In this document: positions 1 to 64,000 of the stretch, piece by piece
Position numbering within the stretch: position 1 is the first letter of the stretch
Layout of the letters: each line of letters begins with the position of its first letter
NCBI GenBank assembly: GCA_039096225.1
Contig: JBBPEB010000029.1
Coordinates: forward strand, 1-64,000
DNA: 64,000 nucleotides
Reading direction: 5' to 3'
Origin: Blastocystis sp. Blastoise
Lineage: Eukaryota > Sar > Bigyra > Opalinata > Blastocystidae
Notes under the pieces: model-generated
Databases searched by the model: none
What the model saw: the letters and a program-made list of their open reading frames with translations, nothing else
Told to the model about the DNA's origin: nothing
Made by a program: the position numbers and the translations under genes

Positions 1-195
1 TTTTTATATTAAAAATCTAACCCTAACCTAAAAATTATTTTATATTAACCCTAATCTATTATTTTAATATTCAATTTAACACTAATCTATTATTTTTTAT
101 ATTAAATCTAAAACCATTATTTTATATTAAACCTAACCCTAAACCTAAAACCCTAAATTATTTTATATTCATTTTAAATCATAATCCTAAACCAC
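1..195. repeat. Degenerate telomere-like / subtelomeric repeats
   Basis: Repeated CTAACCCTAA, CCTAAACC and ACCCTAAA words are interspersed with a recurring TATTATTTTATATTAA spacer. The pattern resembles decayed CCCTAA or CCCTAAA telomeric repeats (C-rich strand 5' to 3' at the left edge, the orientation expected at a left chromosome end). No perfect long tandem array is present, so this is subtelomeric or degenerate rather than the telomere itself. Confidence 0.6.
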
Positions 196-682
196 TAATA
201 TATATATATAATTAAAATTATTTTATTTTATCAAATATTATTTTGTTATTCATAAATAATTATAATATTTATAAAAAGAAAATAAAAAATATCAATAATA
301 CTATAACTAAAACTAAACAACAATTATTCCTTATTATATACATATGTTTACAAAAATGAACAATTGATAATATAGAAAATAAATAATAAAATTTAATATT
401 CACGAATATAAAAAAAATATCCAGAAAATATATCAAAAATTTAAAACAAGAAAATAGATATATTCATAAGATATCCTTCGTAAGAAATCAAAAAAATATT
501 GAAAAAAAAATGAAATTTTGCTTGAATATTATTGTAAACAGTACTCAAAGACTTTTATAATAAATATATTAAAAAATAAAACCAGATTACAAGCCAAATA
601 AATAGATAAGATTTTCATATCTACAGAAAATTATAAAATATATACATTTGTAAAAAGAAATCTAGAAAAAAAGAAAAATCAT
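196..682. other. AT-rich intergenic, no gene seen
   Basis: Lies between the telomere-like repeats and the 3' end of the giant surface-protein gene. It has A-rich runs and a short (TA)n. I see no coding frame or RNA gene. Confidence 0.5.
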
Positions 683-3600
683 TTAATGAACAGACATCAA
701 TAAACCTTGTTTGATATATATATCTTTATATACCTTACGATTATAATTATTATTCAATATATGATATTTATAATAATGATAAATAAAATATCCGACAATA
801 ATGAATACTGTTATTCCTATTACACTACCGATAATAATATATACTAAAGAACCATTACTGGTATTTTCTATAATATGTATGTCATCATAATTACTAGTGA
901 TTGTACAATCCGATAATAATACTTGAATATCATTATTTGCATCTTTATATTCATTCATAAGATAATGATATACAGTATCCTTCCATTTCTCAACTTCTCT
1001 TTTAATATCTATAATACGAATAATCATACGAATCTTATTATTATTATTAAGATATATATCTTCCAATGACATAATCCATATATGAGAAGAAGGAATAGAA
1101 TAAACAGATAAATAACTATCTAATGTATGTAATAATATATAAATTTGTTTTCCTTGAATCGATTCACTTCTGATTCCTGATATATATATAGTATACTCTA
1201 TATATACATAAGGAGAAGAAGGAGAAGAAGAAGGTAATAAACAACGTGTTCTATTTTCATTTGACCATAGAGCAGAAACTCCATTACGAACACATTCACG
1301 TGCTCTATAAGAAGTTCGAATAGAAGTACATAATAAATAAGCTGTTTGACCAATAGAAGTTTCTGGCCAATCATTTTCTTCTTTACATGTATGTTCTCGA
1401 ATCACTAGTTGTATATCTATACTCACTTGCTTATCAGGATTACTTGCAGTTATTTTATAAGGCTTTAAAGATGATAGTATAGTAGGTGTTCCTTCAATTA
1501 CTCCACTTTTCGTATTTAATGTGATTCCCGTGGGGAAATCAGGAGTCACAGTCCATGAATTAATATAATTCTGAATATTAGGAGATATTCCTATTAATGG
1601 ATCTTGTATATAAGCTACAATATAAGTAATAGGATAAGTAACTACAGGTGTTTTATATATACATGTATTGGATATATTAGTCCATTTTGGTATATAATCA
1701 TTACTACATATTCGTGTAATAAAACCTTCTTTATATAGATCTCCACAATCTAAAGTGATTGTTTCTCCTTTATTTGTAGCAGGAAAACGACCTTCTGCAG
1801 GACATTGAGGATTGATTACTGTTATGGATATAGGTATATATGAATAATTATCAGTATTTGAAGCAATAATCATATGAATAGATTCAGAATAAGGAGATTT
1901 AGGTATACCTGTGATAGTACCTGTAGTTACATTCATAATAAGTCCTTCAGGAAGAGAAGGAATAATAGACCATGAAGTACATATACCTATACATAATGGA
2001 GTAATAGGATATAATTCAGAATTAATCACTGCTTGTATATAAGAAGGAGTCATAGAAATAGAAGGAGATTTTAATTTACAATTATAATGTTCTTGATCCC
2101 ATTTTATAGCAGTATATCCATCTTCTGTTACATAAAAATTCTTTGAAGATGTAGAATCTAAACATCTTCGTTCTCGTATACCTATATATCCATCAGGACA
2201 AGATAAATAATTATCTGTATTATATCTAGCTGGAGGCCATTCACCATCTTCAAAACATAAATAAGTATCAGTACTTATTATTAATAGAATAGTAACGTTA
2301 TTATACTGACCTTCTGCTTTTATTGTATAATTATTCTTTTTTGTATATACTAAAGGTATTCCTGAAATAATTCCATTATTAAATAGAAGACCATTAGGAA
2401 GATAAGAAGGAGTAATAGACCATTTCTCAACGATACCTGAAGTTACTATAGGTTCAACAGAAACAGTTCGATTCAATACAAATACATAAGATGAATGTGG
2501 ATAGGATAAAACTATATAATTAGAAGATAAAACACAATGATTCTCAATAGAAGACCAAGAAGGAATTCCATTCGGAGTTGAAGGAGGAATACAAGATCGT
2601 TGATAATAACCATTAAATCCAGAAGGACAATCGATAGTCGTAGTATTTCCTTGATAGGTTCTTGACCATACATCATCTTCTTTACAGAAATCACGATTTA
2701 TATCTGTGGCAACAGATATATATAAAATTGTGGATATAGTAGTATTATAATGACTAGAAGAAGCAGTTATAGTATATTGTGTAAGAGGAATATAAGTAGA
2801 AGAAGGAACACTAGTAATAACACCAGTAGCTGTATTTAATGAGAAAGAAGAAGGAAGAGAAGGAGAACTAGTGAAATTCATATAGAGAGCATCTATGAAA
2901 GGAACATTTATAGAAATAGATTCAGAAGCATATAATAAATAAATTGATTGATCATAATTAAATATAGTTGGAGGAGATAAAATACAATTCTTATTATCTT
3001 CATTACTCCAAATACCTTTATCTGAACAGAGTCGTTTCTTTTGACCTGTATAAAATAATCCACAAGATTTATATGAATATTCTCCATAATAAACAGAAGG
3101 ATATCCATCAATTGATGTACAATAATTATCTATAAGTCCTGTAAACAATGAAAATTCAGATACTTGTGCAGCTAATTCTGAAGTACATAAAGATTTTTCA
3201 TCATTTTCAAGAAAATTATTTTCACATTCATCAATAGTTAATCTATATCTATTATAAGGAATATCACTAATAATAGAATAAGATTTCTCTTCATATTGAT
3301 ATGTAAAATATTGTTTACTTGTTTTATGTATAATAGTATAATTAATATCATCATTAGAACCTTCTAATGTCCATCCTGAAGGAGTATATATATTACACAC
3401 ATAAGAATTACTTATAGAATATCGATTAATATATTCTTGTATTTGATTATTATAAATATATGAAATAGAAACACCAACACATTGTGATCTATATTTATAT
3501 ACAGTATTCTTATTATTATCAAATGCATTAGCTAATCTATTTCCTTCATTTTCATCTAAAAAGCCAGTATATCCATAGCCATTCTTCTGATTACGTATAT

Positions 3601-6600
3601 CTTTTAATATAGGTACCAAACTAGCACTAAATATACTATCATCAAATATACGTTTACCACGATGTATCTCTATAGCTATAGTATTATTTCCTATATTTAT
3701 AGATACAGGACTTAATTGTAAATGAATACTTCCACCTACTGTTTCAGGTAAATAAGGATCAAATATTGATAATGTATTACGAGTTATAGATATATTCTCT
3801 AATCCATATCGAAATGCTTCTTTTCCATTTATATATAATATACATCCACCTCTTAATGTTATTGTATAAGAGAGAACAGCTATATTCTGTAATGTAGTAA
3901 AATAATAATTCATTCGATAATATTGTGTTATACCTTGAGGTGGGGACATATTTAATATAGTTTCTGTCTTCCATCCTATTGGTTGATAATCTATCTTCAT
4001 CCAATCATATGGAAGAGGATTATGAGTTAAAGTATCATCATAATAAGTCCATTGTATTTCATTAGGTAATACTACATTATAAATAGAGAAATAATATTCT
4101 TTTTTATATTCTGAAGGAGATAGAGTTCCAGTAAATACAGTAGTACTATCTCTTAATAGTATAGAAACAGAAGAAGAAAGCCAACCATTATTATCTCTAG
4201 TAACTAAAATAATTGAATAATCAAATGTCATGAGACATAAAGGAAAAGCACTATTTGTTATTCGTGTTAAATGAGTATAATTACCAATAATTTCTTTTGT
4301 TTCTCTATCTTGAATATAATAGGACATAGTATTAGAAGGTGCATCCCAAGATGTAGAGAAATACGATTTAAATAATATATTTGGAGATATACATGAATAT
4401 ATTTGTATAGTTAATGTAGTATTCTTATATTCATTTCGAATATCTCTTCCTTGTATAATAATAATAGTATTTTCTGTTGTTTCTAAAGGTATACCTACAA
4501 TAATACCTGTATAGGTATCTAAAGATAATCCTTTTGGTAATGTTCCTTCTATAATACTGAATGATATATAATAATCAGTAGGATAAGAAGTAGATATATC
4601 TATTCCTATATATCCAATAATAGGATTTAGAGAATATGTTAATTCAGGAATAAGAATAGAATTCTCATTAAACATATAAAATTCTAATTGACTCATTTGT
4701 ATTCTATAATAGTTATCTTCTTTTGGTTTATATATTGATAATAAATAAATAGAATAAGATTGTATATGTGGATATGTATAAAAGCATTTTCTATTTATAG
4801 ATGGAGTCCATTTCATGTCTTCTTGAGTATTTAATAATATACAATGTAATCGTTCATAATCACAACCATAGAATGACCATGTTTGTGGACCTTGTTCAGG
4901 AAAAGCAGGACGAATAGAAATGCAATACTTATTAATATACTCAAATCGATATTTAGATTCATAAAATAACGTTATTGTTCGTGGTTGTTCCCTATCGTTG
5001 TAATATCTCATAGTAAATGAAGTATAATAATCTAAATCAAAAAGCATAGATATATAACTTTCAACTTCTGTAATATTAACAGAGCCAAATATATTCCATA
5101 GTCTAGGATATATAGCACTAGATGATAAATAATGTATACTTAATTCTACATTATTTGTATAAGGTAATTTTGTAGTTCTACTATATAGTGTAGCAAAAGC
5201 AATAGTATTGATACCATTATGAAAATAATTCATCGATAAAGAAATGGTTCTAATTGTAATACTAGTATTATTATTAGAAGGCATAGTATTATCTGTAATA
5301 GGAATAGAAGTATCATTAAGATCTGTTTTATAAGCTATTTGTTCATTTATATATAATAATACACTATTCGGACCTTTTAATATGATTTCCATACCTTGAT
5401 ATTTATTAGTATCATCAATATTAATTGTAGTACGATAATAACGATTATAACTATTATATTTCAATCGAGAAGAAGTATTTAAACATGAAAACCATGTATT
5501 TGTTATAGGAGAAGAAGAAGAAGTAAAATAATCATTTGTATACCAAGTAGAATCTATAAGTGTATCATTATCTAATTTACAGAGAACAGAAGAATCACGG
5601 TTATTGATCAGATAATCCAATGCAATTGGAGATTCTTGTGAATATCCATTATGTAAAGTACCATAGAAAATAGTATTTGAGTAAATATCATCTCTTAAGG
5701 ATATTTTTAAATTGGAAGAAGTAGACCAAGAAAATGATCCTGATGATGATAAACGTAGTATATATATACCTTTTAATAAACATAAGGTTCTATAATAAGG
5801 AGAAGAAGAAATAGCATGATCTAAATATACAGCAGTATTATTTTTATTAATTAATTCTATATATTCATATTCATAAGAAGAAGCTGCTGAATTCTTTATT
5901 AAATCAACAATTACATATTTATCATTACTACACACTAAAATATCTACATGAAATGTAATAGTAATAGTTTTCTCATATAAATAGCTATACGCTTCTATAA
6001 TAAAATCATCATTAAAAGCAACTGTAGGATATCCACTAATAGTTCCAGAAATAGAATCTAATGTCAATCCTTTAGGAAGAGAAGAAGGAAATTTCATTCT
6101 ATAATCAGATACACCAGAATGAATAGGAGAGATATTCACTTTCTCTATATTAATAAACCAAGTAAATGAATCAGAACCATAAGAATATTCTTGTAGAATC
6201 TCTTTATTACTTGCATAGAAATTGATATTATATACAGAGACATAAGTAGATGTTTGATAGGTTTCTGTAAATGTAATATTGATAATATTAAATAGATGTA
6301 TATTAGATAAGAAATAAAATGTTTGTAAATCATTGATATTCGTAAACATTAAATTACTATAGAAAGCAATAGGTTCCCAAGTAGTGCCATTATCATTAGA
6401 TCCAGAAATAAAGTAGGATTTAGGAAGAGATTTATAATCCGAAACATCACATGCCATGTCTATTGTATTAATCCATTCTTTACGTTGATTTGGAAATGTA
6501 TATAATAAGGAAGCACGTTCATTAATCATTAATCCTGACCATTTCGTTGTATATAAACCATCAAATGCATTATCAGCTATCTGATCTTCTTTATATAGAG

Positions 6601-7856
6601 GAGTAGAAGTAGATGTGCCATTAATACTACGTTGTACTTGATCTCCAGATAGAAATAATAATGTTGCTTCAAATTCATCATTAGTAATAGGTGTATTGTT
6701 TGCTTGATGAACTTCAATAGCTATAATAATATCTGTAGAATTACCAATAAAGTAATTATAATTGGCTGAATAAGATTTTAATGTATATGCTGGATCTGAT
6801 TGAATTGCATAATCATTGGGAGATAGATCGGTACTTTGAACATAGTGATAAGTTAATAATTTTGAATTTATATAGATAATAATACCTTCTTTTGATTTAA
6901 TGGATAATTCTAATAACGTAATGCCAGAAATATCTTTATTGATTTGAATAGTACGTCTATAATAACGAGTAATAGAAGAAGGAGTAGGAAATCGACCACT
7001 ATAATAATAATTCCAATTCGAATCATCATAAGAATAATAAATCCATTCTTTATAAGGAATAGGAGTAGATGTATATCTCCAAGGACTACTAGTATCCAAT
7101 ATGTAATAAGCTATATAAAGCAGATGTTAGTTTTTATAGTTATGAAGAAATACTTTCATAATAGAACTATTTGTTAATATTAAAAAAAAAATTATATATA
7201 TATATATTTACGATAGAAAGAGAATTCACCATAAGAACCTTGACTCAAAGTATATTTACTTAATACGGATAAATGTATAGATAACATTATATAAGAACCA
7301 TAACTCCAACCTTTTCCCCAACTATATATTAATCAACACAATAATAACAATTAATTTAAATAATAAATATATAATAGAAAACGATTTTAAATATTTCTAA
7401 TATATATATATGAATGTATTTATTAAAAAAATGTCTAAAATAGTAATCTAGTTTTATATAAATATATCAACAAAATATATTATAAATAAATATAATAATA
7501 ATGTAGAAAAAATACAACACAAGAAAACTATATATATATATATAATTACGACGAAATTGCAACTACGGTATGAGGAGTTGGATTCAAGCATAAATTGAAT
7601 GTTTGAAGCATGTTACCTTGACCATACTTTCCTGATAGGTCAAAAACAAGAGTCCCAGTGATTCTATTGCCTTGATAAACAGAAACTCTTTCATACGCAA
7701 CAGATGTTCCATATTTCCTTGTTAGAATTGTCTCTATAGTGTTCTCTGGACATGTTGCCAAACCTATATATATATATACCATAAAGTGAGATATCAGTTA
7801 CTCTGATCCAATGACATCAGAAGCAAAATAACAATTAGACATATATTGATCTTCAT
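683..7856 (-). CDS. Giant modular type I surface protein (discoidin-like, He_PIG and Cys-rich modules)
   Basis: Four exons (7856-7802, 7763-7550, 7321-7212, 7110-683) join in phase to 2268 aa. Exon 1 encodes a signal peptide, MKINICLIVILLLMSLDQS. The long last exon has no ATG at its 5' end, so the upstream exons are needed. The N-terminal part holds three units of similar order: a Cys/Trp-rich beta module, a YYR...YING galactose-binding-like module, an F5/8 type C (discoidin)-like module (NAFD...GSND near residues 300 and 1326, weaker near 813), and a putative-Ig He_PIG module (LPKGLTLD...GTISGYP near 473, 983 and 1550). Next come further He_PIG modules (near 1696, 1845, 1985) alternating with five six-Cys modules resembling hormone-receptor (HRM) domains, C..W...G....C...G...R.C...W...C. 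One membrane helix near 2213 and a short basic tail end the protein. It is probably an adhesin or recognition protein at the cell surface. The exon structure is well supported; the domain names are by eye. Confidence 0.8.
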
Positions 7857-8847
7857 TGTTTTTGCATAAAGTCTAGTTAAAAACATACAAAACTAGACAA
7901 TAATGAGAAAAATCATTTTGTAATAAAACATTTATTTACGGTTATAATTTAAAACACTAGTGAAAAAAAAATGTTTTTTGAATTTTTAAATTTGATATTG
8001 TTTATTCTTTTTTTTGTTTTGAAGGTATTTTACCCTTGATCTTTGTTTGTATCCAGCTTTATATTATCTTTTTTAAATTGAAGATGCATCTGATATCATT
8101 TACCATGACTATCTACTTATTTTATACACTCTTATTATAGAATAAGAAAAGTCATTTAGTAATTATTTAGATTCTACTCGTATTAAATCATAAAGCATGC
8201 GTGCTACTCAGAATAACTACAATTCTAATATATTAAATTCAAAAAACACAAATTAATCGAATTTAAAGAATTTATTTTTGTAATATTGCGATAATACATA
8301 TATTCACATCATTATCATAGCTTATTCTACTTATATTAAATAGATTCGAATAAAAATATTAGATAATTTGTTAGTGTTCAAAGGAAATACAATTAATTTT
8401 CATAGAAGGAAGTTGTTATAGAAAATTTATGCTTTATATATGTGTTTCAAGATATGCTTCTCTCTATAGATGTTCAGAATCATAGTTATTAATTGAAAAT
8501 GATATATTATAATATTTAAATAAAGAGTAGACATAGATTAATGCTTAAATATATTTAGTAGTTACTTTTATGTCCAATTTTTATTAAATTCTTTTCATGT
8601 TTGTGTTATATAAATATAAGTAATAAACTATGTCTTAAAAAGAGATTAAAAATGAATATATAAATAATTCTATTTACTTTTGAATTAATTATTTAAAACA
8701 ATCAAATATTATAATCATGTAACAAGATATAATATATATATAAAACAATATTCATTTGATAATTAAATTTATTTTAATAATAATTTACAAATCTAAATTG
8801 AATGTAAAACTTTATAAAAAATAATAATAAAAATAATTTTATCAACT
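7857..8847. other. Intergenic, promoter side of the surface-protein gene
   Basis: About 1 kb between the start of the surface-protein gene and the 3' end of the next minus-strand gene. It is AT-rich with no credible frame. It should hold the surface-protein promoter and the neighbour's poly(A) region, but I recognise no specific motif. Confidence 0.5.
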
Positions 8848-10202
8848 TTAGAACAAAGAATCAAAGGTGAATGTCTATATATAAACATAATATTAGTTAA
8901 TTTCTAATGATATATATAATATACTTTAGATAATAAATAATCATAGTTAGGAAGTTGATTGATAATTGTTTGTGTTTCTTCAGAGACTGGATTCTGAATA
9001 ATAGTATTTTGACTATTGTTCATAGTACTTAATATTGATTGAATAGGTATAGAAGAGTTATTCATAGATAAAGAAGAGTTATTCATAGATAAAGAAGAGT
9101 TATTCATAGATAAAGAAGAGTTGTTCATAGATAAAGAAGAGTTATCCACTGTTGAAGGAACAGCTAAGATATCAAGTGCAGAGATATTATTATTATTATT
9201 ATTATTAGAATCATAAGTAGTTGTATCTTGTGTTTGTGAAGACATATCGAAATCAAAATCATTAAGGAAAGAGAGATTATTAGGAGATTTAGGAGTAGTA
9301 GAAGAAGAAGGAGTATTATTATTTATAGAGGAGAATGAATTTGAAAATAGAGGAGTTGATGATGGAGTAATAGATAGATTCCTATCATTTGAAGTATTCT
9401 CCTTTTTATTATGTATATCTTCTTTAGATGAAAGATTCATCGAATCCGAAATATTATTATTCTTCAATTTACGATCTTTTCGTTTTCTGGATGTTTCTCG
9501 TGGAATTGAAATTGATTTTGAAACAGTTATATTCGTATCTTCATCTGACCAATCATCATTTGTGTTTTTAGAAATAGTATTTATCTTATTATTTTGAGTA
9601 GAATTCATTAAGGAAGGTTTATCATCATCTGACCAATCATCTTCATTAGATAAAGATTGAATTTCATTTTTAGATTTATTATTGGCTGATTTCTTGTTAT
9701 TCATGAATTCTTCATCATCTGACCAATCATCTTGAACTACTGATTTCTTAGATATCGTAGTAGATATATCTGGTTTAAATAGATCTTCATCACTCAAATT
9801 GTCTTCTTTAATTGATTGTTGTTTTATAACAGAAGATGACTTTATTTCATTAGACTTTATAGTATTCTTAATATTCTTTTCTTCATTTTTAATACCTTTT
9901 TTATCATCATCTTCATCAGAATCGATATCCCAATCATCTATAGTCGACTTTTTCATAACTGAAAGAACAGGAATAGTAGTAGTAGTATTATCTGAAATTT
10001 TATTATTATCTGAAATTTTATTATTATCTGAAGTTTTATTATTATCTGAAACTTTTTTATTATCTGAAATATTATTATTAAATTCATCATCACTATTAGA
10101 CCAATCATCATGTATTACTTTAGAAGAAACGGTTTTTATTGGTTCTTTCTCTATAGAAGATCGTCTTGAAGTATTTGTACGTTGTTTTCTTATACGTGAT
10201 GT

Positions 10203-10233
<31 letters not shown>

Positions 10234-12880
10234 GATAAAGATTTGGTTCTTTCTTTCGAATTCTTTTCTTCTTCACTATCGCTATCAAACATTGACATAT
10301 TTATAGGTTTTGTAACTTTACGAGATAGTTCATGTTTACTACGAAGAGAGCGTTTTGTTGATACATTCTTTGTAGAAAGAGAAGATGATGTAGGAATTGA
10401 AGGGAGTTCAGATTTATTAGGAGTAGAATTGACTTTATTGATTTGAAAGTCATTATCATCATCATCATCAGACCAATTCATATTATTTTGTTTTGATATA
10501 GTATTTGAAGGTTTAAGTGATTTAGGAGGGATAATAGGAGGAATATCTTGAGATGGTTTAAGTGATTTAGAAGGGATGGTAGGAGGAATATCTTTAGATA
10601 ACGTAGTATTAGGAATAGGAGAAGAAGTATCTGAATCTGAAAACCAATCCTCATCCTTTTTCTTTTTATTTATAGATGATTTAATATCAGTAGTAATAAC
10701 AGAAGGAATTGGATCTATTTCTTCTTCACTCTCTGAAATATCCCATTCATATTTACTTTTAGTAGAAGATACTTGATTTGAAGAATTTATAGATTGGTTA
10801 TTGATTTCTTTATTATTATTATTACTATTATTATTATTAGTAATAATTTTATTATTATTATTATTATTATTATCTTCATCACTCCAATCATTATCATTAT
10901 TATTATCTTCATTTATTTTCTTTGATGATTTAGAAATAGTAGATTTTAATGAAACAGTAGAAGACATAGGAACTGTTGATATATCTTTATTCATATTAGA
11001 ATTATCTTGTTGATCTTTAATATCTTTCTTTATAATATTCTCAGTACTATTGATTTGTTTAGAAGGAATTGAAATGGAGACAGTTTCACTATCATCTGAC
11101 CAATCATCATCAGTATCTATTTCAACAGTCATCACTGGCTTTGTATTCGATTTAACAATAGGCTTTTGAGTGTCTTTTACTTGCTTAATCAAATTACTAG
11201 TAGTTCTTGAAGAAGAAAGAATAGTTGAATCATTACTCTTTATTTTTTCTTTTTCTTTTTCTTTTTCTTGTTGTAAGCGATGAAGTTGTAATCGTGACAT
11301 TCCTTTTTCGGTTGTTCCAAGACGTTGAGTATTATGACGAGTCGAGGGTTTCTTCTCAACAATAAATTCATCATCATCATCATCATCCCAAGAGAATTGT
11401 CGTGTTTTTTCATCAGTAGACACTAATTTTGATTTATTTACTTTATTATTCTCTAGAGTATGTTTATCATCATTCTTATCACTATCACTATCTCCAAATA
11501 AATCATCTGTATCAATTTCTTCTGCATTCTTCTTAGCATTCTCTATTTGAAGTTGAACTTGTTTTATATCTTCTTTCTTTTCTTCTTCTTTTCTCAAATT
11601 ATTCATATCATCTCTCTTTTCTACTCGTAATGATTTCTTTGAAGAAACATCATTTGAAACATTATTCTTATTCTTATTCTCAATAAACGTATCACTATCT
11701 TCATCATCATCTTCCCAAGAATATTTCCTATTCTTATTATTTGTTATAGGATCTTTCTTATTCTTCTTATCATTATCCTTATTATTTCGCTGATTCTTTG
11801 GTTCTTTTGGTTCTATTTCCCATTCTTCATCGTCATCATCACTTATTTCTTTAACACTCGACTTTATCGTCGTTGATTGTACAACTTTTGTACCGAATGA
11901 CTTGGAAACTGGAGTTTCTACTTCCCATTCTTCTTCATCATCATTATTATTATTATTATTATTAACTGTAGAAGATATACTTGTTTTCTTTACCTTTATT
12001 TGATCATTAATAGTTTTATTATTCATATTTTTATTATTAATATCCTTATCATTATTAACATCCTTATTATTATTAATATTTTTATTATTAACATTCTTAT
12101 TATCTTCCATAGCTTCATTTGATTTCGTTTGTCCAGTAATATTCACTGATTTATTAACAACAATATTAATAGGTTTATTATTATATTCTACTTGAGATGG
12201 AGAGAGAGGTTCAGAAGGAGAAGAAGAAGAAAGAGGCGTTTTTCTATTACCTATTTCATTTGAAGAAACAGTATCTTCTTTATTCAATTCATCTAATTTT
12301 TGTGATTCTTTTGAGGATAACTCAACAGAAGAAACAGATTGACTTGGAATTGAATCCACAAATTTCTTTTCTATCACCGAGTGCTTCACAATCGGAACAA
12401 CTATTTATAAATATAATACATAATTATAATTTAAAAAAAAAAGAAAAAAAAACAATAAAATACCATTAAAAGCTTCAAATTGGTCTTTTCGTAATACAAA
12501 ATTCCAACGCTTGTATAATTCAGAATTATCAAAAATAGTCTGATTATCATCTTTCTCTTTTTCTATCGAATCATTTGAAAAAAGAAGATTTCTATAAAAA
12601 ATACAGAGAATCAAATATCTGTAATAGATCACACATACCTTGCGTAACTCTCTAAGTAAGCATCAAACTCAAAATTGATAGTATCAATAGCATGACGAGG
12701 ATCTTCTTTTACAAAAGCTTTCTTAAAAGAATTTCGGATTCTCATTATATTCTTATCAAACTGATCTTCACTTATCTCTTTATTTTCTGTATTCGTATGT
12801 TCCAAAGACGAAATAGGAAGCTCATCTACTTTTTCATTTGCTCCTATTATTGGAAATTCTTGATCCTTTTCTGGTTCCAT
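8848..12880 (-). CDS. Acidic DDW-repeat protein, function unknown
   Basis: Exons 12880-12639, 12591-12464 and 12400 onward join in phase (introns of 47 and 63 nt). The last long exon either stops at 8904 or, more likely, splices at 8925 over a 50-nt intron to 8874-8848, giving 1290 aa ending TFTFDSLF. The N-terminal ~120 residues are predicted helical and contain the only folded-looking part. The rest is disordered, rich in Ser, Asn, Lys and Asp, with more than ten acidic tryptophan motifs (DDWSDDD, EEWEVE, EEWEIE, DDWDID) and a few DLF motifs. Five MNNSSLS repeats lie near the C-terminus. Acidic Trp motifs bind the delta-COP mu-homology domain (Dsl1, ArfGAP1) or kinesin light chain in known proteins, so a trafficking scaffold is a reasonable inference. 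I do not recognise an orthologue. Confidence 0.75.
9052..9146 (-). repeat. 21-nt in-frame tandem repeat (MNNSSLS)
   Basis: About four and a half copies of a 21-nt unit in the 3' part of the DDW-repeat gene encode MNNSSLS repeats. The copies are almost identical, which points to recent slippage or unequal exchange. Confidence 0.9.
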
Positions 12881-13561
12881 GATATCACAATAAACTTTAA
12901 TGTATTAATATTTGAAAATATTGAAGAAAACTATACTATGAATTTGCCAGATTCTTCCATGAAAAACAGTAGAAATTCTCCTATTCATTCACAAAAATCG
13001 TGAATATCAACTAAGTTTCTTTTGATTTTTTTATGTTTGATTTTTTTAAATTTTCAATAGAGAATTGCTAGAAAACCGTGAAAGTTATACCCAGCTTCTT
13101 AAAGCCTCAAATACACTTTTCCTTGGTATTATTTTATTGGAGTCAATATTTTTTTTTGTGTTTTCGAGGATTGAAGCTAGTAAATGACATGTATATATCT
13201 TTCAATTATGATAATAATGATATAGTATCAAAAAATCCATAATTTGTATGTATTTCATGTGTAGAAATTATTTAAAAAAATGATTTATATGTATATCTAA
13301 AAGATTAAAATCTTCTGAACAAGATTACTTATTTACTTATGACAATGATTTATTTTATTTATTGATTTTATTGATTTTTTATAACCAATTGTGTTCGCTA
13401 TTCCTAGAGAATAAATATCTCTGGCTTATATACTTTTTAGTTTTTCATTTCTAGATTAATCTATATTTGTTATGGTTGTTATTTATATATCTTATTTTTT
13501 TTTATCCTCTATAGTGTTGTCGCTCAATATCGTAATTTATTTTAAAAAATTATTTCTGTTT
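12881..13561. promoter_or_regulatory. Divergent intergenic region (DDW protein / Myb-like gene)
   Basis: The two flanking genes start outward from this 681-bp gap, so it must contain both promoters. It has T-tracts and moderately richer base composition near 13030-13190. I see no diagnostic motif. Confidence 0.5.
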
Positions 13562-14049
13562 ATGAATGAAATCTCCATGAATCAGCAAGTATTTGTTTGT
13601 TTTTTATTATGTTTGTCTATCTAAGAAATAAATATATTAGGTAAATGATTCAAATAGTGATACTGAAGAATATGTCCAGTCCAAAAACGATTTCGAGTTA
13701 ATTGTTGTATTCTTCTTTATGCTATCAAAACATATATAATTTATTATTATTATATATATAGAATGATGATAAGGATATTAAGACTTCGACAGAAAGAGAA
13801 TATAAAAATAAAAATGAAAATTTGAATATAAAGAATATAATAAAAAAGAATGAGAAAGAACTAAATACTGGTATCCAAAATAAATTAAATTATGAATGGA
13901 ATAAAATGGAGAATTTGCCTTGTCTTCTTCAAAGATGTTGCAATAATAAAGGATATTTAAATGAGAAACAAACTCAAAGACAAATATATAATATAGAAAT
14001 GGCTAATGTGATTGAGTCTGAGGTTGAAGAAAAAGCAGCATACTTAAAG

Positions 14050-14095
<46 letters not shown>

Positions 14096-16804
14096 GAATC
14101 AAACTTAAAGAAAATTCACACTTTACATATAGAAAAACAAGTAATACTATATATACATATAAAAAAGTAATATTTATATTTATATATATAGACAATTATG
14201 TTCAAAAAAGAACGTCATATCAATATGTATATAAATAATTGTATATAAATATATATACATAAGACTGTATGGACTCCTCATATGGATTTAGATTTATATA
14301 AATCAATACTTAAATATATGTATGAGACTAATACTTATCAACAAAGAAGAAAACTCAATTGGGCAGATATAGCTAGATACTATTCTAATATCACTTTAAC
14401 TAGAACAAAATCAGAAGCTAAAGTTTCAAATGATGATAAAACAGATTTTAGGAAATTAGGAACTAGATTAAACTCTCGGTTTACACGTTGTATTTATGGA
14501 GACACAAAAAAGTAATATTTATTATTAATTTATTATATTGTTTTTTATTAATTATTATTTCTTGTATTATTCTAATATTACTATAGTTTAATACTATATA
14601 TTCTTATAATTTAACATTAATTTTGTATTATAATTTAGTGTTAATTGATTATTACTTAATATTCATAATCTATTATTTTATTACTATTATTATAACAATT
14701 TTAATATATAACACATATAGTCAATGTACAGAAGATGAAAAAGAAGCTATTCTTTTTCTACATGAACATCATTATAGTTATGCTGAAATTAGTACTGTAT
14801 ACAAAATATTTTAATATAATTATAAAAAACAATATATATAATATATATATTTCATAGTGATAATAAAATAATAATTGATATTTATATAGTATTTAACTCG
14901 CAGGTCAGCTGATTGGGTTCATGGAATAATAAGGAAAAAAGTATATATTTATATGTATATTTATAAAGATAAATTTATAGTTATCCAAAAAGAAAAGAAA
15001 TAAAAAAGACTCACCTAAAGAATCTAATCAATCCACTCAGATTGATCAAACCAATAATGAAAATGAATCTATCAAAAAAAATAAAAATAGTATAATCTTT
15101 GCATCATCAACATTTAAGAGTGGTCATTCCTCAACATCACGTAATAGAAGAAGATCTTTCTCAGCAAGTTATATATCTACAAGTCGCTATCTTGAAAGTT
15201 CGTCAAATGATTCTGATCATGATTCTATATGTTCTTCTGTATCCTCACATTCCAAGAAAAACAATAATATACAATGTAAAACAAATTATCAAGATCTATC
15301 TAATAATAATCCTGATTATTTTGATATGCTACAAGAACATCACCAGAATTTAAATACAAAAACAAATAATTGCTCTATTTCAGAATCTAATATAGATAAT
15401 ATATATAATAAAGATAATATATATAATAAAGATAATAAAGATAATATAGATAATATAAATAATATAAATAATATAGATAATATTAATTATAAAGATAATA
15501 TATATGATGTTGATTCTTGTTCTAATCTTCAAATAAATAGTAAGATGTCTCAAATGTTTCCCTTATTAGAATTATGTAATATAGATTCATCTTCCAAAAA
15601 TAATGAAACTGAATTCTCAAATAATAACTCTCCTTTTCACTATAGATCTCCTCCTCCTTTTCACTATAGATCTCCTTCTCCTTTTCACTATAGATCTCCT
15701 TCTCCTTTTTACCATAGATCTCCTTCTCCTTCAATATCTCGTCATTCTTCTTCATCTTCTTTATCTTTTTCTCATTATTTATCTTCTTCTCTTCCATTAT
15801 CTTCAGAATCTTCTATACCTCTTATTTCAAATTTCAATTTCAATGAAGTCCAACAAATCCATAATAATCAAAATGTATTTCCTTATTCAACAAATTTTCC
15901 TATATCAGATTCTATGATTATCAATGAATCACCACAAATAGAACTATCTTCTTCTAACTTATCTAATGAAACTCTATATACTAATTATAAAAATAATAGC
16001 GATTCCAATAGTATAAATAATGCATGTAATATAAATATAGATAAGAATAATGTATCCAACGAGTTTAATGATAAAAATTCATTTTCTAATTCATTGAATT
16101 CAACAACGACAACGATTCACCAATCTCCTCTTCCTCTTTCTGTTTCTCTTCCTACAATCAATACTCAAATTAATCCATATGAGATGAATATAGCTTATCC
16201 ATCCTTGTCTAATAATTATCAAAGTAAAGAGAATACTGATATAAATATGAATTCTTCTTTATTAAATACTGATGATAGCAATAATTGTTTTATTTTCAAT
16301 AATAACGAAACATACCTTTCAACAATGAGTATTCAAAACAACTATGAACTTAATAATGATATATTTTCCCCTTCTAATAATCAAGCTATATCGAATTCTT
16401 TAAATCTACATGAAAACCAAAATGAATATCATTATCCTTTATATTCAAATCAGTTAAATCATCAAATTGATAATAATACATGTGAATTAAAAACTAATAC
16501 AGTGGATTATCAACCTCCTGTTATCAATCAAGACTTATCATTGAATACTGATTACTCTCAACATAATAGTATTATTAGTTCAAATAGTTTGAATAATCAA
16601 GAACATTCTGTTATTAATAAAGACTTATCATTGAACACTGATTACTCTCAACATAATAGTATTATTAGTTCAAATAGTTTGAATAATCAAGAGCCTTCTT
16701 TGATCAATCAAAACTTATCATTGAATACCGATTACTCTCAACATAATAATATTACTGGTTTAAATAGTTTGAATAATCAAGAACCTTCTTTGATCAATTA
16801 TTAA
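13562..16804 (+). CDS. Myb/SANT-like DNA-binding protein with Ser/Asn-rich tail
   Basis: Nine exons (13562-13588, 13641-13706, 13762-14048, 14097-14140, 14192-14226, 14264-14511, 14721-14796, 14890-14940, 14981-16804) join in phase to 885 aa. The core around residues 155-295 has two Trp/helix units typical of Myb/SANT repeats: TVWTPHMDLDLYKSIL...NWADIARYY, and CTEDEKEAILFLHEHHYSYA followed across a splice by EISTYLTRRSADWVHGIIRK. The C-terminal 600 residues are low complexity: a basic patch, DN/IN runs from GAT/AAT repeats, four YRSPSPFH repeats, and three 30-residue repeats at the end. It is probably a nuclear transcription or chromatin factor. The first two small exons are less certain than the rest. 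It shares a divergent promoter with the DDW-repeat gene. Confidence 0.8.
16514..16801 (+). repeat. 90-nt in-frame tandem repeat, about 3.2 copies
   Basis: Near-identical 90-nt units starting at about 16514, 16604, 16694 and 16784 (partial) encode 30-residue repeats with the core LSLNTDYSQHN and SLNNQE, at the extreme C-terminus of the Myb-like protein. Confidence 0.9.
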
Positions 16805-18666
16805 AATGAAAATAATAATAAATATGTGGATTTATTATCCTCATCATTCACAACTATAAAAAGACTATTAACAATTCATCAAACATTCATTCTCATAGAG
16901 ATATCAACAAAACATATATTCTTATAAAAAGTATACTTGCAACTATTATGAACATTTTATAACATAAATCATATTATTATCTAAATAGATGTTTTTATAT
17001 ATCTATAAATATATAATAGTTTAATGAATAGGTTTTGGTTCTAATCGCAAGAATAAAAATGACTGTTTTTTTTTTTTTGAAAACAAATATATATATATCT
17101 ATATCTTTTTTATTATATATTTTTTATTTTCTTATTATTTTCTTTCCATTTTATTCATCTAAAAAAATATTATTTATTATATTCTTATATCAATTATTAT
17201 TCTTATCCATATTATTCATCTTTTATTTTTTTTCTGTACTATAACATTTATATACTTGATGTCACATCATTTTTTATTATCTTTTATTTTAAAAATTCTC
17301 TTATTCACATAAATACGAATATATCATTGTTTTTTATTTATATTTTAAAAATCAAATGTATAATTAATTAATTAAGCGTATTATTGTTTCTTCATATACT
17401 AATACAGTGTATAATTCATTCTTCACTTCACTGGTAATTCCTTTAGACATACAGAACATATCTATTCATATAATAAAAAACAAAATAATTCACTCATCTA
17501 ATTAACCAATAAACAACTATATTCTAAAATCGTTTTAATCTTACTATTATTATCATATTAAAATGAGTTTCGGAAAGAAAAAGAGATTTCTAAAATAAAA
17601 AAAAATTGAAAAAAGAAATAATTCAAATTATCCAAGATTTCTAAACTATATATCAATAGCAAATCAATCTTACAACTATGAGATCTAATATTGAAACTAA
17701 TTTTAACCATAAAATCAAATATATAAAAAGACTTTATTCAACAATTCAATAGAATTCACCACAAATCAAAATAATGGCATCTAGATACTTTGGAGTTCAT
17801 TGTAAACAATATAGAAAATCAATTCATTGCAACATTTAGATACAAAGGAATTCATACTTTATATAAATACGATTTAAATATATATATTTCCAAGTATCCT
17901 TATGTTCATGCTATGTCTTTTATAATGAAAAGATATAATACAAAATACTGACTCATATAATTAAAAAATGTGAGAAAAATGGAGTCAATCTGAATAGTTG
18001 AACTTGAATCACACTTAAATTTACTTTCTATAATATATATATAATGTCAAATTCATATAAAAGAAACTATTGTGAAAGAAATGCATATAAAGTACTAAAA
18101 AAATATCCCCAAATAAAAACTAAATTTCCTTGTTTGCTTTGGAAATTGCTAGCAACATCAATTAAATTCTCTTATAAAATAGTAGAAAAGCAGACATTAT
18201 TTATGATTTTTTGGAGAACAATGGAAAAAGCAATTGAATAATGAGAAAAGATTTTTGAGTCAGCTGGCGGAAAATGATTGGATGCTCATTTTCAACTTCT
18301 TATGGAAAAAATATTGTTTATTGGGTGAACCAGTTTTAGTGGAAATTTATTGGTGAATTCTTTTATGGGGTCATATAAGAATAAGGTCATTGCTCATACA
18401 ATAATAAGGATATAAAATTTGGATCATATTTTATAAACAGCCCTAAATCCAATGGATGGTTAGATGGTTGGTTAAAAACATTCAAAACAACCCCATTCTT
18501 ACGTTATGATTGGTTGCTACATTATGTCGATGTATAATTTTAATCAGGGTTTTTTTTAATTCAAGGATAGTTTTCTGTCTTTAGTAGAAAAACAAACGTT
18601 TCACATCAACACTTATTATTTTGTTTATTCATCCTTACAATCGATTTTTTTTTTCTATTATTATCG
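16805..18666. other. Intergenic, with a possible decayed coding relic
   Basis: 16805-17740 is AT-rich with homopolymer T runs and nothing recognisable. About 17750-18560 has noticeably higher GC than neighbouring spacers and a 65-codon frame at 18044-18241 (Cys/Trp-containing, KKYPQIKTKFPCLLWKLLA) followed by stops, with further Trp-rich fragments in shifted frames. It could be a dead gene or transposase remnant, but no family is recognised. Confidence 0.35.
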
Positions 18667-19505
18667 ATGAGCGTTCTTACTGAAGTTAATCCTGCTTTTA
18701 TTCAACAACCTACTGAAACAATAACTGAGAATCAGACAATCTCTAATGAAGTAAATCCTTCTCCTATTGATATGAATGATTCCTGTGGTGCCAATTGTAT
18801 TACTATATTTGATTGGGATGATACTTTAATGCCAAGTACTTGGTTATCTGATCACGTATCAGAAGAAAAGTGCTTTAGTACTGAAGTCAAACATCAACTT
18901 CAAAATGTTGAAGATTACGTCTATCTTGTATTATCACAAGCTCTTCAACTTGGTGTTGTAGTTATTGTTACTAATTCTGAAGAAGGTTGGGTTGAATATT
19001 GTTGTGATCATTTTTTCTTTCGTCTTCGATCTTTAATGAGTAGTATAAATATCGTATCTGCTAGAACAAAATATCAAGATATTGTTCCTTTACCTCATCT
19101 TTGGAAGGTATATATAAATTTTTTATTTTATTTATTTTTTTTATTTTATTTATTATTTTATTTTATTTTATTATTATTATTTACTTATCATTTAACAAAA
19201 TAAGCATATATAAAACATTTTTTTTTCTATAGCAACAAGCTTTTCAAGATATTATTGGTGATTATAAATCATTTCTTCCCTATAATGCTAGTTTCTCTAT
19301 TATTAGTATAGGTGATTCAACACATGAACGAAATGCTTTAAATAACATGAAATCTTTATTTCATATTCATGGTTATTTAAAGTCTATTAAGTTTATTGAT
19401 AATCCTTCTTTATTCCAATTAAGAAGAGAGCTTGATTATGTATATACTACTTTTAGATCTATTATCGAAAAGCCATCAGATCTTGATATTCTTTTATTTA
19501 TGTAG
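18667..19505 (+). CDS. HAD-superfamily phosphatase-like protein
   Basis: Exons 18667-19107 and 19233-19505 join in phase 0 to 237 aa. Residues around 50 read TIFDWDDTLMPSTWL, a HAD motif I (DxDxT with the two catalytic Asp as DWDDT). VVIVTNSEEGWVE, about 55 residues on, fits motif II (hydrophobic strand ending in T/S), and ISIGDSTHERNAL in exon 2 fits motif IV (GDxxxE). The substrate is unknown. The cytosolic stand-alone HAD fold with a ~45-residue disordered N-terminus resembles FDWDDTL-type HAD proteins of protists. The catalytic motifs appear intact. Confidence 0.8.
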
Positions 19506-22500
19506 ATATTATATATATATATATATAGTCTACATTGTTAATTTATCTCATATTTAATAAATGTTTATATCTATTATTTATATGTTATTTATTTTTCTTT
19601 TTTATGTGTTAAATAGCATATACTATAGTATATATTATCTCTATTATTTGTTATTCATTTTTTCTATATACCCGTTTTCAATTGTTATTTATTTATTTTT
19701 ATTACAACAAGCTTTTATTTGTTGTTGTTTTTTTTGTTGTTGTTTCTTTATATATATATACCTTTTTAATAATTATATCTGAAAGGAATTTTAATTTATT
19801 TTTCCTTTTATTTTTTGCTATATATATATTTTTTAATATTTTTACCTTTTATGTTTCATTATTTTTTTTCCTCCATTTTATCTTTATTTATTATCCATTA
19901 TTATCCTTTAAAATAATCTTATTATTCCCTTTTTATAGATTTATATAAATATAATTATTTATGTACAATATTGAATCTATTATTTTATTTTAATAATGTA
20001 CTTATTAAGTACTATAATCTTTTTGTTCTTTTTATATTTATATTTAAAATTTATTAATTATACTTATTGTCCATTTTATTTATATATATATATAATTTAT
20101 AACCTATTATCATTTATATTCTAGTTATTGATGTGTGATTTATTTAATCTCATTATATATATTTATATATATATTTATTGTTTTTTTTTTTTTTTCTAAT
20201 TTTTCTAATTTTTATCCAAAAAAAAATTTAAACAGTTTTCTATTCTTTTTTCTTTTCTGTATCGTTTTTTATGCTCATACATATAATATATTTTTTTTCT
20301 GTATGCCTTATGTTTTATACATGTCTTTCGTATATATATAAATACATATTTATATTTATATATATTTAAAAATGAGTGTATTTCTCTTTTATCTCTATAT
20401 ATTTATTGAAACTCGATGGAAACTTCTTTCGAAGCTTTTCCATTTCTTTTCAATTTACTTTATGTAATAGATATTAATATATAGAAGATATTCTTCTTCT
20501 TTTTTTATATAATTTTATTTTATTTCTTGTATTCTCTACTAGTTGCATTCTTATAAGCTCTTTTTTCGCTTTCTCTATCTCTTCCTATATATATAAATTA
20601 TTTTATTGAAATGTTTTATATATATTTAGTAATTATTTAACCATTAGAGAATATATCTCTCTTTTTATTTATTTATTAAATATATATATAATAAATTATA
20701 TATTTATATATTATTCTTTTCTAATTTCATTTCTTATTTTTAAAAGCGATCTTATCCCTATTATATATATATATATATATATTCATTTGAAAATGAATAT
20801 ATTATTTATATTATAATATATAATACAACTTTCTATTTTCATTATCTCTTTATTATATCTATTTCTATTTAGATATATATTTATTTTTTAAATCAGTCTG
20901 TGTCACTAGTATTTTCTATATACATAGATATTCTTATTAGTTTTTACATTATATTCTACTCATTATCATTCACTTATTTTTATTTTATTCTTATTTTTTT
21001 TTCTCTCTCTCTCTTTTCGTCTTTTTTTTTTTTTTTTCATTATTTTTTATTTTTTAACTTTTTCACAGATTTCTTATATATATGTATATGGCTTTTCAAT
21101 ATATATATATATAATATGCATATATATTTAGTAATTTTACTATCAAAAAAAATATAAAAAAAAAAATATTTATATTCTTTTATATCTCTATTATTATGAC
21201 TTTTTTTTACTGTTGTGATAGAAGAAATTTAAAACAAAATTCAACATATATTTTTATTAACTATGTTTATATCCTCTTTTTCTATCTCTCTCTTATCTCA
21301 TCTCTGTTTGTGTTTTCTTTATTCTTATTTATGTATTTTTATGATATATCCTATTTTATTTAATTTTTTTTTTCTCTGTTTATATTCTTATTATTATTTT
21401 CATGTCTTCTTATATTTGCTTAATTTTTTTTATTTATAAATCATTAATTTAATATACATTATTCGTAAAAGTCTTCTTTCATATATACATATATATATTC
21501 TTCAAACTTCAGTTGTTATAGATTCAAAACTACAAAAGACAAATATGATTAGAATATCATTCAATGCTTTCGCTTTATCTTCTTTTAGAGTATCTTTTTT
21601 TATTTTATTTTCTTGTCATTATTCTTTTCATACATATATATGTTATACATACCTTTGTCTTTTTTTCTTTGTGTTTCTATAACTTTTTTTTTAATATCTA
21701 TTATATATATATATTTATTTATTGCTATTATATTCTTTTTTATTTTATTTTTCGAAGAACTATTAGTTGATATAAATATATATATAAATATATATACTTT
21801 CTAATTATTAAATACTTTTGTTTATAATATATATAAAATTACTATTTCTCTATATATCTATTCCTTATCGATTTTCATGATTTTTGTTTTTATACAAGTA
21901 TATAATAACATCTATAAATCCTCTTCTATTGTAAATTATGTGTAGTATATTTTTTAGGATTTATAGTGTTTTCATTGTATACTAATGTTGCAATATTTTT
22001 TTTTTATTGATTTTTTTGTTTATAGACACGATTCATATATATACTTTACATAAACTATGTAATCTAGTCTATAATCATAATTATGACAATAAAGTTTTAA
22101 TACATTAAAAGAAAAATTATTTCTAAACAATAAACAATAATGATATACATATGAAATTTAAAAAACAAAATACATTGATTTTGCAAGAAGAAAGAAATAT
22201 ATTCATAAAATTGTATTAACACATATAGTTATTTTTTTTTAAACAAGATTTATATATATATATATATAGGTAGAGTACAATAGGAAATAAAAAGTTGAAA
22301 ATATATAAATAGTTTACATCTTATAAATAAGAGAAATAGAGTACAATAAAAAAATGATATGAGATAGAAAACAATAAACGAGGATAAAGAGTACAAAGAA
22401 ATAAAATTATTATAAATACATATATTATTAAAAAGAAAAAGAAAAATAAATAATAATAATGAATTGTTTCCAAATATACTTGTTTTATGTTTATAATACA

Positions 22501-22520
22501 TAATTTACATGTGTTCTATA
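19506..22520. other. 3-kb convergent intergenic region, T-rich, empty
   Basis: Lies between two convergent genes. The plus strand is mostly T and TA with long T runs, (TA)n tracts and A/T-only stretches. Every open frame here is a Phe/Tyr/Ile/Leu-rich run with no start context or splice pattern. I see no gene, RNA gene or mobile element. Confidence 0.55.
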
Positions 22521-24349
22521 TTATAAAGATCTTAATTTGTTATTTAAAAAGACAAAATGAGAATTTGTTTCTAATACTTCGCTAATATCTTTACTTTCCC
22601 CGTGATTATCTAGAAGACTCAAAAGTGATGAAAAAGAAGTTGTAATATGGTTATCTTTTGGAAACTATAATCATATTATATGTATTATATGTATTATATG
22701 TATTATATGTATTATATATTTTTTATATATTATATATATTATAATAAATATTATTCTATTTATTATAATAAATATTTATTATATATATATACAATAGAAG
22801 TAAGAACATCAATACAATATAGATATGTTTCTGTATAGGTATGTATAGTTAATTTATTTATATCAATATTCATGTCGATATCGAATTCTAAATCAAAACC
22901 ATTAACAGAAGCTTTACTTGCTGTACTAGCTAATGTCCCGCGGGAATGTACCACTTTTGGAGATTTCTCTAGATCTTCAGATACATCATCTTCAGGTGTT
23001 AATGAAGAATTTCGAATTGCCCCGCGGGAATCTGAAAGTAATTCATTGAGAATATCATGTGTACTCATATGAGTTTTTGTGGATTGATATATAAAACCAA
23101 TAATATCATCTATATATATATATAGATAATATTATATATATATATATATTATATATATTATATATATTATACTGATAATAGAATAAATGGTTTCAATTGT
23201 TTTCATGTCTTCTTTATATTTTATATTATTCTTTGTTTTATCATTATTCTTCAATTTATTTTTCTATATATATATATATAACTTTGATGATTATAATTAT
23301 TAGATTTATTTACTATTTGTTGAAGAAGAACATTGAGTGCTTGAATATATAATATATACAAATTCTATATATAGAATATATATATAATAAAAATGTATTA
23401 TATATATATATACAAGTTTAATAGGAGAAGGAGAATAATTGACAAGTGTTTTGAAATATGTATATATATAAGTATATAATTCTAATACAGGCATATAAAC
23501 AGTAGAACGAAGATAACTTAATTGGTTTATAAGTGTACAAAGAGGAGAATAATACACATATTCATCATCTGCATTGATATATGTTTGTAAGAGAGGTATA
23601 ATTGTTTCATATATAGAATTAACTTTTGAATAATACTATATATATATTTATAGACTATATATATATATATACCTTATAATAATGGCAAATATCCATCATA
23701 TAAAGCATTAATGTTCTATATATATATATATATATAATAATAAATGAACAAGAGAATATACAATTTTGACGTTAATAATTTAAGATCTAGAATAGAATTA
23801 TATATATGATTAATATAATCAATTGTTTCTTTAGAATTATCAACTTCATCAATAGAATCTGTCTCCTCCCCGCGGGGAACAGGATAATACTTATAAAGTG
23901 TCCATATATATCGATATAAAATATAAATAAATAAATTATCAATTGATTTATAAGAATAACTACATTTATCTAGACTATATATATTATATAAATAATATGA
24001 TAAATAAGAAAAAAAGAATATATATATATAATGAATACTAATAATGAATATAAATAATATATTAATATAATAATATAATTAATATAATAATATAATTAAT
24101 ATATAAAAATAATAAATATAATTTAAATAATAAAATAGTATACAAGTTTTTCATGAGTTCTTTTGAATTCATTTGAACTTGATATATATAATGATATATA
24201 GTAATAAAGAACTTGTGATCTACATTAATATCTTCATTATGAGAGAGATATTTATATATAAGAGAAACAGAAATAGTATATAAATAAAGATGATGAGGTG
24301 GAACAATAGCCAGGCCATTTCGACTAGAGATCTTTAATATCAAGTAATA

Positions 24350-24394
<45 letters not shown>

Positions 24395-24829
24395 AACAAA
24401 TCATAATATATTATTATTAATAGTATTCATATAATTCATATTTCATCATATCATTAAATTTCTCAACAATAATTTGTACTCTAGCTATGTATATATAATA
24501 TGATTTATAATTAGAATAATACATATATAAATAAAATCTTATATATAAAAATAATAAAATATATATATATTATTATTATATATATACATATATCAAGAAT
24601 ATCGTAAAGATCTTTTTTTCTCGAATTAAATATATAGCACATAACACGATATAACTATATATATATATATATATACATATACATATTATAAAAATATTAT
24701 TCTATGTAATAATAGTATATAATTATAACTATATATATATATAAGGGAATAGCTACATCTCTTGGTAAGACAGACCATCGATTTATATGATTATATATAT
24801 CATTTACAACCACTCGAATTTCTCGAACC

Positions 24830-24860
<31 letters not shown>

Positions 24861-25853
24861 GTTTATAAGTTATTAATATGATAATAATACAAAGTAATTA
24901 TATATATATATATATATATACGCCATAATATTTGAGAATAACTTTAATATATATAAATAATAGTTGAAGATATAATGGTATAGTACCAATAGACTTTATA
25001 TATATCCAAATTGTATTTAATAAATGAATATCAGCATACTATATAGTGTCATAATTATAGAATAATAATAATGATTATTATAATTATTATATATACTTTC
25101 CAATTATTATCGATACATAAATATTTCCCAAGATTAATAATAATTTCTCTTTTCAAAACATCAGGGCTATTGCTATTACAGACATACATATAAACATCAC
25201 TAATTTTTGTTTGGAAAACCGTGGAATTAATTGATTTTAAAAGAGGAAGAAAGAAATATAAAGATATTTTTCTAGTTAAATAAAGATCTAAAATAGGACT
25301 GAATGACGAACTGAGGGATGGAGAGGGGGATGCAGGAACACAAATATCTTCACCATCTTTTTCATAATGGAAATAAACAGCAAATAAATATTCTAACGGT
25401 CTCACAAGCATTTTATAGAGCTATAAAGATATAGAATGATAATATTATATTTTATTATTCTATTAATATTTTATAATTATATTAATATTTTATTATTCTA
25501 TTAATATTTTACTATAATTCTATTAATATTTTATTATTATAATAGTATATCTTATATAATATTATAAATATATTATTATATACGTCATTAACATCCATAT
25601 CTGATTTCGACAATGAGTTTTGAGCTAAAGTCTCAATATCTTTTTCTCTAGTAAGAAAATGGGTCAGAATTGTTTCTAAATCTTTATGAAGGGTCTTCTC
25701 GTAATGACAGATACGAAGCACGTGCACAAAATGGGATGCAAAATAGATAAAAGAGAGTGGTGACTCAATTGTAAGTAATTGTTTGAAAATGTACAAGTAC
25801 ATTTCTTTAAATTCACTTGTTGTGCCTGAATATGTAAGTGCAGGAAGTAAACA

Positions 25854-25937
<84 letters not shown>

Positions 25938-27355
25938 TAAAACGTAATACATAATAAAATTATAATAATAATAATAATATTATATACACAAAGATAAAGT
26001 CTAGGAATAGTGGTAGGAATATTAATCATAATATGTTTAAGAGTATCAATAATAGTATAAGAGTCTAGGCAGAAGAAGATAGCAGGAACATATTGAAAGG
26101 AGAATAAACCCACTCGAAGACAGGAAAGCCGCGATTTTGATGACATTGTCGAGTCACGTGGAGTACCAGGAGGGGTAATAAACGAATCCATTAAGAAAGC
26201 TAGTTTATTCATATATAAACTACAAAATTCTGTTAGTTTCTAATATATAAAAAGTAGATATTTTGTAAATATGAATGAAAATATAAACTATTGTTATGAA
26301 TATATTATAAATATGGGTATATATATAATGACGATTTCAATATAAATAATAATAACAATAATGATTATTATTTTATATGTATACATAGAAAACAACAGGA
26401 AACGATAGAGAAGGTGGAATCATTGATAATTTAATACAAATAAACAAGGGAATAAGAGTATTAAGCCATTGATGCTTTGAAAACGATTCAATCATTGACT
26501 ATAATGATATATATATAGTATATTTCAATAATTATTATGAATATAAAATTTATTCAAATGAGTATAATAATAGTAATAATGTTTCAATTCAAATACATTT
26601 GTTTGTTCAAGAAAGAACTGATCAATAGTATTTGCATGAATAAGATATTTCGTCTTCTTTTGAGATTTCACATAGTATTTCCAATCATCATCTAATAAAG
26701 CTATATATATATATTGTAATTATTAATAGATAATAAATATAATAGAAATATAATAGAAATATAAATAAATATAAATAAATATAATAGAAATATAAATAAA
26801 TAAATATAAATAAATATAAAAATAATATAAATATAAATAAATAAATATAAAAATAATATAAATATAAATATAAATAAATAAATATAAAAATAATATAAAT
26901 ATAAATATAATATAAATATAAATATACTAATAAATATATACCTTTTGCACCCCATAGATCTCTTGGATCATAAACAACATATACTTTCCATGTTTCTGGT
27001 ATATTACACTAAAAGAATTATACTATAAATTCATATAAATACATCTTCACATTTTGTTATAAACATATTCCATTTCTTTTCAGGTCTGACTAATGTAATA
27101 TTGATATTTAACAATCGATTGATCTCTGAAAAATCGTGAGATTCATCATCCTAAATATGAAAAACATAAAATCGAAGTATTCAAAAAAATATATAATATA
27201 TCCAAAATTTAAAAAAAATAAAAAATAATAATAATTACTTCAAACAATGAACTTCTATTGTTATCATTTTTCTCATTTTGTAATCCACCTAAGGGATCCT
27301 GTTCGCAGGTCATAAAATGAATTTGATTCTCATTCGTATCTTCACAATTCTCCAT
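22521..27355 (-). CDS. Alpha-solenoid protein, Vps35/VPS35L (retromer/retriever)-like candidate
   Basis: About 20 small exons on the minus strand join in phase from ATG at 27355 (exon 1, 27355-27239, 39 codons) to the stop at 22523-22521, giving roughly 950-1000 aa. The length suits VPS35L. The N-terminus is acidic and contains EQDPLGGL, a Pro-Leu motif of the type that binds VPS29 and that occurs as DPL motifs in VPS35L. A predicted helical stretch includes IIDTLKHI...TTIPRLYLC, close to the Vps35 signature NIIPRLYLL that contacts Vps26. The rest is amphipathic helices (e.g. ETIIPLLQTYINADDEY). The C-terminal exon carries TETYLYCIDVLTSI, similar to the VPS35L C-terminal ETYLYHID. The family call rests on short motifs only; another HEAT-repeat protein is possible. 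It contains three of the four CCCGCGGG palindromes. Confidence 0.5.
22678..22722. repeat. 10-nt intronic tandem repeat (ATTATATGT-type)
   Basis: Four to five copies of TATGTATTAT lie inside the last intron of the Vps35-like gene. Confidence 0.8.
22937..23028. other. Two CCCGCGGG palindromes in one exon
   Basis: Exact CCCGCGGG at 22937-22944 and 23021-23028, each flanked by A/T, inside the penultimate exon of the Vps35-like gene, where both encode S-R-G. See also 23868-23877 and 38248-38255. Confidence 0.95.
23868..23877. other. CCCCGCGGGG palindrome
   Basis: A 10-bp perfect GC palindrome within an exon of the Vps35-like gene, encoding P-R-G. It is extraordinary in such AT-rich surroundings. 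Confidence 0.95.
25858..25936. repeat. (TA)n microsatellite forming most of an intron
   Basis: An uninterrupted run of nearly 80 bp of alternating T and A leads directly into the acceptor ATATAG (minus strand) of an intron in the Vps35-like gene. Confidence 0.95.
26725..26935. repeat. ATAAATATAAAT-type intronic minisatellite
   Basis: An A/T-only stretch of repeated AAATATAAATAA and AAAATAATATAAAT words fills the intron between two exons of the Vps35-like gene (exon ending GGTGCAAAAG, exon starting CTTTATTAGATG on the minus strand). Confidence 0.8.
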
Positions 27356-29360
27356 GACCAAAATGTAAGGGAATTTTCTGTTTTCACTTGTCAAATAAAA
27401 TATCTCTGATACTACGAATAACTACTATTTTATTTATAGTTTAGAACTATCTGCTTTCCTTCAGTTCTTGGAAAAGAGTAAGATTTTATCAAGTATCAAA
27501 TTATTAATAATCAAGAATATTTTTGAGAAAATGACATCGTCTACTTGTTCTTAATAAAATTCTCGCGATTTTTCATTTTTCTTTTTTTTTTTGTTGTTTT
27601 ATATCTTTTTTATTATAAAGATCCATGAATTGTTTATTTTTAAACAATCGTACATTGTAAATAGATCCAATCTAAGGAATCTAGTAATTAATTGTTTCGA
27701 TTTCAAAAGAATATTAGTTTTAATCTCCTTGTTATCAACTATTTCATTCATCTCTTGAACATTCCTCACTTTATTTATATTTTAAATGAATCATCTCTTG
27801 ATCTAAAAAAATAATTACTTTAAATAGAAAATTTCCACTTGTATATGTAGTTTATTTCGTCATGAAACTATGAATTGATTATAATAAACGAATTATTGTC
27901 ATAAAAAAAAGATTTTAATAAATATTTTTTTTATAAAAAAAATTAGGATTTCAAAAAATTAGGATTTCAAAAAATTAGAATTTCAAAAAAATTAACTTAA
28001 TATCAGAGAATTAAAGTGAATAGCGTAACAAGTTTATGGATTCACTTGGCACCAACGCCACCGAAATGGCTCAGGGAGACCTACTCATCATACAGTAAAA
28101 AACCTTTTACTGGAAGGATCGAAAATTATACATTTTGATTTTTGTATATAAACCAAAAGAAAACTTCTAATCAAGACGCATGAAGATATGATTGGATGAA
28201 CCAATTTATCATTGACAACATCTTGTTCAAATCAAAGACTTATGTTTCTTTATTTGGCAACAAAATTTTCGATATATATAGATTATTAAATAATAAAATA
28301 TATTCCAATAGAATCTTCTCACAGACTAATTCAAGAAATTCTCCTGTCATTTAAAACAATATTTGCTTCTCATTCATAAATTTTTGAATTATTAAGCATT
28401 CACATTCTTTAAAACAATTTACTTACCACAATGCTATCATTGAATACATTTTTTGTTCAAAACATGATTCTCTTGTTTAAGAAAACAATAAAGAAAACGC
28501 TTTTAAGTAGCTATACTATTCTAAATTCTTATATCTTATTAATTCACACAAACAAAGGAGATATTTTTGACTAGAATACATTCAAAATTATAAAATATCA
28601 TTTTTAAAAATCTAAATTCACTCAATATCACTTTAGATTCATATCAAAGTTATGTTTTTCTCCTTACTCAAGTTAATAATAACCCATAAATAGCAGTTCA
28701 TCAACCCTTACATTTTAATTTATTATTCCTTGTTGCTATAATAAAATCCCTTCTAGAATAAAGCTTAATTTCTCTTTTCCAGAATATCTTGTTCCACTTT
28801 ATACGAAGAAAAATAATTAGAAACCATAAAATAGAACTAATTACTCAAAAAAACGGCAGAATCAGCTAGTTACTTCTTTCATAGAATCTCTTCAATAGAT
28901 CATTAAAGTGATTCTATCATTATAATCAAATTTTGTCCATAAAATACATCATATTACTTAAAAAAACAAAAAAAATAATAAACAACTGACAAAGAATCAT
29001 TGATCCACATGAATTAATAAATTTTCAATTAGTTTTACAGAAAATTGTGTGATGACATGATAATGACAATGTATGCCTCTCTATATCTGTCAGCAAAATA
29101 AGCCATTCTTATTAGTTGCTTCGTTGTGTCGCACACTGTCTGTCTTTATTCTCGAATAATCTGAAGAGAAGAGAAAAAAGTCGAATTGTCTGGAAGGTTC
29201 TATTCACGAATATTTTGGTCTTAGTACTTATTAATAGAATCTCTCCCAGAATTCTTCCGATACCCAAACTTCTGATAAGAGAAATATTGATAATAACAGC
29301 TCTTTTTTTTTGTTGGATATAGATACTCCATAAATATTTTTATTTACTTATATATAAATC
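27356..29360. other. 2-kb divergent intergenic region
   Basis: Lies between the starts of the Vps35-like gene (-) and the aldolase gene (+), so both promoters are here. A short GC-richer island at 28030-28130 is described separately. The pyrimidine-rich, GC-richer stretch at 29100-29320 just upstream of the aldolase is probably its promoter and 5' leader. I see no coding gene. Confidence 0.5.
28030..28135. other. GC-richer island with hairpins, possible ncRNA
   Basis: The words CACTTGGCACCAACGCC and CGAAATGGCTCAGGGAG stand out from the surrounding AT. An 8-bp perfect hairpin (CAGTAAAA, loop AACC, TTTTACTG) follows at about 28091-28110. On the minus strand ATGATGA (box C consensus) lies 15-20 nt before CTGA (box D), so a C/D-type snoRNA is conceivable. 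No known RNA family is matched. Confidence 0.25.
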
Positions 29361-30440
29361 ATGTCTGGTGCTTTATCTTTCTTACATCCTGGTGTTCTTA
29401 CTGGTGACGAAACTGAAAAACTTTTCCGTTATGCTCAAGAACAAGGATTTGCTATTCCTGCCTTCAACTGTACTTCTTCTTCTACTGTCAATGCTGTTTT
29501 AGAAGGTGCTAAGGCTGTCAACTCTCCCGTCATCATTCAATTCTCTAATGGTGGTGCTGCTTTCTTCTGTGGTAAGGCTATTAAGGGTGATAACCAATAT
29601 TCTGCTGTTCAAGGTGCTATTGCTGGAGCTAAATACGTTCATGCCGTTGCTGCTCTTTACGGAATTCCCGTTGTTTTACATACTGATCATTGTGCCAAGA
29701 AACTTCTTCCTTGGTTAGATGGTTGTCTTGATGAAGATGAAGATTACTTCAACAAGTATGGACATGCTCTTTTCTCTTCTCATATGATCGATTTATCTAT
29801 TGAAAAACTCGATGATAACATTGAAATCACCAAGAAGTATCTTGAAAGATGCAACAAGGTTGGTGTTCTTCTTGAAATGGAAATCGGTGTTACTGGAGGT
29901 GAAGAAGATGGTGTTGATAACACTGCTGTCTCTAACAATGCTCTTTATTCTCAACCTGAAGAAATTGATCACGTCTACACTGAATTAGGTAAGATTACTT
30001 CCAGATTCACTGTTGCTGCTGCTTTCGGTAACGTTCATGGTGTTTATGCTCCTGGTAACGTCAAGCTTCAACCTCAAATTCTTCACAACGCTCAACAATA
30101 CGTTGCTGAAAAACACTCCCTCTCTGTCAAGCACCCCGTTATGCTTGTTTTCCATGGTGGTAGTGGTTCTCTTCCTGAAGAAATCACCTATGCTGTCAAG
30201 GCTGGTGTTGTCAAGATGAACATTGATACTGATACTCAATGGGCTTATTGGGAAGGTCTTAAGAACTTCTATGAAGAAAAGAAGGCTTATCTTCAAGGAC
30301 AAATTGGTAATCCTGAAGGTCCTGAAAAACCTAATAAGAAGTATTATGATCCTCGTGTTTGGGTTAGAAAGAGTGAAGAAACTATGAGAGATCGTGTCAA
30401 GCTTGCTTTTGAAAGACTTGGTGGATGCAATCGTAACTAA
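29361..30440 (+). CDS. fba: Fructose-bisphosphate aldolase, class II
   Basis: An intact 359-aa open frame without introns. It cleaves or forms fructose 1,6-bisphosphate from dihydroxyacetone phosphate and glyceraldehyde 3-phosphate in glycolysis/gluconeogenesis, using a Zn2+ ion. The N-terminus (PGVLTGDE..KLF.YA, FAIPAFNCTSSSTVNAVLE) and the class IIA signature with its metal ligands are present: VVLHTDHCAKKLLPWLDG (catalytic Asp and Zn His), EMEIGVTGGEEDGVDN (Glu), AFGNVHGVYAPGNVKL (Zn His), VFHGGSGS (Zn His), and VVKMNIDTDTQWAYW (phosphate binding). The length matches the family. Codon use differs sharply from its neighbours (GCT, GGT, GTC, AAG, AAC preferred), as expected of a very highly expressed gene. 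Absence of introns is unusual for this locus. Confidence 0.98.
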   Translation: MSGALSFLHPGVLTGDETEKLFRYAQEQGFAIPAFNCTSSSTVNAVLEGAKAVNSPVIIQFSNGGAAFFCGKAIKGDNQYSAVQGAIAGAKYVHAVAALYGIPVVLHTDHCAKKLLPWLDGCLDEDEDYFNKYGHALFSSHMIDLSIEKLDDNIEITKKYLERCNKVGVLLEMEIGVTGGEEDGVDNTAVSNNALYSQPEEIDHVYTELGKITSRFTVAAAFGNVHGVYAPGNVKLQPQILHNAQQYVAEKHSLSVKHPVMLVFHGGSGSLPEEITYAVKAGVVKMNIDTDTQWAYWEGLKNFYEEKKAYLQGQIGNPEGPEKPNKKYYDPRVWVRKSEETMRDRVKLAFERLGGCNRN

Positions 30441-30697
30441 ATGATTGAGTGATATATATATATAATAATATATATGTATATCAAAAAAAAAAACTATATT
30501 TATTAGCTGTATACTATAAAAAATTAAAATGCTTTGAAATATGTGTTTTGTTATAATATTTTATTTATGTTATACTACAAGGATAAATCGAGATATTTTA
30601 GTAATAATAAGTAAATATATTTTCTAAAAATCAATTATTATGTCAATAATAATATTATAATACATGAAATGATAATAAGTACGTTATAAATAATTAT

Positions 30698-30885
30698 TTA
30701 TTTTTCTATGTCCATAGAGAGTGAAGGTTCTTGGTCACTAGTACTGTCATCATCACTTTCTATATAATTTAAAGTAGATTGAATAGTATCTTTCTGATGA
30801 ATATCTTCAGAAGTTAAATTTTTTTTAATATTTAATGAATCAAATACAACTTGTAATCTTGTTGACAAAGGAACAATGTTATATC

Positions 30886-30925
<40 letters not shown>

Positions 30926-31233
30926 TTATTAAAATAATTCTAGTTTTTATAATATAAGAAAAGTGAAAGTTCATTATATTATTCATAATTGAAAGACTTG
31001 ATATATATTTTATAATAAGTATATAAAGTATAGTTTATAATAAATATATACGGAAATAAGGATTGAATTTGTTTGGAATTAATTTGTTTGAAAACAGGAA
31101 GAAGAGATTTATAGATAAGTTGACGATCCGCCAGAGTTACAAGTGGACAATTACTCTAGAGAATATATATAATGGAAAATATATATATATATATATATAT
31201 AATGGAAAAAAAAAATATATATATATATAATGG

Positions 31234-31276
<43 letters not shown>

Positions 31277-32152
31277 TTCAATATCTTTAGTCAATAGAAA
31301 TAGGAAATTGAGTAGATATTGTAAGAAGTTTAAATTAGTAACAAGATATTCAATGAATATATTAGAGTCTTTTCCAATAATTGTATATAAAGATTCGTAA
31401 TTAATATAAGGATTCGTACATTGATTTAATAGGGATATCAACGAATTCTCTATATATATATTATATATTATAATAATATATTCCATATTATTTATATATT
31501 CATAATAAATACGGTAAATAGATGAAGGAACTGTAGTTGATTTTACTATTTATATATAATAGAGAGTATTCATATAAATATAATAAAAATATTCATATAA
31601 ATATATAATAAATATATAATAAATATAGAATAAATATATAATAAATATAGAATAACTAGAGAAGAATAGCATACATAATTGATATATAGTTAATGAGTCA
31701 ATTAAATAGAAGAATAAGATGTCATCATTTTCGGTAATTGTATTTAATATATGTGTATAGACAGTTTGTGTATATAATACAGGAATGATTTGAATATGTG
31801 AAGAAATAGCTGTAATACCATCATATATACGTAATTGAGTCGGTGTAGGAATCTAGAAAAAAAGAAAATACAAGAAATATATATAGCAAGTAGTAATTTA
31901 TAGAAAAGATCATTAATGTATAAAAAATGTTATTCATATATATGATTAATAAACAGGTTTTAACTATATTATTAAATAGATAAGTTATATATAGAAAATA
32001 AAAAGATGATATACTTAAATATATATATAATATATACTGCATCTGTTTTAAGTGTAAGAAGATATAGGAGATATTTAAAGATAAAGGAATAAAAATGCAT
32101 GTTTGTAGTTACATATAGAGAGAAATGCTCCGGTTTGGGGTTCACTAGAATG

Positions 32153-32190
<38 letters not shown>

Positions 32191-33768
32191 GAATAATACT
32201 AATAAATAGAAGACTGATAAAAAAAAACATAAAATATATATTCATGAATCAATATAAAAAATATACATGACTTAATAAGCGTGATATATTGTTTGATAAC
32301 TGAGTTAATAAGTAAGAAGAATTGATGATTAAAAGAATAGGTTAATAATACTTTATAAATCTATAGATCATATTATTATTTTCTATTATATAAATAAATG
32401 AAGGATTAATAGAGTATATAAAAATAAACTTATATATCAAAACAACGCTAATATATATAATAATTCAATAGATATAAGCAACTAAAAGATCCATATACTT
32501 TGAATAAATAGATATGTAAACAGCAGAAATCTTCATAATTACTCATAATAGTTTGATTGCTATATATACTGTGAAACACGGTCTCATAGAGTTGAAATGA
32601 AAGTAGTTTATCGATATATTGATTAATTTGAGATCCTTCTGATTTCTTCCAGGAAAGAGACAGCGAATAAACCAATTTCAGAACATGTAGTAATATAGAA
32701 TAAGATAAAGTGGGCTCTACCATTAATATATGAGATACTATCACTTCAAATAAAGGAGTAAAAAACTCAAAAAACATATTATATAATTTCTATAAAAATA
32801 AAAATTATTCAAGATTATTAATAGATATATATGAATATAATATAATGTTATTCCTAATGTAAACCATATTCATATATTTAAATATATATTATAATATTTT
32901 TTATATAAATTAAATATAATTATAAATACATACTGGATGAGGTTTATTTTTATCACTCTTTCTATATATATTAACGAACTATTAATCAATCTATATACAT
33001 AATATATTTGAGTTCTTTTAATAACAATATCAATGCTTCTGAAAAATATAGAGTTCCTCTTGGATCTATATATATTAATATTATTATTAATTAAGAAAAT
33101 AATAATAAGAATAATAATAATAAGAATAATAATAATAAACATTATAATAATAAATACTATAATAATAACAATCATATATACCATAATAATAAACATAAAA
33201 ATAATAAAAACATAAATATGAATTACCTTGTATTCCATTCGAATAAGACCGGATTATGTATTGTAATGATTGACGAATCACCTTAAGAGCTAAATAAGGA
33301 TTCTCATAACTAAATATATATATATTAAATCAATAAAACCAAATAGAAATTCAAAACAATGCCTAAAAAAACATACATTACAGAGTCTTTATTATCTAAA
33401 AGAGTAAAAACTTGATTGAATAATGGAATAAAAGAACATATTGCTCTGCAAGCAACATAATTAATCACCTTATCACTATTTGTTATATATGTTATCTATA
33501 GAAACTAAATAAATCATAACAAAAATAAATTCTTTACAATTCTTTTTATATTATCATCCGTTAAATGATTCACCTCAACAAGTAAATCATTTACATCCAT
33601 AGATTCACCACGATTATCATTATCATATCGAATTGTTGACAACACACTCAAATCATTCACATAATATGAATCATTGACCACCTAGAATCGCTTATATTTA
33701 TATTTTGTTTAAATATATACAGAGAATTTTTGTAGTTGACTGATTTGATACTGAAGAACAGAATCCAT
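30698..33768 (-). CDS. Helical-repeat (HEAT/karyopherin-like) protein, unidentified
   Basis: Many small exons in phase run from ATG at 33768 (MDSVLQYQISQLQKFS) to the stop at 30700-30698. Visible segments include RAICSFIPLFNQVFTLLDNK, YENPYLALKVIRQSLQYIIR, FEFFTPLFEVIVSHILMVEP followed by TLSYSILLHVLKLVYSLSLS, RIYDGITAISSHIQIIPVLY and DRQLIYKSLLPVFKQINSKQ. These are amphipathic helix pairs like those of importin-beta/exportin or other HEAT proteins. The C-terminus is acidic (NYIESDDDSTSDQEPSLSMD). Exons alternate with introns that are largely (TA)n. No family signature decides between karyopherin and other alpha-solenoids. It converges on the aldolase gene with a 257-bp gap. Confidence 0.55.
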
Positions 33769-34588
33769 TACTTAAATTTAAGATAATATAAATTGAAAAT
33801 GAGTGTAATAGTATTGTTAGACAAATTATAAGCAAAAATAAAAGCTTAAATGAATAAAATATAAATATATAAAAGAAACTCAACTTTCTTTGTTTTTCTA
33901 TTTAATAATTATTTTTATTAAAGTATAATTCAATTCATTGTCAATTATTTTTGAAAAAATGATAGATGAATGATTTTGAGGTATAAAAATATTTTTATAG
34001 GATCATAGGATTGTATCATCATCATTTGTATCATCATTCATGTAAGAATTGATTCTTTTTCCTTTTTATGAATATCATATCTATTTTTTTTAGATGATAT
34101 GAGTGAGTTTTATTATGAAGAACAGTAGATAATCCATAAAACAGCAACTATTATTCTGCATATGACTACATTAGTTTTCACTCAAGGAATATTGTCATTA
34201 TTTCTTCTATTTCATTTACCAAAGCGTTGATCCATGAAATTTCTGATGAAGAAAAGTATAGTTTGTTAACATTTATTTAAATTTCCAATGAATTGTTGTT
34301 TGAATTATCAAAAGAATCTAGATTTTATACTACTAATCTATTTTACTCTGCGTAAACTATATTAAAAAATGATGAATCGACTTTTTGTGAATCATTTATA
34401 GAAAAAATTGACTCATTTTCTTGCAAAAAAGTAATTAAGCATTCATATTCGTTAATTCTATTTAAAAATAATTTATATATATATTTAAAAAAAATCATAA
34501 TAAAGAAAACCTCATACAAAACGAATTATTCAACATCTAAAACACATATAAAAAAGTAAAAGAAGTTTAGAATATCAAGTTGTTGATA
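33769..34588. other. Intergenic, no gene seen
   Basis: 820 bp upstream of the helical-repeat gene and downstream of the Trm61 gene (both on the minus strand). AT-rich, containing ATCATCATTTGTATCATCATT-like short direct repeats near 34016. No coding frame. Confidence 0.5.
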
Positions 34589-35854
34589 TTAATGCTTATG
34601 TTTACTAGCAAAGGTCAAATAAGATGTATGACCACGAATTACATGAGTTCCTTGTGCATACCAACGTTCATTCGTTTCTAAAGGAACAAACAATGGTTTT
34701 GATTGTTTATTCTTATTTTTTATTTCTTCACTTTCATTTTCATCTTTATTTGTCTGAGTTTCATCTATAATACTTTCTTCTTCTTTATTTACATTGATAT
34801 TCATATTATTATTCTCTTCTTCTTCTTCTTCTTCTTCATCATCATCTTTTGTTCGTTTTACGCTGGAAGTAGGAGATTCGATTTCCATGGGAGACGAAGA
34901 TAATTCTGGTTTAATATTCACAAAACCGTGGTTTTGTACTTCAAAGGGGCAACTTATACATTCTATAGTCTCTATTACTATAATCATAATAGTATATAAA
35001 TATATATATATTATTAATAATAATAATAAATATATAGTTTAACAGTGTTTTAAATATCTAAATAATAATAAATAAGATGAATATAAGTATAGTCTATATA
35101 TATAGATACAATCGAATCCAAGTTGTCTCATAGTTTGTGTATTTCGTTGTACTTGCTCGATACAAGGAGAGAAACAGCAGACACGACCTCCTTTACGAAG
35201 GCAATTATATGCAGAAGAAAGAGCTATAGAGTATAATAATAAGAATCATAAGAATCATATATTTATGTATATCTTGATTTATATATGTTGATTGATTAGA
35301 AAATAGAATAAAAAGACTATTCATAAACTTTTTACTATTCATATTATATAATAGCCACAATAATAAAAATATTTATTATAAAAATAAAAAAAAATATAAA
35401 ATAAAAAAATGTATAAATAAAAAGAATACTATATACAATAAAAAGAATACTATATATAATAATAACAATACTATATACAATAATAACAATACTATATACC
35501 TTCATAAGGTTTGGGGAGGTCAAGAAAAACAGCATCTACAAGTTGACCTCGTTTCATTAATTCTTCATTATTATTATTCTCTTCTAATTTACATTCTAAG
35601 CCATCGGTATATACATCACGATAATTAATTGTTATAATGGAATCCAATTTATTCTGAATAAACTCCTTCTTGGCTTCTTCAACTCTAACCTTATTATATT
35701 CATATGTCCATAAATGACCATTAGGATAAATAGTTTGAGCAAAAGCAGTTGATAAAGCACCACTTCCCGTACCTATTTATATATATATATATATATTATT
35801 AAATCTATTTATAGAACATAATATAGAATTATAATCATTAAAACATAACAAGTG

Positions 35855-35931
<77 letters not shown>

Positions 35932-36249
35932 AGATTCAATTACAGTACTTCCTGACTTTAAATGCAAATTGCAAATAATAATACTAGAATCCATAGGAAA
36001 AATAATTTGAGTTCTTGTTTTCAGAGATGCAGACCATAAATATGGATCTGGAGCCAATACATAAAGCCATTTTCCTACAGTCGAACGAATAAGAGAACCG
36101 TAGGGTTTTCCGATGATATCATTATGACGAAAAGAACCAAGTTGATTTTGATGAGTTGCATCTTTCTTCATATATATAGCTGTAGTTTGGTCATGTCTCT
36201 CATACAAAATAACTAAATCGCCTTCTTCTATTATACGCTTCTTTTCCAT
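34589..36249 (-). CDS. TRM61: tRNA (adenine58-N1)-methyltransferase catalytic subunit Trm61
   Basis: Four exons (36249-35931, 35772-35500, 35223-35110, 34977-34589) join in phase to 364 aa. It methylates A58 in the T-loop of tRNA together with the non-catalytic subunit Trm6, in the nucleus. The N-terminal OB-like domain shows IEEGDLVILYERHD, GSFRHNDIIGKPYGS and LAPDPYLWSASLKTRTQIIF. The Rossmann SAM-binding motif VIESGTGSGALST is reconstituted exactly across intron 1. DAVFLDLPKP (catalytic-loop D-L-P) and CCFSPCIEQVQR follow. The family's E-C-I-x-C region after the third splice is present. The final exon contains an extra acidic/Asn insertion (DDDEEEEEEEE) before the conserved C-terminal block ending GHTSYLTFA. 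Identification is firm. Confidence 0.93.
35858..35929. repeat. (TA)n tract making up an intron of Trm61
   Basis: About 70 bp of alternating AT immediately next to the donor of Trm61 intron 1. A second shorter (TA)n at 35777-35800 adjoins the acceptor. Confidence 0.95.
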
Positions 36250-36513
36250 ATTACTGATTCCACTTATACTACAATTAAAGGTGAATAAACTTAACTATGA
36301 TTTCTTTCTTTTTTTGGCTTTTAAAAAGTGAAATCTCCATGAAAAATAAAAAACAGCTTTGTTTTTTTTTAAAAAATGTTTTTTTGTTTGTTACAAATTA
36401 TTGAAGCATTATTTTGATTAAAAGTATAGATATCTTATTTGCAGCTCTATTTTTGTGATTCTATTTTACACTATCATCATTATCTTTTTATGTAGGAAAT
36501 TCATTTTAGTACC
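36250..36513. promoter_or_regulatory. Divergent promoter (Trm61 / SSX2IP-like)
   Basis: The 264-bp gap between two outward-facing start codons must carry both promoters. It contains long T/A runs around 36300-36380; no specific box is recognised. Confidence 0.5.
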
Positions 36514-37039
36514 ATGGATGTCGATAACACTCCCTCTCTATCAGGTATGCAAATAAGATCGATTATCTATGCTATATTTACTATCTATTTCTATAGATGA
36601 TGAATTTGATCCTTCCTGTATATATTTGTTTCTTTTCTTATAGTTCAAAGAAATTATATAAAATAATACTCTACAGCTGCTTACAGAAATGAAATGACAT
36701 TTAATCCAACTTCATTAGATCCTGTTCCATTAAATACATTGATTGCTCATATTCAAGAAACGTATCTTTTAAATATATTTTTATGATAACGATATATATA
36801 CATATATAATTATAATTCTAATAGATTACCAAGAATTGGGTATGGTGAATCTATCAATCTATATTCAAAGAATGAAGAAGATATTAAAAAGGTATATATA
36901 AAAGTTTATTTAAAGAAATCTATAAATAATATTATATTCTATTTGTTATAATAATATAGGTAGCAAACTTAATATCGTTATTAATTGATTATAAAACATC
37001 AAATGACTTTAATAATAAAGAAGTATGTAGTAGTATTGC

Positions 37040-37095
<56 letters not shown>

Positions 37096-38932
37096 CTTGT
37101 AGAAGCCAATGATGTCACTGTTCTAGATAATGCTGTATATATATATATAAGATTATTTATTAGTTAATATTAATTATATATACGATTATTTATAAGTTAT
37201 TATTAATTATATATAAATTATTTATAAGTTAATATTAATTATATATAAATTATAAGTTAATATCATAAATATATAAGATTATTTATAAGTTAATATTAAT
37301 TATAAAATTATTTATAAGATATATTATATTTATAAGATTATTTATAAGTTATTATTAATTATATATAAAATTATAAGTTAATATCATAAATATATACATA
37401 GCGTTTAAAAAATGATAAAAGAGAATTAATTGAACAATGTACAAATCAGAATTATGTATATATATGCTATTTATATATACTATCTCTGTTGTATCTATAG
37501 AAAATAAATGCTTTAAATGATGAAATTAATGTATATATATATATATATAAGCTTTTAACTATACTATATAGTTATTAAGAAAGAAATGTCAAGATATAAA
37601 GAATGAGAGTGAAATGAAACTGAAGGATATATATACACAATTCTTAAATATTCAACATAAAGATACTCAATATCAAGTATATATATATATATGATTCTAT
37701 ATTAGTTTCTATAATATAATAATATTCTATATAAAATATATATATTGGTTTAATAATATTCTAGTTAAATTTTGTTACTATAATTATGAATATTCTATAT
37801 ATATATATATATATAATAGGCTATACAGAAGAAGAAGGATGCAGAAATGGACCGTCTTAAAGATCGATTGGCTCAAATCGTTACAAAATCGTCCGGAGAA
37901 CGAAGTAATATTCTTCGACCTATTGGCGTTCGTCCCGCCAAATATCAAGCTGTACGTGACGCAGCTGGATATATTCGTACAGTATCTAATCTATATAATA
38001 CTATTACTATTATTTTATCTATCTTTATATTATATATCTATATATATATATTTATTTTTTACTTATAATTATACTCTATTTTTAATTCTTTATTATAATT
38101 ATATTCTATTTTTATTTTTACTTATAATTATACACTATTTTTAATTTTTTATTATATAATAATAATTATTTTTATTATTTCACAATATATGTTTATAGGA
38201 GGATCGAAGTCGCTTTGATAGTAAACCTCTTTCTCCTTCTATTAATCCCCGCGGGAATAATGTGTCAAATGAAATTCGTAGTCAAATGGAAGAATTAAAT
38301 AGGAAGATTCTAGAAGAAAATAGATTAAGAGAATTAATTAATAGTACGTCACTTCAAGTCGATAGTAAATTGGCAGAAGAAAATAATCAAATGAGAAAAA
38401 CTATTGATGAACTTCAAATTCTTCTTAAAGTAGATATATATATATATAGGTGTTTCTATAGTTTTTTTTTAAATTTTTATACATGATTATTTGAAAATAT
38501 TTATAATAATTATATAGAAATATGTTTATTTATATTGAATGTATATTATATATATCAATATATAGGATATGTTAAAGCGTCAAGATGAATTAGCGAATCG
38601 CTATAAATTGCCCGCCATCTCAACCCCGCTACGAAAATCAGAATCAAGCTCTTTATCACCTATCAACTTTACTCCTTATATTGGTATATATATATATTTA
38701 TTGTTTTATATTGTTTTTACTTTCTTTATATATATATTATATATTTATATATTGTTTTTACTTTCTTTATATATATATTATATATTTATATATTGTTTTA
38801 CTTTCTTTATATATGTATATATATAAAGGGAATGCTCCTTATGCTACGAATAAAGATGATGTTCGTGATAATTATATGGGTCGATTAGCGAAGTTTAATT
38901 ATCAATATGAATTACTCAAAAGTGCAAAAGAC

Positions 38933-38969
<37 letters not shown>

Positions 38970-39324
38970 AGTATTCTTAAAATTATTTTTTACTACTCTC
39001 ATAATCTATGAGAATAATAATAATTATATACCTTTAGTTATTCTACTATTCTATAAATAATTATAATTATATATTTAGCAAACTATTGAAGAATTAAAAT
39101 CGTTCTTAGAACAAGCTCAACAAATTATTAAAGAACAGAATCAAATAATCGCGGGACAATTAGAAGTACCTACAGTAAAACTTCTTCCTTCTCCTAAAAC
39201 ATTATATTATGACGAAGAAGAAGAAGACATGCAAAATCTACTTAAAACTATTGAAGAGAAAAGTGATTATTTAACTAATGAACAAAATATGTATTCTGAT
39301 AATATGATGAATGATGATGAGTAA
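36514..39324 (+). CDS. SSX2IP/Msd1 (ADIP)-like coiled-coil protein
   Basis: About 14 short exons join in phase from MDVDNTPSLS at 36514 to the stop at 39322-39324. Order: an acidic N-terminus; a small globular block HIQETLPRIGYGESINLYSK followed by VANLISLLIDYKT; a coiled coil (RLKNDKRELIEQCTNQNYKI, LRKKCQDIKNESEMKLKDIY); then AIQKKKDAEMDRLKDRLAQI and VRDAAGYIRT. This order and wording resemble ADIP-domain proteins (human SSX2IP, fission yeast Msd1: short N-terminal module, coil, RKEREYNKLKERL, N-Y-x-G-R), which anchor microtubule minus ends at centrosomes or spindle poles. A later part has more coil and an acidic tail. One exon contains a CCCGCGGG palindrome (N-P-R-G-N). Confidence 0.6.
37150..37400. 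repeat. Intronic minisatellite (TTATAAGTTAATATTAATTA-type)
   Basis: Five to six imperfect copies of a ~30-bp A/T unit (ATTATTTATAAGTTAATATT) fill one intron of the SSX2IP-like gene. Confidence 0.85.
38248..38248. other. Start coordinate of the fourth palindrome (cross-reference)
   Basis: Cross-reference only: the first base of the site described at 38248-38255; it carries no separate claim. Confidence 0.1.
38248..38255. other. CCCGCGGG palindrome
   Basis: Exact CCCGCGGG (with an extra 5' C, encoding N-P-R-G-N) inside an exon of the SSX2IP-like gene. Confidence 0.95.
38690..38826. repeat. Intronic ~45-bp tandem repeat
   Basis: Three copies of a unit reading TATTGTTTTTACTTTCTTTA plus a (TA)n stretch occupy an intron of the SSX2IP-like gene. 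Confidence 0.85.
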
Positions 39325-39932
39325 ATAATATATAAACATTTTATTCATGATATCTATCTATTTAATACTCTATACTACTCTTTATAATTCTTGGTTCTCT
39401 TTGTTCTTATCTTCAATTCTTGTTTTCTAATTGCTATTTCTGTCTATATATACATATATATGTAGTATTCTTATGTATTTCTTATATTTTTATCTCTATA
39501 CTATTCATTCATGTAAATATATATTTTTTCTTGCATTCTTTTTTATATAATAACAATCAATTATATATATTTAAATAATAAACAACTCGTTTTTTTAATA
39601 CTTTTTTTTATCATATTAACAATATCAATAAGAAACTATTATATAAAACATATATTATATATCGATGATATATGTGGTATTATAAATATTATTGATCTCT
39701 TTTAAATTAAAAAACTAGTATATTCAATTAACAACAACACGGATTCACTGTAAATCAAATCCCAAGAATTATAATAAAAACAAATGTTATAAAAAAAAAA
39801 ACATAAAACTTCTTAAAAAAATGATAAAAACAAACATTAAAAAATAATTTTATCAATACAAATATTGACTAGTGACTATATATAACAAATAATATATATA
39901 TATATATATATATATAATAAATATATCTTAGT
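39325..39932. other. Convergent intergenic region
   Basis: 608 bp between two convergent 3' ends, T-rich then A-rich, with a (TA)n at about 39895-39916. Probably poly(A) signals only; no gene seen. Confidence 0.5.
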
Positions 39933-41511
39933 TTAATAGATGATTTTTGTAGTTGAAGGAAGTGCATCTTCTTCTTCTTCATCACTATTTCCTTGTGTTT
40001 CTTCTTTTTCTTCTATTTTCTTATGAACTAACTTAAATGGCTCTTCTAACATTACTTTAATATTTAATAAATCGTCCTCCATTTCTTGATCTAATATATT
40101 TAATGTATTTGTTTGTTCATTTAAGGTCTATATAGAAAATATAGTTATTTAATAATATATAAAAAATAGTTATTTAATAATATATAAAAATAGTTATTTA
40201 ATAATATATAAAAAATAGTTATTTAATTATATATAAAAATGTGAGTAAATAATATATAAATTATAGTTAATAAATAATACATAAATAAATATGAAACATA
40301 TATATATATATACTTGAAGAACTTGTGATTGTTGTGAGGGTTCAAGTGAAACGACAGGCATGTTTTGATATTCAGCACTATTCAGAAAAGCATCAATACC
40401 ATCCAAACTAGCTTTTGGTCCCCTAGGAAGAAAGTATTTATATATAATATAATAATAAATAATATAATAATAAATAATATATATATATATAGAATAATAA
40501 ATAATAGAATATATACTTTGGATCCATGAGATTATCTTTAATACCTCGAATATTCTGTTGTAATTCTGTTTCTGTATTTGATAACGGTATACCTTTCATA
40601 TTAATTTGATGAATCTTAGATAATACCTATATATATATATATATTTATGTTAAATAGAAATATTTATAAAAATAATAGTATAAAAAAAATATATATTTAT
40701 AAAAAAATATTAAATATAGAATAATATGCTATATATACATTAATTAATTTGATTTCTAGTTTATTTTGCATATCTGACAATACAGTCATTTGATTATGAC
40801 TCATGTGACTTTGACGATTTAAATCATTCAATAGACTCTTAAGTCTCTATACATAATTATAATATATATAATAATAAAAATAAATATAATAAAAATAAAT
40901 ATAATAATAGAAATAAATATAATAAAAATAAATATAATAATAAAAATAAACATAAATATAAACATAATAATTATAAAAACAAAAATAATCATCATAAAAA
41001 TAACAATAAACTTAATTTACATTTAATTGTTCCATGAGTGATCTTGCTAATGTATCTTGATTATGTTTACGAGCGTGAAGTTGTTCAAAGCCAATCACAT
41101 AATCAGGGACTAATGAATCTGGCATAGGATTCTCAGCTTCAAATTGATCGTAAATATCGATAGGCATAGCTATTTGACGATTCATACTAAACAAGAGAAA
41201 ACAAAAGAGTAGAGATGCAATAAATAAATATAAATTTATATTAAACAAGACACATACTGAGGGTTATACATATTTTTCTGTTCGGGTTGAACTTGCTTAT
41301 ATACAATTGTTTTGAATGGAGAATTGGGAGTATTCTCATATCTAAGGTATGAAATAAACAAATACATCAACAATATAAATACAATCTCTGAAGTGATTGA
41401 AGATACGATGTCACGCTGAGATCTATGGATGAATAATAATATTAGATCGATATTTCATATATGCGTTGCTACTAGTATCTACATACATTTCGGGTCTGTT
41501 TGAGGATTCAT
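39933..41511 (-). CDS. Nup54-like nucleoporin (coiled-coil part)
   Basis: Exons join in phase from MNPQTDPK (start 41511) to TTKIIY and the stop at 39935-39933. After a short N-terminus comes PDSLVPDYVIGFEQLHARKH (Nup54: VGFQDLKARIEQQ), then coiled helices (LKSLLNDLNRQSHMSHNQ, DMQNKLEIKLINVLSKIHQI) and NMKGIPLSNTETELQQNIRG (Nup54: KSGYAIQADEEQLRVQL). Further on come LNEQTNTLNILDQEMEDDL and NIKVML (Nup54: DDLEDIKLV). In animals and fungi Nup54 forms the Nup62-Nup58-Nup54 central-channel trimer of the nuclear pore. This version appears to lack the FG-repeat N-terminus, so either it is shorter in this organism or the FG part was missed. An acidic tail follows the coil. Confidence 0.6.
40125..40265. 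repeat. Intronic repeat (AAAATAGTTATTTAATAATA-type)
   Basis: Four copies of a ~28-bp A/T-rich unit lie in one intron of the Nup54-like gene. Confidence 0.85.
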
Positions 41512-41886
41512 AAGGATATTACGATAAAAAATAAATAGCAAAATAAACTAATTTGAAAACCAAAGCTATTTCTATAATTATTTTATAAACATAAGCATTT
41601 TTTTCATTTTATTCATTCTTACAACAGTTTTAAGGGGTTTCTATAGGTATCCGTCGGCTTTTTGCGGCAATTTGAAGCCAAAAGAAAAATACCATAAAAG
41701 TATAGAAACCCTGAAATTTACTAAAAAAGGTTGAATAAAAAGACAGCTTTTGCTTTTATCCAATTCCCCGTGATTCTTGTGATAAATTTAAGCTGAATAT
41801 TTTATTCATATCAAACTCTAAATATTGTTTGTTTTCATTTTCAGTCGCTTTTATTCCATTCTTTTTCTGATCTAGATAACTCACAA
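41512..41886. promoter_or_regulatory. Divergent promoter (Nup54-like / ankyrin protein)
   Basis: The 375-bp gap between two outward-facing starts has a GC-richer stretch at 41640-41700 (ATCCGTCGGCTTTTTGCGGC). No known box identified. Confidence 0.5.
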
Positions 41887-42941
41887 ATGTCTTCAAACAT
41901 GTTTGATTACCTTACCGTATCTTGTCTAAAGACCTCTTTCTTATTTATATTATGTTTATAGCACAGCTGCCAAGATAATAACATTCAAACAGCTGCTGGA
42001 GATGGAGAACTTGAAGCTGTTAAGGCATTTATTGCTAAGGGAGTTAATGTGAATGATCGTGATAGTAATGGATACTCTGCTTTGTATATATTTAAATATA
42101 AATTTAGTGTTTTTCTTGGAGAAGTAGTTTTTTAAAATTAAACTCTTTTGTCTTTTATTATAAATATTTATTTTAATATATAGACATGCTGCAAGTAGTT
42201 ATGGATACCCAGAAATTGTTCAATATCTTCTTGATAATGGTGCTGGTATTTTATATTCATGCTTAATATTCTATATTTCTAAATATAATTTTTCTTATTT
42301 ATGTATATATAGATGCTGTTATTAGAGATAGTGATGGTGACTCTCCTTTACATGTAAATAATGATTAAATATATATATAAAATTATTTATTTCGTTGATA
42401 GTTTTAGTATTAAACATATATATAATTATTATAGATGTGTGAATTTCCCGCTTGTGCGAAATTACTTATTGAACACGGAGCAAGTCCTGAAGATATTAAC
42501 TGTGAAGGAAAATCCGTATATAATAAATATATTTCTTTAATATTTTTTAGTAAATGTATAATTATATATTTAATACTAAATATTATAACTATAATTTTAT
42601 AAATATAGTGTGTACGATATGCTTTTGAAGAAGAATTTAATGATATGCTTGAATTTTATATATGTATATATATATAATCAATCAACATAAAATATATATA
42701 TATATAATCAATCAACATAAAATATATATATATATAATCAATCAACATAAACTATATATAATCAATCAACATAAACTATATATAATCAATCAACATAAAA
42801 TATATATAATCAATCAACATAAACTATATATATATATTAATTGGTGCTTTAGATAATAAGGTATTAGAACAATGGATAAATGAATTAGGAGAACAGAGAA
42901 AGAAGGAATTAGAAGATTATCTTTCAAATTATAATGAATAA
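41887..42941 (+). CDS. Small ankyrin-repeat protein
   Basis: Seven exons (41887-41916, 41962-42083, 42184-42245, 42313-42353, 42435-42515, 42609-42663, 42853-42941) join in phase to 159 aa. It contains about three ankyrin repeats: NNIQTAAGDGELEAVKAFIA, NDRDSNGYSALHAASSYGYP with EIVQYLLDNGAD, and IRDSDGDSPLHMC...CAKLLIEHGAS. A short acidic helical C-terminus follows. The TPLH-type turns are intact (SALHAA, SPLHMC). Ankyrin repeats bind proteins; the partner is unknown. The length resembles small fungal/protist ankyrin proteins of the YAR1/YGL242C type. The last intron is a minisatellite. Confidence 0.88.
42664..42852 (+). repeat. Minisatellite intron (ATAATCAATCAACATAAA units)
   Basis: The 189-nt last intron of the ankyrin gene is built of seven copies of ATAATCAATCAACATAAA with variable (TA)n between them. 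It has no internal AG before the acceptor TTTAG at 42852. It also happens to be open in one frame (INQHK repeats), but the coding phase of the flanking exons shows it is spliced out. Confidence 0.9.
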
Positions 42942-43346
42942 TCTATACCTATTTATATCTAGAAAATATTTTTATTTATGTATATTTGTATGTTTATCGA
43001 TATTTGTTTCTTTTTATTCATTTAAATAAAAAATATTTAATATTAATAAAAAAAAATTCGTCAATACTGTTCTTGAATCATATTTATTTAAAAAAAAAAA
43101 CACTTTACAATATATATATACATTTATTACTCTAAAAATTAAATGAAATATCTATATCCTTTAATTATTGTATTCATAACAGCAAATACCATTCTATTAT
43201 TACATAATAAATACTATGATAATAAAAAAAACGAATATACAAAACAACTTGGATATTAAGTATTGTTTTTTAAATTTTGAGAATATATAAAGAAAAATAT
43301 ACATAAGCAAATATATCTATATAAAATAATTAAAATAAAAATGAAT
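42942..43346. other. Intergenic, contains one possible microprotein
   Basis: A-rich spacer between the ankyrin gene and the small MGGG protein gene. Apart from the 38-codon frame listed at 43143-43259, nothing is seen. Confidence 0.45.
43143..43259 (+). CDS. Possible 38-aa single-span membrane microprotein
   Basis: A frame of 38 codons with ATG and TAA: a hydrophobic helix YPLIIVFITANTILLLH, then a basic/polar tail with N, K and Y. Composition and layout (helix first, charged tail after) look like small inner-membrane or ER subunits, but no family is recognised and A/T-rich DNA can produce such a frame by chance. Confidence 0.3.
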   Translation: MKYLYPLIIVFITANTILLLHNKYYDNKKNEYTKQLGY

Positions 43347-43641
43347 TTAATTTAATCTAGGATCGTCTTCTTTAGCATGTTTACACCAATATTGAGAAGG
43401 AATATGTCTGAAAGGAGCTTGAGGTCTTCTCTCGTGATTCATACTAAAAACCATGACAGGAATAGAAACACAAATCATACACAAAGCAGTAATCTTAGTG
43501 TTTCTAGCCCATTTAGCGTTTTGAACCCACCAACCACCAGAAGGAGCCCAAACGTGTTGAGGGAAATTAAATTTCTATAAAAATACAAAAAAATAAATTA
43601 TATATATAGAGAAAAACTAAACATACAGCACCACCACCCAT
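43347..43641 (-). CDS. Small MGGG/HVW membrane protein, probably a mitochondrial (complex I-type) subunit
   Basis: Two exons (43641-43627 encoding MGGGA, then 43574-43347) join in phase to 80 aa. It reads MGGGAKFNFPQHVWAPSGGW, then a basic/Trp segment, a single hydrophobic helix (ITALCMICVSIPVMVFS), and a conserved-looking tail with PSQYWCKHAKEDDP. This MGGG...HVW.P.GGW layout with one transmembrane helix matches a small protein family seen in fungi and plants that is associated with respiratory complex I. The family link is from memory of the motif only. If right, the organism has a respiratory-type mitochondrion. Confidence 0.6.
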
Positions 43642-44219
43642 ATTCTATATCACTTGAAATTAAATTAAAAGGGTATAATAAATGATAAACAAGTTATTAC
43701 CTGATTAAGAAAAGAGAGAATTCTTATGAAACAGAGTACTGGAGAATGTTAACGATTATTCTGGTTTTTGTAGGTGAAATATGGATTTAATCACGGTTAT
43801 CATTTTTGTTTTGTTATTGAAGAATCAAGAATCATGGGAATTCAATGATATACACCTTTCAAATGAAAATAAACAGAAGAATATTATCTTTTCATTATTT
43901 TATAGAATAAATCATTTATTTTGGCATAAATCATAAAGATTCATTTATTTCTCATGTTTTACATGATCCTATAATGTATAATAATATACAAAATTCAAAA
44001 TATTTCATTGAATAGAAAATAATTAACTTATAACCAAACATATTGATTTCAAATAATAAGACTTATTATCAAAAAAAGTAATTACGTTTGAAAATGCATT
44101 TAACATAACTTTATTCACAACCAAATGACTGTAATTTAAAAAAAAAGTATATCATACAACGTTAAAGACTAATAAAATAAAATAAATTATATAGCATGCA
44201 AAGAATATATCTATAGAGT
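43642..44219. other. Intergenic, no gene seen
   Basis: 578 bp between two minus-strand genes; AT-rich, including the promoter of the MGGG protein and the 3' end of the MHF2 gene. Confidence 0.5.
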
Positions 44220-44500
44220 TTAGAAATCTAAAAGTAATTGAGGAAGAATTTTCTGAATAGCTTCTGGAGTTACAATTTCTTGATTATCTGAATCAAGATG
44301 AGCTCTTTGTATTGCCTCAACAATGAACATTCTAAGAAATTCTGTTGCTGCCAAAGATCCATCTGAGGATATCTTCGTTTTTGGATTCCAATAAGTCTTT
44401 AATAATCTTTCAATTGTTGCCTAAAATAAATAAAATGTGGCACTTTGTATTTATTGTTATTATGATATACTTGTTTAAATGTAGTAGGACTTGACGACAT
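44220..44500 (-). CDS. CENP-X / MHF2 histone-fold protein
   Basis: Two exons (44500-44471 and 44420-44220, 50-nt intron) join in phase to 76 aa. It has a histone fold with ATIERLLKTYW, TKISSDGSLAATEFLRMFIV and EAIQRA helices, and ends with AIQKILPQLLLDF, almost identical to the human CENP-X (MHF2/STRA13) C-terminus EKVLPQLLLDF. It pairs with CENP-S (MHF1) in the inner kinetochore CENP-T-W-S-X complex and, with FANCM-type helicases, in DNA repair. The length matches the family. It shares a 278-bp divergent promoter with the giant coiled-coil gene. Confidence 0.92.
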
Positions 44501-44778
44501 AGTTCTTTGAAGTATTATGACTCTAACTTCGTTCCTTTTATAAAAAAATAATGGCAAACCAATTATTGCGGTAATTCTAGTTTAATGAATGGAAATAATA
44601 AATATAATTCTGGGAATAATTCAAATGAAAAATTCGTGAAAAAGAAAAACAGAGCAGAAACAATTGTTGCTTAAACAAAGATAAATTAAAATATTTATAC
44701 TTTTCTTTGATTATATTCTATCTATAAATAGATCAAGGTTATAATCTAAATACAACAAATTTATAAATAACAACAATT
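44501..44778. promoter_or_regulatory. Divergent promoter (MHF2 / giant coiled coil)
   Basis: A 278-bp gap between outward-facing start codons. AT-rich; no specific element recognised. Confidence 0.5.
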
Positions 44779-47700
44779 ATGAGTGTTTCTTCAACAAGTA
44801 TGTAAAATATCTTTATTTTGTTGCTATTCATATATCTATATAGGTACTCTATCGGATTTTCTTAGTATTATTCGTAAAGCAGTTTGTGAAACTGTGTTTG
44901 ATGATAATCCATCAGCAAACTCAACAGATACTAAGGAAACACTTCTTTCAGATATTGATAAATGCATCAAAAACGTATTTTTATAATTATTCAACTCTTA
45001 AAAATTCATATATTTTATTTTTTTATAGAATTCTGTGGATAACATTGAACCATTAACACTTCATATCTTTGAAGCATTTTGTGAAGATGTATATATGAAT
45101 AATTAATATATATTAAATACATAATGACTCAAATAATAATTAAAACATTGTTTATAGAGACGTTCTTATTTTAGTGAACTTCTACGAGAAATAGCCAATG
45201 AACGTTCTCGATTTAAAGTTATAGAAGACTCTTGTGATACAATCCAAGTATATATATTATATTATATTATATTTTCTTCTTAATTAGTATTCTATGTATA
45301 TTTTTTAAATTTAATTTTGAGTTTTATTATTATGTTTATTATTATTATTATTATATAGTTGTCTTTATGGCAATCGATGCATCCCCAAGAATCTGCGAAA
45401 TTACTTCAATATTCAAAATCAATTTTTAAATTAATAAAGTCCCATATTAATACTAATGATTATTATACAAATACACAAGTCTCACAAGAATATCTTAATT
45501 ATAAACAGTATTTATTATTTATTATATTTATTAATATTTTTAATTTTTTTTTTATATATTAATAAATTATTATATATATATATTTAAATTATTATAGATA
45601 TTAATAAATATAATAAAAATAATATATAATCAATATAAATATAGTATTATTATAAAAACCTTATAAAACCATTATACTATAGGAAAAGTGACGATTTACA
45701 AAAGTATATGAATGAATTACAGGAACAAGTTGATTTATTAAATAAACAGAAAGAGACTCTTCTTCTTTCTATATCTACTTCTACAGCTATATCTCCTTCT
45801 CCTTCTATTTCTTTACCTATAAACTCACAAGAAACAAATTCTATGAAACTATCTGAATCTAATTCAGCTATATCTCTGAATTCAGAAGAAATTGAAACAT
45901 TATCTTCTTCTTCTTCTGTTAGTACTCCAAAAGAGAATTCTATTAAACTTGTCGAATTATCTACTTCTACTCCATCTAATGAATCTATCGATCCAAATAA
46001 GTTGAAAATAGATACTCAATTAAATAGTTTATTAAAAGAATTCCAACAAGAACAAGAGTCAAATCAACTTATTATACAATCTTTACAAGATAAAGCTTAT
46101 CAATATACTCAAGAAAAGAATAAATTACAAATTGAAATGACAAAATTAACAAAACAAAATGATGAATATTCGAAGAAAATACTTGAATTACAAGTATGTT
46201 TAAGTCAAAAAGAAGCTCAACTTGTAAGTATGAAATGTGATTTAGAATCAGATAAGAAAATACTAAATAATAATGAGAATCGTTATCAGTCTCTTCTTGA
46301 AGAACGTAGTTCTATTTTAAATAAAATGAATTTATTATCTCGTGAAAAAGAAGATTTATTAGAATTACAATCAACATATAAGAATGAAATTAATCGATTA
46401 ACTGCTATTGTTAATGAATTATATAATGCTATTGAGTCGGATAAAGAAAGAGTACTCAATTTAAGTAATATTAATAAACAATTAGAATTAGAAAATATTC
46501 AAATTAAATTGAAATTAAAACAGATAGATCCATTAAATAATATGTATTCATTCTCAAATATATATAAATTTAATACTAACTCAACATCTATAAATTCTGA
46601 TGAAAATAATGATACGTTAGCTATAAAAGATAATATTGTTGATAATAATAATGGTGATAATAGTGATATTGTTGATAATAATAATGGTGATAATAGTGAT
46701 AATATTGATATTGCTGATAATGTTGATATTGCTGATAATACTAATGTTGATCATGTTGATAATACTAATAATAATACTACTAATACTACTAATAATATTA
46801 ATACTACTAATACTACTCCTCCTAATAATCTCTCTTCATCATCTCTTCTTTCTATATCATCAGAGACATCAATATCTCAAGATATTATAAATACATCTCC
46901 TGTATCTATATTATCTTCTACCAATAATCTTAAGAATATTACGAGTATCAATAATTATGGGGATAAAGAAATTGATATCGATATAGAAAGTCAATCTAAA
47001 GATTCTATAGAATCTGATACAAATAATACTATAGACAATAATACTATTGACAATAATACTATAGACAATAATACTATAGACAATAATACTATTGACAATA
47101 ATACTATTAACAATAATACTATTAACAATAATACTATTAACAATAATACTATAGACAATAATACTATAAATACTGCTACTTCTCCTAAAGATATTCCTGC
47201 CCAAGTTCTTCATCTTCCTAGTTATAGTGTATTTAAAGCCCATGATGATAATGATGGAATAGGTGAAATAATAGATGTTTCTTCTTTCTCTGAAATAGCT
47301 CGAAATGCTATTTGGAAACGAGATAATGAAATTACATATCTTGAAGATCGTATAGATAAATTACAATTAGCAAATTCAGGATATTATGACCATACTATAG
47401 CTTTAAGTATGGGAGAAAAAGGAAAAGAAATAGTAGAACAATCCTATCAAGATAAATATGAAGATCTTTCTAGTCGTTATGAGTCGTTAAATCGTGAACA
47501 TGAAAAGTTACAAGTAGAATATAATTCTTTAGAACAATATATTCAAGATACTATTCATAATAGAGAAAAACAATCTATAGTAGAATCAAGTATTTCTTCT
47601 GTTTGTTCTCCTTCTACTAAGAAAGAAGAAATATCAAATAATGAAATGAATCAAAATAATAATCTAATAGAGAATACTATAAATAAAGAAGATACCTTGT

Positions 47701-49423
47701 CTCCTGAAGACGATGTTACTCCTTCTAATGCTTATTTATTAGGTATTCAAGATTCTTATAATACTTTATATGAAGAGAAAGAACAGATTTCAGAACAATT
47801 ACAAACTTTACAAATCTCTATGATTAAGATGAGAAAAGAATATATGAATACTATTGAAGATAAACAGAAAGAAATAGATCAATTGACACATAATATAGAA
47901 GATAAAATGAATATTATTCATGAATTTGAAATTGAATTAAAGAAACATGAAGATAATCAAGGAAATTTATCTCCTATTTCTAAAGATGAAATCTTAGCAT
48001 TTATGGAACAAACAAAGAAATTAACTGATAAATTTGAATCTCTGTCTTCTTCTGTTATAGAAAAGTCATCTGCTGATACGAATAGTATAGTTAAGAATGA
48101 TAGTAATAATTCTATGATAACTACAGATATCAATTCTAATAATATACAAAATAATAATGAAGATGAACTAAATCAATTGAAATTCAATATATCAGAACTT
48201 CAAAAACAAGTTAATTCTTCAAAACAAGAAATAGAAAAGTATAAGCAAATTATAGAATCTAAAGAAGAAGAAGAGAAAGAAATAAAAGTAAAATATGATG
48301 ATATTATCTATAAATATAATGAATTAACTAAAAATAATACAGAAAGTATATCAAAATATACATCAATGGAAGTTAATTATAAAGAAGAAATTCAAAACTA
48401 TAATGAACAAATAGAATCGATGAGTGAAGAATTAGAACAACTTCATATTCAATGTGATCAATATATAAATAATGAAAAGAAAAATAAAGATAGTATTGAG
48501 GAGAAAGAAAAAGAAATAATTCAATTAAATACCTCAATAAAAACTCTTCATGAAAAAATTCAGAAACAATCAGATATGGGTATGAGATTGTCTGAATTAA
48601 TGGATGAAATAGAAGATATGTCAAATGAATTAGAAACTAATGCTTCTACTATTAGTTATCTAGAGAAATCTGTTAGTTCTTTACAACATCAAAATGAATT
48701 ATTAAGTATAGAATATAATAAAAAGCGAAAAGATTATGAATCTCTTAATCAAATAAATATACAAGTAAATAAAGAAAAAGAACAATATATAAAAGAAAAT
48801 AAACAATATAAACAAGAAAAAGAACAATTAATGAAAGAAAAAGAACAATATATGAAGGAGAAAGAACAATATATGAAGGAGAAAGAACAATATATAAAGG
48901 AGAAAGAACAATATGAACAAGAGAAACATCAACTTGAAGAACAAATTGAATTATTAAAGAAAACAATGAATGATGAAACAATGAATGAAACTAAACCTGA
49001 TTCTGCTACTCAATTAAATAATAATATAGAAGAAAATGAAATGATAATAAAACAATTACTTGAAGAGAAATATCAATTAGAATGTGATAATAAAACACTA
49101 GTACAACATATGAATGACTTAGGAAATCAAACAGAAGAAGTTCAATCTAATTATAATTATTTATTAAATGATTATTTATCATTACCTGATTCATTTGATT
49201 TATATGATATATCGTTATCTCGTGTTCATAAGATTAATAAGAAAGATGTTCATGATGTTGTTAATACTATAAATGAGTATTTACAACAAGTACGTAAATG
49301 TATGGTCTCTACAATGAATGATTTTACGGATATTAAACAAGCATTTCAAGACTTAAAACATGACTATGAAAATCATTTATTTAGACATAAGCATAAAAAA
49401 CATTCTAAAGAGGATGATGATGG

Positions 49424-49460
<37 letters not shown>

Positions 49461-52400
49461 AAAGAAGAAGATGATGATGAAGATGAAGATGATGAAGATG
49501 ATGATAAAGTATTTACTTTACAATTAAAATTACTAACTTTAGCTAGTGAATGTGATAAACAAATTAAAATGAATGAAAAAATAGAAAAGACATTAAAAGA
49601 AAAAGAAAAAGAAATAAATACATTAAAATCGAAAGTATCATCCTTAGCTTCATCTGTAGAATCTATTCAAAAAGAAAAAGAAAATGATGATTATGAAAAT
49701 AAAGAATTATTATTCACGTTATCTAGACAACATGAAAAATGTTTAACTGAATTAACTTCATTTAAAGAAAAACAACAAGTGATTGATAATGATATAAATA
49801 ATGATAATAATGATAATATAAATAAAGATAATAATATAAGTAAAGATAATGATATAAATAAAGATAATGATATAAATAATGATAATAAAGATAATAATAT
49901 AAATAATGATAATATTATAAATAAAGATATTGATAATAATATAAATAAAGATATTGATATTGATAAATCAACTGATATAAATATTTCAGAATCAAATTCT
50001 ATGTTAAATACTATTCCTAAAGATACGAATTCTATAGATTTTAATAAAGTTCAAAAACAATATGAAGAATCATGCAAACAATTGGATGATTTGAAGAAAT
50101 CTGCCAATGAAATGGAAGAGAATTATAAACGTATTATATCTACTTTAGAAGATGAAAAGAAGTCTCTTATTATAACGAATGAACAATGTACTAAAGAGAA
50201 TGAACTATATAAGAAATCAATGGAAGAGAAAGAAGATACAAGGAGACAAATAGAAGAAGAAGTTGTTGGCTGTAAAAAAGAAATAGAATCGAATCAATTG
50301 AAAATAGAAGAAAATATCAATACAATTACAAAATTAACAAATGATAATAATGAATTAATTAAAGAGAAGAATGAATTAAAGAGTGAATATGAACATATAT
50401 ATAATGAATATGAGAAATCAAAAGAATTATTAAAAGAGAAAGAAACAAATTCACTAAAAGAAAATACTATTATTGATACCTATAAGAAAGAAATAGATGA
50501 TCTTCAGCAGGAAGTGCAAGATAAGAATATTATAGTGAATGATTCTCAAATAAAACTCAAAGAACAAGATCAAACCATTGCTGAATTGAACCTGAAAATG
50601 GATGAATCTAAACAAATTCTTGAAGATAAAGAAAAAGAGATACAAACAAATAAAGATTCTATAGAAGAAAACAAAAATACTATAAATAAATTAGAAACTG
50701 AAATAAATGATTTAAAGAATACTATATATACACTTGAACAGAAATCAAAGCAATTACAACTTGATCAAGTAAGTCTTCAAACATCAAATAATTCATTAAT
50801 TACACAAATAGATAGTATGAAACAGAAAGAAAAAGAAAATGAACAAGAATATATTTTATTAAAAGAAACTAATATTACTTTAGTTGATGAAAAGAGAAAA
50901 ATTAAACAAGAATTAGAAACAATGAAAGATTCTATAGAAGAATTCAATAAATCAATTAAGTCTGAACAAGATAAAAATGAACAATTAGCTAATCAAAATA
51001 ATATACTTGAAAATAAATTATCTTTATTAACAAATGAAATAGAATCCGAAAGATTATCAAAAGATAGTTTTGATAGTTCTATAACGGAATATAAATTAGC
51101 TAATGAGAAATTAGAAAAAGAAATTCAAATGTTGAAAGAGTCAAATAATTCGTCGACACAAGAAGTTATTCATCATTATGAAGAGTTATTAGCAGATAAA
51201 GTTCATGAAATAGAAAATAAAGAAAATGAAATTAATCAATATATAAGTGAAATAGATATATTAAAGAAAGACATTGAAGATGGAAAAACAAAAGATACAG
51301 AGAAAGACTTAATTATAAGTGATAAGAATAAAGAAATTGAACAATATGAGAATAAGAATACGATGTTTTTCAATGAGATAGAGTCTTTAAAGAAGGATAT
51401 AATACAATATAAACAACGAATTGAAGAATGTAATGAAGAGATTGAAGATAAAGAAGAAGTTATTCGTGATAAAAAGAGTGTGTTATTAGAATTAAATAAT
51501 AAAATAGAACAATATATGATTACGATGAAAGAGAATGAAAAGGAAATTAATATATATAAATCATTAGTTGAAGAGAATAAGAAGGAGAAAGAACAATTGA
51601 TGGAAAATATAGATAAAAATACTCAAGAAATTAAAGACTATAAATGTATAATAGAAAAGAAGAATAAAGAGATAGAAGAACAAAAGAATACTATAGATAT
51701 ACAAATACAAGAAATCGATCAATTACATAGTAATCAAGAAATGATGAAGAAACAAATTGATGATCATGAAAATATTATTAATAAATATAAAAAACAACTT
51801 GATAATTATGAAGAGAATATTAATAAATATAAGAAAGAAATTGATAATTATGAAGAGAATATTAATAAATATAAAAAACAACTTGATAATTATGAAGAGA
51901 ATATTAATAAATATAAGAAAGAAATTGATAATTATGAAGAGAATATTAATAAATATAAAAAACAACTTGATGATAATGAAAATACTATAAATAAATATAC
52001 TCAACAAGTTGATGATATTCATAATATAATTCAAGATATTCATAATCTTTGTGATTCGAATAGAAGTTCTGAAGATATAAATATTATTCCTATTGATTCT
52101 TCTTCATGTGATCCTAATGATGATTCGAATAGAATTCTTGAAGAAATGAAAGAGATTCACCTACAATTTAGTACTATATTAAAACAAATCAAAGAATCTA
52201 ATAATACAATAGATATACAATTGAATACTATTCATCAATATGAATCTACAATAGATATGCATACAAAACATATAGAAGATTTGGAACATACTATTAAAGA
52301 ATTAAAGGAATCTATTTCTCATTATATAGATGCAGACATAGAAAGAGAATCTTTATTAGAGGAAGCTAGTAAACAAATTGAAGATGATCAGAAAGAGATG

Positions 52401-55400
52401 AAAGAGATGAAAATATCACATGAATCTGAAATAGAAAAATTAGCTACAATATTTGAGCATTGCCAAAGTGATTTAGAAGATGTGAAAGAAACAAATTCAA
52501 AGATTGTTGAAGAATATAGTCGATTATATGATGCTTATAGTCAATTAACAGGAGAAAATAATTATATATCTCCACTTTCATTGATCGAAGATCACGAGGA
52601 TAGTGAGGATAGCGATGATGATAATGATGATAATAATGATAATAATGATGAAAGTAATGATAATAATGATAATAATAGTAGCGAAAACAATGATGATAAT
52701 AATAATAATAACAATGATGATAATGAAAATAATAGTAGTAACGATGATAATGAAAATAATACTAATAATAATAATAATAATAATAATAATAGCAATAATA
52801 ACATAAATGACACTGTATCTGCTGTTTCTGAAGAACCTGCTAGTCCTGCTTCAATTAATACTAATAATAATAATAATACTACCAATAATACTACTAATAA
52901 TGCTACTAATAATACTACTCCTCCTACTCCTGTTACATCAAATACGAATTATGAGATTGAATATAAGCATATACTTTCTATATATGAATCTATGATATCT
53001 AAATTATTAACTTTAATGAACCTTGATATTCCTGCGGGAATACCTGATTCTGATTCTGAAGAAGAAGAAGATAAAGATACAGAAGAGCTTTATATGGAAT
53101 CTGTAGTGACAGAAATTGATAATTATATTCATTCTTTAATAAAGAAGATGAATGATCATGATAAAGAGAATCAAGAAAATATAGCTGTTTTTGAGAAAGA
53201 AATAAATCGTTATGAATCCGATTTCGAGCGTATCCGTAAAAATGTGTACGAAGCGTCATTGAAGATCGTTAGTTTAGAACGTCAAAATATTCAAATGGAT
53301 ACATTTAATAGAGAAATGATTAAACAATATACTACTTTATCAAAAGAATATACTTCATTAAAGAATCATTTAAAGGAATTAATTTATAAGAATACATTTA
53401 AATCTTTAGGAGATATAGAAAAAGAAGATTCAAAAGATTTTGTAGAATTAGCTCCAGTAAGTATGAATGATTTAACTACTTATTATTCTAAGATGACTTA
53501 TACTCAAACTAAGAATAAGAGACATAATAGTATAAAGAAGAATAATTATTTGAATAAAGAAGAAGAAGAAGAGATGAAGAAACGATATAATGATGATATT
53601 AATAATAAGAGTGAAAGTGCACGTATTGATGCCGATGATGAAAGTATAGATGAAGAAACTATGTCTGTATTTACTCCAGAAGAAGAAAAAGAAGAGTTAT
53701 TAATAGAAACACAAGGAATAAAGACTACACAAATTGATATTGAAAGTGATGTTAATAATGATGTTAATAATAATGTTAATAATGATGTTAATAATAATGT
53801 TAATAATGATGTTAATAATGATGTTAATAATAATGTTGAAAATAATATGAATAATACAATTAATGATACTATCAATGATACTATCAATAATACAATTAAA
53901 AATACTATCAATGATACTATCAATGATACTATCAATGAAAATCCTATTCATTCTTTGACAAGTGAAGTTATACATACAAATATGAATGAAACTAGTAATG
54001 CTATTATTAATACTCCTATTAATATGCAAATAGATGCTTCTGTTAATACAGAAATACCTTCTCAAAAAGAGAATAAAGATAAAGATACAGAATGTGTATC
54101 ACCTTCTATATCATCAACTATATCTTCTTCTAATATTCCATGTGAATCACCTCTTCCTGTAATAACTGAATCCAATGAAGTTATTACAAAACAACTAGAT
54201 GAATTTTTAATAACAACAGAAACTAATTATAAAGAAGAAATTATTAATAAAGAAAAAGAAAAGAAAGAACTTGAAGATACTTTGAGTATGAAACAACAAG
54301 AAATTCAACAATTAAAAGAGAAATTAAATACTCAAATGGAATTATTCAATTCATTACAACAAGAAAATAATCAATTATCTATATCTATGAAATCATTATC
54401 GAATAAAAATGTTCTTTTAGAACAATCTGTTCAACGTATTCAAGTCTATAAAGATGAAATTGTGATTCTAAAAGAACAATGTGAAGATTGTAAAGTGTAT
54501 ATACAAGAAGGAGAAGAAAAATTCAAAAAACAATCATTGATATTACAAGATTCAATGACTAAAGAAAAAGATCTATATAATCAATATATAGAAATTCAAA
54601 ATACTTATAAAGAGAATCAAGATATTTGTAATAAGTATATTTCTAAAGAAAAAGAATATATAGCTATTATTGATCATGATAAAGAAGTGATTTCAAATTA
54701 TATGAACAATTATATTATGAAGAGTGAATTTGAAATAAAAGAGAATCAATATAAGGAATCAGAAAAAGTATATATAGAGAAAAATGATTTCCAAGAGCAA
54801 CAATTAAGTGTTTTACAAGAAAAGCAATCTCAATTAATATCTGAAAGAGATAGATTAAAGAATACAATTGATGAGAATGAGCAAATAATTAGTCAATATG
54901 AAGAAACTATAATGGATTTAACGAATAAGAATCAAGAGTTCATAGATTCTATAGATAGTTTACAGAAAGAGAAAGATGAATTAAAGAAGACTATAGAAAC
55001 TATGAATATTCAATTAAAGAATAGTTTAGAAGAGAAGAAAGAATATTATGAGAATGAAGAAAAAGAATTAGAATTGAAGTATACTACAAGTCTTGAAGAA
55101 TATAAAGTGAAATATAATGATTGTAATGAATCTATTGATATATTAACAGAAGAGAAACATCAACTTTTAGAAGAAATAGAGAAGAATAAAAAAGAAATGA
55201 ATGATTTGACTATGAGTGTTCAACAAGAGAAAGAAGTTGTTTCAAAATATGTACAGGAAATAGAAGAATATAAGAAGAGTATAGAAGATAAGGATGATAT
55301 AATTCATAAGAAGTCTTTATTACTTGAAGAATTGCAATTGAAAACGACCGAATTAAAGTCTATAATAGAACAGAATTTGAAGGAAAAAGAAGAAGAAAAA

Positions 55401-57254
55401 CGAGAAAGTAAAGAATTCTATGATATAGCTATAGAAGAGAAGGAGAAGAAGATAGAATCCTTAAATAAAGATTTAGAAGATGAATATAAGCGTGAAGAGA
55501 GTCTTAAGAAACAAATAGAAGAGAATATGAAATGTATAGAAACATATAAGAAGGAATCTATGAATATAACTGATATGAAGAATGAAATAGAAGATAAATC
55601 ATTATTGTTAGAGCAATTAAATAAAGATATGAATATACTGAAATGTTCTTTAGAAGAAAAGAATAAAGAATGTGATCAATATATAAATGATATTAATGAA
55701 TATAAGAATATGATAGATACTAAGGATATAGAGCTTTCGAAATATGAAGATATAGTGAATAAAGAGAAGAATAAGAAACAAGAATATAAATCAACAATTC
55801 AACAGTTGAAGAATCAAATAGAGCAAATGAATATACAGATAAATCAATTAAGAAAAGAAGAAGAAGAACTAGAAAATGAAAAGAATAGTTTATCAAATAA
55901 TTTAGAAGAGAAAGAACTTGAGATTCGTAGTAAACAGAAAGAAAATGATCAATTTCAAAGATTATTTGAAGATAAAAAAGAAGAATATTCTGAAATGTGT
56001 TTGAAATTATCTGAAAGTGAGCAGAAGATTCATGATTTCGAAGATTTATTAAAAGATAAGGAAGAAGAGAAGAAGGAAATGATAAAGAATAAAGAAAAAT
56101 ATGAAATTTCATTATTAGAAATAAAGAATCAGTTAGAACATAGTAAAATGAATATAGATTCTTTCTCACAAATCATGAATAAAGATGATTTAATAGATAA
56201 TAATAATAATAATGAGATTAGTATATATAAGAATAAAATAGATCAATATAAGAATGAGAACGAGGAATATCAACAAAGAATATATAGATATGAACAAATA
56301 ATAAAAGAAAATCAATTAGAACTTGAATGTTATGTGAAAAAGATAGATGTATATAAGAAACAGATAATTGAATTGACCCAAGAAAGAAATAAAAATAGAG
56401 TTAATATAGAGAAATTACATTATACAACTCAATTATATGAAAATAAATTATCCTTTTATGAAAATGAAATTAAGGAATATAAGCAATCGATTCATAGTTT
56501 ATATGAAGATAAATTGAATTTACAAAGTAAAATAAATGAATATAAACAAGATATATATAAGAAAACATCTATAATTGAAGAGAATTCAAAGAAGTATATA
56601 GATACTCAAAATGATTTAAAGAAATATAAAGATCAAATACATGTATTAGAAGATCAAGTTATTTCTATGCAATCAAGTGATATTGTTGATAAGAATAATA
56701 ATAATGATGTTGATAATAATAATAATGATGTTGATAATAATGTTGATAATAATGTTGATATTGTTGATATTGTTGATAATAATAATAATAATAATAATAA
56801 TAATTTGGATTCAACTTCTGTGAATTCTATTATTCGTTTATTGAATAATGAATTAAATGATATTCAAATGAAATATAGTGCTTTACAACAATCTTATGAT
56901 CAATTATTAACTGCAAAGAATACTATAGAAGCCGATAATGACGTATTAAGTGAACAAGTGAATCAATTAGAAGTTGAAAAAGAAACAATTGAAAAAGAAT
57001 ATGAAGATCATAAACAATCTCTTCGTAATTATTATACTGAATTACAATCACTTCAAGACTCTTTAAAAAATAATATGAAAGATAATACAACTTCTCTTTC
57101 TCAATCTATACATACTCTACAAACACAAAATAAAGTATTAACAAATTTATTACCAGATCTTCAAGATGTAATTACTCGACCTTTTAATTATGATGAATCC
57201 ATGAAGAAAATTAATCAATTAAATAAACAATTTGAATGTATCACAAAGAATTAA
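44779..57254 (+). CDS. Giant coiled-coil protein (4006 aa)
   Basis: Six exons (44779-44797, 44844-44974, 45029-45088, 45158-45247, 45359-45507, 45683-57254) join in phase. The first five are small and encode a ~150-residue globular/helical N-terminus (STLSDFLSIIRKAVCETVFD, PLTLHIFEAFCED, SYFSELLREIANERSRFKVI). The last is an 11.6-kb uninterrupted exon. That exon encodes long heptad-type coiled coil (K/E/Q/N/L/I rich) broken by low-complexity inserts: DNNTIDNN repeats (about 47028-47170), an Asp run (49426-49500), NDINKDN repeats (49785-49970), a 14-residue NKYKKQLDNYEENI repeat (51770-51980), Asn/Asp tracts (52610-52800), and NNDVNNNVNND/TINDTIND repeats (53745-53935). The size and coil content recall golgins, CENP-F/NuMA-type or spindle-pole scaffolds, but no family signature is seen. 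Confidence 0.85.
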
Positions 57255-57801
57255 TGGTATTTTTATATTATAATAATTTTTAAAAGTATTCATTATATAT
57301 TATACATTTAACTTTTTTTTCCTTTTCTATTTTTTTCTAATTTTTAAATCTTATTTTAAATTTTGTTTGAGCAATGAAACAAAATAAATATATGTTATAA
57401 TTATTGTTTTGTCAGTTTTAAACTTGGATTAACAAGAATCGTCAATAATGATTGAGTTCTTCACATTATTTCTATTCTCAACAATACTACATAAGTTTTT
57501 AAACATTATTCAAGACCTGATTAACTGTAATCATAAAAATGTATATACTGGATGACACAATCTTTGTTATTTTACAATAATATATTATATTTAAGAAAAA
57601 ACTCAAGATCAAATACATACAGCACTGTATTATATTTTGATTATTAGTTGAAAATCGAATAAAAATTGAATAAAATAATTAAAAAATAATAATTGATTAA
57701 TTTATTTTTAAAGCTATAAAGGCTTGAATAATCATAATTCTTTTAAAAATAATATATTTTGCTTGTAGTCCTTGTAGAGTATAGAGTCTCTTAATATAAC
57801 A
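57255..57801. other. Intergenic, no gene seen
   Basis: 547 bp of AT-rich DNA between two plus-strand genes; it probably holds the poly(A) region of the giant coil and the promoter of the RPAP3-like gene. Confidence 0.5.
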
Positions 57802-58825
57802 ATGGATTTGAAAGAAGAAGCCAATAGGTATTTCGTTTATATTCGAATAATATAATGTTTATATAGAATTAAACAGCAAGGTAATGAGTTTTTCAAACAA
57901 AAAAAATATTTGGATGCTATTCAATACTATACAAAAAGTTTAGATCTGGATAAGAATTCAGCTGTGTAAATATTACCTTTTCATTGATTTATTAATAATA
58001 ATTGTTTTTTTCTTCATTAGATTTTAATATGAATCTTCTTTTTATTTATTTATAGATACTCCAATCGAGCTCTCTGTTATATAAAGAATGAGGAATATGA
58101 GAATGCAGAGAATGATTGTATTTTGTCTCTTCAAATTGATAATACGTTTGCGAAATCGTGGCTTCGATTAGCTATATGTAAGATGCATGATGAAAAATAT
58201 AAAGAGGCCTATGTTTACTTATTAAAATGTGAACTGTATGTTCAGAATACTCCGGATGTGAAGAACCGAAAACAAGAATGTAAAATGTATATATAGAGAT
58301 TTTTATTGAATATGTTTTCTTTATAATTTAGTGAATAATATAATATATATTATGTATAATATATATAATATATATAATATATATATAGGATGGATACAAC
58401 TTGTGCAACATTAACGTTAGAAAGTTATATTAAAGAAAAGAGGAATTCTATCGATCATTTAAAACAATTAAGTATATATATATTTATTAAATATTATATT
58501 TACTCTGTATATATAGGACAATATGAAGAATGTATTCAAGAATGTGAACGTTTATTAGTATTAATAACAGATTCAAATCAAAGAAATCAATTAAATAATT
58601 TCATTAAAGAAGTTACTTTATTAAAGAATAATAATAAAAAGGATGAAACTATATCAGAAATTGTTCAAGAACCTAAAATAAAGACGAATGTATTTATTAT
58701 TTATTTTCGGTTTTAACTAGTTATTTATTTATAATATATCTTATGTATAGAAAATAAATAAACAGAATAATGAAAGAATTGAAAAAGCATTACAATTATT
58801 ATTAGACAAAAAGAAACAACAAGTT

Positions 58826-58899
<74 letters not shown>

Positions 58900-59484
58900 G
58901 TAATAATAAATATCTATATAGCCTCTTCCCTGTGTTCCTAATAAATTATTTAAATTATCGATGGATATACAGAGCTTAGAGACTGATTCTGAAAGATTAT
59001 TTGAATATCTATATGTATATTGATAATAAAGAATACTATATATTTATATATATATATAATTTACATTTTAATAATTATGATAAAAGAGAGTTATTATACT
59101 ATATAATGTTTATCTATATTCTATTCCACGTAATGTATATGTTCAATTATTTACAAATAACAACGATACTGAAGCTTTTTCTATGCTTATTAAAGCATTC
59201 TATTCAATTCATAAACATGAAAATAGTCTGTTTTTTATTGATGTTCTTGTAGATATAACAAAATCTAATAATATTCAATTTATGATCACTATGACACAAT
59301 CCTCCGTCATGAACAGTATTTTACAATTATCCTTATTTATTTTTCATGTTATATATATAAATATTTTTTAAATATCTTTATTTCTTTAGAATTAAAAGAA
59401 TCTATTATTGATATTTCTAAATCAAATACTATTCCAGAAGAAAAACTAAAAATAATAACTCAATTCTATAAAATAAAGCTATAA
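57802..59484 (+). CDS. RPAP3/SPAG1-like TPR protein
   Basis: About nine exons in phase run from MDLKEEANR (57802) to ITQFYKIKL and the stop at 59482-59484. The N-terminal TPRs are clear: KQQGNEFFKQKKYLDAIQYY, TKSLDLDKNSAVYSNRALCY, IKNEEYENAENDCILSLQID and FAKSWLRLAICKMHDEKYKE. These are carboxylate-clamp-type TPRs that bind Hsp90/Hsp70 tails. After a linker, the C-terminal part (LFKLSMDIQSLETDSERLFE, then SIPRNVYVQLF, HKHENSLFFIDVLVDITKSN) fits the RPAP3_C domain, which binds the R2TP complex (RUVBL helicases). The exon boundary near 59020-59100 is not resolved. It is likely a co-chaperone for assembly of RNA polymerases and PIKK complexes. Confidence 0.75.
58826..58908 (+). repeat. (AAT)n microsatellite in an intron
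   Basis: About 80 bp of ATAATAATA repeat with one interruption fills most of one intron of the RPAP3-like gene. Confidence 0.95.
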
Positions 59485-59967
59485 GTTCTATAAATCATTC
59501 ATTTTTTCAAAATGATCAGTTATTTTATCACAAAATAATTAATTCTTGCTGTCTATCTTCTATATGGAAGAGAATTCTCAATTAAAAAACATTTCTTTTA
59601 CTATTTAACTCCTAATGAATACCTTTTATGGAATATATTATAAATAACAATACATACATTATTGTGTTTTCTTATCATTAATTTACTTGATAATTATGGA
59701 ATTCTTTTTGTTTCTAAAAGAAGTTCCTACGATTTTTCTATGATGATGACCAATAAGAATTCTATAATTTATTAAAAAATTCGTGGGAAATCCCAAATGT
59801 CTCTGGACTTTTTCGACTGTTTCAGAAAACTAAAGAAAAACCAAGGGATTTATCTTAGTAATAAAACTCTGTACTTCTTAAAGACCGTTTATATCATTGA
59901 AACGAAAAATAGCCCTATTTATTAGTTCTTTAATATAATATACCGTATATTTTGAAGAAAGAATTTA
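59485..59967. other. Intergenic, promoter side of the four-helix membrane gene
   Basis: 483 bp with slightly higher GC at 59780-59880; no coding gene or recognised motif. Confidence 0.45.
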
Positions 59968-60916
59968 ATGAGTATGATATAATCTATGCTATCTATGTGT
60001 TATTATATAGAAATGACAAACGATGAAGTTTATTTTTATATTATTCAATGTCTTTCTGGATTAGCATCAATTATTAGTGGATTCTCAGCTATCTTGGCTA
60101 TTGTAGAAGAAAAATTAAATGTATATTGTCTTTCAGTTTTTAAAATCATGGCTCTTTTTTTAGATTATTCAGCTAATTTGTTGTGTATTGAACTTCTGTA
60201 TATCTTCTTCCATTCTTCTAAGTATTGTTGTTCCAGATCTAATCTCTCGCTATTGTGTATTTTTTTTATATATATATGATTTTCGTAATAATTATTTATT
60301 TTTATTTATCTATAGGGTTTCTTAAGACAATGGGTATATCGTGGAATTCTGGAATTTGCGTATATTTCTTATAGTTATACTTTTTATCTTTTTTTAAATT
60401 TCTTTTTTCTTATTAATATAGATGTGGAAGTATTATGTATATTCTTTCATGTGAAATTCCATTTCATTTGTCACTAAGTACTTTTCTATTTACTTATTTT
60501 TCTTTATTCTTAACTATACTTGGAATTACAAATATCATTCTGGTATATATATTATTGTAATTGTATTATTTATTTGTTTTTAATATTATATATATTATTC
60601 TTTATTTTATTCTTATGCATATATATATATATATTTATTTATTAATTTATATATAGGGAATTATATTTAGAAAACGAATTCAATTCTTTTATACTATTTC
60701 TAGAAGTGTATACACTTATTATATATATATAGTTTTACTTTCTTATACAATAATAATTTATTTATAATAGAACTATTTCTTCTTCTCTACTTTTATATAT
60801 TATGAATAATAATTATCTATATATAGCCATCGACTACTATGATATTTTCTAATCTTTATTATAAAGAAGCTCAGTTATTATTAAGTTCTACAAATGATAT
60901 TATCGACAGACTCTAA
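59968..60916 (+). CDS. Four-helix membrane protein, TVP15 / COPI-associated-like
   Basis: Exons join in phase to about 190 aa with four hydrophobic helices: VYFYIIQCLSGLASIISGFS, IIQLICCVLNFCISSSILLS, GILEFACGSIMYILS and FLFTYFSLFLTILGITNIIL. A GFLRQWVYRGILEF segment sits before the third helix, like the F-L-x-x-W-x-G-R-G motif of TVP15/COPI-associated Golgi proteins. The C-terminus is short and polar. Start: ATG at 60013, or a 4-base first exon (ATGA at 59968) spliced to 60011, which adds MK. The hydrophobic topology is clear; the family name is a guess and a receptor-type protein fragment is an alternative. Confidence 0.6.
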
Positions 60917-60954
60917 GGATTTTTATTATCTTTTATTCTTTATGTATTCTATTC

Positions 60955-61090
60955 TATTTTTATAATAATTATATTCTATTTTTTATAATAATTATATTCT
61001 ATTTTTTATAATAATTATATTCTATTTTTTATAATAATTATATTCTTATTTTATAATAATTATATTCTATTTTTATAATAATATTCTATT
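60955..61090. repeat. ~25-bp tandem repeat
   Basis: Six copies of a unit containing TTTTTTATAATAATTATATT, directly downstream of a stop codon (3' UTR/spacer of the membrane-protein gene). Confidence 0.9.
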
Positions 61091-61285
61091 TTTTTATATT
61101 TATATATATTATATTTCTTTCATAAATATTTATTATTTATATTATTCTTATTATATTTCTATGTATACTACATTTTGTGTTGATATAAAATCTTTAGATT
61201 ATTTTGATTTTATTCTATATATATATATTTATATATATTAGTGGATCATATTTTCTTTTTGTAACTAGTTAATTTTTTATGATTC

Positions 61286-61287
<2 letters not shown>

Positions 61288-61341
<54 letters not shown>
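61288..61341. repeat. (TA)n microsatellite
   Basis: About 54 bp of alternating AT in spacer DNA. Confidence 0.95.
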
Positions 61342-61346
<5 letters not shown>

Positions 61347-62265
61347 CGAAATTAGGATATATTTTATTTCTTTTTTATATATCGTTACTATTTAAACCAA
61401 TATTTAATTTACTTTTTTTTTTCATCATAAGATATATATATATACATATATATATAGTATTTATTTATAGTTTTTTTTTTATATGTAACTTCTCTTATGA
61501 ATATACATATATATATTTATGTAAATACATTTTTCCTGTCTTGTCTTTTTTTAATTTTTTTCTTGATTTTTTACAGATGAAATATCTATATACTTTTTTT
61601 TCATTATATATATTGTATTCTTTATAGAATATTCTTTATATAATAAATAATATACCTTTTTTCTCTTTTTTTTAATATTCTCAAATATCATATTATACTT
61701 ATATATATATACATATTTTAAGATTTCTATTTTAATTTTATACATAAGAATCTCTTTCTATTTAGTATTGCTTTTTTTCTATTATTTTCATCTATCTTAA
61801 TTCTCATTTATCATTTTAATGCCTTTTTTAAAACTCGGTTTCTATTCAATCTTATTCTATTACTCTTATGAATTATAGTATTTCTCTCTAATAAGAATAA
61901 TATGACACAACTATTTCATTTTTTTTTGTCATTTGTTTTTGTTATCAATTCTATACACTCTTATTATTAATTTATTAATAGTAACATCTTTTTATGTTTA
62001 TTTCTATTCATAAACATCCACAATTCTAGGAATTATCGTTTTTTTAAAACTAAAATCTCACTAATTAAGTGGCATTCGCAATCCATATCTCTCGTCAAGC
62101 TCTATCATTCATTCGAAATCATTTTCAATGCATATCTTATCATAGAAATCTTATTCTATCAATTCCATCATCATTTTCTTCTTTTCATAAATACTTTCTT
62201 GATATACAAACAAACTTTCATCAGTTTTCTTTTTGATTCATTTTTTTTTTTTAATTTTATTCTTC

Positions 62266-62286
62266 TAGGGTAGGCTCCCTACCCTA
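62266..62286. promoter_or_regulatory. Perfect 9-bp inverted repeat with telobox-like word upstream of SUMO
   Basis: Arms TAGGGTAGG (62266-62274) and CCTACCCTA (62278-62286) with a CTC loop. The right arm runs into ACCCTAAAC, similar to plant-type telobox elements (AAACCCTAA). It lies 210 bp before the SUMO start in otherwise A/T spacer, so a protein-binding site or transcript hairpin is possible. Confidence 0.6.
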
Positions 62287-62495
62287 AACAGAAAAAAATA
62301 GATCGTGTCTCAAAAAGACATTTTCCATAGTATATTTCGACTATTTTTGTTTTTGTACTAATAAAACCTAGTTTTTCATGATTAACTAGAAAATTTTCAT
62401 TATTCGAGAATCGGCTTTCTTTTTTGGAGGCTTTATAATAAAAAAAACAAAAAGAATTTTTTTTTGTAAATAAGTAATATTTAAATAAATCTAAT

Positions 62496-62956
62496 ATGTC
62501 TACTGAAGAAACTGAAACACCTGTAGCTAAGGAAGAAAAGAAGGAAGTTCCTACTGAAGAAAACACCATTATTATCAACGTTCGTGATGGAGTATGTTTT
62601 TTAATATGTGCTATTTCTTCTTAATCTTATTATTAATCTATTAAACTCATCTTTTATTTAGGAAGGTAGCAATACTTCTTTTAAAGTAAGAAAGAACACT
62701 AAGATGCGAAAGATTTTTAAGGCTTATTCCCAAAAACTTGGAAAGGATATCACCAATATACGTTTCATGTTTGATGGTAATCCAGTTGGTGATGATGAAA
62801 CTCCCTTATCTGTATATATATATATATATATAAATATATTTTTTATCCATTTTTTAATATTTAAAACAATATATATATATATATATTTATATATAGCTTG
62901 GTATGGAAGAGGATGATCAAATTGATGCTGAACTTGAACAAGTTGGTGGTTTCTAA
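62496..62956 (+). CDS. SUMO: SUMO (ubiquitin-like modifier)
   Basis: Three exons (62496-62591, 62662-62811, 62897-62956) join in phase 0 to 101 aa. After a disordered acidic N-terminus (TEETETPVAKEEKKEVPTEE) comes the ubiquitin fold: IIINVRDGEGSNTSFKVRKN, MRKIFKAYSQKLGKDI, IRFMFDGNPVGDDETPLSLG, MEEDDQIDAELEQVGG. The features are those of SUMO/Smt3: K-x-F-x-x-Y-x-x-x-x-x-K, R-F-x-F-D-G, and the D-x-I-x-A/D loop. It ends with the conjugating di-glycine followed by a single Phe, so only one residue would be removed by a Ulp/SENP protease. It is covalently attached to nuclear target lysines by E1 (Aos1/Uba2) and Ubc9. Confidence 0.97.
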
Positions 62957-63215
62957 ATGAATTTTTCATGATTTCTTTTTTTTTGTTTTATACATTTTAT
63001 ATATCTTTTATATTTCTCCAAAAATATTTTGTTTTGTTAATTAATTATCTATGTACATTATATTTAAAACAAAATACATTATGGATGAATAAATATATTT
63101 ATAAATACGAATAGTAGAAAACATAATAGAAAAAATATATAGAAATCATTTTTTATTGCCAAAAAAAAAAAGTAATCATAAAAAAACAATATATAAAATC
63201 GTATTATAAGTGTAT

Positions 63216-64000
63216 TTATAAGGTAGCAAAGATTTCTTCAGCTTTCTTAATAGCTTCCTCAATGTGTTTAATATCTTTACCCTAAATATATGTAATGATA
63301 TAATAGTTTTATATTTATAATAAATATAATAATAATAAATAAAATAAATAAAATAATAATAAATAAATATAAATATAATAATAATAAAAATATAATAATA
63401 TCTAAAAGTATACTTGTCCTTGAGCGAGATTGGCTTTGCCGCCACCTTTACCGCCACAGAGAACAGCTACAGGCTTAAGCCATTCAACAGCACTGAATCC
63501 CTTGTCATTAGCAGATTTACTACAAGTTACATAGAAACCAACTTTATTTTCTTCTTCATCAATACTATATAATAAACAGCAAGCTTCAGGAACTAATTCA
63601 CGAATCTTTGTCATTAATTTATTAGCAGTAGTACCATCAGTACCAATATCTACACGAATAATACCTCCTTTAGCATTATCTTTTATGTACTCCGCACAAA
63701 CACCTTCAACTTTAGTCATAGCAACTTCAGCTTTAGCTAACATAGCAGCCTTCTTTTCAGCTACCATTTTCTTTTCAAGAACTTTAAGTTCTTCTCTTAA
63801 TTTATTCTTAAGAGATAAAGAGATAACAGCAGTAGCTAAATCTTGTTGAAGACCAACAACACATTTAGCAAGATCTTTTCCACTAGCAGCTCTAGCTTCA
63901 GAGAATTTAGCTTCAATTTCTTTACCTAATTGAATAGCTTCATAAGCTTTATCATGAGTAACACAAGTAACACGACGAATACCCTTAGCTATACTACCTT
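63216..64000 (-). CDS. alaS: Alanyl-tRNA synthetase, C-terminal part (cut by window edge)
   Basis: Minus-strand exon 63414 to the window edge, spliced (132-nt intron) to 63281-63216, which encodes GKDIKHIEEAIKKAEEIFAT. Visible: the end of the editing domain (SIAKGIRRVTCVTHDKAYEA), a connecting coil (EIEAKFSEARAASGKDLAKC, LSLKNKLREELKVLEKKM), and the DHHA1/C-Ala domain with CGGKGGGKANLAQGQ, the family's glycine-rich signature. The aminoacylation domain lies beyond the window. It charges tRNA-Ala and clears Ser/Gly-tRNA-Ala. Confidence 0.95.

Follow-up and report, generated by a model that had tools for sequence, protein, structure and literature searches.

The stretch of DNA analysed here (the window) consists of the initial 64 kb of contig C19 in the Blastocystis sp. 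Blastoise genome assembly (33.3 Mb in 34 contigs). Close to the contig start, the minus strand carries an uninterrupted open frame of 2147 codons (7126-683), which holds the last of the four exons of a single gene. The three introns (38, 228 and 101 bases) showed GT/AG borders throughout, exons 1 to 3 were in frame with exon 4, and the product of the joined exons was exactly 2268 amino acids long. Matching GT/AG borders were present in six of the seven close copies of the gene (named below after their contigs). Exon 1 of the C24 copy was unrecovered in the DNA alignment, and an annotated 2268-aa protein exists, apparently from the same contig. The upstream exons are predicted to join, as a first-pass annotation of this DNA had supposed, the splice sites and the frame holding in the window and in six copies; a failure to join was ruled out on sequence grounds by the GT/AG borders and the open frame. 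The gene is real, and its product is a membrane-anchored protein of great length and adhesin-like character from this gut protist. The closest proteins in public collections were hypothetical proteins of the same strain (C20, C24, and C29), 87–91% identical over the whole query. The features of the locus are the following.

1-200, no strand: degenerate telomere-like repeats, common to contig C8 at about 46.5 kb and partly to the start of C21
7802-7856, minus strand: exon 1, with the start codon and a hydrophobic segment resembling a signal peptide (hydropathy maximum, residues 5-23)
7550-7763, minus strand: exon 2, most of GDGW (Cys/Trp) module 1; ranks with the most divergent coding stretches when copies are compared, except towards C25
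7212-7321, minus strand: exon 3, end of GDGW module 1
683-7110, minus strand: exon 4, remainder of the protein through the TAA stop
6620-7108, minus strand: YYR...YIN module 1 (residues 128-290), internal repeat member
6209-6619, minus strand: discoidin/CBM32-like module 1 (residues 291-427), conserved between copies
5933-6208, minus strand: He_PIG 1 (residues 428-519)
5570-5932, minus strand: GDGW module 2 (residues 520-640), diverse between copies
5123-5569, minus strand: YYR module 2 (residues 641-789)
4670-5122, minus strand: discoidin/CBM32-like module 2 (residues 790-940), more diverse than any other module in exon 4
4394-4669, minus strand: He_PIG 2 (residues 941-1032)
4055-4393, minus strand: GDGW module 3 (residues 1033-1145), diverse
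3596-4054, minus strand: YYR module 3 (residues 1146-1298)
3125-3595, minus strand: discoidin-like module 3 (residues 1299-1455), diverse
2984-3124, minus strand: HRM-like module 1, four Cys
2690-2983, minus strand: He_PIG 3
2534-2689, minus strand: HRM-like module 2
2261-2533, minus strand: He_PIG 4
2078-2260, minus strand: HRM-like module 3
1808-2077, minus strand: He_PIG 5, variable at 3 of its 90 residues across the eight copies
1661-1807, minus strand: HRM-like module 4
1391-1660, minus strand: He_PIG 6
1241-1390, minus strand: HRM-like module 5
854-1240, minus strand: putative membrane-proximal SEA-like domain, so named from the order strand-helix-strand-strand-helix-strand in the structure model alone
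779-853, minus strand: single C-terminal membrane helix (hydropathy and model)
683-778, minus strand: short cytoplasmic tail and stop

Modular Architecture of the Protein

In the protein, three blocks in tandem, all containing a GDGW, a YYR and a discoidin/CBM32-like module and, in blocks 1 and 2, a He_PIG module, were followed by a stalk of HRM-like and He_PIG modules, the SEA-like domain and the helix. The three-fold repetition noticed at first pass was borne out by Smith-Waterman comparison of the three block pairs (z against shuffles of 15.6, 18.1, and 9.3). The six He_PIG modules were mutually related in all 15 pairs (z from 4.6 to 14.3 against shuffles), as were the five HRM-like modules in nine of their ten pairs (z from 4.9 to 11.9; 1.6 in the remaining one).

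A He_PIG module had been expected to close every block, which holds for blocks 1 and 2, but in block 3 the discoidin-like module runs directly into the first HRM. The stalk therefore consists of four HRM-He_PIG pairs and a final, fifth HRM, so that the alternation stands and its five-fold count does not. Four Cys were counted in each of the five HRM-like modules instead of the six described, and the SEA-like domain after the fifth HRM was absent from the earlier account. The one C-terminal membrane helix that it had recognized was located by hydropathy at about residues 2213-2237 and was helical in the model; no domain was found in the tail of about 31 residues. N-glycosylation sites were not enriched in the protein (26 vs. 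31.5 in shuffles).

The Cys/Trp module is called GDGW after the motif D-x-x-G-D-G-W, which an alignment showed in the first module of certain paralogues (P0006 and P0010). No curated family for it was found in Pfam, searched with this protein, or in NCBIfam, searched with the block. For the YYR module, two relatives gave scores against BetaGal_ABD2, below its cut-off.

Relationship to Known Domains

When the 2268-aa protein was compared with Pfam, He_PIG (PF05345) was matched with 92.4 bits over six stretches (cut-off 24) and HRM/HormR (PF02793) with 30.3 bits over two (cut-off 26.2), both as anticipated. The proposed F5/8 type C similarity reached only 15.5 bits here, below the cut-off of 28.2, but was upheld by profile and fold comparison and by the relatives P0014, P0016, and P0024, which scored above it (42.0, 47.8, and 57.2 bits). 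In nine relatives scanned at E 0.001, He_PIG was detected in all nine and F5/8 type C and HRM in six each.

The discoidin-like module was modelled with a discoidin jelly-roll fold, like that of CBM32/F5/8 type C modules such as those of the GH92 mannosidase 7nsn and of clostridial CBM32s; discoidin folds of non-lectins (SUN2 and BIRC6) scored nearly as high as glycan-binding ones. CBM32 modules elsewhere are attached to enzymes, whereas no Pfam enzyme domain was found in this protein. The He_PIG modules were comparable to the He_PIG/cadherin-like beta-sandwich repeats of SraP, a serine-rich adhesin of Staphylococcus (4m00, 4m02, and 4m03). SraP is bacterial and cell-wall-anchored and, unlike the Blastocystis protein, has no matched GDGW, YYR, or HRM modules. 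By analogy, the CBM32/discoidin fold and the He_PIG modules, as in SraP, argue for the adhesin-like character suggested at first pass.

HRM occurs chiefly in receptors of animals, and the Pfam HRM match above the cut-off points to the HormR/HRM domains of adhesion and class B GPCRs (BAI3, 4dlo). The HRM-like profile matched BAI3 (E 0.033) and class B receptors weakly, and since its best match was complement C2 (E 0.0019), the match to GPCRs was nonspecific. The extracellular domains of class B GPCRs have a six-Cys HRM pattern, and the HormR domains of adhesion GPCRs have four Cys. GPCRs possess seven helices, whereas the Blastocystis protein has one C-terminal helix and repeats its four-Cys HRM five times; the seven helices of a class B or adhesion GPCR were not found by hydropathy or in the model.

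A Foldseek search with the stalk model returned many Ig and cadherin chains at TM-scores of 0.09–0.15 relative to the query, which indicates repeated beta-sandwiches and nothing further. In the viral library, none of the 50 matches listed exceeded a TM-score of 0.25 relative to the query.

Close Copies and the Wider Family

The seven close copies were 97% (C25), 95% (C8), 91% (C20), 91% (C21), 90% (C16), 89% (C24), and 88% (C29) identical over 3 kb, and two more distant copies, on C22 and C3, matched the block 2 protein at 46 and 43% identity. A search of the genome with the block 2 protein gave at least 88 matches at no fewer than 84 distinct places, after removal of four that lay in an already counted open frame; the count is a lower bound, 84 of 438 candidates having been scored. 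He_PIG was matched at least 149 times (150 of 890 candidates scored) and HRM at least 138 times (150 of 381 candidates scored). HRM was matched in none of 14 control genomes, which are prokaryotes as named for the He_PIG comparison, and the size of the HRM-like set is unusual. The longest open frame with such matches has 8813 codons. A unique telomeric gene was ruled out by the seven close copies and the large superfamily.

Some members were far longer than the studied gene, as HRM-like matches lay in frames of 8813, 7594, and 6374 codons (C33 at about 572–595 kb, where He_PIG was matched too, C18 at about 39–57 kb, and C30 at about 138–140 kb, respectively). Runs of HRM-like matches across many short open frames (C22:510-515 kb and C13:985-989 kb) suggest intron-rich or decayed family members. 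Nine He_PIG matches with an 840-bp period and identical scores in one open frame (C13:32372-39331) suggest a near-perfect tandem array.

Full-length relatives outside the strain were found among unnamed metagenome proteins. According to its sequence, P0016 (14 member sequences) has three blocks, an HRM-like/He_PIG stalk and a C-terminal helix; P0105 (14) and P0113 (12) combine F5/8, HRM, and He_PIG, and P0118 (20) and P0119 (59) F5/8 and He_PIG. These relatives probably derive from other Blastocystis lineages, and the system may reach beyond this strain. No named protein of other Blastocystis subtypes was found among the matches listed (the best 120 of 194 in one search). The named prokaryotic matches listed covered about 15–24% of the query and carried He_PIG-type domains, and HRM was absent from them.

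Position Relative to Contig Ends

Seven of the eight close copies, including that of the window, lay no more than 105 kb from a contig end, a zone that makes up 19% of the genome (p = 6e-5, for a cut chosen after inspection of the data). Six lay within 100 kb (p = 0.00075) and three within 50 kb (p = 0.034), and the C29 copy was 350 kb from the nearest end. The wider family was not enriched in this zone, with 17 of 76 other block genes within 105 kb vs. 14.5 expected. The chromosome-end location proposed at first pass was thus supported for the close copies and unsupported for the whole family.

Clean TTAGGG arrays were present at the nearest contig ends of two of the eight copies (C25 and C16). 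Few scattered repeats occurred at the starts of C19, C8, C21, and C29, no telomere array was found at the nearest ends of C20 and C24, and the opposite end of C19 carried a clean TTAGGG array. With clean arrays at just two of eight ends, we infer, rather than observe, a subtelomeric position for most copies. The telomere-like DNA beside the gene was itself confirmed, with 20 telomeric hexamer words in bases 1-200 vs. a shuffle mean of 0.4 (maximum 7), but the 0.7-kb element that contains it (bases 1-682) has a counterpart of 93% identity in the interior of C8, at about 46.5 kb. Because of this internal copy, the element occurs away from contig ends too.

Exchange Between Copies and Distribution of Diversity

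Comparison with the C25 copy revealed 96–98% identity on the 5′ side of the gene to at least window position 10,700, the end of the tested stretch, and the two ceased to be similar some 120 bases after the stop codon. With the C8 copy, the 3′ side was common, through the contig start, and the similarity reached no further than some 90 bases 5′ of the start codon. In the window copy, a 5′ side resembling C25 is thus combined with a 3′ side resembling C8. It is possible that this copy, which is located at the contig start, is an assembly chimera.

A neighboring poly-Asn/Asp-rich open frame (8904-12404, minus strand) was duplicated, at least in part, with the gene on C25, where window positions 7860-10700 were 98% identical to C25:979852-982699. 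The duplication therefore exceeds the gene.

At the 432 informative sites of exon 4, incompatibility between sites was 0.225 within 30 bp and 0.630 beyond 3 kb, and the observed neighbor score was reached by none of 2000 shuffles. Runs of agreement were longer than with shuffled sites in all 28 copy pairs (p from 0.0005 to 0.0145); this per-pair test is open to inflation where rates differ between regions. The site patterns lend strong support to recombination between copies.

The introns, the upstream DNA and the first module had diverged between copies, except towards C25. The mean difference in intron 2 was 0.392 over 28 pairs (0.018 in the closest and 0.498 in the farthest), and the synonymous difference in GDGW1 was 0.406 among seven copies, without that of C24, whose 5′ exons were unaligned. 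Within exon 4 (calculated without the run of N that closes the C20 copy on its 3′ side), GDGW2, discoidin 2, GDGW3, and discoidin 3 jointly showed differences of 0.197 at synonymous and 0.103 at nonsynonymous sites, against a synonymous difference of 0.077 outside these four modules. When the module mask was rotated along the exon, the contrasts were reached in 0.47 and 0.56% of 2144 rotations, for modules named after the diversity profile had been viewed. Judged from these comparisons, most of the long exon is homogenized between copies, with the exception of the four modules. Since synonymous sites diverged too, the diverse modules would have an older common ancestry than their surroundings, either because conversion rarely covers them or because converted versions are lost.

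Positive selection was unsupported by the nonsynonymous/synonymous ratio, which stayed below 1 in every module (0.08–0.90). A focus of variation on loops was weak (0.275 in loops vs. 0.204 in strands of discoidin 2), synonymous and nonsynonymous change rose together across modules (r = 0.86), and discoidin 1 was conserved between copies. All of this would suit neutral concerted evolution, in which the exon is homogenized because it is long and recombining, the divergent modules lie by chance outside conversion tracts, and the protein is a structural component of the coat or cyst. We consider this explanation improbable, since the same module types were divergent in more than one block (GDGW in 1, 2, and 3; discoidin in 2 and 3) and the rotation test gave about 0.005, though for modules picked with the data in view.

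Interpretation and Significance

The reading we favor, with a probability of roughly 0.6, is that the gene belongs to a family of surface glycan-binding adhesins whose scaffold is homogenized by ectopic gene conversion and whose outer modules are diverse. The product would be a giant type I membrane protein, presumably located at the Blastocystis cell surface; its export, membrane anchoring, beta-sandwich stalk, and glycan binding by the outer modules are expected by analogy with known families. The outer part would consist of the three tandem blocks with their GDGW, jelly-roll-like YYR and CBM32/discoidin-like modules, borne on an inner stalk in which four-Cys HRM-like modules alternate with Ig/cadherin-like He_PIG modules before the SEA-like domain, helix and tail. 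Such a protein would most likely act as a multivalent adhesin for glycans of mucus, host cells, or bacteria. Ectopic recombination or gene conversion among the eight close copies, most of them near contig ends, would keep the scaffold near-identical, while GDGW 1-3 and discoidin 2-3 retain divergent versions. The genome would thus contain a repertoire of receptors that share a common frame and differ in their outer surfaces. This diversity presumably carries a benefit; that it is selected by host immunity, ligand range, or recognition of other cells is speculative.

The pattern hints at a variable coat or adhesion system. We tentatively extend it to a variable surface-receptor system of dozens of giant He_PIG/HRM/discoidin proteins, with a recombining chromosome-end subfamily, a constant stalk and an old, selectively maintained diversity of outer modules, although the odds are somewhat against it. 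Variant surface families near telomeres occur in other protists, and the Blastocystis genes share with them close copies near contig ends, mosaic exchange and diverse outer modules. Those families are further characterized by exclusive expression and switching. Antigenic variation would mean that one copy is expressed at a time and the others form a chromosome-end archive feeding segments into it for escape from host immunity. The contig-end bias of the close copies, the segmental recombination and the diverse outer modules on a homogenized frame are in keeping with this mechanism, which is nevertheless unlikely: no early stop was found in exon 4 of the eight copies (the final stretch of C20 reads N), so that a pseudogene archive was not seen in that set, and the nonsynonymous/synonymous ratios were below 1.

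About as doubtful is a role in prey capture or self-recognition, where the diversity would match ligands on bacteria, mucus, or other Blastocystis cells and not host immunity. The discoidin/CBM32 fold is common to bacterial glycan-binding modules, the family is large with many open-frame lengths, and bacterial trapping by Blastocystis is mentioned in PMC5608401; this possibility departs from the favored adhesin reading solely in its target.

As to what was known of this adhesin family, He_PIG, the commonest module here, is what we take IPR008009 to denote. In subtype 7 of the same genus, 26 genes with IPR008009, for Ig-domain proteins, were presented as adhesion candidates and attributed to horizontal transfer, and duplicated blocks and gene conversion were discussed for that genome generally (Denoeud et al., 2011; PMC3129679, accessible portions). 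HRM, discoidin, or GDGW modules, chromosome-end copies and inter-copy exchange were not described for those proteins in the same portions, and the He_PIG/HRM/discoidin family was not mentioned in those of PMC5608401. The family was not described in the titles or abstracts listed for Blastocystis He_PIG, antigenic variation, and gene conversion, and no paper bearing the strain name Blastoise was found. The claim that no protein of such architecture had been described holds insofar as the full combination was not found among the papers listed in literature searches; the subtype 7 candidates, the hypothetical proteins in GenBank and the many places in this genome qualify it.

The abstract of PMC5608401 describes Blastocystis as the eukaryotic microbe with the highest prevalence in the human gut. 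For its surface composition and for strain differences in adhesion, the family supplies named genes, modules, and a pattern of constant stalk and diverse outer modules. If true, the variable receptor system would parallel known variant surface families in a modular form and might underlie such strain differences.

Other Open Frames of the Window

Elsewhere in the window, positions 45645-57254 form one open frame of 3869 codons with coiled-coil-like K/E/N/Q-rich stretches and internal tandem repeats. The frame at 29358-30440 resembles a class II fructose-bisphosphate aldolase, and that at 63402-63998 an alanyl-tRNA synthetase in its C-terminal part.
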